A stretch of 64,000 nt of DNA. Source: Haliotis asinina. Taxonomy: Eukaryota; Mollusca; Gastropoda; Lepetellida; Haliotidae. The DNA lies in the NCBI RefSeq assembly GCF_037392515.1, contig NC_090281.1, forward strand, positions 55,592,753 through 55,656,752. The letters are read 5' to 3'. The position numbers were made by a program, and so were the translations under genes. Under the pieces are notes generated by a model, which was not told the origin of the DNA, did no database searches, and saw only the letters and a list, made by a program, of their open reading frames with translations. This document shows, piece by piece, positions 1 through 64,000 of the stretch. Positions within the stretch are counted from its first letter, which is position 1; each line of letters begins with the position of its first letter.

Positions 1-279
1 TTCCACCCACAAGCCTTCTATTACAAAGTCCACACATGCTGACAGCCCCTTCGAACAAAGGTAAGTCGTCACAGAACATTCACCTCTGCAGCTGTATTGG
101 AATGCTCTCTCGGCCGACATCATGCTGTTTTCCTCTTTGATCTCTGGCAAAACAATCCTGACATGTCGAGTCTTCAGTCGTTACCACTACTTACATCCAC
201 CTCTTCTTACTCTCTCAGTATGCTTTCCTTTAGTCCTACTATTAATGGATATCGCATAATAGGAACGTCTTTTGTTTTC

Positions 280-285
280 TTCTTC

Positions 286-328
<43 letters not shown>

Positions 329-612
329 ACAACAACAACATCATCAACATCATCGTCGTCGGCATCGTCATTGTCGTTATCATCGTCGTCGTCTTCATCA
401 TCGCTATTACCATCGTCGTCGTCGTTATCATCGTCGTCGTCGTCGTCGTTGTCATCGTCGCCATCATCATCGTTATTATCGTCATCGTCGTCGTCATAAT
501 CATAGTTATTATCGTCGTCGTCGTTATCATCATCGTTGTCGTCGTCGCCATCATCGTTATTATCATCGTCGTCGTCGTCATCATCATCATCATCGTCGTC
601 ATCATCATCATT
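280..612. repeat. Imperfect trinucleotide microsatellite (CAT/CGT)
   Basis: Over 300 bases of TCATCATCA mixed with TCGTCGTCG and short CAACAA runs. All frames stay open on both strands because the unit is 3 bp, giving poly-Ile/Val/Ser on one strand and poly-Asp/Met/Thr on the other. These readings are not genes. Confidence 0.95.
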
Positions 613-1420
613 TCTTGCAGATCCAAATAAAGAAATGCCGCAGAGAGGGTCCTCTTGATCCTCACAAAGGTTGGTTCGCTTCAGAATCAACTTAGGGCTC
701 CTGCCCAGTTACACACCGCGCAGACAGAGAATGGGCTCCTGCCAGGAGGCCAACCTGATCGACCGAACCATGAACGTTTGGAGAATGTGTAACCCAACAC
801 TGCAACCTTCCTCCTTGCCGAGAGTGTCAGAAGGACGTGCATTGCTGACAACAAACCCGGGTACTGGCACAGTGTCAGTCATCAGATTGGGAAGCGCCAA
901 ACCCATGACACCAAAACAATGAAGTGTCGGTCAGCATGGAACTTGGGGTGCATCTGGCTGAACCCCATTGAACATTGAACCCCCATGTCTTTCTGAATCA
1001 TGTCGATCACAATGGACTCGTTTGCTGACATGATATGCTCCCATCCGATGACCCTAAAGTTCCAGTTTCATGAAACTCTGTCGAAAATACAAGTACAGTG
1101 TTTCTATTTTACGGGTCTACGCTATATATTGGTGATACTGGTCACAAGGAGCTTTAAGTTCCTGTAGCAGATATATTTTCTCGTAGACGTGATCGAGGTG
1201 TTTGCTATTGACATTTGTGAATATATAAAGCGACAATACCATTTTCAAATCTATCAAATAATATCTACTAGAAGTAGGTTCGATTGTGCAATTCGATATT
1301 TTCACTTGTTTGTCCAAAGCCTCGCTACAATGTTTCTACGAAATGACGGCGGTCTGTGAATAACCGAGTCGGGACCAAACAATCCAGTGATCGATATCAT
1401 GAGATACGAGTGACTGAGTA
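613..1420. other. Intergenic, no gene seen
   Basis: Mixed-composition DNA. A plus-strand ORF of 83 codons (671-922) has no recognisable motif, no splice context and no paralogue in the window, so I do not call it. Confidence 0.5.
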
Positions 1421-1558
1421 CGGGTTTACGCCGCTTTTTAACAATATTCCAGCAATGTTACGGCAAACGACACCAGAAATGGGCTTCACACATTGTACCC
1501 ATGTGGAGAGGCTCCGGGGTGACGAGCGAACGCTTTAACCATTAGGCTACCCCACCGC
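1421..1558 (-). repeat. SINE family 2 (tRNA-derived), copy 1
   Basis: Read on the minus strand it starts with a tRNA-like head: TAGCCTAATGG matches an RNA polymerase III A box, followed by TTAAAGCGTTCGCTCGTCAC. It ends with the tail GGAATATTG...AAAAGCGGCGTAAAC. The head GGGGCGGTGGGGTAGCC is shared by the family copies at 15356, 16066, 33780, 34577 and 39612. In better copies the B box reads GGTTnGATTCC. No long ORF, as expected of a SINE. Confidence 0.85.
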
Positions 1559-1917
1559 CCCTCACGAGGTATAATGTCACGTATTTATGAATCATTACAG
1601 TAACGATACCAGGTGTTCGCGAAGAAATGCAAATAGCCTATCCCACCGGAAGCACATAATACGCGCAGATAAAATGTGATAACAATTAACACAATTAACA
1701 ATAATGAACTATATCGATGACAACTACCTCGTCATCGATGTAACACGTTTCTCAACAGTGGGTAAACAGTAAACAGGCATCTTCCAAGAAGACCTGATCG
1801 AGGTGGTATGTGGATAAGCAGGTTGTCTCTCCACTTTTCTCACAGTTGTATTGGAGAAACATTTTCCAAGGGGCAAAGTGAAAGACGACTACAATCACCT
1901 TGGTCATGACCACAAAG

Positions 1918-2103
1918 AGTGAGTGAGTGAGTTTCCAGCTATATGGCGGCGGTCTGTAAATAATCCAGTCTGAACCAGACAATCCAGTGATCAGCAACAC
2001 GAGCATCGATCTGTGCAATTGGGAACCGACGACAAGCATAGTCGCCTTTTATGGCAAGCATGGGTTGCTGAAGGCCTATTCTACCCCGGACTTTCACGGG
2101 TAT
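1918..2103 (-). repeat. SINE family 1, internally deleted copy
   Basis: Carries (GTGA)n, the block ATGGCGGCGGTCTGTAAATAAT, the dyad-like AGCATCGATCTG and the end TTCTACCCCGGA..TTCACGGG. The centre between the GGGAACCGA and GACAAGCATAGTCGCC blocks is missing compared with the full copy at 23668-23942. Confidence 0.9.
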
Positions 2104-2178
2104 GACCACAAAAACGTCTCGTCAACGGTTCTGTCATTCTCAGACAACAAGGGTCAGGTAAAATATATCAAGGGAAGG

Positions 2179-2418
2179 TGTGAGTGAGTTTAACTTTACG
2201 CCAGACTCAACAACACTCAGGCTGTATGGAGGTGGTCTGCAAATAATCGAGTCTGGGCCAGACAATCAAGTGATCAAGAGCATGAGCATTGATCTACCCA
2301 ACTGGGAACCGTTGCCGTGTCAACCAAGTCAGCGAGACTGGCCACCCGATCCCTTTAGTCACCTCTGTCGACCGGGATGGGCTACTGGAAACCAATTCCT
2401 ACCCAGATCTTCACGGGT
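2179..2418 (-). repeat. SINE family 1, full-length diverged copy
   Basis: Begins GTGAGTGAGTTTAACTTTACGCC and runs to ATCTTCACGGG. It sits 75 bp from the previous copy in the same orientation. Confidence 0.88.
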
Positions 2419-2455
2419 TTTAGTCCATGGAAATCTAGTGCGGGAGTGAGTGGGT

Positions 2456-2616
2456 GAATATTTCTTGCGTCACTTTTAGCAATATTCCAGGAATAACACG
2501 GCAAGGGACGGAAATTCGGTTCACCTATCCCATTCATTTACACATGTGGGAAATGGAACACGAGCCTTCGGCGTGACAAGCAACCACTTTCACCACATAG
2601 CTAACCGACCGCCCCA
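2456..2616 (-). repeat. SINE family 2, diverged copy
   Basis: TTTTAGCAATATTCCAG at the tail end, CACATGTGGGAAAT in the middle, and the degenerate tRNA-like head (CTAACCGACCGCCCC) at the right. Confidence 0.8.
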
Positions 2617-5040
2617 TAACTATACGGCGACGTAATTAATAATATTTGAGAAGGGTTGAAATAATTCTTTGAAGTCATTTCTTCCGTACGGGTCTTGTAC
2701 ACGGGTCTTGTCTTATGCAGGTCAGGCGTTTGCACTATTTCATTCCGCAATAATGTGTTTGGTTATATTAAAACACTATTGTTAAAAGCGCATAAAACTA
2801 TATTTCATCACAAATGTACCCACCAAATGTAACAGATAGACTAAACGAGGATTAGGTGGCTGCAGTGCGTTGTCTGAACACCCTGCCATAGGTCACAAAA
2901 TCGTGGTTGGAATCAGCTTGCGAACTACCCTCTGGCCAGATAGCCCGTGGCTAGTAAAAATTCCTCTGGGCCAGAAAATCTCCACGGTCACTGGCCCGAC
3001 TGGCTGCTGAATTATTGACAGGTCATTTTGTAAATATATCACTTTCTGAAATAAGATGTTCATCAAGTTCGCAGCTTAAACACGAAACCCTTGTCTACAT
3101 TCAAATTTCCAGCTAGTGAATTATTTTGTGGACTGGTAACTTTCAGGCATATACAGCGCGACTGGCTAGCACAATTTGCAACATATTTCGTACACTGGTT
3201 GAAATGCTTCTTGTTGTGTTAACCATTTCATTACCGCCACACATTCAGGGTTACATGTTTAAAGGGTTGTCTTACAGGAAACCATATACCCATAAACAAG
3301 AGAAGGGGGTGAATGTGCCTCATTTCACAAAGGTACTGCTCAGTTTGATGCGCACATACCTGCACCATTGTCGCCGGATCCTACAGCTGGTGCCGTATGG
3401 TCGGAAACGTGAGTGGTAAATGTATCTCGTCAAAACATTGATCACATACACTGATGTTTATAGCTGGTATTATTCATCAATCGTGTAATGAATTAACATG
3501 TTTTGCATCCATGGAGGTACAAGCCTTGAAACATTTGTGCCAACTGTAAATCGCTCATATGTGACTGCCAAGTTGCGTCTGGTCCAGACTCGATTACTTA
3601 CAGGTGGAATATAGCTGAGTGCGACGTAAAACTAAATTTGCTCCCTCAAATATGACTGCTTGCTGAATTATTGCGACAGAAGAGTGTAGACAGTGATTCG
3701 CAATGAGTGGAATCATTCACAGTAATAATGCATCATAAACAGCAGAAGTAGTGTACTGATTCTGCTAACAGGCTTGCCTTTTATGGACAGCATTGTGGCA
3801 GTCTATTTACGATCAGCAGTATTCATCACACCAATATCTATTGGATGGAATCCTATTGTCTAACTATGCTGTCCTTAAAAAGCATGTTTATCAGTACCAG
3901 TCTTTTAAAACAGGACAAGGTGGAATCAATGGGCTTGAGCGAACCAAATTCTGGGAATGATTATTTCATTTCCATCGAGTTGTTCTACCATAAACCCAAT
4001 ACTCGTGATAAATATATTGCGTACCACGTCAGATGAAAACAACTGAGTAAACCTAGTGAAATAAGTATGCTCTGTTTCCTTGGCAACGTGAGATAAACAT
4101 GTTTCATATGGGGACTCACTCAAAGGACAGTTACGGTGTTGTTTACTGAGGTACAGCCCGAATGTTTCCTGTAAACTAATGAAAAACGTATTTAGCGAGC
4201 GTGTTTGGTGTTTTTATATACCAGCGCAAAGGGTATGGGTACGCACAGTTGTGTTCCTCAAAATCACGTTTAAGAAATGTAGTGACTATTTCTCTAAAAT
4301 TGAAGAGCACATGCATGAACATTCACATGTCTTTTTTTTCCTATGATGCTTTATTGAAAAGACATAAAAGAAAACAATTCTTTACAACTAGCCTCATCCA
4401 TTCTTGTTTTTATCAAGTTGTTCTTTTATTGGATTTTGAAAACACTTGAATGCCATATTTTGGCCAAAATGTACATCTAATGCATGACAAATAGACAATC
4501 AAAATTTGCCGACAAGAGACCAATGAATATCGTTCAATGTGTAATTGATTGTGTGTTAATATATATAAACTATTTAAGAAGTTACTAGACATTTTAGAAA
4601 ATGCATGCTAGAGTAATGTTCCTACATTGCCATGAAAACATGCTCATTACCATTTTCTATAAGTATTCTGTACTACCTTAATTTACTGAAAGGGTGGATA
4701 CGTTCCGTCAGTGAAAAATAGACTTTGGCTTTGGCGATATCTCCGGTATGGGTTCACATCTCTGAAGAATCGTAAACAACTAGTCTATATGTTCATGTCC
4801 TCGTTGGATCCGAATCCCTCCAATAAATGAAGCATCACTTACGCTGCACTCTGAGTTAGTGAGTTACTATAACGCCACTTTGAAGATTTTAATTTTCATT
4901 TACATATATCCCTGTGGGTATGGTGCTGTCGAACTTAACAACTTGGATTCGAACCCACGATAAAAGGGTCTCTGGTCACTCATAAGCGATGCATTTGGTG
5001 AAGTTTTGATGTATTACAAATATTAGATTGGTACTTGTGT
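2617..5040. other. Intergenic, no gene seen
   Basis: AT-rich sequence. ORFs at 3126-3419, 3845-4036 and 4201-4449 are 63-97 codons long, rich in rare-looking residues, and have no motif or exon context. A short family 1 SINE fragment lies at 3571-3640 on the plus strand (TGGTCCAGACTCGATTACTT through GTAAAACTAAATTTG). Confidence 0.5.
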
Positions 5041-5530
5041 TGTGAATCATGTGAACCACGTGAACCATATGAACCATGTCAATCATATGAACCACGTCAA
5101 TCATATGAACCATGTCAATCATATGAACCATGTCAATCATATGAACCGCGTGAACCATATGAACCATGTCAATCATATGAACCATGTCAACCATATGAAC
5201 CATGTCAATCATATGAACCATGTCAACCATGTCAACCATGTCAATCATATGAACCATGTCAACCATATGAACCATGTCAATCATATGAACCATGTCAACC
5301 ATGTCAATCATATGAAACATGTCAATCATATGAACCATGTCAACCATATGAACCATGTCAACCATGTCAACCATGTCAATCATATGAACCATGTCAATCA
5401 TATGAACCATGTCAATCATATGAACCATGTCAACCATATGAACCATGTCAACCATGTCAACAATGTCAATCATATGAACCATGTCAATCATATGAACCAT
5501 GTCAACCATGTCAACCATGTCAGCCATGTG
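5041..5530. repeat. Minisatellite, 9-bp related units
   Basis: Alternating 9-mers GAACCATGT, CAATCATAT and CAACCATGT, about 54 in a row. The unit length is a multiple of 3, so several frames on both strands stay open for 180-214 codons. The predicted peptides are three-residue repeats with no other content; the array is best read as non-coding. Confidence 0.93.
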
Positions 5531-5980
5531 AACAACAGACAACACAATCAGTACAATGTGTCTGGGAAGGGTTTGAACAGAGTACCATGAAGCCGGAGTA
5601 ATAAGTACACATTCACTCACTCACAAATACACCCATTCGCATAAACCGGTTCGTTTATGCAAACATACTCACTAACTCACTCACTCACAAAAACACTCAC
5701 ACACAAAAAAAAAAAAAACACTCACACAAAGACACTGGTCCTCACACATTGATCTTCCCACACGTGCATGTATATTAGTGCACAAATTCTGTACACAGCA
5801 GTGTTAAACCCCATTCCATCATGGGAAGCAACGCTGCAATGAGATCATGCTGGGAACATCGAGATTGGAAGATATATTTCATCATATGAGCAGACCGACG
5901 TCGGTTTCGGAACCGTGGGGGTATAGACACTAACCCTGTACTCCCTGATTTGTACTTTGTTCATGTACGGCTGATCATTA

Positions 5981-6239
5981 CCTTTTATCTTACCTCACGC
6001 ATAAACATCTTTTTCAGACTGGCCGAGCGTCCTTCTATTATTTTCAATGTCCCCCGCTTCCGGGAATTTAAACAAACATCGAGGCATTTATCTCTCCGAA
6101 CAACTCAAGGTTAATTTTGAACTGTCTGAGGGATGGGTGCCGGATCTTACACTGAGGGGTATCTATTTATTTATTTGTTTGTTTGTTTGTTTGTTTGTTT
6201 GTTTGTTTGTTTATTCATTGTGTGAGGTAAGATAAAAGG
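5981..6239. mobile_element. Short element with perfect 18-bp terminal inverted repeats
   Basis: CCTTTTATCTTACCTCAC at 5981-5998 is the exact inverse of 6222-6239. The right part holds a (TTTG)n run at about 6168-6212. Sequence inside the left half (6055-6130) resembles, in inverted orientation, the sequence just right of the element (6240-6350). It looks like a MITE or an inverted duplication; no transposase is present. Confidence 0.6.
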
Positions 6240-6479
6240 ATTTGTATTCGTGCTTTCAACAATTCCAAATTTACATTGAGGTGTTCGATAAATACGTTGT
6301 TCACTAGACCCTCGAGATTGATGGTCCCTCGATGTTCGTTAAAGTACCCAGAGTCCTTTATTATGAACAACTTATCATGGACTAACAAGATACCCCATGT
6401 AGAAGTGACTGGATGTCTGATCAGGCAAAACATAAGCCTTGCTTCCAAGAGGGACCAGCAGGATGCCATGTTGTAGATT

Positions 6480-6481
6480 GA

Positions 6482-6538
<57 letters not shown>
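6480..6538. repeat. (TAG)n microsatellite
   Basis: About 19 TAG units in a row, perfect. Confidence 0.97.
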
Positions 6539-6909
6539 AGAAGATGGAGTTATATAGTCAAAAGAAATTTTAAAAAGTAAGCAAAAACAGCAATAAAGGG
6601 TGTCTGTTAATATTTCGATAAGCCTTAAAGTTTTATCAATACATGAAAATATAAAAAGGTTTATCATTTTTTCAATTTTTTGTCGTGGTGTTATAAAAAA
6701 TATCTCACCATTACAAATGAATAAATGAACAGTTCAGTATGGTCTTTCTTCTTTGTAAATTTGGTAAATAGATGTTCCCGAACCAAAGCAACATTAGATG
6801 AACACGCTCGCCAACACAACAGCAGTCCAAACTGTTGTTTCTGCTTACTGTTTACTGTTTACTTTACTTCTGTCCACAAAACCGCGACCAATTCAGTACT
6901 TTGTATGAC

Positions 6910-7038
6910 CACTAATGAGATTGTTCAAAGGCATTTTACAAGTTGGTGTGGTAATACAAGACAAATCTTATGGATAACAATTTCTTGAAAACTAGACCAA
7001 GAAGTTGTTATCCATAATATTTGTCTTGTCTCACTAAT
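6910..7038. mobile_element. Hairpin element family, copy 1
   Basis: A leader (TTGTTCAAAGGCATTTTACAAGTTGG) is followed by two inverted arms of about 31 bp, 6952-6983 and 7001-7031, each holding TTATGGATAACAA or its inverse, with a loop of about 20 bp. CACTAAT stands on both sides (6910-6916 and 7032-7038), a possible target duplication. The leader matches those of copies 2 and 3. Confidence 0.65.
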
Positions 7039-7690
7039 AATTGGCAGCAATTACTGCTCAGCGCCATCTCGGTACAGACTGGATAAGGTCACTCTTGTGG
7101 AATTGTTCCCCACTCTTCCTTCAAAGCAGTGGCCAGTCCTGCAAGTGTCCGAGGCGTTTGGGACAACTGACAAGGTAGCGGACCGTAACGCGCGCTGTAT
7201 GTGAAATAGCGATGTCCTGCTTGAAGGGCTGCCTCTGTCGTTTCAAAACCGGAAGCATGTGAGTCAAATTCCCCTAAACCACCACCAAATCAGATCGTTG
7301 TGTGCTGGAAATCGCACCCTACACCATGTCAACCCTCAAATCTATCGACCCGAAGAATGCAGTTAGAGGCAGAACGTTCATTTCATCGACTGCAAACACG
7401 TTGTCTTCATCGGTGAAGAAGAAATCGTGATTCATCACTGAACCACACCCGCCTCAAGTTTGTGAGGTTTCAGTTGATGTACCTACGTCATGACCCCAAG
7501 CAGGAGCAACAACTGGTCTTCTTGGTCGAATCTCCACCTCACGCAATCGATTCCTGCACCTCCATCCCTTTGACCTGAAAGTTTGTTAAATCTGGGCGGT
7601 TCCATACGGTTGTGGTGAACTTAAGTGAATATTCATGCTTTCTGTGCACTTAAGACCATTGTGCATATAAGGACACAACATACGGTCTCA
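7039..7690 (-). mobile_element. Tc1-like transposon remnant
   Basis: The minus strand reads RVWFSDESRFLLHR, the first catalytic block of Tc1/mariner transposases, at about 7420-7460. Nearer 7070-7160 it reads TLAGLATALKEEWGTIPQE, a typical segment close to the C terminus. The middle of the gene (second Asp and Glu of the triad) is missing and several stops interrupt it, so this is a dead deletion derivative. Confidence 0.75.
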
Positions 7691-8450
7691 GGGCAGAATA
7701 AACTGGCGCACGCTCCTTTTCGTAAAACCTTTATCCGCCCCTGTAACTAATCTCCGCGAGATCAACGTACTACTAAATACCAGAACACATTCCCAGTCAA
7801 CCATTCCCAGAGACCGTGAGCTTATATATATCTAATACAAGTCAGGGCTGATAATCTGAAGCCTGAACGACCTGACACATTGACACAAATATGACCATCT
7901 GACCCGTGCCATGTTCTCACGCACTGCAGAGGTTATCACGCTGACAGTAATTCTGTGGCTCACACACTTCTCAGTATTTATTTCATGTCATACAGGAGAT
8001 ATTTGTCACCTCCTGGACTGTTACTTCCTACTAAGGGGGTGCCAAAGGGCATTTTCCCAATAATCTAACTGTATTATTAGCACATGGCGGACATTTATTG
8101 AAACTTTCTTACTGTCGCAGTTAGTAGGGTGGACATGTAATCATTGAGTTGTAAATAATATCTTGGCAAATTTCATTCATATTTTGCTTCTGCCAACGCA
8201 CTGGCACTTCTAATTGAAGAGAGCGAATAGAGTGTTGTTAAACAACTCTGAAAGGGGACGCTTTCATGATTTTAGTTTCAAGAGTAAAATAAGGGGCCAT
8301 CCACTTAACAGTGTGGCTGGGGTCTGGGGTTGTTAGGATAAAATGAACTGTCTTGGAGTTTATTTTAGCGCTTAGGTTTCTTCTTCGGAGGCGGTGTAAT
8401 GGTCAGCACGCATAGCTGCAGACAAGACATATGATTGGCCAATCATCGTA
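7691..8450. other. Intergenic, no gene seen
   Basis: No ORF with motif content. It leads up to the promoter of gene A. Confidence 0.45.
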
Positions 8451-8512
8451 AGGGACTTATGATGTCATTCTTTTCATTCTGTAAGAATATATTTAAATCT
8501 GACACTACAAAG

Positions 8513-8518
8513 TATAGA
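8513..8518 (+). promoter_or_regulatory. Probable TATA element of gene A
   Basis: TATAGA lies 87 bp upstream of the chosen start codon. The surrounding sequence (TCTGACACTAC..TATAGATCG) is conserved at the same place before gene B, where it reads TATATAG. Confidence 0.5.
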
Positions 8519-9705
8519 TCGTTTCTCACATTTACGTTCACGTCAGGTTTGTTTAAAGCAATCAACACTTGGTAACCTATGAGGATTAACACTATCACAA
8601 TGGTATACAGTATTGTTTTCGCCGGTGTGCTGTTGCTTGTAAGTATCCACACTAATGTAGCGTCTATCTCCCCACTTATCAAAATACTCACTACTTAGCA
8701 CTCGAATTTACTCACACGTTGCTATTAGAGACATCACAACAATAACTACGGACCTAAACTGACGCACAAAAGAAACTACTCTCCTAGTATTTGGGGATAA
8801 ATTTCCATGTACAAAATATTTGTGACACTATCAAAGCACGTTACAAAATACTTTGTTTTATAAACCTATCCTCCCCAAACAGGTGTGTAGTTCCTTTGTA
8901 TACGTCAGTTTAGAATATTACAGTTTAGTAGACGTTCGGACCCGACCGTTTCTTTAATGTCAAGGTTGATGTATACTGGTTTTAATTGTGGCTAATGCCA
9001 CTTTTAGCTTTAGTCGTTATGGTTGTAGTAAAATCATGTGAGTCAAGTGTACCAACAATGGCGTGAGGTCATTACAATAGTTTAAAATTTGAGGTTGCTA
9101 ATCTTCGTGTCCCCAGCATGGTTGTTGCTGGAATGCTGCTGGTATGTTGCTGGTATGTTGCTGCAAGTGGCTAAATGGGTTTTCAACCTTACTGTCAATG
9201 CCTGTTCACTACGAAGCATACCGTTGGTGACTCAACGCTGCTGAGGGCGTCACTGTGAGCATCAAGTTGCACAGAGGCAGATTGCGCAGATTGTCATTCT
9301 TCTTCTCGGTCTTTGAGTTCTTGGACTATCAGATGTCTAGCCAGGATGACTGGCGCGTCTCATTACTCCGATGGTCTGACAAGCGTCCTGGCAATATGGC
9401 TGCCCGTTTTTCATTTCACAACATAATTTCAGTTTGCTTTGTGTCATAGTTCTTGAATTACATTTCTTTCAATTCCGTCCAATACTTTCAACAATACCAA
9501 TGCTGCACATGAACCAGATCTAGACCTCCTTGACATTCACATATCTTACAACTGACTTGGGCTCCTTTTCAATTGAAACAGAGTTGTTTTTATTAAAACT
9601 GTATATCCTCAGACCAAGTGTTCGAGTCCTTGCATTTGTGCGATGAGCAATGTTTCAGACTTTGCGTCTGCATCCTTTTGTGTTAATGGTTTATTTTACT
9701 AGTGG

Positions 9706-9836
9706 AGGTAGGTAGTCATGTGGTTAAAACGTCCTCTTGTCACACGAAAGGTCCCGTTCGAGCCCGCATGGATACAATGTGAGAAGTCCATTTCCGGTGT
9801 CATTCGCTATGATATTGCTGGAATATTGATAAACGG
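9706..9836 (+). repeat. SINE family 2, copy in intron 1 of gene A
   Basis: GTCATGTGGTTAAAACGTCC (A-box region), GTCCCGTTCGAGCCCGC (B-box region) and the tail GATATTGCTGGAATATTGATAAACGGCG in order on the plus strand. Confidence 0.85.
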
Positions 9837-10354
9837 CGTTCTTTCATTCATTCTCTCATTTATTTATTTGGATATACTCAGTGTCCACCCATTTTAATTA
9901 TTACCTCTGTAAAACACTTAATGCTGATTGTTATATTTAATATTTTCATTCTCACCCCTGTGAAAACACTTACTGTGCTGATTATTACACTTAAATGTTT
10001 TTATTCTTACCTCTGTGAAACACCTAATATGCTGATTGTTACACTAAATGTTTTGATTGTTACCCATGTGAAACACTAAATATGCGGATTTTGAATTTCA
10101 ATGTTTCATGGGAAACGTAAATGAACATAGTATCCTTTACATTCAGGTTTCCGGCCACACAACACCGGATCTGAATCCGGCAACGAATGATACAGGTAAG
10201 TTTACGTCAATCCACCTGTGCAGCAGTGGCAGCCCGTGGCCCGGCAAACCGCCTTTGTCTTCATTATGATTTTTTTTTCTCATAAAAATGACTACTTTTA
10301 AGTAGAAACGAACGTAACAATATCATTTGAAACATTTTATCAAGTGATCTATAT

Positions 10355-10912
10355 TGCCGTGATAAATGATACAGGAAACTCTCTTTATAACCAGCAAAAT
10401 ATAACACTGAGAAAACTGAATTTTTCAATATTTTCGTATTAAGCAAATACAAAAGCAAGATACAAAAGATTCACAATTGAGGTTTCATGTACACTACAAC
10501 TGAGTCAAATCTAAAGTATTGGTCACAAATATAATGTCAACTCACCGAGGTCTTGGTGTGAGTGTGAGAAACAGTTTTACTGAATGCAACACATCGAGCG
10601 GTCAGACAGCGGTTGTGTAGGTCAAGTGTTGATGTTACTCAAGTTAATCTCTCTGTGTGCCCCGGTGTCAACACGTCAAAACGCCTTTATATACAAAGTC
10701 ACCGATTCTTGAATTTTCGAGAACATCGCCAGTAATGTAGAATTCTCCAGTAGTCTCCCGGAAGTAAACAATTAATCAAGGGAGGCAACTCTGGAGCACT
10801 TCCTTAAATCCTGACCCATGATAATTATCACTCAAAGCACTAAACGTTGTGGCCCAATAATAATTACTACTTAAATAATAATACAATTTACAGAAAATAG
10901 ACTCAAGTAACA
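10355..10912 (-). mobile_element. Solitary LTR-like copy (fossil)
   Basis: A unit of about 560 bp that starts TGTTAC and ends CACGGCA on the minus strand. It aligns over its whole length with 28699-29327. It has a TATATAAAG promoter-like motif in the middle. No internal retroelement genes lie beside it and I see no clear target duplication, so family and exact ends are uncertain. The two copies differ at many sites, which suggests old insertions. Confidence 0.5.
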
Positions 10913-11583
10913 ATCGTAATGTGACTTCCTCAGCTAATGCAGGTGAACACAAGAAAATATTCCAGCTAAATAAACGTTGCTGTAAATGGTGGAATGTGGG
11001 TCAACCGTGATCGACCGTGATCGATACCATGAGCAACTATCAGTGAGATGGAAATATCGTGACACACGATCAGTCAAAGCACGAATGCCGCCCAATTCCA
11101 AAACTTAGTCAACACCAGAAACATTTACAACAATTTTTCATGCAATATATAAATTAATGATGTGTCTAGTTTATTAAGTTATGATAGCGATCTTTATCAG
11201 CAATATTACGACCAAAATGAGAAGTAGCATTCGTCCCTTATGCTTGCACATCAGAACATTCAGAATTCAAGCGATGTTTCAAAAGATTACTTAAATATAT
11301 TATACCTTGCGTAAGCAACCATGATTGTTCCATGTTTCTAGCCAATTAAATGAAAAGGAACTCAAGGAGGACATTTATCACTGCACCGTGTTGAGTCCAC
11401 TGACAGATAAAGATTGTCTGGGGATGATAGAATATTGTGTGCATTGGTATTTACTAAATTCCGATATATTTATGTTCGACATTTCATAAACAAAACAATA
11501 TCGATTTTTTTTACTTTATTTCAGTGCCATTATTTTCTTTTGAAACATGTAAATGTGTTTCAAACAAAAATTATTTCCAGGTG

Positions 11584-11584
<1 letters not shown>

Positions 11585-11640
<56 letters not shown>
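11585..11640. repeat. (CA)n microsatellite
   Basis: Perfect CA dinucleotide run of 28 units inside intron 2 of gene A. Confidence 0.97.
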
Positions 11641-11642
<2 letters not shown>

Positions 11643-12318
11643 TAAATATTACCTTAAACTGGAGAATATGTGGAGAGTCCTTTCATGATGCAGTTTACGT
11701 TGTGACTATCAGTTGTCTGTAGGTGCATATAACGTTACTGTCATCACCAGTGGAATTTAAAATGAATAAGCTCCAAAAGACATGAAGGATCCCACGAACG
11801 TCAGACTAAATATATCCAATCCAGTAAAATGTGAGCACTGTGTTTAAGGTTAAAGCTGATTAATTTTGTTCTGAAATTTGTTGTTATTTATGATTGCAAT
11901 GCCTAAAGTTTTGTACATACGAGCTATGCTAGCAATGATATGTTTCACACTATTCTATACCCGAGTTATTTTTAGGAATTTAATTTAGTCCAAATGCTAA
12001 TTCTGTTTGATTGGTCGTGTATTCGCCAAAAAAAAAAAATTCATGGATAGGCGAAGGAAAGAGGCGAGTGGTGACGAAAGACTCAACACAGCAATTAGTT
12101 ATGAAGAGGAATGAGCTGGTTTTAGCAGCCAGGTCGATCGGATCTTGCAAGAAAATACCAGTGTAACCTGAAATTGCTGTGACGTCTTCTTTACGGCTTG
12201 TGATATACATGAAAATGAAGTAAACGCCAAGTTCAGATGTTCTGGGATTGTAACCGTTGATCTACCACGAGCTGTGAAATACTGTTGTCGTGACTTTATA
12301 AAAGCTTGGAGATTCTGA

Positions 12319-12500
12319 ACTGTAACGTGTATAACTTGCTTGAGAGGCATATTTTAGAAGTTGGAAGTAAATAGGATAACTGTATATGGATGACAACTTC
12401 TTTAAGTTTGAAAACGATACAAGAACCTGTATCGAAACGTCGTGTTCCAGTATTAAAGAAGTTGTCATCCATATACAGTTATCCTACTGTAACGTGTATA
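12319..12500. mobile_element. Hairpin element family, copy 2, with 15-bp direct repeats
   Basis: ACTGTAACGTGTATA stands at both ends (12319-12333 and 12486-12500), a likely target duplication. Inside come the family leader (GCTTGAGAGGCATATTTTAG) and perfect 33-bp inverted arms (12372-12404 and 12454-12486). The loop holds a small stem GATAC/GTATC followed by GAAACGTCGTG, which resembles stem II and the 3' core of a hammerhead ribozyme. The 5' core (TTGAAAA, expected CTGANGA) is decayed. Confidence 0.7.
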
Positions 12501-12566
12501 GATTCAGCAACAGTGATGTTTTCTTACATGAGGATCTTCAAAAGCTTAGTTTCACATTTAAACTAC

Positions 12567-13466
12567 CGGGCAAAAGAAACTTATCACTTTTAAATTTAAG
12601 CTTTCGCAATTACAGATACTACCACAAAGTGCAATATTTTAGAAAACATCCGTCAAAACACATTCTATGGCCGAGTAGCAACGCACAAGTCCATGGTTAA
12701 GTGAATTTCCTGCGGTCAAGAAAACTTAAAAAAGACAGGATAAATGGACTTTGCTGAAAATACACGTGCACAATTGTTGCATAACTGCAGATGTGGAACA
12801 GGACAACCATACAGTATCAGAAAGAACATCACAGAAACGACGAGACTTTCATAAGCCGTATTTGACAGGGCCATTGGTGTGGCAGAAATGGTCGCGTCAC
12901 ACCGTCACAGAGTAAGAGTCATGAATTGCTGCCAAGCAACCTTCAGCAACTTGTTGAGCTGTTACAGACAGACAGACAGACAAGACACAAGACCGTTCAA
13001 GAACGAGCTTGTGCACGTCCTCATACCGCCAAGCTCGTAAAAAAATAACTCAACCATCAACGCATTGCCCTGGCCAGCACGATCTCCGGATAAGAATCCG
13101 ACAGATCATCTCTAGCAACATCTGAAGAGACAGTTGAGACAAAGCAATCAACAGCAGCTCGAACATGTTCCCTTGGATCTGTGGCAACGAGTAAAGGTGT
13201 CCTCACACACACAATACTGAAAGCTTGGACAAGTTACATAATGTGACTTGAAACACATCTGGTGAATGATCTGTGATTGCGTAGCATTTCATTTCGACCC
13301 ACTTGTGCTCAGTTCCGTGACCAGATTACTATCGATTGGACATTTGTGATTCTGTTTTATGCTTGGTAAATGGTTAAAATTGTGTTCTAAACGATGTTTG
13401 CATCTTATGTAACTTGGTGTTTTCTGTATGAGCCACACCACCATGGGATAAGTTTCTTTTGCCCGT
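12567..13466 (+). mobile_element. Tc1-like deletion derivative in intron 2 of gene A
   Basis: Terminal repeats CCGGGCAAAAGAAACTTATC (12567-12586) and its inverse with one mismatch (13447-13466) are flanked by TA on both sides, the Tc1 target. Inside, a decayed transposase remnant reads LPWPARSPD followed by NPTDHL and QQQLEHVPLDLWQRVKV. The third catalytic residue position reads Asp and the N-terminal part is lost. Confidence 0.85.
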
Positions 13467-13772
13467 TAGTGTAGTTTCACCGTGTTGCTTATGAAAGTAT
13501 TTGCTTACTTCTGATGTTTGTCTAGGCGACATGACATCATATTGTTATCGATGTATCAACTTGATTTCAGTATCATCAACCGTGAAATACCCCGACATGG
13601 CTCCCTGGTGATGGTCGTTGCTGTAGTCTTGATCTTCGTCTTTCTCTGTTGCCTCCTGCCAGAGAGAAGATCGTTCCAACAGCGAGAAATGAGGAGAGAC
13701 AACCAGCGTAACATGTTACAATCAAACTGCATAACTCCAACAATCAGTTATATAGACAAATGGAAGACTTAA

Positions 13773-14500
<728 letters not shown>

Positions 14501-15355
14501 GAACTGAAGATCAGCAGACCGGGAAATCGGAGATTCGATTACACCTTAGACTGACTAGTTTCAGACGTATGACACTGAACAGCAACAGAGATGCAAGTTT
14601 CCAAAAAAATGAAATCTCACAAAAATAAGTGTACGTGTTTATTGAACATTCATGGTAAAGTGACAAAACAGTCACACTTCAGTTTCTTTTGCTGTCCAGT
14701 ATAAAAGATGATGCGCTGCTCGAGGGTTATATAAGTTCGGTGGATATACAGCTTCTTCATGAAAATATATGCGACGTTCCGGTGGAGATAATATCCCTAT
14801 CTTGCCGTCTCAGGTAACACTACTAAAAAGGGGTGTACATCAGGGGGTCTTCATACTGTCCAGGCACCTTGTGTTTGGAATTACTGAAGCAGTCAGGCAT
14901 GTTAAACAAGTAAACAATGGGATTAGTTGGGGGTCGCCTGGTAATCTGTCCCTGGGCCGTGAGTTAAGTTCAGTCACAGTCATGAGACAACCCCTTTCCT
15001 TAAAACAACATCACTAATCCTAATCCCCTTCAGGCTGTCTGCACAGTGAGAATAAACCTACATCAGACCGTATCACCTTCCACATTCCTTTTAAATTGTT
15101 TAGTAGCAGTGTATATTGTTATTTGCTTTCACCGAGTTTTAGTGGAAGGTAAATAAGCAACTGGTAAAATGTTCAGACCAAGTGTGATATCATTTGTATT
15201 GTGCAGCTACCAGGGTTATACCAACACTGACCATGTCTGTCACTGCTGTTGTTGACCATGTAATTGTATTTCGTAGTGGTCTTTTTTGTAAAACTGTGTG
15301 TTTCAACGTATACTGTAAACACTTCATCAGTCGTGTGTGGTTTTGTACTGCAGTG
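14501..15355. other. Intergenic, no gene seen
   Basis: The 82-codon ORF at 14769-15017 has no motif and no splice context. Nothing else stands out. Confidence 0.45.
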
Positions 15356-15516
15356 AGTGAGATAAGTTTTACGCCGCTCTTAACAACATTTCAGGAATCT
15401 TACAGCGGGGAACACCAGAAATTGGCTTCAAACATTGTACACATGTGGCGAATCAAAGCCGGGCCATCGGGGTGACGAGTTACCGTTCCAGTCACTAGAC
15501 TACCCCACCGCCCCGT
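15356..15516 (-). repeat. SINE family 2 copy
   Basis: Tail TTTTACGCCGCTCTTAACAAC at the left, CACATGTGGCGAATC in the middle, and head TAGACTACCCCACCGCCCC at the right. Confidence 0.88.
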
Positions 15517-16065
15517 TATTTACTGTAACGTATGTTTTAGTTTTGGATTGCGCTTGGTCAGTAAAGTACGTATTACAATACTTTTGAATTTTGAGACCTT
15601 TTACTTTTGCCTGGATTCGTGTCCAAAATCTCAGAGTGCGTCAAGAGATCGCTGGCCCAAGGAGTCAGCGATCTAACCCCCTCAGCCAGTCTGACAGCTA
15701 ACACTCCCTGGACACCGATCCTCATATGGGTTGGTGGAGGTCAGTTCTAAGCCGGATCTTTCGGGAAGTCAGTTTTAGACTTGTATACAAGTAACATTAT
15801 CTCACATTAACTTCTCAGAACATATGGCGGTCGTAAATAGAACTGTGTCGTTGTGAAACTGTGTGTTACCATTGTTGATTTCCCACAGATATTATCCCAT
15901 TATTCTCCAGAATTCAAGAAACAAATACCTGTACCTGCAAAAGAACATACAATAAAATATATAGATATAAGCAACAATGTAAATCTAAATGAATATCAAT
16001 GGTCCCACTGGATTTGCTGGATGAGATAACAATGGAGACATTCTCCCTCTCGTGCTGTACTGGGG
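15517..16065. other. Intergenic, no gene seen
   Basis: No ORF or repeat that I can support. Confidence 0.4.
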
Positions 16066-16209
16066 TGGAGGGGTAGCCTGGCGGTTAAAGCGTTCGCTCG
16101 TCACACCGATTTTACGTGTTCATTTCCTTACATGGGTTCTTTAAGCGAAACCTATGTCTGGTGTTCCCCGATATTGCTGGAAAAATGCTAAAAGCGGCTT
16201 AAAAACCAT
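16066..16209 (+). repeat. SINE family 2 copy
   Basis: GGGTAGCCTGGCGGTTAAAG (A box), ACGTGTTCATTTCC (B box, worn) and the tail GATATTGCTGGAAAAATGCT in order. Confidence 0.88.
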
Positions 16210-16224
16210 ACACATTTAACTCTG

Positions 16225-16446
16225 AACACGGGATCTTTACCCGTGAAGATCCGAGTTGAAAATGATGTTCAGTAACGGATGCTTGTCGTAAGCGGCGACT
16301 AACGGGACTAGGTGACATGTCATGTATCTCATTAGCGTAGATCGATGCTCAAGTTGTCGAGCTATCCCAGACTCGATTATTTAGAGACCGACACCAGAAA
16401 GCTGGAATATTGCTGAGTGCGGCGTAAAACTAATCTCACTAACTCA
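16225..16446 (+). repeat. SINE family 1 copy (sense)
   Basis: Runs from CCCGTGAAGATCCGAGTT to GGAATATTGCTGAGTGCGGC and GTAAAACTAATCTCACTAACTC, the CTCA-type tail. Confidence 0.88.
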
Positions 16447-16654
16447 CCAGCTTTTCTTTAAGCGAGTTTCATACTCGGACCGAAATTTTCTTATGTTTGG
16501 GCATAAAGAGCCATTCAGATACTTCGTACCGACTCCTTACCGACCAGTCCTTGGTGTATCCCCTAGTCTGTGACTGTTGAACACGTATAGCAGTAACAGA
16601 CATCCAAGAGCATCATCATCGTCGACTTCACGAAGCAAGGGAGTTAGCTATCTG

Positions 16655-16806
16655 TTGAGTGAGTGAGTCTAGTTTTATGCCGCACTCAGCAATATTCCAG
16701 CTATGTGGGGGCGGTCTGCTCACACAAATCGAGCCTTGACCAGATAATCCAGTGATCAGCAACAAGAGCATCGATGACATGTGTCAACCAAGTCAGCGAG
16801 CCTGGG
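16655..16806 (-). repeat. SINE family 1 copy, partial
   Basis: (GTGA)n, TTTTATGCCGCACTCAGCAA and GTGTCAACCAAGTCAGCGAG are present; the distal half is missing. Confidence 0.88.
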
Positions 16807-17141
16807 ATGGTCAGGATGGGATGGTTAGGATTTTAACATTTTGTTTCCGAAACAGTTTTCATGAAAATAGTCGTCCTCATATTTAAAACAAACAAAAACG
16901 TTTCACCGCGCAAAGTGGAGTATTTGCAAAGTACTCACTCACTCTCACTAACCCACCCACCGCAAATCAGGGTAACATACTGTAGGTTTAAAAGTTTATT
17001 CTTTGTGAAAAGCTATTCAGCAGAGAGGCCACAGTTATGTTTTCCAGTATGTTTATCGGTGGGGTTTCTAGTGTGGACGCAATGCCCCATGATGTCATTC
17101 TTTTAATTCTGCAATAGATATATTTACATCTGACACTACCA

Positions 17142-17148
17142 TATATAG
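17142..17148 (+). promoter_or_regulatory. Probable TATA box of gene B
   Basis: TATATAG lies 56-62 bp upstream of the start codon. The block TCTGACACTAC before it and GATCGGTTCTTACA after it are conserved upstream of gene A. Confidence 0.6.
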
Positions 17149-17203
17149 ATCGGTTCTTACACCTACGTTTACGTCCTGTTTGTTTAAATCAGTCATCAAC
17201 ACC

Positions 17204-20989
<3,786 letters not shown>

Positions 20990-20999
20990 AATACTCAGT

Positions 21000-22194
21000 A
21001 CTTTTTTAAAAAAATGTGTTAACCTGATTTAAACAATAGTTAGTAATGCTGAGGTGGTGTGGGCTTGTCCTGGTCACTTGCCCGATACATGTGTTTGTTA
21101 TGGTATTTCAAGAAAACATAAGATGCTTAAATTCCAGATAAACTGGTCACGTATACACGATTCATATACAGCACTCTAAGTACAGACACCATAATAACGA
21201 AGTGTGTGATATAACGAACGTGTATTTTTTTTTTTTGGTTTTGTTTTGGGGTTTGTTTTTGTTTTGTTTGGTTTTTTTTTGTTGTTTGGTTTTTTTCGCT
21301 TGTTTGTATTTGTGCGTGTGTGTGTGCGTGCGCGCGCGTTTGGTTTAGTCTTGGTAACTTCATTGGCACATCCAGACGGGGTAGGGGGTTGGGTGTGCAT
21401 CTACCCTTTTGTTCTGAAAAGGGCCACTGAAAACGGGTGAAAATTTAGTGTTCACTCCCTCTTTCTCAAGAATGTGCACCGTGACAACACCCCAACCTTA
21501 CCCCTGTTCTCAAGAAGCCCTATCCGTTTCTGCACACGTCCTCTGTTTTATACGAAATGTTTGCAACGAACTAAGGTTATGGTGAATTAATACTAGTGGC
21601 CCACTTGAGTCAGTACTAATCGTAGTTCACTGTATGTTGCTATACACTGATCTCTAAATAGCTTCACCTTTAATTGTGTGAAGTGACGCGGTGCTTCTAT
21701 ATGCACACCTGATTGTTGATTGTGAGAAACTCGTAGAAACACATTGCAGTGACGGAACAAGTATACGGCAGCAGTGTCTGCGACAGGAATAGCGTTTGAG
21801 GCTGGCGTTGTCATCTACCCATAGTCAGTTGTGTCCGGACAAATACACTTCCTCTTTAAGGTGTTTCATTTGATTGGGTTGAAGCTATGATCTTGTAAGA
21901 GATTGTGTGAGTGCTTGAGGTGTGTAATCAATGTTTGAACAATATGGTGATGATATCACAGTATGATATGACACGTGTCAATATGTTGTGGGATTAGAGA
22001 TCGATGGGTTGATCACAAGATTTACTTGACCACAGGAGCACTTGAGTGGCACCTACACGTTAAATATTCACAAAACGTGCTTCACTCTTAATATTCAACT
22101 GGGATAATTTACAGACGTTTCTATGAACACGGACTTATGTAGTATCTTAAAGATATTTTGCAGTTACCACTCACTTCATTTTTGTTTGTACAGG
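21000..22194. other. 3' flank of gene B, shared with gene A
   Basis: Contains a T/G-only tract with poly-T and GGGG runs at 21226-21345. The stretch 21650-21990 aligns with 14195-14500 after gene A. ORFs in the T/G tract are artefacts. Confidence 0.55.
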
Positions 22195-22443
22195 TTGTTT
22201 GGGGTTTTTTTTGTTTTGGTTTGGTTTTTGTTGTTGTTGTTGTTGTTGTTTTTGTTGTGTGTTTTTTTGTGTGTGTTTTTTTTCTTTGTTTTTTTTTTTG
22301 TTTTGTTTTTTGTTTGTTGTTGTTGTTTGTTGTTGTTGTTTGTTTTGTTTTTTTGGTTTTTTTGTTTGTTTGTTTGTTTGGGTTTTTTTTTGGGGGGGGT
22401 GTTTTGTTTTGTGGGGTTTTTTTGTGTTTGCTGTTGTTGTTTT
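22195..22443. repeat. T/G-only low-complexity tract
   Basis: Nearly 250 bases with fewer than five A or C. It mixes TTG, TTTG and long T runs with one G8 run, giving strong strand asymmetry. Confidence 0.95.
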
Positions 22444-22987
22444 AACTTAGAAATGGTTATATGTTTCTGTGTATGTATACTATAAACTATTCATCAATAT
22501 CGTGTGGATATTTACTTTAACATGTCCTATATTTGGGGACACTTTGAGCATGCAATCCTCCGAAATACGCGACGGGGCCAGCATACCTCCGGTATCAAAT
22601 TTCCGGTGACAAGAATCAATTCTGGTTCCAAATTGCGCGACCGCCAAATAAGATCGGACCAAGAGTACAACCACACTTTGCTGTCACAGCTGCTGACAGT
22701 CATTAATTTGGGGCTGGTTAAATCGAAAGTTGTTACTGTCAACTGACGCCCACGACATCAAAAGGTATGAAACGTTGTTTGTCACCGGATATACTACGTG
22801 CTGTGACCTTTTTACGGGCCCTTTTCGTGAATGTACACCAGTCATCCCAGTAGCTGCTGGATTCGTCTCGTAAATTCAAAAGGTGTTACTTTGTTTTCAC
22901 CAACATATAACCCCTAGAAGTACTCCAGAGCAGTCTATGCCGGTTCCCAAAAATGTCCACCAGTAACGATTCAGGTGTAGAATTGGT
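22444..22987. other. Intergenic, no gene seen
   Basis: An 80-codon plus-strand ORF (22504-22746) has a mixed composition but no motif, no splice sites I trust and no second copy. Confidence 0.4.
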
Positions 22988-23064
22988 TATTGCTGCGGTC
23001 TGTAGATAATCGAGCCTGATCATGAGCATCGATCTGCGCAAATGGGAACCGATGACCTCCCGTG
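22988..23064 (-). repeat. SINE family 1 fragment
   Basis: GCGGTCTGTAGATAATCGAG and ATGAGCATCGATCTGCGCAA, then CTCCCGTGAAA; internally deleted. Confidence 0.8.
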
Positions 23065-23066
23065 AA

Positions 23067-23326
23067 AGTGAGTGAGTGAGTGAGTGAGTGAGTTTAGTTT
23101 TACGCACTCAGCAATATTCCAGATACATGGCGGCTGTCTGTAAGTAATCGAGTCTGGACCAGAGAATCAAGTGATTAACAGCATGAGCATCGATCTCAAC
23201 GCACGTGTCAACCATGTCAGCGAGCCTGACCACCCGATCCCGTTAGTCGCCCCATACGACAGGCATAGTCGCCTTTTATAACAGGTATGGGTTGCTGAAG
23301 GCCTGTTCTACCTCGGACCTCCACGG
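23067..23326 (-). repeat. SINE family 1, full-length copy
   Basis: Five GTGA units, TTTTACGCACTCAGCAATAT, GAGCATCGATCTC and TTCTACCTCGGACCTCCACG, in order. Confidence 0.93.
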
Positions 23327-23334
23327 GTCCAGTG

Positions 23335-23425
23335 AGCGAATAAGTGACTTTAGTGGTATGCCATTCTCGACAATATTCGAGTTACATGTCAGAGAGCCTG
23401 ACCACCCGATCCAGTTAGTCAACTC
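23335..23425 (-). repeat. SINE family 1 fragment
   Basis: A worn start (GTGACTTTAGTGGTATGCC) joined directly to GAGCCTGACCACCCGATCC. Confidence 0.75.
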
Positions 23426-23667
23426 TATGGCATCTTCACGGGTCTGGTCTTCAGCAAACCTCAGCTTGTCTCAAGTGGCGCTCATCAGTATTAGGTGGTC
23501 AGGCTCAATGTCTCTGTCCATGCATTTCATAGTTTCCAGATTGTGGAAATGAATGCTCATTGTGATCACAACTTTTCACGTGCAAACCAAAAACACAACA
23601 CTGTTTGATTCAAGTTTATGAAGACGAGAACACCTTAAACAGATACCTTCCTAGTTCCGTAACTGGA

Positions 23668-23942
23668 GTGAGTGAGTGAGTGAGTGAGTTTAGTTTTACG
23701 CCGCACTCAGCAATATTACAGCTATATGGCGGCGGTCTGTAAATAATCGAGTCTGGACCAGACAATCCAGTGATCAACAACATGAGCATCGATCTGCGCA
23801 ATTGGGAACCGATGACATGCGTCAACCAAGTCAGCGAGCCTGACCACCCGATCCCGTTAGTCGCCTCTGACGACAAGCATAGTCGCCTTTTATGGCAAGC
23901 ATGGGTTGCTGAAGGCCTATTCTACCCCGGGACCTTCACGGG
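23668..23942 (-). repeat. SINE family 1, best-preserved copy
   Basis: About 275 bp and close to the consensus of all copies here. From the minus strand it starts CCCGTGAAGGTCCCGGGG, contains GTCAGGCTCGCTGACTTGG and GGTTCCCAATTGCGC (weakly like pol III boxes), and ends GGCGTAAAACTAAACTCACT plus a CTCA-repeat tail. About 27 copies and fragments lie in this window. The final 35 bp before the tail are shared with family 2. Confidence 0.95.
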
Positions 23943-24202
23943 TATCCGTAACTGGAAGACAAAGAAAACGATAATTACATTTTGTCAGCTATGAGGCATT
24001 GAACAAGACATTGAGTTACGACGAGTAATATAAACACTCATTAAAACCGTTTGTTCATATTAGGATTAGTCAACGTGATGTTCAGAAAATTCCGAAATGA
24101 CGGTAGACAAACCTAATAATTTAAGCAGACAAATCTGGGAGTCGAACCCATGACCAAACGGATGCACTCAATATAGTATCAGATAAGACGATATGGCCAC
24201 CT

Positions 24203-24445
24203 ATGCAGCCTGTACTAGCTGAGGGAATGAATCTAACAGAGGACCTTTCTGCTGACACACTTGAACTGTCTCAAGTTAAGCCCTCTGCTGACATACCTGA
24301 ACTGTCTCTAGTGGAGCATTCTGCTGACACACCTGAACAGTCTTTAATGGGGACTTCTGCTCAGATACCTGCACATGAAGCCCAGTTGTCGATACCTGTA
24401 AGGGGGATGCCTCCTCTTCCTGGCAGCGCCTTCAACGAACAGTAG
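24203..24445 (+). CDS. Small ORF with four 12-residue repeats, function unknown
   Basis: 80 codons from ATG to TAG. Residues 16-63 are four tandem 12-residue units beginning SADTLELS, SADIPELS, SADTPEQS and SAQIPAHE. DNA changes between units are spread so that the amino-acid pattern SADxPExSL is kept. It is acidic and serine-rich with no signal peptide or membrane span. A SINE fragment follows the stop at once and an upstream tRNA-like GAGTCGAACCC lies at 24139, so this may be a captured gene fragment or an exon with lost partners. I have no family to offer. Confidence 0.3.
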   Translation: MQPVLAEGMNLTEDLSADTLELSQVKPSADIPELSLVEHSADTPEQSLMGTSAQIPAHEAQLSIPVRGMPPLPGSAFNEQ

Positions 24446-24446
24446 T

Positions 24447-24580
24447 GACATTTTGTTGTGCCAACCAAGTCAGCGAGCATGATCACTCGATCCCGCAAGT
24501 CGCTTCTTACGACAAGCAAAATCGCCTTTTGTGGCAAGTAAGGGTTGCTGAAGATATATTTTACCCCGGATCTTCAAGGG
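24447..24580 (-). repeat. SINE family 1 fragment
   Basis: GCCAACCAAGTCAGCGAGCA through TTTTACCCCGGATCTTCAAG. Confidence 0.88.
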
Positions 24581-24681
24581 GCACTTATACAAGATACGCA
24601 CCGGTCAAGTGTTTGGGCAGATCATCACGCTGCGGATGCGATGAGGACCCAAGAGGTTGTACATAGAATTGGTTATATTAG

Positions 24682-24790
24682 TCAGCGAGTGAGTAAGGTT
24701 GTGCGCCGCTTTGACCAAAATACCACAGTCGTGGACCCCAGAAATGTGCTTTACATATTGTACCCATGTGGGGAATCAAACCTCTTCTCT
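24682..24790 (-). repeat. SINE family 2 fragment
   Basis: GTGCGCCGCTTTGACCAAAAT then TACCCATGTGGGGAATCAAA; the tRNA-like head is lost. Confidence 0.8.
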
Positions 24791-25569
24791 TCTGTGCCAT
24801 TCTGGACTTAAAACAGATTGAATCTATGTATAAATTATATGAAATGATAATTTATGATTGAAAATTAAACAAAATATGTGACTGAATGTTGAAATTATTA
24901 GATCAGGTCTGTAAACTCAGTTTTTCCACTCCCGTGACTTAGGTTGTTTAGCAGGGAATGGATCAAACATTTTGATAAAATGTTTTATTCCTACCAAATG
25001 GGTTTCAAAGAATAATTAATATGGTGTGAAGCAGGAGATAAAAAAACTTAAGCACTATTACATGTTTCACCTTTCTAACCTTTGGTTGAGGGGTAGTAAA
25101 ATCCCGTTATTTGTTGAAATTAACTGCTTTTTGCATGTTCTGAAGTACAATGAAAACTTCTGTTTCTTTCTGGTGTCTGAAGTCGCATGAATGGTCTCCC
25201 TCCTGCGACTTTGACAGAGATTTTTCAGTACTCTGAACCAACCATCTTATTCAAGGATGTAGCTACCGTCCGCTGACGCTGTAGAAAGCCGTCATTTTGG
25301 TTAAGATACATCTACCTCAATCTTCACAGTTGTGTTTGTCTTTTAAAATGAGATGGGTTTTCCAACTATATATTTCCACTATGTACCAAAGTGGAGAAGC
25401 TTCAGTTCAGTGGCGTACATTTTATCCTCGATAATGTCCAGGGTATACGTCCCAATAAAAACTTCACTAGAATAGAAGAGATTTATCATGGCATATAGCC
25501 TGGAGATTATCGAGCGAGGATGCATACATGTATGCTCATAGCAGTCATTGCATGTGCTAAAAAGGCTTA
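24791..25569. other. Intergenic, no gene seen
   Basis: AT-rich, no ORF above 60 codons with content, no repeat recognised. Confidence 0.45.
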
Positions 25570-25890
25570 AAAAGGAGTAAGAATATACCGGAGGAATAAG
25601 AGTATACTGGAGGAGTGAAATATACCAAAGAGGTAAGAATAAACTGGAGGAGTTTGAATATACTGGAGGAACAGGATGATACTGGAGGAGTTAAAATGTA
25701 CTTGAGGAATAAGAATATACTGGAGAAGTATGGATACACTGGAGGAGTAAGAATATACTGGAGGAGTTTGAATATACTGGAGGAACAAGATTATACTGGA
25801 GGAGTAACAATATACCATGAGTTCGGATATACTGGAGGAACAAGATTATACTGGAGGAGTAAGAATATACTGAAGAAGTAAAATTATACC
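25570..25890. repeat. Minisatellite, ATACTGGAGGAGTAAGA-type units
   Basis: Tandem 15-18 bp units built from ATACTGGAGGA with variable GTAAGA, GTTTGA or ACAAGATT linkers, about 17 in a row. Unit lengths are multiples of 3, hence the spurious ORFs on both strands. Confidence 0.9.
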
Positions 25891-26770
25891 CCGAACCTTT
25901 GTGTCCCTCGAAACGAAAGAAGTCGTTCTCAATATATTCTTGTTTGTCAGCGAAATATATGTTAAATTTGCTATGTAAATGCAAAAATTCGGTCAATCTT
26001 TGATAACAGATGCACCGCACGATTCTTATTTATCATTGTCTAGTAACCTCATTTCTTTCAAGTACGTATCCTCAAAATATCCCATATATTCTCACCTGGC
26101 CATCCGCATCCATACACCCCATGCGCTCGTCAGACGAAAAATTCAGGATATCTTGTTCAACGCCATCATATTTTTTATGGAAACGATTTGTTCCATACTC
26201 CATGACGTTGCTTGTGACAGTGTGACATCATGCTATCACAATGTCATCTTGTTTTAGTGGCTGTAATTATTCAATAGGGAACTGCATATTGCATTAGGCA
26301 TACATGCCCATACCAGGACCTGTTCTATTGTCATTATTATCATATAGCATTGAAATAGAATAATAATTATAGTTACAATCATAGTCAGGGTAATTTACAC
26401 TCAATTAATCAAAATAGTTAGGTATATTAGTGACTTACTTTGTTTTGGCATGCAACTTTTGTGACTCATGTTTTTCCACAGAAACTTGTGCCGACTTAGG
26501 TCATTTTGGCAGATAACGAAGAAGATGAACAAGATTTTGTTCAATAAATGTTGAAATATTACTGAAAACTCGTGTAACGACTCATAATCCTTCATTGTAT
26601 GTTTCATGTTGTGATTTAAGCCTATTTCCGCCTCGCTATCTATAGTAAAAATGAAAATACTGTTTTTCGTCTCTCCTGTAAGGTTGAAAAAAAATGTTTT
26701 GGCATGCAACCCTCATTGTGTGCCATCAGCTACATAAATATGTCTTGTTTGTACATTACTGGCAACTAAC
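25891..26770. other. Intergenic, no gene seen
   Basis: Contains a direct repeat TTTTGGCATGCAAC at 26444 and 26698, about 254 bp apart. ORFs here (up to 109 codons) have no recognisable content. Confidence 0.4.
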
Positions 26771-26861
26771 TGTAAGTTCTCTAGTAATTGTTGCTAAGAA
26801 TTTTAGCATGTATTAATTTGAAGGTAATAATTGGGATCGGGGAACGGGAGGAACTCTTACC
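26771..26861 (+). mobile_element. Half copy of the 207-bp inverted-repeat element
   Basis: CTCTAGTAATTGTTG, AATTTTAGCATGTATTAATTT and GGGGAACGGGAGGAACTCTT match, in inverted orientation, the left halves of the elements at 38894 and 49823. The other half is absent. Confidence 0.65.
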
Positions 26862-27299
26862 GAGTGAGGGAGTTACAGCTCAGGTAAACATTCAGCAGTA
26901 AAAAATATAAGTGCAACTCGGATGAGGAGTCAGTACAATCAAATATTGAAAAGTTTGTGGACAATAAAACATTTTACAGTCATGAAAATAAGTGTGATAA
27001 ATGTGAACATTAAACTACTGCAAATTAACGGCACTGCTAGCTGTCTTTCCCCACTCCGTCCAAGTCTGGGATCCTTGTGTTGTGGTTGCACATCCAGAGC
27101 ACGTGCCGCACGTGCCAGAACACATTCCCATGCACCCCGTTTCAAGCCAAGTCAGGAAATAACTTGCATGTCTTTTTTCCATGACAATTGTCAGCAAGGA
27201 AGTCTAGGTCTACGCCACTTTTTGCAATATTTAAGCAATATCCTTTTTCATTAGTTTGGAAAGGGTTATCCCCCTTTGTTTACTCGCCGCAGAGGACAG
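26862..27299. other. Intergenic, no gene seen
   Basis: Two overlapping CACGTG-rich bases groups (GCACGTGCCGCACGTGCC at about 27098) recall the promoters of genes C and D, but no TATA box, donor or signal-peptide exon follows. Confidence 0.4.
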
Positions 27300-28350
27300 T
27301 TTTAGTGATCATCAGTATGGATGATTCAGAGAAGAACTTGATTTTAGAGCATTACAACAAGGACATCAGATCAGCTGTTTATCGCGTTTTGGAAATTTTT
27401 GCAAATGGATATGGCACTGAACACCGAATGCCATAGTGTTAACGCCTAATTACCTCCTTATCTAATAACCGAAACATCGAATTTATTCGGTTTTCGACGG
27501 TGGATACCACGGAGGCACAGGCAGGACCGGAAAACTGACCGTCGGTGACAGAAGGCGGCTTGGCATTCTTGTTTCTAAAAACAAACGAATAGTTTAGGAA
27601 ACTTAAGGTTGCATATGATCGATAGAGGAACTGTGGCTGTCAGTACTAAGAACTGAGCTACATGCAGTGGGTTTGCAGGAAAGTCGAGGAGCCGATCATG
27701 AAACTTAAACAAAAGAAGCGAATGTTGAACTGTTTTTTACAGCATAGAAATTTTAACTGGGACAATGTGTTATCTCAGATACAAGTTCTGTGTAGCTGTT
27801 TCCTAAAACACTGAAATGCTGGACCAAACAAATTTAAAAACCTTGCCCAGCGCCCAAAGTACAGTCCGAAATTTAACGTGTGGGGTGGCATCTGTGTTAG
27901 GGGAAACGCCTGTGTGTTTTAAGGAATATGACCAGTGAGCCGTACGCAGATATTCTCGTGGGACATTTTCTTCCACCTGCTCACGTATTCTATGGAAATG
28001 TTTGGATTTTCCAGCAGGACAACGACCCAAAACATCGTTCACAAGCATTCTCAGGCCTCGTTTCGAACCCAAAATATGACATTCTTACATTGGCCAAGCT
28101 ATAGTCCTGACCTAAATCCAATAGAAAATGTTTGGGGACTTATGAATAAAAGTGTCAAAAAGAAAAATCTGACAAATATTGCTGCAATGAAGGAAGAGGT
28201 GGCACAATACCGGGACGTTATGGGCCACGACTTTCTAACTTCTTTGATCAGTAGTCTGCCCCGCCGCATTAAAGCCGGCATTGCTGCCCATGGTAACTTC
28301 TGTCACCTGTCTTTGAATCTGGAGTTATGTTCTGCTAATGTTCACATTTA
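27300..28350 (+). mobile_element. Tc1/mariner-like transposase remnant
   Basis: GGTGRTGKLTVGDRRRLGIL (about 27495-27560) is a typical inter-helix region. FQQDNDPKHRSQ (about 28008-28043) carries the second Asp, and YSPDLNPIENVWGLMNKSV (about 28098-28155) the Glu. RRIKAGIAAHGNF closes the C terminus near 28300. The reading frame is broken several times and I did not find convincing terminal repeats. Confidence 0.85.
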
Positions 28351-28698
28351 ATGCGTGAGTAATTAGTGAAATATATATAATACAATTTCCAATCCTAAAT
28401 TTATCAATAATTTCTGGTCATACTATAGCTGCGTGATGCGTATTTGGGCGCTTGAGACTAAGCAGAATCAAGCACTCCGCATCACGCATACATGGAAATA
28501 GCTGTTATTATTATAGTAGAGTTGTTTACGCACAAAGCACTGCGCCCACATGGAAACCCGGATTTAGCGTTGCCTTATTTCTGGTAGAAGTCGTCCCTCT
28601 GAAACGCATCGATTTTGGACCAGACAATCCTGAGACGTGGTAAACGTCCTTATAGATTAAGTGTCATTTTTGTTACAGAATTTAAAATGATTAAACAC
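28351..28698. other. Intergenic with a short hairpin
   Basis: GCGTGATGCG (28431) and its inverse CGCATCACGC (28479) form a 10-bp stem. A possible SINE family 1 scrap (TTTTGGACCAGACAATCC) lies at about 28612. Confidence 0.4.
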
Positions 28699-29327
28699 TG
28701 TTACCAGAGTGTATTTTCTCTAAAATGTATTAAGTAATAATTATTATTGGGTCAGAACGTTTAGTGTTTTTCGTGTGATAACTATTATGGGTCACATTTC
28801 GTCTCATAAATGTTCAGTGTCTTTCGTACTTTGGCAGCAGACTTTAAAGGTAGCGCTTTAGAGTTACCTCCCTTTGTATATGTGTTTTGATTAGTTGTGC
28901 GTACTTCCGGCAGACTACCAGAAGTTTCTAAGTTAATGGCGATGGTCGAATTGATCTCGACTGTTCAGGAACCAGTGACTGTATATAAAGACCGGTTGTG
29001 CTGACGACCGGACACACACACGATTAACTGGAGTACGTTCAACTGCCTGCCTTTGTCAACGCTTGACCTACATAGCCGCTGCCTGACCGCTCGCCGTGTT
29101 GCAGTCAGTATAATTGTTTCTCACTCTCAAACCGAGACTTTGGCGAGTTATTACATTTGTGACCCAGTACCTTAGATTTTACTCAGTTGTATTGTACATG
29201 AAACCTCTATTGTGATTCTTTTGTATCTTGCCTTTGTTTTTGCTCAATACAATATTATTGAAATTTCATACTTCAGTGTTATGTTCTGCTGGTTCTGAGG
29301 GGATTTTGTATACCTTTTGTCACGGCA
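28699..29327 (+). mobile_element. Solitary LTR-like copy (fossil)
   Basis: About 630 bp, starts TGTTAC and ends CACGGCA, with TATATAAAGACC near 28985. It aligns end to end with the minus-strand copy at 10355-10912. The shared ends of two independent copies define the unit. No internal genes are attached and family is not determined. It is clearly diverged from the other copy and looks old. Confidence 0.5.
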
Positions 29328-29378
29328 AATTATGAACCTGTTCATGTTCTGATTTGTTACGTTGTTCATTCGTTCATT

Positions 29379-29680
29379 CAGCGTACTCCCTCAGCAATAT
29401 TTCAATTGTATGAATGCGGTCTGTACACAATCGGGTCTGAACTAGACCAGACTATCAAGTGATTTACATCATGAGAATCGTTTATTGTTTTACGTCGCGC
29501 ACAGCAACACTACAGCTACATAGCGACAGTCTAATCGACTCTGGATCAGGTAATCCAGTGGTTTGATCTATCTACGCAACTGGTATATGATGACATGCGG
29601 CAATCAACTCAACGAGCATGATCACTCGATCCCGTTAGTCGCCTCTTGCAAGCATCGGTTACTGCAAATCCAGTCTACGT
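29379..29680 (-). repeat. Two adjoining SINE family 1 fragments
   Basis: CCTCAGCAATATTTCAATTG to ACATCATGAGAATCG, then a second start TTTTACGTCGCGCACAGCAA through CCCGTTAGTCGCCTCTTGC. Both are strongly worn. Confidence 0.75.
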
Positions 29681-30289
29681 AAAATTAGCCCCAGTGTTAT
29701 TCGCAATCTTAATACGACGTCTTGCCTCTTTAGATTTTATATGAAAATAACTTTCTAAACAGAAAGAAGTTTCAATTCTTGAGTACAAATGCAAGTAGAA
29801 TACTCGCTGATTTCTGATATTGAATGAATATTACAACTTTTTATCAATAGTTTAAAATTATGAAGAAATGCATCTTTAAAACCAACACCTTAACTTTAAA
29901 ATCCAGAGGTAAATAAAATATTTCTAACATGGTACACCCACGTTTTACGTCCAACATTGTCCAAGTTATACAACATAATGCAACACTGTTTAAGGTACCT
30001 GTTCTTTGACATTTCAAGCGACTTGAACCAAAGAGAACTCTCAAAAGGGAATCAACATAAATATGATGTCTACCACATTCTGCTGAACCAGCAACATTAT
30101 TATTATTTTTGCAAGTGACCAATTCACCGGTCTCATATGAAGTCAAACTGACTGTACCCATCGATATGCAGGTGGGCAACAACGTTCCATCCCACAGCAG
30201 GTTTCCTCTGACTGCTATCGACTGTCACTACACTCAGAAATGACCTGCGGAACGTCAGTGGCTTTATCCAATTTATTTAGAGCACATTG
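29681..30289. other. Intergenic, no gene seen
   Basis: The 112-codon minus-strand ORF at 29844-30182 has no motif, no signal peptide and no splice partner. Confidence 0.4.
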
Positions 30290-30453
30290 AGTTTAGTTTT
30301 ACGCCACCTTCAGCAATATTCCAGCTATATGGCGGCGGTCTGTAAACAATCGAGTCTGGACCAGACAATCCGGTGATCAACAACATGAGCATCGATCAGC
30401 GCAATTGGGGACATGGGTTGAAGACCTATTCCACCGCGGAAACTTCACGGGTC
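30290..30453 (-). repeat. SINE family 1 copy, internally deleted
   Basis: GAGTTTAGTTTTACGCCACC to ATGAGCATCGATCAGCGCAA, then TTGAAGACCTATTCCACCGC and the end CTTCACGGGTC. Confidence 0.9.
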
Positions 30454-30714
30454 AGAGCACACAGACTTGTCACATGTTAAGGAGAATGTGTTCGAATCCC
30501 ACCGACCCTACATCACAGACGTATCTGAAGATCACGTCGACAGAGAGACGAGGATTTGACACCAGTATGTTGTAATGACGACTTAAGATACTGACTGGAC
30601 TGCTGTCTGGCATGCCTTAACATTCAGATTCTCAAATTAATCAAGGTGGATTGTGTAGGAAATTGTCCACCTAATGCGAGAGTCCGAGAACAACCATGGG
30701 GCCGTTTACACTTC

Positions 30715-30870
30715 AATCCAATGATCAACATCATGAGCATCGATCTGCGCAATTGGGAACCGATGACACGAGTCTACCATGTCAGCGAACCTGATCAAAC
30801 GACCCCGTTAGTTGCCACATTCAAGCTTTGGTCACTAAGGATCACTGCTAACACGGATTTTCACGGCCCG
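30715..30870 (-). repeat. SINE family 1 fragment
   Basis: CAATGATCAACATCATGAGC through CCCCGTTAGTTGCC and CACGGATTTTCACGG. Confidence 0.8.
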
Positions 30871-30908
30871 ATTCATAAGACAGATCACTACAGTCGAGTG
30901 TTTTGAAG

Positions 30909-30914
30909 TTTATT
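30909..30914 (-). terminator. Poly(A) signal of gene D
   Basis: AATAAA on the minus strand, 31 bp after the stop codon in exon 4. Gene C has AATAAA at 43881-43886, at a similar short distance from its stop. Confidence 0.7.
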
Positions 30915-30944
30915 CAATTCTGTATACACCAAATGGATCGTCCT

Positions 30945-33900
30945 TCACCTGCAAAGAGAAAAAGATGATTAAACATACGTTGTACCACTCCATTCAAGCG
31001 ATACGTCCATGGGATTCCCAGTATGAATGTATGCCACACGCAAAAGAAGTCATTCAGTCAGTCGATATGGAGGATGGGGATAACCATTTAGGATGGGTAC
31101 TCAAAATGCCTATCTGTTCAGCTGCAGCAGGAATGAACTGGTGTAAACATTTGGCAGTTCCTTGTTGTGGACTGCGCGTGTATGGGCTCAACATGTACAG
31201 AGAAAATGAAATTACAGATGAAATGGTGAGCTTGACCACCCGATCCCGTTAGTCGTCTGTCACAAGCAAGGGTTACTCGAGACCCACTTCAAACCCCGAT
31301 CCTCACAGGTACATACATACTACAGACAAAAGGTGCATAAGTCGCGATGATTCTGACCACTGGGGACTTAACGCCCAGTCTGTTACAGATGTTTCAATCA
31401 AATTATGAGCGGACCTGAGAAGAAGCAGCCTCGTCAAATACAAACAGACTGTCCTCAGTCTCCCGAACCGGTCCTTGGAAGGTGGCGGTGGCTTCCTTCG
31501 TTTGGGCGAACCTGAAACAGAAATAGGCCTAATCTATGAATTGGCATTTGGGTTGTCCCATTCAAAATTAAGAGTGAGTGGTCAGTTTTACGTCGCTATT
31601 CCAGCAATTTGTCAATTATGACATACCGTGTACTTCCCCCGTTTGATTCCCCTTAACGATTGTCGTTTCTTAGTTAATATCCATGTCCCAGCGCGACCCC
31701 AACCATCGTCTGCAGTACCCGTACTGGTTTTGCTTTTGAGACGACCCCTCCACCTTGTTTCTTTTTGTAGTAAAAGTGAGACTCCACGGTTGTTACATCC
31801 TTAGTTTCAGTATCAAGGTTACTATTTGTGATGTAATTGTTTCATGTATTGCAGGTACGTTTAGACCACTTTCTTGGTATGTCTTTGTTATCAGACATCG
31901 TTTGATTGAAAACGTCAAGACATTTCTCGAAAAAGGACCATTCCACCGAGTCGAATGCTTTTTCAGAGTCTTATAAGTATCAAAAGTCCAAGTTTATTCA
32001 TATATTCTGTGGAGTCCATTATGTCATTAAGCATTCTTGTACATTCTCCAATGTATCTACCTTTCATAAAACCCTTTTGATCTTCACTAATTATATTAGG
32101 AAGTCTGTTTTTAATACAAGCTGATATCACGGCTTTATAGGATATGTTTTTTTTTCAGATTGTCCCTAGATTTATCTTTTATACATGTTATGAGACCTTG
32201 ATTTTGGCTCATAGATAGCTCACCTTTCCGATATGGTTCATTTAATGAACTGATTAAGTATTTATTGATATCTTTCCAAAATAATTTATAAAATTCAGCT
32301 GTAAAGCCAGATGGACCAGGGCTTTTTCTATTTTTCATATTTTTTAAAAGAACTTTGTCGTGTTGTATTTCGCCTTCGACTGAATGGAAGGTCAGATAAT
32401 CCAGGTATTTCACTATGTTTGAATAGAAATTCTAGATCGACATCTTTGGCACGTTTATTGGTACATAAATTTTGAAAACAGGTCTTTGTATGGTTGATGA
32501 TATCCTATGGTTCACTTATTTGCCCATCGTGTAAGAAATTCTGTTTTCCAGAAATAAGAAATTTCACGGTTTTCTCTGTTTTATACCATTTTGCTTCTGA
32601 TCTCAATATAATGCCTTCTCTTTTGTATTTACTTAATTCAAGTTGTTAATTTTTTATTGTATTAACTAATTCTATCAGTTTTTACTTATTCTGGTCATTG
32701 TCAGTACTGTCTAGTTTTATTTCGAGGCTTTCAAGTGTTTCGTTTATTCTTCTAGTTTAAGTCTTTCTTTCTTTTTCCGAGACGAACGTTTTATTGCATG
32801 GCCTTGAATATTACCCAGGAGCACCTGCAAAAACACATTAATTTATCTTTAGTACTTTATCCCCATCTTCGTCTCGAGTGTGCCACTGATCTGCAGTTTC
32901 ATTAATAATACCTTTGATTGCTCGCACATACTTGGGATCATGTAACAAACTGTTGTTACATTTCCAAATACCCTTTCCTTTCTGGAGAGATGTAAATTCA
33001 ATATGTAACGATATTACTAAGTGGTCTGTTCGGTAACTAGGTTCTATTTTAGAACTAATGATAGAGTTTTCCATATTTCTACTAACGAGAAAGAAATAAA
33101 TGTACTCGTTTCAATGATTTGGGTTTTCTCCATGTAAAAATATACTTACATCTAAATTTAATTCTCGCCAGGTATCATAGAGGTTAAGATCATCCATCGT
33201 ATCAAGTACTGCTTGAAATTGAATTGGGATTATTTGTGTGTAAGTAATTGAAAATATCTATTGATTGATTTTAGACTAGATTAAAATCGACGCATATTGT
33301 ATTCGTTTGAGTTTCTAGACTAAGTATTTTATTTCTGATTTTATGATATAAATCGGGCTTATCTATATTTGAACCATAGACATTTGTAATGCTTAGTATC
33401 TAAGCTATTTACTATTTTGTACGTCAGCTATCCTTTTTGATAAAGCTATGTCTAATTTCAAAGTGGTCATTTTCAAAAGTGGGTTTTGTAATACAATATC
33501 ATCGCACACTATTTTGTTCAGAAATATTGTCTGTTAAAAATAAGTCACCTTTGAAGAAAAACGCTTTAATCATTTCTGTATTATTCTCTCAGCAAAATCC
33601 CTTTTTGCACGTTTTTTTTTTTCTATCTCCCTATCACTGAACCTGTAGTTAAAACTTGTGGAAGCTGTCTAAACTGGCACCTTTGGGAATGATGAAATAA
33701 TGCGGTTTGAACAGCGTGCCGATTTGTAAAGCTGGTAAGGTTACGTACGACAGAAATATTTCTCGCACATAGATCTAGTACACATGTAGATAATCCAACT
33801 TGGGTCGTCAGCGTGTCGCAAGGACGCTTTAACCTTTCGGCTACACCACCGCCCCTCAAAATTAAGGGGTTTCAGTTTGTTTCCCGATCCGCTGAACGTT

Positions 33901-35026
33901 CGTAGGGTTACGACATTCTTAAGTCTATGATAAACTATTTAGCTGCAACTGTTCGTAGTGTTACGACATTCGTAAGTCTATGATAAACTAGTTAGCTGCA
34001 ACTGTTCGTAGTGTTACGGGCGTTTGTGGATCTTGACTCGATAGTAATTTGTTCACTACAGTCTTTCTAGTTCCACTAAAATAACAAAACAATTATTGCA
34101 GTTGTTTTCAAACCCATATTACCCTGACTCCACACAAACAGTATCCATTCTATACATACGTTGATGCCTTCTGGATAAAGATAGGTGCAGGAAGCTGCGA
34201 AGTCGTCGGATTCCGGCGTCAGTGTCCGACTGGGGGTCGGATTCAGAATCATCTTTGTCAGCAGCTATCTCACCAAGATCATTATCATCGTCAAACCTGC
34301 CAAAATCCTCCAGGCTGCTGGAATCAACATCATTGACTACGGCATCGGGATCCTCGTTGTCCAGGATTGAGTCTTCGTCCTCATAGCTACGCCTCTGTTT
34401 TTTCGATTTCGTCCGTTTCGATAATCTCAGGGCATATTTCGCGTATCTTTGTAAACTGGACCAATTTCTTTTACGAGCAAGGATCGCTCGTCTGTATAGA
34501 TTACACACGCGAACTACAGCCAGCAAGAACTTGGTATCCTTTTTGCAGATTCTCTTCTTTGCTGAAAGAGTGAACCGGTCAGAGTTTTGCGCCACATTTA
34601 GCAATATTCAAACAGCATCATGGTGGGGGACATTATGGGTTTTCAGCATCGTGCCTGAGAGGTGAATTGAACCCTAGTCTCCGCGGTGACGAGCGAACGC
34701 CTTAACCACTAGGCTACCCCAGGGCCCCTTCAGTCTTGGATGATACAAATCCCTCTACATGGACATTATTAACGTTAAAGACCACTGGGTTCAAGGTAAA
34801 ACAATGTGTTCAAGACGATTACCATCGATGATTAATACTTATCGATACCATGGAGAAATTGTTGGACAAAGAAACGTCAGTAACCATTTTACATAGATGT
34901 ATATTATCTTGGTAAATCGCTATTGGGTTTGTGATATACCGGTAACAAGGGTCCGTCTTCATACCTACCGGACGATTCTGTCAGACTGATGCAGATCAGG
35001 AGGACAGCCAGTATCAGCGGCTTCAT
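30945..35026 (-). CDS. Gene D: secreted charge-block protein, tandem paralogue of gene C
   Basis: Family not recognised. Coding exons 35026-34969, 34561-34160 and 31511-31415, and exon 4 from 30948, where the third to first bases 30947-30945 are the stop TGA; 186 aa. An untranslated first exon ends at 39162 (GTGAGT donor), and exon 1 adds five bases (GCGAG) before ATG. Signal peptide MKPLILAVLLICISLTESS. Residues 20-66 are basic and helix-prone with C25 and C39 and the motif RVCNLYRRA. Residues 78-136 are acidic (Asp, Glu, Ser). Residues 150-174 are basic (SPKRRKPPPPSKD), then C176 and a leucine-rich end. Exon 3 is 97 bp in both paralogues and all intron phases agree. Intron 2 holds a LINE remnant. 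The odd number of conserved cysteines (three) could allow dimers through disulphide bonds. Function unknown. Confidence 0.78.
31228..31310 (-). repeat. SINE family 1 fragment in intron 3 of gene D
   Basis: GAGCTTGACCACCCGATCCC through CCCCGATCCTCACAGG. If exon 3 were not spliced, its reading frame would end at a TGA in this SINE end (31303-31305). Confidence 0.85.
31573..31640 (-). repeat. SINE fragment
   Basis: GTGAGTGGTCAGTTTTACGT and TATTCCAGCAATTTG, the shared tail only; family 1 or 2 cannot be told. Confidence 0.6.
31905..33640 (-). mobile_element. L1/Tx1-like LINE remnant inside gene D intron 2
   Basis: Read on the minus strand, an endonuclease part comes first: NVYGSNIDKPDLYHKIRN and ICVDFNL near 33270-33390, DDLNLYDTWREL near 33180, and YRTDHLVISL at about 33000. 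The start of a reverse transcriptase follows: NRKSPGPSGFTAEFYKLFWK (about 32280-32340), then ISEDQKGFMKGRYIGE near 32060. Several stops and shifts break it. The element stops inside the reverse transcriptase, so its 3' end is lost, which is not the usual 5' truncation and implies a later deletion or insertion. Confidence 0.85.
33780..33857 (-). repeat. SINE family 2 fragment (head only)
   Basis: GACGCTTTAACCTTTCGGCT and ACACCACCGCCCCT, the tRNA-like head. Confidence 0.82.
33898..34020. repeat. Tandem repeat, 53-bp unit, 2.3 copies
   Basis: GTTCGTAG(G/T)GTTACGACATTC then TAAGTCTATGATAAACT, twice, plus the start of a third unit. It lies 140 bp from exon 2 of gene D. Confidence 0.88.
34577..34729 (-). 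repeat. SINE family 2 copy abutting exon 2 of gene D
   Basis: Tail TTTTGCGCCACATTTAGCAA at the left, head TTAACCACTAGGCTACCCCA at the right. It begins only about 15 bp upstream (in transcription sense) of the exon 2 acceptor, so it supplies most of the branch-site region. Confidence 0.88.
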
Positions 35027-35533
35027 CTCGCCTGAAATTAACCAATTTCATTTTCACGTGGGATACCAAAGAGTTGTTTACAGGTATGCTGAGATATTTT
35101 TGGGAAATGTATCGAAAACTATGAAAAAAATCAGATAGTTGCAAAATGGTTGGTCACAAGAGCATTTAAATGTTAAAGTTATGTTATGATTTTTAATAAA
35201 TTTGCCTTGATGTTCAAACAGAAAAATATGAATCCTCCATAAAATTTCCAGCCCCCATTCCAACCACCACCGCTATGACCTCTATCCACGAACAGAGCTA
35301 CAGATAATGTTTTGGGTCACTGAGTTATGTACTCGCTTGTGTTCATCTTAATTTGATGTTCTAATTTTACTTGGAGTAACCAAATGAATTGCACCCATCT
35401 GCCTCAAATTCAACTGGGTATTTTGTCATTTTCCTTCAATTTAAACAAAAAAGATAAATATTTAAATGTAAGTGTTTGTGTTTGATATGAGATATGAGCA
35501 ACGATAAGAAATACTGCACGTTGTCAAGTTTAC

Positions 35534-35732
35534 AAGGTCTGTAAATAATAGAGTCTGGACCAGACAATCCAGTGATCAACAGCATGAGCATCGATCTGCA
35601 CAACTGGACGTGTCAACCAAGTCAGACAGCCTGACCACCCGTTCCCGTTAGTCCTCACTTACCACAAGCATAGTCGGCTTTTATGGCAAGCATGGTTGCT
35701 CAAGGCCTATTCTACTCCGGAACTTCACGGTT
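35534..35732 (-). repeat. SINE family 1 copy in intron 1 of gene D
   Basis: GGTCTGTAAATAATAGAGTC through TATTCTACTCCGGAACTTCA. Confidence 0.9.
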
Positions 35733-37372
35733 ACTATGACCGATGTATGCTCCCGCCACAAACCAAGTCACTTGTGTAACTGAACACACGTAAACGCAAG
35801 TCAAAAGTAAAACGTTACAACTGCTTCGTACAGGATAAGGACCTTAAATGTCATGAATGTTATTTTAAAGGTTTACAGATGTCTTTAATATTGTTGTCAC
35901 GATGAACCGTCGTACGACCACCCCTACATGGTCCAACAGAGCCGTCACATATTGTCAAACGGCAAACACTAACAGCAGTGAATCCCGCCATCAGAAACAT
36001 TTAAGCTATATGCAAGTTGTCAAATAAGGGCAAGACAAGTGTTTGCTTAAAGATCACATATACTTTACGGGGTGCAAATGCATAAATGACTCATTGACAT
36101 CGTTATAAATGAAACCCTGTCATTAAAACTGCTCATTTCGATCTTTAATTACCTTAAATGGACCTTTTTGACAACAGTGCACAATTCTCAGCTGCAAACA
36201 AATTTTCAACCAATCAGAGCGGCGCGTCTCCGTGACGTAATAGTAGGTACAGATATGAGGGTATATGCAGAATTCATCTACATTTCAGGTAGTAAACTAT
36301 TTCGTTTAAAGGTTTGTACAAAATAAAAGCTATGTGATCTCACAGTCTACTATCATTTAGTTTTGTCTCCTGCTTTGCCTAGTTTCCGAGTTACGAACCT
36401 TGTTTTCATAGACGATTCTGTCAAAATCACTTGGTGTCTCGAGGCTGTAATCCGTGTAAGGTGGTATAAACCTACACGTTGTTTGTCATCATTCACTTGA
36501 TGCTCGGTTAATGAATTCATAACAGGTATAATTAGTGGTAACGCCACTTAGATTACCCGACAAGGTCCTCATTTGGCACTTCTTGTGTCTGGATCGATCA
36601 AAGGATTTACCAAAACACGCTGATTGATTAATTAAGTTTTATGCGGATTTAAATGGGTAGTGTTTATGTATGTACATTTACTAATCTATACTGAATACAC
36701 TCTGTCGTGTCTGTGTCTATGTAAGAACAACACCCTTCTTTCAAAGGATTAACCGCCAATACATTGATTGCTCATTATTGGCTAACTAAATTACTTATTT
36801 AAAAGAATGACGCACATTATGCAATTAGTTGTCAGGTGTGCTATCTTGGGCGACTAATGACACTGTACAGCAATGTGAAAAACCTGAACCGATACATAAA
36901 GTTTTCCTATATTAGACACATCACTTGGGACATCTGCAGATGAATAATAGATTACTCGTTTTTGTGGATATTGATGGACACATTCCTCGAGCAAGGTAAT
37001 AGCCTGACATTGCACCCATAACTTTAGTTTGTTTTAATTCTAATACTTGCACTTTGTTTTTATTAAGTTGTCATTATGACAGCTTTCAGCAGAATCATCG
37101 TTTCCATCGTGAAGCGTAATGATACAGACGATATACACTAGGGCGTGCGTGCGAATTATGATTTATATAGGAAAACTATAAAACGTCTACATATTACATA
37201 CCTGTCATACATTCGCAGATCACTTTTTAATAAGTTTCAAAATGCATTCAAGTGTGATTATATAGTAATTAGGATTATGCGACCAAATATAAAGACGTTT
37301 ATTGACAAGTGTCTACATACTGCGAGTGAAAGTTACAAACGAAGTAAATTTAGCAAGTGAAGAACTTTGTTC
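35733..37372. other. Intron 1 of gene D, no further feature
   Basis: AT-rich; ORFs of 64-71 codons here have no recognisable content. Confidence 0.45.
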
Positions 37373-37855
37373 ACTTCGACCCCGATCTCGCTTATGTTAC
37401 AGGTTGTGTCATGCAAAATCTTTTTGGTCATGATTCAAATACATATTTAACTACTAGTGGAAAGTAGTTTTGATTTTCTAACTTGATGAAAACAAGCCAT
37501 CATCTCATTAATTCAAATTAACTTTAGTCCGTGACCTCACCATTTTAAAAAATGGCGGCGCCCTGTCTGAGAATGAATGCTATTTAAGTTGCTTGCAATA
37601 TTAATATCACTTCGACCCCCACCTTGCTTCAGTGGAAGAAATCGTTATGTTACAAGTTGTGTAATGCAAAATCCTTTTGGCCATGATTCAAATATATATT
37701 TCACTACTAGTAAAAAGTAGTTGTGATGGTCTAACTTGATGAAAACAAACCATCATCTCATTAATTCAAATGGACTTTGTCCGTGACTTCACCATTTTAA
37801 AAAATGGTGGCGCCCTGTCTGAAGATAAATGCTATTTAAGTTTCTTCAAAATTAC
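37373..37855. repeat. Tandem duplication, two units of about 240 bp
   Basis: Unit 1 (37373-37608) and unit 2 (37609-37855) share ACTTCGACCCC, TTATGTTACA(G/A)GTTGTGT, AACTTGATGAAAACAA, CATCATCTCATTAATTCAAA and CACCATTTTAAAAAATGG. They differ at roughly one base in eight and by small indels. Confidence 0.9.
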
Positions 37856-38593
37856 TTTTCACTGGTAGTAAAATGTGTATTTTATTGATGGACATTAGGA
37901 TTCTACATGACATTGCTTATAACATTAGCCTTTTAGGCACTTTTAAGCGCATGGTATTGATTAACCACAATTTCTTTTAGAAAAAGAGTGGTGTTCCGTT
38001 TATGACTAACTAGAAGTCTTTCTTATGCAGTGATTAAAAGAGTACCAAAAAATTGAGTTTAGTTCTGTAACAATTGAGATGATCAATGAGATCCGTTCAC
38101 ACGACCCATAAGAAAAATGGACCCCATTTCAAAAAGGGATCGTAACACTATACATGCCGTAAGCAAGTGTTAAGGAATATGACTTACGACTGTCGTAATG
38201 ATACGAGCCTTTTGTGAAATAGGACCCTTGTTATAGAATACTGGTCTCACTCAACAAACGTCCCAGCCGTGTGGCGATGGTGGCTTGAGACTCACTCTTA
38301 TTACTAATATCAGGCTCTCGGGACAAAGTGATATCTCACAAGAAAAACACGCACATTTTGATCACATAAAAATCACAGATAGGTCTGATTATATTGTTTT
38401 CAGTTACCACTGCCGGGCTAGGCGACAGACCCAACATCTTGAGCTTCTCTCGTGGAGAAGGAAGGGGACCTAGGGAAGCCCTGTAGGTAATGGATTGAGC
38501 CTTCATTACACAATCTCGTCACAGGCAGTCTTTTAGCCAACAGTCCCCAGTGTCGAGACATTTGATGTGCACCTACATCTACGAGCCAGGCTA

Positions 38594-38707
38594 GCTATTC
38601 TCGAAACGTCCGTAGCCTTACGAACTTCTTTTACCCATTCTTAACACATTGGCTACGATTTAAGTTAAGAATTCTTAGGGCTACGAACGTTTTGAGAATA
38701 AGGGCCC
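38594..38707. mobile_element. Foldback MITE-like repeat
   Basis: TATTCTCGAAACGTCCGTAGCC (38596) and GGGCTACGAACGTTTTGAGA (38679) are inverted with few mismatches, with a loop rich in TTAAG. Related TACGACTGTCGTAA motifs occur at 38185 and 38735. Confidence 0.65.
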
Positions 38708-38893
38708 AGCTCCATGTCACAAAGCTCAGGTAAGCGCTACGACTGTCGTAAGTCTGTTATATAGTACGTGAGGTGGGGCGTAGCGCTACAATAGCTTTGT
38801 GAAATGAGGCCAAGGCTACCAGAGGAGTCAGTCCCGTCTGAAATCTGCTCACGCCCTATACAGGATTACTCAAAGTGATGTTATATTATAAAT

Positions 38894-39100
38894 GGTAAGA
38901 GTTCCTCCCGTTCCCCCATCCTAGATAATATCTATAACTTGATATATCCTAGAAGTATTAACGAAACGTAATACAACAGTTACTAGAGGACTCTAAAATA
39001 AGTAAAAAGCCAAAAATTAGTACAACGTATAGGATTAACAGGTTACATCTGTTCATCTGCGGAAGAAAAAAAATATGGACAACGGAAGGAACTCTTTCCC
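38894..39100. mobile_element. 207-bp inverted-repeat element in intron 1 of gene D
   Basis: GGTAAGAGTTCCTCCCGTTC at the left and GAAGGAACTCTTTCC at the right form imperfect terminal repeats of about 27 bp. A matching element lies at 49823-50030, in intron 1 of gene C, at the same distance from the promoter. Confidence 0.7.
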
Positions 39101-39212
39101 CTTAGCCATTTTCTGGCATTTTTCTATACGCTTTCAACACAACATATGCCGAAACACTCACCTTTGGCAGACAGTTGATGTTCCAACGTTCTCGCCGATC
39201 GCTGACGTGTGT

Positions 39213-39250
39213 CACGTGGTTTTTATCCATTCGTGCACGTGAAGCACGTG
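39213..39250 (-). promoter_or_regulatory. Promoter of gene D: TATA box between CACGTG palindromes
   Basis: GATAAAAACC (39218-39227, minus strand) lies between CACGTG at 39213-39218 and CACGTG at 39236-39241, with a third at 39245-39250. Gene C has the same arrangement. Transcription should start near 39190; the donor of the untranslated exon is at 39162. CACGTG is the canonical bHLH-type E-box. Confidence 0.6.
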
Positions 39251-39495
39251 TTGCAAGTGGCCCTTTATAATTGACAAGGAGATGTTTGTAATTTTCAGGG
39301 TAACTCGCCTTAGGTGAAGGGGTGGCTGAGGGCGTCTGAAGAAATTCAAACACTGTGTCTTTATTTCGAAATGATGATTTTACGTTTGAAGGATTAATTT
39401 CATCAGAAAAATTTTCAGTCCTAGAAACAATGTCGGCAACATCGATATCCCTTGCATGTCACATTTGTTTTGGTATCAATAGAGGAACTGACTGG

Positions 39496-39590
39496 TTGTT
39501 GTTTTACGCCGCGCTCAGCAGTACTCCAGCTATATGGCGTCTGTCTGTAAATCCGGACCAGACAATCTGATGATGAACAGTATTAGCTGT
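39496..39590 (-). repeat. SINE family 1 fragment
   Basis: TTTTACGCCGCGCTCAGCAG, TATATGGCGTCTGTCTGTAA and CCGGACCAGACAATC. Confidence 0.85.
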
Positions 39591-39611
39591 TAGTATTTGA
39601 ATTAGCATTTT

Positions 39612-39752
39612 CTGTTACGTCGCTTTTACCAATATTCTTGCAGCATCGCGTCCTAAAATTAGAAATGGGTTTCATATTGTACCAGTGTGTGGCAGTAGAA
39701 CCCTGCCGCTCTGTAACGAGCGAGCACTTCAACCACTCGGCTACCACCACTG
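39612..39752 (-). repeat. SINE family 2 copy
   Basis: TTACGTCGCTTTTACCAATA at the tail, GAGCGAGCACTTCAACCACT and CGGCTACCACCAC at the head. Confidence 0.85.
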
Positions 39753-40454
39753 GAGAAGTTTCATTCATCACATTCACAGAGAAATGAATGAATATAATAC
39801 ATCACACCAGGCCAGAGGATTATAGTTTTCTTTTTTCATATAACTGATTTCGCATCTTTGCTTTGATGCTTTTATGAGGAACTTGATTTAACACTTTCAA
39901 GATATGATGTGAAAATGTTTTGGGCAAAAGGAGTTCTCTTACTACATGGATGATAGTGACATAACCAAACCAAAAATATCTGAGCAAAGTTAACAAACGT
40001 TCCTGACCGAGCCTTCAGCTAAAAAAATGAATTATTAATATTTTTACAAAACTGCAATAGCTGAAACCCATTTTGCACTGCATCTTCCAATGAGCAAATG
40101 AAACCATTTCCTGAATCTAAAAAAATTATCGTATATTTATTTGGACTCGGATTATTTCTAGAGCTCAAAAGATACAGTTTGTAATAAATCTTGATAAATA
40201 AAACATATCAAAATAATACTTCGCAGTGCAGGGTTTGTCTAAATATGTCTAATAATTATACATAAAGAAGTTAGTTAAGCACCGCCTGACATATCTCATG
40301 ATTGAATAACAGGTGCGCAGCAAGCCAATTCTTTCGTGTAAAGCTTTATATTATGGTATTTGACTATATTTTTGGCAAGAATTAGAAGGAAAAAAATGAA
40401 AAACAATTATTTGTTCATAAATGTAGTTTCGCCCCTGAAGAAGATGCGATTTTA
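39753..40454. other. Intergenic between genes D and C, no gene seen
   Basis: AT-rich, no supported ORF. Confidence 0.45.
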
Positions 40455-40660
40455 ACCCATTGGAGCATATCTGGGACATAAGTGGTTGTCGTGTACGACA
40501 CAGGGATTTCCCTGTACACAACCTGGCCCAATCGGAAACTGCTTCACACGAGGAATGGTGTGGACTGGCCCTGCAGAGGATCAGGAGACTGACACGAGGT
40601 ATGAGGAGGAGAGTGCTGGCTGTCATACAGTCACATGGAGGTTACACTCGGTACTGACGT
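40455..40660 (+). mobile_element. Tc1-like transposase C-terminal fragment
   Basis: One open stretch reads EHIWDISGCRVRHRDFP, VHNLAQSETASHEEW and RRVLAVIQSHGGYTRY. This is the region from the catalytic Glu to the C terminus of a Tc1-type transposase; the rest is missing. Confidence 0.85.
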
Positions 40661-41348
40661 TGAACCGTGTAAGACACGCGAAATGATATTCTGAGTGTTT
40701 GCATTCAACAATAAATTAAACATGAAACATTCCTTGGTTCCGTATGAAAATCAGTGAGTTTGTTCAAAATGACCAGTTACCACCATAATGTTAATGGTTT
40801 TTTGGGGGTTTTTTCTTAATTGAGGTATTTGCGTATAGATGTGTTCAACTGACTGGTTGACCAAATATTCCGTTGGGTATTGTTTAAAATGTGTGAAATA
40901 TTGACATTTAAACGGTAGTAGTTTTCACGAACATAGCACTCCCAAATGTAAGCACTATTGTTGAAGTTACCAGTCTTTTATTGTACATATAAGTCACGTC
41001 TAATGTCAGTGTAAGAAAACTAAGGCTCAGTATTATTTCTTCCACTGATATACTCAGTCTATCAAACCTCAGTGAAAGGTCGTGTCAGACTAGGACCAAC
41101 CGGACTTGGGCCGATTGTGGATAAAGTAACGCAATGGGCGTTTTTAGTATTTGGAATCCAGACAATTTTACATTTTACCTATTTAAAAGGTGCTGATCGC
41201 GAAAAAATATAGCAACCCGAAATACTGAAAAACAATGGCCGCCAAAATCACCTAAAATAGGTGGGTATCCACAGTATTTTCGCCTATGACTTTCTTAAAT
41301 GTGGGAAATTTGTCATTTAAAAGAGTGCTGATCGTGAATAAATATGCA

Positions 41349-41808
41349 CATGCACAAAAGTTAAGCGCCACTACTTTCATAGTGTCTTGATTTCACCACT
41401 GACGATCAGAAATACAAACTATAGTAGTCTTCCATAGATTCTTGAACCTAAGATTGTCAAGATATGACAAGGAAAACGTTCTGCACGTGCAACTCCATTT
41501 CCCTTCCATCTGAAACTTGATAATCAAGTTTCACCGGTCTGTTATGAGAGTCTTCTTTCTGTTTAGAGTTAAAAAATCAGTCATGGTGAGGAGAAAGTTA
41601 ACTACCGCTGAGAGATGGCATGAAAAATGCTGGCATGTCATGCAGGGCCATTGCAAGGCAAATGGGTCGTCATCACCCGTTTAGTTGCCAAACAATCAAA
41701 CCAATGATGTTAATGACAGTCATAGATCTCGTTATGATAGTTACCATTGAGTATCCATAGTAACAGATCACAAATATAGTGGGTGGCGCTTAACTTTTGT
41801 GCATGTGA
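41349..41808 (+). mobile_element. 460-bp Tc1-like deletion derivative
   Basis: CACATGCACAAAAGTTAAGC with GCCAC at the left (41349-41373) and its exact inverse at 41784-41808 form the terminal repeats. Inside, 41600-41700 still encodes an N-terminal HTH-like piece (NAGMSCRAIARQMGRHH) and nothing else of the transposase. The centre also holds a GAAACTTGATAATCAAGTTTC palindrome. Confidence 0.85.
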
Positions 41809-42111
41809 ATAGACTTTAGCTGAAAGTGTTTTTGGACTCGGAAAATTGAAACAAAATGGTCGCCATAGTCGCCGCCAGTAGTGGTTGGTGAGCATGTTAT
41901 GTCATCACTCGTATATCCAGAAATACTGTCCACGTGCACGTCAAGTTAGAATAGTTGTGTGCAGTTGTTTCCAAACGTGCTTTTTTTTCTCGCTCAACGG
42001 CGATGGGTCAACATGGGCAACCCAGTCTTATAATGCAGTCTCCCATCCTACCAGTCATGCTGTTGGTAATGAATCCGACCTTGTGTCTGGTGACACTCCT
42101 TTGACAGCGTC

Positions 42112-42295
42112 TACAGGCCATCAACAACCCATGCTAGGTGCAAGATTAACGGAATCAGGTGGTCAGACTCGCCAACTTCATTGATATCGGTTCTATGCTC
42201 ATGCGGTTGATCACTGGATAATCTGGTCCAGACTTATTTGCAGACCTCCGCCATGTAGCTGGTACATTGCCGCGTGCGGCGTAAAACTAAAATCA
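42112..42295 (+). repeat. SINE family 1 copy (sense)
   Basis: CAACAACCCATGCTAGGTGC through GTGCGGCGTAAAACTAAAAT; the first part is worn. Confidence 0.88.
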
Positions 42296-42883
42296 AAACT
42301 TATTGCAGGTTTGAGTATCGTATGTTGTAAAAAGACGATAGTGTCTACGATGGATGTTCACCATTATCAAGTTAATAAGCGTTTTAAGGTCTACTTACAT
42401 TTCAAGATAAACTTGAAATTTCAGTAGTCTGTAACTAACAAGTTCACACTTTCCAACTATTTGGAGGCGGGTGGTCCGACTAAATATTAAACATTACGCT
42501 CGATTCTATTCATTTGCAATTTGTCGCACAGTTATCAGTTGTCTAGTGTAAAGCTAATTTAAGACTACAACTGCTGTTATTGGATTTCTACTGTTCACCA
42601 GCAATATTTTTAGCCTTTGCTACGGACTTTCTAAAGACGCCTACATCCTGCAAATGCACGGACCTGTTAGACTAATGTCCCGTTTTCTGGGTGATCGTGT
42701 TTATAGTGTGGACACTGGCTATGTGAGACTTGCGGTCGAGAGTTCGAATCCCTGTCACATCAAAATCAAGTGTTAGTTAACACCTGGTTTTTGCATCCGG
42801 ACGGGCCTACTTCCCAACCTGAGCCAACATACAGCAATATGCCTGACCGTATTTTTGTGTTTCATCTTTTTGCCTCCTCCCTG
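42296..42883. other. Intergenic, no gene seen
   Basis: A tRNA-like B-box phrase (AGAGTTCGAATCCCTG) at about 42745 suggests a further, undefined tRNA-derived SINE. No cloverleaf can be folded around it. Confidence 0.35.
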
Positions 42884-43138
42884 ACCCGTGAAGGTCCGGG
42901 ATAGAATAGGTCTTGAGCAACCCATGCTTGTCGCAAAAGGTGGACTACTTTGTAAGAGGCGACTAACGGGATCGGGTGGTCAGGCTCGCCGACTTGGCCA
43001 ACACGTCATAGGTTCCCATTTGCGCAGATCCACGCTCATATTGTTGATCACCGGATGTCTGGTCCAGACTCGATTATTTACAGACCGCTGCCACGTGGGA
43101 TATTGTCGAGTGTGGCGTAAAACTAAATTCACTCATTC
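42884..43138 (+). repeat. SINE family 1, full-length sense copy
   Basis: CCCGTGAAGGTCCGGGATAG through GTGTGGCGTAAAACTAAATTCACTCATTC. Confidence 0.93.
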
Positions 43139-43880
43139 CCTTTTCCCTCTGAAAAATTCTGATAAGGACCAACAAGTGTAGGCGTCATGCATTACGCCAT
43201 TGCAAATGCCGTCACCTTTTCACGCAGGTGAAATACGTTTTAACTTCCTCATTTGATTTGTTTCGAAAGTTAATCGAATATCTGCATTATGAAAGGGCTT
43301 GTCGATTTATCCAACGTTTGAAATGAGTTCTAGAATTAGTGCTAGACAATCATTCACCACTCGCTCCTTTCCATAACCTCGCTATAATTCTTGTCCTGGA
43401 ATAACGAGTTGGTCACGAATGGCTAGTCACCGTGGGACACAACACAAACTACGATTGACCTTGCAGGAAGACATTCAAAGCTTTTTCGAAGCGACTGCAT
43501 GTGCGGGAGAGTCGGCATTTGTGTACGATTTCACTCAAATGGTCCTTATCACCAATTATTATACATGTATTAGTCATCAGCAATAAATCGACACGTCACT
43601 TTCGCCTTTCAGTATTCATTTACTTCATGCAAAACTAGAAGTAACGTGGGAAGGCCGTTCATACACCCAGTAGCCATGGCAATTGCCAGGAAAAATTACG
43701 ATGTTCTTTTGTAGTAGTATACATGAAAAATACTAGGCAAACGAAATGACTTAACGATAGAAGCCGATGAAACTAATACATAAGGATATGGATAGTGGCA
43801 ACAGAAACATGATTCTGTAATGGTAGATGGCATATCACTCGGGTTCATAAAACACTCAAATCAAGTTCGCTTGAGCCAGT
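43139..43880. other. Intergenic, no gene seen
   Basis: Downstream of the gene C poly(A) signal. No supported ORF. Confidence 0.45.
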
Positions 43881-43886
43881 TTTATT
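43881..43886 (-). terminator. Poly(A) signal of gene C
   Basis: AATAAA on the minus strand, 62 bp after the stop codon in exon 4; gene D has the matching signal at 30909-30914. Confidence 0.7.
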
Positions 43887-43947
43887 GATGTTTTAAGGGT
43901 TATTTTGTTGTTTTTTTTGTCCTTTTCAGTATGAAAACACTGGTCCT

Positions 43948-46900
43948 TCACCTGCAACAAAGATGAGAAACTTCAATGAGCAATAATCGAATTTACACGT
44001 CGTTGCCAAGGCATGATATTGAGGGTTTGTGCAATTGTGTTTGGGACATACAAGCTGGCTGGCGATGTATTGGTGTCTTCAAAGGCGACACTATTAACGG
44101 GGCGAATGCTGGAATGAAAAGGTTTTCCGCCGCTTTCAGCAATATCACAGGTGTCGCCAAGAATGCAACGGGCTTCACAGAATGTCTTCATTTAGGGGAA
44201 TCTAACCCAGACCGTTGACGCGACATCCAACGCTTTAGGCACAAGGCTAATCCATCATTCCACTAAAGTTAAAACACAGCACATTTAAGGTGGATTTGTT
44301 TTAAAGGACAGTTGTGTGTAGTCCTGTGCTCAGATCAGCAATCAATTGGAATAAAGCAATGACCAGTTACCTGATTCTGCAGTTTGACTCAAATTTCTAA
44401 GACTTCAGTCTAGACCCATAACGAAGCACATGACATGTATCACCATTTGATACTGTTCAAAATTGCCTTGTTCAGACCGTTGTAAATGGGTATCTATTTT
44501 GTAGGTCGGCACAGGCTGCCTGAATTAACCGAGGCAATACATTGTGTGCGCATAAATTGTCCTTGGCACCAACGAGCTCTGTAAATGTGTTATATACTAC
44601 CCATCAAAAGTTTCGATCCACTCAAGGCTCTCATTACATGTCATGTGCATATAAACAATTCAATAAGGTAGGGATATTCCATTTTGCAAGAAAAATGTAT
44701 CCATACAGACGAAACATTTCCAAAAGAAATACAATGTCACATCTCCCTTAATTTCGCTTCGTTTCCTCGGAGTCATTTTCATTTTATCATTCATGTAAAT
44801 CCAATATCCCCTACTTATTTGAACGCTCTATATGCAGAGAGTTTAGTTTTACGCCGCACTCAGCAATATTCCAGCTATGTGGGAACGGTCTGTAAATAGA
44901 GTCTGGACCAGATAATCTAGTGATAAGCAACAAGAGCAAAGATCTGCACAACTGGGAAACGATGACATGCGTCAACCAAGTCAGCGAACCTGATCACCCG
45001 ATCATGTCAGTCGCCTCATAGTGACCTTTTATTGCAAGAAAAGTTTACTGAAGGCCTATTCTACCCCGGACCTCCACGGGTCATATGTAGAGATACCAAC
45101 CCTTACGCTTTTGACCGAATAATTATGGCATTACACTTAATATGCGAAAAATTACGCTTTTCTACTGCTTTTAGGAAAAGCAAGTGGATAAAGTTTCACA
45201 ACTTCAGTTTCGTAACCCAATAACGTAGGGGTTAAGAAATTGTCTTGCGGGGATAGAAACGGCCTATTCTTAGAATCGCGCTCATTCCAATAAGGCACTG
45301 ACGTATATTGTCTCACCTGACAATTTTTGATGCATGGAGTTTCATGATTAGTAAACGTACTTCTGTCTAGAAAATGCCTTTTGTGAAACCGTTAACTATC
45401 ATAGCGACCGGAAGATAAGTACTTTTTGACGTCCAGTGTTACACTTGGGGTTGGTATCTATACGGCTACATCGAATGTGAATTTGTACACTAACTTGGGG
45501 TAGCCATCTGCAAACCAAATGAATTTCACGAGTATGATGCATCAAATTACTGAAAAGCACAGGCACACATTGTGCAGGTTAACAGCCGTTTTGGTGTAAA
45601 GTTTTGTTGAGGATTTGCCAATTTTCACCTAGTTTTAACCACAATCTTTTCAATGTTACGAATTTTGTTACAATACATCAGTTCATGCGGAAACAGTACT
45701 TCAAAATGTATGGAATATTAAAAATGTAGCTCCGAACTAGTTCTATGTAAATACATGTAATTAACTTTAACATTCCGTAATGGTGCCTTTGTGTATGTAT
45801 ATATATATATATATATATATATGTTTATATCCATCTCCGTATAGTGTATTGCACATTGTCTTAACCTTAACGATTTAATCACTTGGGCAAATCACTGGTC
45901 AAACCTTTTAGTCATTGGACCAAACGACTGAACCAAGTGACTTGTCGTTTCAGTCATTACACTGAAATGACTGCTTTGACAAACATTTCAACATTTGGGA
46001 TTGATGAGCTAATTGTTAACGTACCCTTGGTACAACAGCCTTGACATCTTGTAACACATAATCCTCAGACTCCTGAATGGATCCTTTGGAGGGCGTCGTC
46101 TGTTCTTGCGTTTTGGGGCACCTTCAAAGAAATATAACAAAACATGTTGGATGTTTACACAGCTACGAGTGACCTGTATACAAGTGATTCAAGGTTTGAG
46201 CAACGATCCACGCCACAAGGGTTCGAAGCAATAACTTCGTTGCGGAGCTAGCCTGTTCTAACGTGCTACTGGTGCGCAGTAGTATTTGTATACATGCTGT
46301 AAAGTACGCCGCTTCGCCGTAATACCGTTAAACTACGTAACCTGTAACCCCAAACTAAAGCTTAGTCCGTGAATATGCAATTTTAATGAGTAACAAATAA
46401 ACCCACCGAATTCACAAAGGAGCCTCACCGAGCTGGGACATTCAAGAACCTGGGGAAGTCTGGACTTGCTTCAGTTACAGATTTAGAATTGCAGATAGGG
46501 TTACAAGTATGCAGTCAGATATTGAATTCCAAGGGATAATCTCGAGTCATTTCGAGACATTGCGTCCAGATATTAAACATCAAGGACAAAATAGTTAGGG
46601 ATAGTTGTAAAGTTTGAAATTATGAAAGATGTATTTATTGAAACTGATAAAATACCAGTCAAAATATTAATATCCAACTTATTTTGTCCAGTATATTTTA
46701 AAATAAAATTTGCACCGCCATCTTGATACAGATGAATGTGAAGTAAACAAGTTAAATTTAATATTTTGTTTTGCACACACCGTTAGCAAATAGACTGGAA
46801 AGGGCTGAGCCCCGTCTACGCAAGCAGACGAATCTCTTGTTAACAGCCGTGGTTTGGTTACAAAATATCGCTGGATCACTTAATGCGCTTGTTGCTTTGG

Positions 46901-48946
46901 GCTTTTTTCGTTTTATGTCGCACTCCGCAATATTCTATATGGTGGCGGTCTAAATTTAGTCTGGACAATCCAGGGATCAATAGCATGATCATTGATATAT
47001 ACAATTCGTATACGATATTTGTCAAGTCAGCGAGTCTGACCATCCGATCCCGTTAGTCTTTTACAATAACCATGGGTTGAAGATCACTTCTAACCCGTGT
47101 GTTCACCGTCAGTTATTGACATTTGCCAATGTGCGCGCACAACACCGACATCGTTTCCGATTGGGTCTTTCTCTTTGACAGTGTCAAAAGGGCCTTACAT
47201 ATGTGGTAACAACAATTTCTCAACTACTCACGTTTGTCCCTGTATCTGCCGGACTCCTCCAGATATCGGCGGAGTTTCTGGATTTCGGCCTCTGCATCCG
47301 ACTGTTCAGACGGATCATCTGATGAGTCTTCAGCGTCATCATCTACATCGTCCACGGCGTTCCCGCGTTGGTCGTCATTGTCTGGGATGAAAGAATCTTC
47401 GCCGTCAAAGAAGTTACCAGTACCAGCGTCATCGAAACTGAAGTCGTCTTGGTAGCTGCGGGTCTTTTTATTATCTTTGCCACCCTTGCCTTTATCCTTC
47501 TTGTTTTTGCCACTGGACTTTGGTTTGGGCGGTGGTTTGTTTTTCTTGAGGGTTAACACCAGTGCATAACGAATGTACTTTCGCAAAGAAGGCCAATTTT
47601 TCATGCGGAATCTGGTGGCTCTTCTGAATGCATTGCACACGCGCATGACCGACACAAGGAAATATATATCCTTTTGGCAGAGATTCTTTCTTGCTGCTGC
47701 AAAACCAGAAAAGATATGTACGAAAATGTTTCAGTGTGAGTGGGTTTAGTTTTACGCCACACTATAGGACGCTATAGGACGGCGGTCTGTAAATAAGTTG
47801 GTTCAAAGGCATTTAGAAGTTGGATGAATCAAACTAAAAGTACTTTATGGTTCAACTTCTTTATTATACAAGGTCACAACGTTTCGAGACAGATTCTAGT
47901 CTCTTCTTCAGGTGAAGTGATTATGAGGTGATTACATCACTTCACCTGAAGAAGAGACTAGAATCTGTCTCGAAACGTTGTGACCTTGTACAATAAAGAA
48001 GTTGAAGCATAAAGCACTTTTAGTTTGGTCTGTAAATAATCGAGTCAGGACCAGACAATCCAGTCATCAACAATATGAGCATTGATCTGCTCAATTGGGA
48101 ATCGATGACATGTGTCAACCAAGTCAGGGAACCTGACCAACCGATTCCGTTACTCGCCTCATACAAGCATTTATGTAATACCTCTAATCTGAAGAATATG
48201 GGGAACGAAAGGCCCCCTCATGGGGGAGTGGACGGGATTGCATGCAAGTGGGAATGGGAAGAGGTTGATGTTGTGTTGGTGGAGCTGAATGGCTTGATTG
48301 ATCACCGCCTTGTACTAATATATTCACGTATACATGCCACAACCATGAGTATGGCTGTATGCCATTTGTATAGCAATATTCTAGGAATATCCACATACAC
48401 AGAAAGGATATTATATGGATATCAGTGTCAGTATTGTACAACCGAAACCGTATTGCCTATTGTGTTCCTACAACTGTGCAAAAACAAAACAAACCTCTCA
48501 AAGCAGGTCTGATGGTAGTCTAGACGCTTCCAATTGATTTGACTGTCCGTTTGACAAGCCAGACAGTTGTCTTAGGTTCGAATGGCTGTCTAGTTCCATC
48601 TCTTTCTAGCCCTCCATCCCAACCCCTTCTACATGTACACTCCCACCCTCCATCATCCGGGATAACTGGAATACTCTTACACCCAACTTAATGACAAATA
48701 CTGAAGGGAGGGGGAATACATTAGAGACATTAGACACTAGAGATGGATTCACACATTTTACCCACGTGAGGAATCTAACCCGGGTCTTCGGCAGGACGAG
48801 CGAACGCCTTAACCACTAGGCTATCCCATCGCATCCTTGAACCCGGTTTAAGATTTCAGCTAATACCTACGTGGTTTCTTTTTCCTTTTCTGGCATTCCA
48901 TCGACCCGATACAGAGGACCAGGATGACCAAGAAGAGGATCTTCAT
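43948..48946 (-). CDS. Gene C: secreted charge-block protein, tandem paralogue of gene D
   Basis: Family not recognised. Coding exons 48946-48871, 47696-47232 and 46121-46025, and exon 4 from 43951 with stop TGA at 43950-43948; 213 aa. The untranslated first exon ends at 50235 (GTAAGA donor), and exon 1 adds CAAAG before ATG. Signal peptide MKILFLVILVLCIGSMEC. Residues 27-75 are basic and helix-prone with C32 and C46, 14 apart as in D, and share RVCNxxRRA, NWxSLxxY and YAL with it. Residues 76-105 are a Lys/Pro/Gly linker longer than D's. Residues 107-163 are acidic; 164-181 a charged helix; 182-194 basic (APKRKNRRRPPKD); then C203 and MSRLLYQG. The acceptor of exon 2 is a CAGCAG tandem, so one alanine may be optional. 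DKR before APKRK could be a dibasic cleavage site. Could be a body-fluid, matrix or gamete protein; nothing in the sequence decides. Confidence 0.78.
44120..44262 (-). repeat. SINE family 2 copy in intron 3 of gene C
   Basis: TTCCGCCGCTTTCAGCAATA, GGGGAATCTAACCCAGACCG and CGCTTTAGGCACAAGGCTAA. Confidence 0.82.
44836..45083 (-). repeat. SINE family 1, near full-length copy in intron 3 of gene C
   Basis: GAGAGTTTAGTTTTACGCCG through CTATTCTACCCCGGACCTCC. Confidence 0.93.
45799..45822. repeat. (AT)n microsatellite
   Basis: Twelve AT units in intron 3 of gene C. Confidence 0.92.
46905..47108 (-). repeat. SINE family 1 copy in intron 2 of gene C, worn
   Basis: GTTTTATGTCGCACTCCGCA, GTCAAGTCAGCGAGTCTGAC and CATGGGTTGAAGATCACTTC. 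Confidence 0.85.
47797..48026. mobile_element. Hairpin element family, copy 3, inserted in a SINE with a 13-bp duplication
   Basis: GGTCTGTAAATAA at 47784-47796 and 48027-48039 is the target duplication. A leader (GTTGGTTCAAAGGCATTTAG) precedes two inverted arms of about 90 bp (47831-47922 and 47935-48026), which differ at very few places. Each arm carries a hammerhead-like core. It lies in intron 1 of gene C. Confidence 0.88.
47942..47983 (+). ncRNA. Hammerhead-ribozyme-like motif in the right arm of copy 3
   Basis: TCAC (half of stem I), CTGAAGA (core, fits CTGANGA), one extra A, stem II GAGAC/GTCTC with loop TAGAATCT, GAAAC (core plus stem III start), GTT, then GTGA pairing with TCAC. Cleavage would fall between 47979 and 47980. 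Stem III has only two possible pairs and no loop, as in the minimal hammerheads known from Penelope-like elements and animal retrozymes, which act as dimers. The extra A before stem II is a departure from the strict consensus. The left arm has the inverse copy. Confidence 0.45.
48725..48836 (-). repeat. SINE family 2 fragment in intron 1... upstream side of exon 2 of gene C
   Basis: GATTCACACATTTTACCCAC, GGAATCTAACCCGGGTCTTC and CGCCTTAACCACTAGGCTAT; the tail is missing. It lies 35 bp beyond the exon 1 donor, in the intron between exons 1 and 2. Confidence 0.85.
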
Positions 48947-49822
48947 CTTTGCTGTAATGGACAATATATTTACAGGGAGGGACAAATGCAGTTTACAAAA
49001 AATGCAATTCAAAAACAATGTCATCCCACTGTTTTGAAGTTTCTACAAAGTGGAAAAAATCGGCAAATTGTGCGACTTAAATTTAGATGGCACGAAGGTA
49101 TGATATTTTGCAATAATTGTTCAAAGCTTTGCGGGAAACAGACGTTATATAATTAACGACTGAAATATGTAAAGGCAGCATGTGGGTTACGGTGATCCGG
49201 ACAGTCTTTACTTGAAGCTGTATCATTGCAGGGAGGGAAACTAGTTGAGGGACAGACTCCCTTTCAAGAAAAGTATCTAGAAATTTCAAGATGAGAAGTT
49301 GCAATTTCTAGATAGTTACCAGGAAAGGAAAGAGTTAGGCCCGTGAACCCCTATTTTTACACATGTTTCCACCTTCCTCGGTGTGATATTCTAACACTGA
49401 AATAAGTATAAGTAAGAAATGTATATGTAAGGTGGGGTATGCATGTCCGTTTGTAATTTTGGCTTTTGATTGGGGTGGTAGGTAGGGTCGGAACTCTTAC
49501 CCCTGGAAACGAAGTTTAAATTTCAATATCCTACACTAATATGAAATTTCAAGATATACCAACTTGGAATTTCAACTTAACATACATTTTGAAAATTTGA
49601 CAGGTTTTCAACTAAAGTTCATCCTCAAAGTCTACGTAATGCATTGTCTTGCAAACAAAGTCATTTGAGTGATAACAGATCATGACCGTTGGCGTAATCG
49701 CACGCAGAATCGGAGCTTCACAAGACATTGATGTTCAGAGTGTTTTTTTCAATTGTCTCGCTCTAATCGTCAACACAGAACCTAAAAACAACCGTTCAAT
49801 TTGCGCCTGCCTACTCGGTAGT

Positions 49823-50030
49823 GTTACGAATTCCTTGCGTTCCCCCATCCCAGATATCTGCAAATTAATATATACTAAAATTCTTAACAAAACCTAACAA
49901 TTACTGGAGAACTCACAGAAATATCTAAAAGCCTAAACATCAATTACAATATATAGGGTCAAACCACACTGCGTTGCATCTGTTACTCTGCGGTAGAAAG
50001 AAATTGGGGGAACGGAAGGAACTCTTTCCC
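49823..50030. mobile_element. 208-bp inverted-repeat element in intron 1 of gene C
   Basis: GTTACGAATTCCTTGCGTTC at the left and CGGAAGGAACTCTTTCCC at the right form imperfect terminal repeats. It aligns throughout with 38894-39100 and sits equally close to the promoter, so both were probably copied with the gene. Confidence 0.7.
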
Positions 50031-50294
50031 TCGGTAGCTATAGTTGCACGTAATTTGAAAGGGGCTTTATTATAAATTGGAACTGGCCCAAGGAAAACAC
50101 TGAAAACTATGTGGGTTGTATTGGGGTTACAATTAATACGCTTTAGAGAGATATCGCGTTGGTTTTCATTGCAATACAAGATTCAAATCATATTAAATAT
50201 ACTTAAACAATAAATTCAGTAGCAATACTCTTACCCTTTCAAAGTCAACTGCCCGCTCCGACTTCAAACTGACGTCTGCAGAGTGCGGGCTGGC

Positions 50295-50324
50295 CACGTG
50301 GTTTATATTCAACAAGTGCACGTG
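50295..50324 (-). promoter_or_regulatory. Promoter of gene C: TATA box between CACGTG palindromes
   Basis: GAATATAAAC (50301-50310, minus strand) lies between CACGTG at 50295-50300 and CACGTG at 50319-50324, spacing 24 bp against 23 bp in gene D. Transcription should begin near 50271; the untranslated exon donor is at 50235. Confidence 0.65.
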
Positions 50325-50411
50325 AATCACATGGCGTCAGGAGAGTGTTTCACTGTCACCCACTGTGCACGGGAACAATGTTTTCACAAGAGAAATTATG
50401 CAGGTGTGACA

Positions 50412-50629
50412 AAGTGAGTGAGTGTATTTATTTTTACGCCACAGTCAGCAATATTCCAGTTATATTATAAAAATCAAATCTGGACCAGACGATCCAGTGA
50501 TTAAGAGCTCGAGCGTAGATCTGCACAATTGGGAAACGATGATATGTGTCAACCAAGTCAGCGATCCTGACCACCCGATCCCGTTAGTCGCCTCTTACAA
50601 GCATAGTCGCCTGTTACGGCAAGCACCCA
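50412..50629 (-). repeat. SINE family 1 copy
   Basis: GTGAGTGAGTGTATTTATTT through AGCATAGTCGCCTGTTACGG; the last 40 bp are missing. Confidence 0.92.
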
Positions 50630-51229
50630 GTCATTCCATATAGTTTGTGTACCATCCTCGTGCGTCCAAAACACACGTACACTTGTTCTCATGTTCCTGT
50701 ATGTGCTGGTAGGTGAAGTCTGAGTCAAACTTGTGTGATAATTGACCCCAAAAGACCTAAAGACCCTTTAAATCTTTCACAAACATAAAATGGATGTATT
50801 GACACTTGCAGGAATAGTATTGGAAGAATTTCCATCCCCGGTGTCTAAAACAGATTGATAAAATCCAAGCGTATTTTCCGCCCCTAAAATGGGCGCCATT
50901 AATGGACATGTCGTACTGCTTGATAATCTGCACATCTCTCCTGCTGATGGTATGCTTTTCAAGCCTCATATACATTACGAACTGGCTGATGTATATTGGT
51001 AAAACATCGTTTCCTCCGCCAAATATCTGTGCTAAACGTGACGGAGACACCAAACACAAAGAACCATCCCAATGTGCTTCACGTCTGTTTGACTTTCCTC
51101 GCCTGTACGAGTTGTGGAAATGTTGTCCAGTATAGAGCCAAACCCTGACCCCGATACTAGAACCACTTCCAATACCAAACAAATAAAGTCATCAGGATTG
51201 ATAGAAACAGATAAATAAGACTTCGAAAG
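50630..51229. other. Unassigned sequence with a 141-codon minus-strand ORF
   Basis: The ORF 50757-51182 (minus) has an even residue mix (SRLAQIFGGGNDVLPIYIS, QYDMSINGAHFRGGKYAWIL), but no family I recognise, no start context and no splice partner. It may be part of an unrecognised mobile element. Confidence 0.3.
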
Positions 51230-51700
51230 AGTACTTACTGAAATTAAACTGGTTTCCTCTAAAGTTGATAATGTTCAGACGGATTTGTTATCACAGTTGA
51301 CAAGAATTGACTACCGTCGATGAAATAGAATTATATTTCATGGAGTTCCTAAAGCTAAACCAGAAAGACTGAAAACCATGTGCGTGATGTTATGGCGCCC
51401 CATAGAATAAACAGAGGAAGGTCTGTTATTGTAAACTTTCTGGACTACAATGTGAAATCATCTGTTCTTGGTCTTGCAGCATTGCTATAACACACTGGCT
51501 TAAGAATATCTGAGGACTTTTCTTTCGCTGTTAGACAGAAGTGAAAGAAACTTAAAGTGTTGGTGGAAGAGGCTGGAGATCGAAATGAGATATGTCGTCT
51601 GCTGTACGAATCGACAAAACGCATCCGAGGAATTCGTCTAATCGTCAGGCGGGAAAGTGATGCAACAGCGTGCGTGAACTCTTTTTAACACTTGTCAAGG
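51230..51700 (+). mobile_element. LINE ORF1 remnant
   Basis: In shifting frames the plus strand reads NRIIFHGVPKAKPER, RSVIVNFLDYNVKSSVL, LRISEDFSFAVRQK and KKLKVLVEEAGDRNEICRLL. This is the RRM and C-terminal order of L1-type ORF1 proteins. Several shifts and stops; the ends are not defined. Confidence 0.75.
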
Positions 51701-52698
51701 TCAGACATATTCTCATTTTTGGAAAAAACAGAACGAAATGTTGGAAAGAGAGCCTGAGCATTTCACAAATATTCTGTTTTCATCAATCTCCGAGACTACA
51801 ACAATGGAGGTGGTGTCGTGGAGTTCGTGCGGAAAGTGTTTGAAAACTTTGTGAAGTATGTAAACACCCCAAATAGTGATTGCATATTTCTGCTTTTGGA
51901 TTCGTGTATATTTCAAACTCTGAATGGTATTCTTTCGAAAATACAACTATCGAGAAACCCCTATGTAAATGATCTTGGAAAGTAGCTCATAGGTCTTTGT
52001 TGTACATGTTGAATTCACTTGGTAAATGCGCTTTGTACCAGCGATCCACAGTGACCATTTACCTCTTCTGCTATTAATCGGGCCAGTACTCACAGGCCTA
52101 CCAAACAAAATGTTTCCACTGTGCAGAAAAGAACCACAGAAAAGCCCACATTAATTGTGGAAATAGCAACAATAAACATAATACTTCGCTACTGGAACAA
52201 TAATAATGGCCACGAAATACCTTAAACATTTTCATATCAACAAACTTTGACCTCTACTGCGCATGCGCATTGCGATCCACGCTTCTGTCAAACTGCCGAG
52301 CAACCGTGAATCGCCTCGCGTAATAAAGTATTGAATGTGTAGAAATAATTATTGTCAAGCATTAGATACGCATGGAAAGTAAACTAAACAGGTGTGCACA
52401 GAAGCATGATGATGATAAATGCCAAATAACACAACGGAAATACTTAAAAAGGGAACAAAACCTTTGTTCAGACTGGAAAATGGCAACATGCAGTCAAAAC
52501 GTCCTATATATTTCATACGTGCATGCGCACATTCGAAGTTGCGGATTTTGTTTTTTTTGGGGGGAGTGGGGGAGGTATGTGGTTTTAGCAGGTTTTTCGT
52601 CATTTTTCTGCACGGTGGGAAAGTTCTCTTTGGTAGGCCTCGTACTCTTTATTACTTTATTGGACCCACTGAACTGTTTCACTTACGTCATTTTGCTG
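51701..52698. other. Intergenic, no gene seen
   Basis: A short open piece at 51735-51900 (YNNGGGVVEFVRKVFENFV) may be another LINE scrap. ORFs at 52355-52715 overlap one another on both strands around a T/G-rich patch and carry no motif. Confidence 0.35.
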
Positions 52699-52946
52699 TG
52701 ACGGTCCCAGGGTAGAACAGGCCTTCGGCAACCCATGCCTACTATAAAAGGTGACTCTGCTTGTCGTAAGAGGCGACTTGTCAGGCTGGCTGACTTGGTT
52801 GACACATGTCATCGGTTCCCTATTGCGCAGATCGATGCTCATGTTGTTGATCACTGGATTGTCTGGTCCAGTTTCGATTATTTACAGATCGCCGCCATAT
52901 AGTTGGAATATTACGAAGTGCGGCGTAAAACTAAACTCACTCATTC
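52699..52946 (+). repeat. SINE family 1, near full-length sense copy
   Basis: GACGGTCCCAGGGTAGAACA through GGCGTAAAACTAAACTCACTCATTC. Confidence 0.94.
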
Positions 52947-53319
52947 ACACACGTCTAGAGTAGGACCAGTGTCGGATCACCTGAAGCAGAACCAGTAGTT
53001 CAGTATGCATGGGGCACTGCGGAAACAGAAACTAGATCAGCTGCCTCTTACTGAACATGTACTAAGCGTAGGTTCTACGCGCGCAGTTTACACTTTGACT
53101 GCAGTCATACAGGATTCAGTAAGAGACACCACTGGTATGCTCTCATGCTTTTGGAGTACCGAAACATTGTCATAAACACATTAACAAAGCAGCAAAAGCA
53201 TAATTTTAGCACGTGCATCGATGGTTATGGGTGGAAAGCATGCATTTCAGCGTGTATCCTTCATATATTTGTGTCAAAAAACCTTATGTATTGACGCTAG
53301 GAGGTGTACACGCCATATA

Positions 53320-53640
53320 AACGATGCCTAGAGGGGAATGGCTATTGTAAACTTGCATGGAGGTAGCTCTGCAACCGTTGTAGTTGGACGATTGGGCTTC
53401 ATCCATTACATGACTTGTTCAACGTAATCAGCAAATCGGTGTTGTTGCTGATCGTCCCCCTTACGGGCGGCCGCGAGGAGTGACAACTCATTCGCAAGAT
53501 CGGTTCATCCCATGCTACTCATCAGAGCATGCTACAGTAACAGCAGCCTCAGTTCATGGGTAAAGGGGAGCAGCCATGCGGTTACTCGTCATCTTCAGGC
53601 TGCTGGAATCCACTGCTGACCACATGCGCTCGTGTCATTG
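53320..53640 (+). mobile_element. Tc1-like transposase N-terminal fragment
   Basis: Broken frames read GSSATVVVGRLGF (first HTH), TGV-type VVADRPPYGRPRGVTTHSQD (the linker with the GRPR-type motif) and AAMRLLVIFRLLESTADHMR, the second HTH region. The catalytic domain is absent. Confidence 0.8.
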
Positions 53641-54223
53641 CGAGGATTAAATATTTAAAAAAAAAAAAATATGAAAATTTTGAGATGACCCCGACTTGAA
53701 ACGCTTCACAGAAGAGTTTCACACGAGATGCTTGAAATGAATGTTTGGATAATCACCTCATGTAGCCCTGTCGACAAAATTGAGGACATTGGTTGCAATA
53801 TTTCATGGTATATTGCGTTAACTAAGTTCGGAAAGTGGACAAAGTGCCGTGGTCACATTGAAAGCAATATCAAATTCACCCCAAATCGACAGGTGTCCGC
53901 CTAATCCCCATTGTAGGATGTCATCAAATTTGATGACATTGGGAAATACAGATCATGAGATATTGCCTTACCAAGAAGCGGGACGTACGGACCCTGCTGA
54001 ATACATAGTCCCGTTTTACGGCGGGGAACAAAACTGCCTTTCCGAGTCCAAACCCCAAAAAGGCACATCTAGGGATCATGCTTGACATGTCTGCCAAGTT
54101 TTATCAGGTACAGTTTAGGAGATACGCTTTGGACAAAGTATTGCAGACGTACCTACGGACTGAACTAGTTTCCATATTTCATAGTTGCCGGGAATGAAAA
54201 TGTAACACCAAGTTTTCCTCAGT
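53641..54223. other. Intergenic, no gene seen
   Basis: The 78-codon ORF at 53849-54085 has no motif. Confidence 0.4.
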
Positions 54224-54233
54224 TTATTTATTG
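54224..54233 (-). terminator. Candidate poly(A) signal of RRM1
   Basis: Overlapping AATAAATAAA on the minus strand, 2.1 kb after the RRM1 stop. No closer minus-strand AATAAA was seen by eye. Confidence 0.35.
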
Positions 54234-56332
54234 CACTGAAGGTAATAAATTAATGTACAAAATCAGTATAAAAAGCCTAAAATTTGCTTTGAATGTGATC
54301 AGATCATGAGATTTTGTCATATATTTAGGTGGTATATTGAAAAAGCACTTATAGATAGAGACGGATGTCTACAGTTACTATGGTAACAGGTATACAACTA
54401 ACATTAGTTTTATATACAGCATTCACTAGACATTGTGAACATGTCAAAACAACAGTTTAATCCATATCGAACAGAGAAGTTGGGTGACAGAAATCAGATC
54501 AAGACAAATGGAGTAACATCATACTGAGAAACCATTAACAATGGTAACATTAAAACGTGAACAATGTGTCATCACTGAACTGTCTCTATCAGATGCCATT
54601 GATTTCAAGCAGTCAATATTTCAGTCATAAGACAATGATGTATAAATATGAAGTCTGGACCAGTTACTCTGAATGATGACAAATACCCAACAACCATAAG
54701 TAAAATATTCATTAATGGAATATAGCTTGCTACAAGCCAGGGAGTTAGTCTAGTTTAATGTCACTCGCAGCAATATTCTGAAAGGGATACATGAAATTGG
54801 CTTCACACATTGTAACGATGTGGGGAATCAAACATGGGTCTTCGGTGAGCCAAGCTAACGCTTTAACCACTAGGATACTTCACCAGGATACATATAAGTT
54901 ACTGTACTGTTATGCCATAAAATCCAGATGGGCGCAGTGATAAGGAGTTATGGTTTCTCCAATACTATCCTGAGTAAGTAAATGCAATTAATATTCACCA
55001 GTAAATACAGGATGAAGGGATATATAACACCAAAATAACATTCACAGACCACAGGTTCAGGACAGATAATTGGTGCTTGATGATCAGTGTGACGATTTTG
55101 ATCCAAGAGGAATGCGTTGATGGAATGTCAAATGGCATAAAAGAAATACTGCAAATTTCAAATCAAAGTCATTGTTCAGTGGTTTCAGGAGGTAATGGAG
55201 ACAGCTCTTTCCAGGATTAGAAATTATTACTACTCAGGACATGCAGCAAAATCTCAGGATAAACATCAACCAAAAGCTGTGAACCCCACAAATGACTTTC
55301 AGTTTCAAATACCTTCAACAGCTGTTACTTATCATACACATGCCTATTAGAAATGTGGCTGAGAAACTACATCACTCATCTTTTTGCTGTGCAAAATCAG
55401 GCAACAGCACAGATTACTGTGCTACAAACCAACTCGAAGCAATGTTAATGATTTGACAGATCTTGCATGCCTCTTCCATCCTTGGTAAGCTATAGAAGGG
55501 TTTGGGTAGGTTACCTTCACCCTTTGATCTCCATTCTCAGTACCCTTTCATTAATGGTCATTAGACTTCCCATAAAGCAATACTAGTACATACATCGGGT
55601 TTAGGAGCCCTTTTCCATCAAACACCCCTTTCCTGACCACAAGGTTGGGCAGCACCTGGATGTTTAAATTCTTTCCAGTCCTCAGGGCTAGACGTGAAGT
55701 GGGCTATTGGTAAACTTATCTCTTTTGGATTAACAGTAAAACCAATCTGTACAATTCCATGTTTCCTTTGTGAGAAAAAAATTCTGCCCATCTCCTTTGT
55801 TTTCAATAAAAAGAATAACCTCAGGTCTTCCATTTGACTCTGAGATAGAGGTTTATAACAGGAGTCTTTGATTTACCACTTCAGTAATCCATCAAAATAA
55901 CAATGTCAAGCTTACAGCACTGATAATACCAGATACGTGAACTTAAACACAATTACCATGGTAATATCTGACAGTCAACAAATACAATGTAACAGGCATA
56001 CTTGTAAAACACACTATGTCGGCTATATACTCAAGGTTCTGCAATCCTTAATCGACTATGGGTATCTTTGACACTATTAGAAACAGCCTGCAAAACAGCA
56101 TAGGGACTGTGGCACATTGGTTTTTCAGTTAGATTTCTTCATTAACCTCTTTGCTCCATTTAGAAATTATCTTCTACCATTCACTTCAGCCATGGGCAGT
56201 TTTAAGCATGAATAACCTCTCAAAGAACATTAGCAAACTGTTCAAAGACAGTACATGGGAGAAACTGACAGGAAAGGAGAGAGCACTTGTTTTGTCGAGA
56301 TGTTCAATGCATGATTGTCATGTTTCATTTCT
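54234..56332 (-). other. Probable 3' untranslated region of RRM1
   Basis: Unspliced AT-rich sequence after the RRM1 stop, with no other gene. It includes a SINE family 2 copy. A 71-codon minus-strand ORF (55618-55833) lies within it and has no recognised motif. The true end of the transcript is not shown by the sequence. Confidence 0.35.
54745..54890 (-). repeat. SINE family 2 copy
   Basis: TTTAATGTCACTCGCAGCAA, ATGTGGGGAATCAAACATGG and AACGCTTTAACCACTAGGAT. Confidence 0.88.
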
Positions 56333-56515
56333 CTAACCACTGCACATGAGACACTCATCCTTGTTCTGCAATGAGCACACCATGGCGGCCATATTCTCTT
56401 CCTGCTTCTCTTTAGGTGTTTCCTTCTGTTGTTTCAGCTTGGACTTGTCCACAGTGAACTGAATGGCAGCCGCAGCAGGCTTTGTTCTCAAGTAGTACAT
56501 ACCGGTCTTGCAACC
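56333..56515 (-). CDS. RRM1: RRM1 last coding exon, human residues 731-792
   Basis: [20 protein letters not shown], a lysine-rich linker, and the C terminus [16 protein letters not shown] followed by TAG. Confidence 0.97.
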
Positions 56516-59500
56516 CTGCAGACAAACAAACATTCTTTACTGACTCTGAATATATACTAGTTCACTAGCCTACAACTAAGAGCTGTCAGGGGGAAAAATG
56601 CAATGATTTTATGTTTGTTTGGTTGTTCTTTGAAACCATCTGGCAAAGCTCCCACTACACAATAGCAGCTTTTACAGTAAGTGAATCTGAACCAGAAAAT
56701 CCAGTGATTGACACAATGGGCATTGAACTATACAAACTTGGTCTCCCATATCTATACAAACGAGCCTGACCTCCTTTTCTTTTCATGACTAACAAATAAA
56801 GACCAATTTTAACTCATATTCTCAAAAGAAATCTCAGGTACTTTGGACTTCTTCAAAGTACATCATGATTGACAAAAACAAAAATGACCTACCATTTTCC
56901 AGGCGTAGAAGTGCATGCTTGTGAGTTTGCCATAGTTGGGTTCCGCAATGTGAATGTTGAGAGACTGACTCTGGTCTATGTAAGCACCCCGGTCAGCAGC
57001 CATCTTGATGACAGTCTTTTGGGAGATTTCCCACACGGTCTTGTACAGTTTCTTCAGGTCCTCTGGAATTTCCTCTATGCCCTGAAGAAAAAGGTCACAG
57101 GTTAACAATAGGCCTACTTAGGATTTTGCTTTGGAACAACAATTACATCAAATTGTCATGAAGTCAGATATTAAAGTTTTCTTTAATATTCACCTGAATT
57201 TTATTTTCCAAGAATTGTTTATGGTTCTGAACATAATGACAGGAAAATGTGTTTAAAAAATGCCAAACTAGAAAAAGATCTATGAGCCAACTTTGGTGAA
57301 GAAATACATGTAGATTTTGTTGTTGGCTTCAGTAACATCTTGCAAGGAAACTGTCTATTTCATTATCCCAGTCAAAACTTGTAGGGACATAAATGGAACC
57401 ATGGAATTTCCTGGATATGTATCACTACATCAGGTAGCCCTGTTACCTGGATAGAACCTCCACTGGCTATCATCTTGTTCTTCATCTCATCGTTCCACAA
57501 GCCACGCTCCGTCAGGTCCTTCAGGAGATGGTGGTTCACAACCTGAGACACACAACAGAAATAATTAGTTGTTGCCTCCCATATACAAAACATACGGTAT
57601 AGAAACTTGCTAATTTGAAATAGAGAACTTCTATAAAATATTGCTCTTATCTGCAATTCTGACATATTTTTTGCTGACCCTTCCACAATGGTGGAATTGC
57701 TGAATTTGCCCGAGATGACTGCAGTGTTTGCATTAGTTTAATTTACCAGCTGGCCATCAGGGCCTGCTGGCACCTACAGGCTTTAACATCTACAGGCCAT
57801 AAATGAAATCTGCAGGTCTATTTGGTTCAAGTCAAAGCAATAAAAACAAAATAGACTGTATTGTATGAAGTTTCACACTGTTTGTACTAAATCAAGCAAA
57901 GCATATGGCACACACTAGTTTTTATTTGTTAGACTGGTGTTGACATGCCTATGCCGAAGCTCTGAAAAACCAGGAAGTGAAACTAAGTTATAGTAACATC
58001 ATAGATTGTAGATGATTCTCAAACCTTAATAAAAAAGAAAAAAAAAGGAAACATTATAGTTGAAAATGAATTGACAGAACTGTGTTGAAGGTCATAAGGG
58101 CCTGCACATATTTGAAACTGCCAGCCCGATACAATAACAGTCGGCATGGCACCTCGGGGACAGTTATTTTCAACACTGGATGACAGATACAATCAGCCAA
58201 GCCATAATTCAAAATAAAGAGTCACTGTTCTGATATTATGATCACCAGATCCCCTGTTAAATTTCTCTTTCATCCACAGGCTCTAACGTCTGCAATGTGA
58301 CTAAGCCTCTGATGTGTGTGTTGATGACAAGGACGAACCTGGAACTCCCCAGACAGGACCCTACGTGTGTAGATGTTGGATGTGTAAGCTTCGATGGACT
58401 CGTTGTTGCCGAGGATCTGCGCTGTGGATGCTGTGGGCATCGGAGCCAACAGCAAACTATTCCGTACACCATGTCTGCACAAACACAGAAGTGGGTAAAT
58501 TTTACATCAGCCTGTGTCTTTGAGCCTTATAACTACAACCAGGTTCACTTGTCAGAGAAGAATCATTATATTAAAACATCATGATGGGAGTTGTCATCCA
58601 TAACAGAATTCTGACCATTTACGCACATCACTTCTATAATAACAGTTTGTTAACTGCAAGGAAATTTTGGAAAAATTTCAACACCAAAATGAAACAAATA
58701 ACTGGTTCAAGTTAGATACACAAACACAAACAAACAATGACAAAGGGGTGGAATTGTATACTGTGGTATTAGTAAAAATTCAGCATTTTCGGTTTGTGCA
58801 CCATTAATTTATAAACCTTTCCTAGAGTGTCAAGAAATCAAACCTTTAAATCAAAATCTATGCATTTCTTAGCTAGATGACTGCTAATTTACATCTCAAA
58901 GAAATGAACCCAACTGAAGGCCTTGTACCAAACTACATAGAATACCATTTCACTCACAAGGCCAAAAATGATAAATAAAACACACTGAACAATAAAACAG
59001 AGAAAATATTAAGAAGCACAACATTTGTGAGATATAAATTAAAATATATTGGGTGTATGAGCTTTAGGAAAAGAAAAAGATACCATGATTAAGCAGATGT
59101 TTTTTTACCTGCACATCAGCAGAGAAGGGGACTTTCAATGTTTTGTTTTTTTTATCAAAGAGTTGAAATGACTTGATGCATTCCATGAAGTTAGGAGATT
59201 TATTGGGTGAGAGTCGACCATCAATGAGATGTTCTTGATTAGGGTCGCCTCCACTTTGTTTTAAGAAAATACAAGCAAAGTGACAGTTGAAATTCGATCT
59301 GGCAGCATGAAGGACATTAAAGGGATGTCTTAGAATAGCCACTAACAGTCATAAGAATGACACAGAAAATTCAAGGCTTGTTGAACTTGTTGGGCTTTAC
59401 AGCAAGTTCACTCCCTTCCAATGAAGATGTAACTGAGGTTGCACTGGTGCAAGGATTCTGCAGCAAAAACAATCAAAACTGTCATTGCACAAAACACCTT

Positions 59501-62500
59501 CAGCCTTAAGACTGTGACAAGTTTAGATGTGGAAGAAGATACAAGGGCTGAGATTGCTTTGTACATTAACACCTGGGAGTGAGCAATTTAAACTTACTTG
59601 GCAATTCTGGCTCTAAGACTAGTCCAGTCAAGACTGGTGACTGGCTTCACGCCCCACATGTCAAACTGCAACACCTGCAACGACACATTAGCAACATGCA
59701 TACAACTGGGACTTGGTTTCACACTGCTCTGAATAATTATTTCAGTTACATCTTGAGTGAGTGATTTAAGTTTTACGCTGTACTCAGCAATATTACAGCT
59801 ATATGGCGGCAGTCTGTAAATAATCGAGTTTGGACCAGACAATCCAGTTATCAACAACATGAGCATCAATCTGCACAATTGGGAATCGATGACATGTCAA
59901 CCAAGTCTGCGGACTGACCACCCAATCCCGTTAGTCGCCGCTTACAGCAAGCATAGTCGCCTCTTAAAGCAAGCATGGGTTGCTGAAGGTCTTTTCTACC
60001 CTGGGACCTGCATGAGTCTTCAGTTATATCTTGGCAAGGAGAAACATCAGAAGTGACTCAGGTCTGGCCATAGGTAAACTAATATGCATAAACCCTCTAT
60101 AGTGTGAACTGTTGCACTCATTATCCTTACTTGTGACTTGTTAGACTAAAAATCTGCCTTGCAAACTCGGAAGTGGTTATACCACAGCAGCAGAATTCAC
60201 ATAGTTGCCCACACCCAATATCTGGCCCAACTAGCAGCAAATCTTTGTTAAATGTGTAAAATCACATTTCATTAAATGGCACAAATGTTAAGCTCAAAAA
60301 GGTGTTGATTCCGAATACCCAACCAACCCTGGAATTCTGGTGCTATTTCTACCTTTTTCAAGCGGTATGAATAAAATAAGCATTCAGATATCATTTTATT
60401 TTTCTTGCACAGATGGAGATCGATCATTCTGATAGAATAACCAATTACACATTCATAAATGGTATAGGTTCAAACTTTCAAAAAAAAAAAAAAATGCCAA
60501 ACATATTATATACAACGTACTTCCTACCTACCCTAAATTTTAAAGAGGTTTTACGGGAACCAGAACATCTTTTTTATTTGGCCTTGTGACTTTTGAAGAT
60601 GTAAACAAGCAACAGGAGCAAGACACTTATATGCAAACTTTCACATTATATTGTTTTCAATCTAATAAAATTTACGGGAAGACAAACTCAAAAAAAAAAA
60701 AAAAAAAAAAAAAAAACTCAGAATTTTAAAACAGCAAACAAATAGATGACACCTTTAAATCTGTCTGACAGTTAGGAATTAACTACCACTGTAGCCAGTA
60801 ATATAGATCACTTACCCCCTTGCTGACAGGACTCCCCTGGTACGTCTGATAAGGTCCCACCTTCTCTGCTAGTTCGCAACTAGCCTCCAAGGCAGCAAAG
60901 TAGATGTGTTCGAAGATTTCCTTGTTAAGTCGCTGGGCCTCCTCACTTTCGAAGGGATAACGCATCAGGATGAAAGCATCAGCCAGTCCTTGAACACCCA
61001 GACCAATCGGACGATGACGGAAGTTGGAGTTTTCAGCCTGTGGATGTTTGTAGGAATTAGATCAACCATAAATATAGAAATTCCATTTGTTAGGCAATAT
61101 TTAGTATGGCAGGTATATTCTAGTAATGTCACAGCTGGGGATACAAGGAATGGGCTTCACACATTGTATCTGCATGGGAACAGAAACGAGTGTGATGAGG
61201 GAGAACTTTAAGCACTAGGCTACCGTATCATCTCTATCTGAAATAATCAATTCATCTCAGTTTCATGCAAGTTCAGTTTACAGAGTTTTTAGGAAATCTA
61301 TACAAATCCCCTTTCAATTATAATGTATGTCATTTGCGGAGGTAGTAATGTTATACAATGCAATCACCGTATTCCAGATATGTCTGCCTCTGAACAACTG
61401 GGTCTGCCATTCTGAAAGGTTATCTCCGACAGGCTTAATTTCAGTCACTATTGTTATTCCCTGAAATCCTCAGACCTGGGTGAACTACCTAAAGCAGTGA
61501 CTTTGACCCTTGGTATTTGTCAGCTTTGGGGGTTATCACGTCCATTTACCTCTTTGACTGGGTAATAGTTGACATCAATGATCTTGTTGAGATTCCTCAC
61601 AGCCACCTTGGTCACCGCCCGCAGTTTGCCAAAGTCGTACGTTCTGTCAGGTTTCACATACATGTTCAGGGCTATTGAAGCCAAATTGCACACAGCGACC
61701 TGTTAAGCACAGAAAGAAGCAAATCATGTTCAGTGAAAGTCAACTGAACATACCTTGTGTGAACCTTGGGGCTTCCAACGTTATACATTTGTTGTAGTCT
61801 GTTGTCTAATGTCAAACTTCACTATTAAAAGGTACACGACAGCAGCCTATAGATATTCCAGTTGCAACATCAAATCCAGTTATTAATCTCATGGACAACT
61901 ATTCCTGTTGGCCAAAGAATATCAGGTTTTTGAAAAAAGACTAGGCAGAATGACCATCATAAAACGTCTTTAGCAGAGTAAGTAAAGTCTTGTAAACTGG
62001 TTTTGAATAATAAGCCACATAATCCAGTTGTCATCAATGTCAACACCTTTCCAATTAATTATTGTTGGTAAATAGTTCTTTACCACCTATAGCCATTCAT
62101 TTGCATTCATTTTCTAATCCATTTCTTACAATGAGTTATAATTTCATGTCATATCATATCTCTTTCTCACAAGTGATTGTGTAGCAGTCAACTCATCACC
62201 TGCATGGTGTTATGTTTATAAATCCATATTTATAGTCAATCATTTATCGATAATTGATCTACAGAAGACATTGATAATAAATTATGGATTTAGGAGTCGC
62301 TTCCCAAGACTCGCATGTAGTGGAACTCACCTCATCAGGAGCGCTGTACTCAACGATCTCTGTACACAGATTGCTGCATTTGATGGTGCCAAGGTTCTGC
62401 TGGTTGCTCTTCCTGTTGCAGTGGTCCTTGTACAACATATAGGGGGTGCCAGTCTCCGTCTGAGACTCTATGATGGCATACCACAACTGCTGAGCCTTGA

Positions 62501-63656
62501 TCTTCTTACGACCTTTGCCAGCCTTCTCGTATCTGAGGAACAGCGAGCAAGCAAGTTGGGACTATTTGAGCATTAAGAATCCATGTCAGAGTACATTCTG
62601 TCAGCTATATATCAGTGCATAAAATTGATGCTGGTCCTGGCTAGTAAAATTCATTTATACCACTGAATTCTGTATTGATAGTATCACAAATGTATGAGTG
62701 TTATTTTAGACCAGTGAAGTGAAGACAGGACCATTAATTTTTGTCCACTCACTGGTCCTGTGGTCATAGGGGAAATTTTGAACCATTTCTTTCCCTGTAA
62801 TCCTCGATCTCCAGGGTATAGATTCTGACAAGTCTCCACTACACCCTGGACGCATCTATGCCTCAGATGATGAATTCATTACCTCCCTTGACTAGCTTTT
62901 TAGCCGAACAGGTATCTTCCCTGGGAGGAAGAGCAAGTCTTTTGCTTCTTAAATTATCTAACCGATTAAACCTGGCAACACAAATCATGTAGAGGTTCAC
63001 TTTAAGAGGTAGGAGTTCTTGCATATATTTCAACATGTCAGTTTGTCATAAAATTTTAATAAACTTCATAAATAGCCAAAAGTAAAATACTTTGAGTACT
63101 TTGAAGGAATATTACTTTGATTAGTGATTTTTATTTCTACTTTTTTCCGATCCTGCTTTGGGGTTCTTTTTCAGGACAAAAATCCATAAACAAGAAATAA
63201 AATTGGTCTGGCATAACCTTAAATGATAAATAAAACACTAAACGGGACTGAGAGTGTAAATATGTTCATCCTCCGTGAAATAACAGAAGCATCAGCATCA
63301 CTGTTAGTAGAGTTAACAACCTTCATGTGCAACCGCGAAGTCAACAGTTTCGTTGACCTGCCATCATACACCACGATTAAGTTTACCACTTCCATGCATT
63401 TTCACAGTACCTACCCTTCATAGAGCTTCTTGAACTCGTCTCCCCACACATCGGCAAGTCCTGGGCACTCATGGGGGCACATCAGAGTCCACTCAGCGTT
63501 CTGCTCCACCCTCTCCATGAACAGATCGGGCAACCACAGGGCGTAGAACAGGTCCCTAGCCCTTGTCTCCTCCTTCCCTGTGTTCTTCTTCAGTTCCAGG
63601 AACTCAAAGATGTCAGAGTGCCACGGCTCCAAGTAGATGGCAAACGCACCTGGTCT
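56333..63656 (-). CDS. RRM1: RRM1: ribonucleoside-diphosphate reductase large subunit (class Ia R1), C-terminal 498 residues in nine exons
   Basis: Reduces ribonucleoside diphosphates to deoxyribonucleotides with the radical-carrying small subunit, in the cytosol. Nine exons with GT/AG borders (63656-63415, 62532-62331, 61699-61550, 61037-60816, 59674-59598, 58474-58339, 57542-57447, 57081-56893, 56515-56333) join in frame to 1497 bp including the stop TAG. The product matches human residues 293-792 with two residues fewer. Present are the active-site triad of SNLCTEI (human N427, C429, E431), the redox cysteine of VAVCNLAS (C444), the radical-path tyrosines of TGMYYLRT (Y737, Y738) and the C-terminal redox pair in DECLMC (C787, C790). 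The N-terminal allosteric cone and C218 would lie beyond the window. Introns hold two SINEs. No defect seen; this is the conserved anchor gene of the window. Confidence 0.97.
56681..56775 (-). repeat. Worn SINE family 1 fragment in an RRM1 intron
   Basis: GTGAATCTGAACCAGAAAATCCAGTGATTG and ACAAACGAGCCTGACC recall the family centre; weak. Confidence 0.5.
56893..57081 (-). CDS. RRM1: RRM1 exon, human residues 668-730
   Basis: [40 protein letters not shown] and MHFYAWKM before GTAGGT, 63 codons. Confidence 0.97.
57447..57542 (-). CDS. RRM1: RRM1 exon, human residues 636-667
   Basis: [20 protein letters not shown] to GGSIQ, 32 codons, before GTAACA. Confidence 0.96.
58339..58474 (-). CDS. RRM1: RRM1 exon, human residues 591-635
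   Basis: Completes Lys, then [35 protein letters not shown] and [10 protein letters not shown] before GTTCGT. Confidence 0.97.
59598..59674 (-). CDS. RRM1: RRM1 exon, human residues 565-590
   Basis: [20 protein letters not shown] then RARIAK, the last Lys codon split after two bases before GTAAGT. Confidence 0.95.
59756..60018 (-). repeat. SINE family 1, full-length copy in an RRM1 intron
   Basis: GTGAGTGATTTAAGTTTTAC through TTTTCTACCCTGGGACCTGC. Confidence 0.93.
60690..60716. repeat. Poly(A) run
   Basis: Twenty-seven A in an RRM1 intron; a shorter run of 15 lies at 60480. Confidence 0.97.
60816..61037 (-). CDS. RRM1: RRM1 exon, human residues 491-564
   Basis: Seventy-four codons: [35 protein letters not shown] and YQGSPVSKG before GTAAGT. 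Confidence 0.97.
61112..61232 (-). repeat. SINE family 2 copy in an RRM1 intron
   Basis: GGGCTTCACACATTGTATCT, GAGGGAGAACTTTAAGCACT and AGGCTACCGTATCA. Confidence 0.85.
61550..61699 (-). CDS. RRM1: RRM1 exon, human residues 441-490
   Basis: Fifty codons in phase 0, from [15 protein letters not shown] (redox Cys) to DVNYYPVKE before GTAAAT. Confidence 0.96.
62331..62532 (-). CDS. RRM1: RRM1 exon, human residues about 373-440
   Basis: Supplies the last base of the Gly codon, then [30 protein letters not shown] and the catalytic [12 protein letters not shown]; ends APDE before GTGAGT. Confidence 0.97.
63415..63656 (-). CDS. RRM1: RRM1 exon, human residues about 293-373
   Basis: Starts [20 protein letters not shown] after TTGTAG and ends LYEG with two bases of the Gly codon before GTAGGT. 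Confidence 0.96.
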
Positions 63657-63747
63657 CTACAAGATCAATTAATGCAATGCATTATCTAAAATCAATGAAT
63701 GAATGCATTATCTAAATAGTTATCAGTGTTCAGCATGTTTTGCTCTT

Positions 63748-63905
63748 GGGTTAGTGAGGGACAATAGTTTTACACTGCTTTTATGCATGAAATTCCAACA
63801 TCATGGTGGGGTACACAAGAAGTGGACTTCACACATTGTACCAACATGGGGAATCAAACCCAAGTCATCCGAATAAAGGGTGAACGCTTTAATCATAGGC
63901 TACAA
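63748..63905 (-). repeat. SINE family 2 copy in an RRM1 intron
   Basis: TTTTACACTGCTTTTATGCA, TGGACTTCACACATTGTACC and ATGGGGAATCAAACCCAAGT. Confidence 0.9.
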
Positions 63906-63954
63906 CTTAGGTCTTGGGATCCTTGAGGGTGGTTCTAATAGTATTTTAAACTAG

Positions 63955-64000
63955 GTGTGAGTGAGTGAGGTTAGGTTTACACCGCACTCAGCAATATTCC
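63955..64000 (-). repeat. SINE family 1 copy, cut by the window edge
   Basis: GTGAGTGAGTGAGGTTAGGT and ACCGCACTCAGCAATATTCC at the very end. Confidence 0.9.

Follow-up and report, generated by a model that had tools for sequence, protein, structure and literature searches.

We identified two genes, C and D, in a stretch of 64,000 nucleotides of the 1.14-Gb genome of Haliotis asinina (contig C2, positions 55592753-55656752), which as a whole is referred to here as the window. Both genes are located on the minus strand and their features are listed in Table 1. The first coding exon of each gene starts with five untranslated bases between the acceptor and the ATG (gcgag in C and caaag in D), continues with a signal peptide recognized by eye (MKPLILAVLLICISLTESSA in C, MKILFLVILVLCIGSMEC... 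in D), and ends in phase 1. The introns after the second and third coding exons are in phases 1 and 2, respectively, in C and D alike. The acceptor of the D exon at 46121-46025 is AAG and the other acceptors are CAG. In gene C the stop codon is formed across the last junction (AG/G TGA), at the start of the last exon, and an AATAAA is present 31 bases past the stop (30914-30909). For the last exon of D there are two candidate acceptors. Use of the stronger one, before 45549, would add about 50 further residues with three cysteines, and use of the weaker one, before 45316, would give an immediate stop as in C. The first-pass annotation had described a pair with equal exon number, common intron phases, a third coding exon of exactly 97 bp and the same five-base spacing before the ATG. 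The last three properties were indeed found in both genes. An equal exon number is supported up to the 97-bp exon, beyond which D has its two candidate acceptors.

Table 1. Features of genes C and D and of their promoters (positions in the window).
Feature	Position	Strand	Basis or content
C promoter core, CACGTGCAC...GATAAAAACCACGTG	39213..39241	-	motif search
C 5' untranslated exon	39162..39197	-	start inferred; donor CCAAAG/gtgagt
C first coding exon	34969..35031, coding 35026-34969 (58 bases)	-	sequence and splicing
C second coding exon	34160..34561 (402 bases)	-	basic two-cysteine helical part, KQRR/SY site, acidic block, short helix
C third coding exon	31415..31511 (97 bp)	-	basic proline-rich tail, one cysteine; starts at RHQR/SPKRR
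C last coding piece	30945..30948 (4 bases)	-	completes AGG, gives TGA stop
D promoter core, CACGTG boxes flanking a TATAAA	50295..50324	-	motif search
D 5' untranslated exon	50235..50277	-	start inferred from TATA box; donor AAAGG/gtaaga
D first coding exon	48871..48951, coding 48946-48871 (76 bases)	-	sequence and splicing
D second coding exon	47232..47696 (465 bases)	-	basic two-cysteine helical part, KKTR/SY site, acidic block, short helix
D third coding exon	46025..46121 (97 bp)	-	basic proline-rich tail, one cysteine; starts at RDKR/APKRK
D last exon, two candidate acceptors	45316..45549	-	read from sequence

That the genes form a tandem related pair was confirmed at the protein level, where C and D could be aligned over their length with 35% identity (blastp E 2e-25). 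A comparison of codons was made in five blocks selected for alignability, comprising 135 codons out of 186 (C) and 213 (D). In these blocks pS was 0.617 and pN 0.345, giving a dS of about 1.3, a dN of about 0.46 and a dN/dS of about 0.36; because the blocks were picked for being alignable, dN is lowered and the contrast with dS is somewhat flattered. The synonymous excess has a Fisher p of 7e-6, calculated with rounded counts. As synonymous differences outnumber non-synonymous ones in the alignable blocks, C and D both look constrained. Judged from these sequence comparisons, C and D are related protein-coding genes and old copies of each other.

The promoter layout had also been reported to be shared, which agrees with the outcome of the motif searches. 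The full core (CACGTGCAC-N10/11-AAACCACGTG) has only two matches in the 1.14 Gb of the genome, one at C and one at D, compared to none for the reversed control. A looser motif (CACGTG, TATAAA, CACGTG) has 11 matches versus 10 for its reversed control, indicating that the looser layout occurs at chance level and that only the fuller motif is specific. In four stretches of the lysin region (see below) no core of the C/D type was seen. Ahead of lysin there is only a single CACGTG, close to a TATA-like stretch (L016:8696). C and D also have in common a block of 218 bases in intron 1 which is 72% alike between the two genes. This block was considered as a shared enhancer and rejected, as it is a repeat with 472 candidates in a genome search. 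The best 40 of these 472 candidates consist of the copy in D itself and 39 others with 74-85% identity on many contigs, and do not include the copy in C. Being a repeat, the block is uninformative on regulation.

Past the signal peptide (cut site placed by eye), the proteins consist of a basic part, an acidic block and a basic tail, with net charges of +21, -16 and +9 in C and +28, -18 and +10 in D. This basic-acidic-basic order, already noted in the first-pass annotation, is well founded: the charge segregation observed in 20-residue windows was reached by 0 of 5000 shuffles in C and by 0 of 5000 in D. The cysteine pattern is likewise as had been described, with two cysteines within the basic part and a third in the tail of both proteins, and so is the presence of a signal peptide (by eye) at the start of each. 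An insulin-like layout was considered and dropped, since the tail contains one cysteine and not four (by eye). The whole precursor has a net charge of +14 in C and +20 in D and is thus not neutral, which counts against a simple charge balance.

AlphaFold2 models of the protein segments from the second coding exons were made with two-sequence alignments. The helix region claimed for the basic part was predicted to span 6-50 in C and 7-51 in D, with a block-mean pLDDT of 73-91, in models with a low pTM of 0.27 (C) and 0.26 (D). In the same low-pTM models the acidic block is predicted to close with a second, short helix (109-132 in C, 129-152 in D). Most of the acidic block has low confidence and is predicted to be disordered in both proteins. 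Amphipathicity is not a general property of the helices, as two of eight segments attain it in less than 5% of shuffles; among the four N-terminal helix segments, only helix 2 of C is clearly amphipathic (12 of 2000 shuffles).

In both proteins, basic motifs flank the acidic block at equivalent positions on either side. The first border reads KQRR/SYED in C and KKTR/SYQD in D. The second reads RHQR/SPKRR in C and RDKR/APKRK in D and sits on the junction of coding exons 2 and 3 in both. The cleavage sites are known as motifs only, and two of them, KKTR and RHQR, are weak as sites for furin. The roles proposed in the first-pass annotation (condensation with mineral, with nucleic acid or of the proteins with each other, and cleavage at dibasic sites) are all inference. 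Cutting would be the best supported of them, because C and D share the basic sites on either side of the acidic block, the second one on the exon 2/3 junction.

To our searches in protein libraries, C and D gave little response. Using hmmscan with E up to 1, no Pfam family was found for C and three families were found for D, all below their cut-offs. Searches of PDB sequences returned for C a single chain at chance level (E up to 10) and for D three chains (E up to 1). At the level of sequence, Pfam and PDB thus offer no credible relative of C or D, and the statement that the proteins belong to no named family stands for the libraries searched. In the genome itself, a search with D as a query gave six matches: three exons of D, the exon of C, and pieces of the second coding exon of D on contigs C6 (209 bases with 84% DNA identity, the translated match being interrupted by one stop) and C1 (77 bases, 88% identity). 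The six matches with C as a query were three exons of C, the exon of D, the piece on contig C6 and a place on contig C5 (E 1.0). The basic part of C also gave six matches, of which three have an E of at least 0.7, a level from which matches were treated as chance. In the 80 kb of flanking DNA (50 kb left and 30 kb right; eight loci) no convincing further copy was found. As the genome searches, which score the best candidates only so that a very distant copy might escape, yielded nothing above chance level beyond C, D and degraded remains of one D exon, the pair seems to constitute a family of two genes accompanied by decayed fragments in its own genome. No paper describing C or D was found among the titles and abstract openings listed for open-licence papers, and peptide strings from the two proteins led to no paper. 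What is new in the pair is a gene family of this lineage whose block order is unusual and which is absent from the libraries and papers searched; it does not amount to a system of a new kind.

The fast evolution of secreted proteins is classically studied in abalone. The genome contains six matches to the Egg_lysin profile (PF01303, which covers lysin and sp18), all on contig C14, and these egg-lysin genes agree with its abalone origin. A first exon in this genome reads MKLLVLCTLAMMVTMAMSRSW, which we take to be the abalone lysin signal peptide. The Egg_lysin matches on contig C14 form two groups about 232 kb apart. For Australian abalone, a distance of 233 kb between the lysin pair and the sp18 pair is given in the excerpts of PMC9022041 used here. 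The Egg_lysin profile had no match in C or D (hmmscan, E up to 1), and the alignment scores with the lysin of this genome (joined exon pieces) were reached by 147 of 1000 shuffles for C and by 54 of 1000 for D. Membership of the lysin/sp18 family was rejected on these grounds. Lysin, sp18 and the C/D proteins have in common that they are cationic, helical and secreted, whereas lysin and sp18 are without an acidic block of the C/D kind.

The best parallel for how C and D may act is probably FITZAP (sp6) of the abalone sperm acrosome, which is described in the consulted parts of PMC6952181 as an acidic disordered partner that packs the cationic lysin and sp18. In this source the charges of lysin and sp18 are +12 to +24 and that of FITZAP is -6 to -16; particles of lysin or sp18 with FITZAP are seen at 150 mM salt but not at the salt level of seawater. 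FITZAP has a cDNA-predicted size of about 6 kDa, and its masses fit processing by furin and carboxypeptidase B. Its gene has the signal peptide and a poly-aspartate run, varying from 1 to 11, in exon 1, followed by a common exon 2 (PMC6952181, same parts). FITZAP and C/D are alike in being secreted, in having an acidic disordered stretch, in features consistent with processing by furin (in C and D the basic border motifs) and in bringing cationic and acidic partners together. However, FITZAP is a protein separate from its cationic partners, whereas in C and D a single chain bears both charges. The genes of C and D devote a separate exon to the signal peptide and have three or more coding exons, unlike the two-exon layout of FITZAP, and the proteins contain three cysteines. 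Membership of FITZAP was rejected from the comparison of gene layouts. Runs of Asp in C and D do not exceed three (by eye); this does not settle the matter, because the run in FITZAP itself varies. That C and D might work like FITZAP is a claim separate from membership.

The data above strongly indicate a signal peptide encoded by a separate exon, a cationic helical segment, an acidic disordered block and a cationic tail. The explanation which accommodates these features best, and which we put forward tentatively, with nearly as much to be said for it as against it, is that C and D are secreted proproteins in which the acidic block serves as a built-in counter-ion and is removed by cutting at its basic borders. 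In the secretory path, the acidic block would lie against the basic parts and neutralise them, which would allow a very cationic protein to be made and stored densely. Furin-type enzymes may cut both conserved basic borders, as suggested by the motifs. Upon release, the cationic N-terminal and C-terminal pieces would be freed, perhaps joined via the third cysteine, and the acidic piece would fall away. A secretory granule would be the natural site of such a protein, for instance that of the sperm acrosome, a haemocyte or a mantle gland.

Alternatively, C and D could encode precursors of host-defence peptides, in which the cationic helical part is active and the acidic block keeps the peptide harmless until it is cut. 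This explanation, which we consider unlikely, is in line with the signal peptide, the basic border sites, the acidic segment and a highly cationic helical segment that contains hydrophobic stretches. Defence peptides with an acidic propiece include the mytilins and myticins of mussels and the defensins of vertebrates, and these resemble C and D in having a cationic part and an acidic segment behind the signal peptide. However, they have disulfide-rich cores, and C and D match no such profile. Neither protein has a Pfam match of a defence-peptide kind, and the number of cysteines in the mature chain would be odd. Of the four N-terminal helix segments, one is clearly amphipathic, as mentioned above. 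It is also doubtful that C and D belong to the acrosomal proteins of abalone fertilisation, either as egg-interacting proteins or as packaging partners. The presence of the lysin cluster in the genome and the far divergence of C and D (35% identity) agree with such a function, as does the storage of cationic proteins with acidic partners in abalone sperm (PMC6952181, in part). Against it speak the lack of a lysin profile match, lysin alignments that are no better than shuffles, exact promoter-core matches at C and D only, and a dN/dS in the alignable blocks which indicates constraint and not positive selection. The acrosomal function overlaps with the proprotein explanation, and would fix the tissue.

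That C and D are matrix proteins of the shell, with charged disordered blocks acting on mineral, is quite improbable. According to the portions of PMC6003135 consulted, abalone shell commonly contains proteins that are disordered and highly acidic, and C and D have Asp-rich stretches like MSP-1, aspein and prismalin-14 from the same source. Yet the acidic block of C and D, unlike acidic shell-matrix proteins, is short and placed between two strongly basic parts, shell proteins are described in those portions as having repeats and a biased composition, and nothing ties C or D to the mantle. Finally, the genes might be decaying or never-translated duplicates with open frames as remnants. Decayed pieces of the second coding exon of D on contigs C6 and C1 and the two candidate acceptors of its last exon fit with decay, but open frames, splice sites, promoter cores and a synonymous excess have been retained in both C and D, making this extremely unlikely.

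C and D form a small orphan family that is tractable in having gene models and is without a relative in the libraries searched. If they are merely secreted orphans, they would be ordinary lineage-specific genes that need annotation. A very unlikely extension of the proprotein explanation is that C and D are self-packaging acrosomal proproteins, which would combine a cationic sperm protein with a FITZAP-like acidic partner in cis. If so, charge-driven condensation would take place in cis and would be undone by cutting and seawater salt, and abalone would have a second, unlinked solution for storing cationic fertilisation proteins at extreme concentration. If the acidic block is a built-in counter-ion, as in the proprotein explanation, C and D would represent a neat case of charge balance within one gene.

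The first intron of both genes, which lies between the 5' untranslated exon and the first coding exon, carries a copy of a ~210-base repeat (see table), for which a genome search returned 472 candidate places, 40 of them scored. By eye, a LINE-type element with reverse-transcriptase-like frames was observed in an intron of gene C (window 31963-33110, minus strand), and a long, nearly perfect inverted repeat was likewise seen by eye in the intron between coding exons 1 and 2 of gene D (window ~47845-48010). Decayed pieces of gene D are found elsewhere in the genome.

Features in the window and in the source genome (G000; C1, C6 and C14, contigs; L029 and L033, stretches taken from it)
Feature	Location	Strand	Remarks
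~210-base repeat, D intron 1	window 49822-50030	minus	
~210-base repeat, C intron 1	window 38893-39100	minus	
Decayed piece, D second coding exon	G000:C6:71044067-71044285 (L029)		84% over 209 bases, contains stop
Decayed piece, D second coding exon	G000:C1:101788139-101788234 (L033)		88% over 77 bases
Ribonucleotide reductase large subunit gene, exons	window 56863-63656	minus	PF02867
Tc1-like transposase frames	window 19398-20219 and 27932-28351	plus	PF01498, PF13358
Lysin-family gene cluster	G000:C14:26671878-26685731 and 26918092-26918244		

The ribonucleotide reductase large subunit gene is located upstream of gene D, and its Pfam domain was detected in all four frames scanned there with Pfam profiles. 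A long, microsatellite-like, Asp-coding frame at window 187-708 (minus strand) is probably a simple repeat. The lysin-type first exon at position 8210 of L016, another stretch of the source genome, belongs with the lysin-family cluster.
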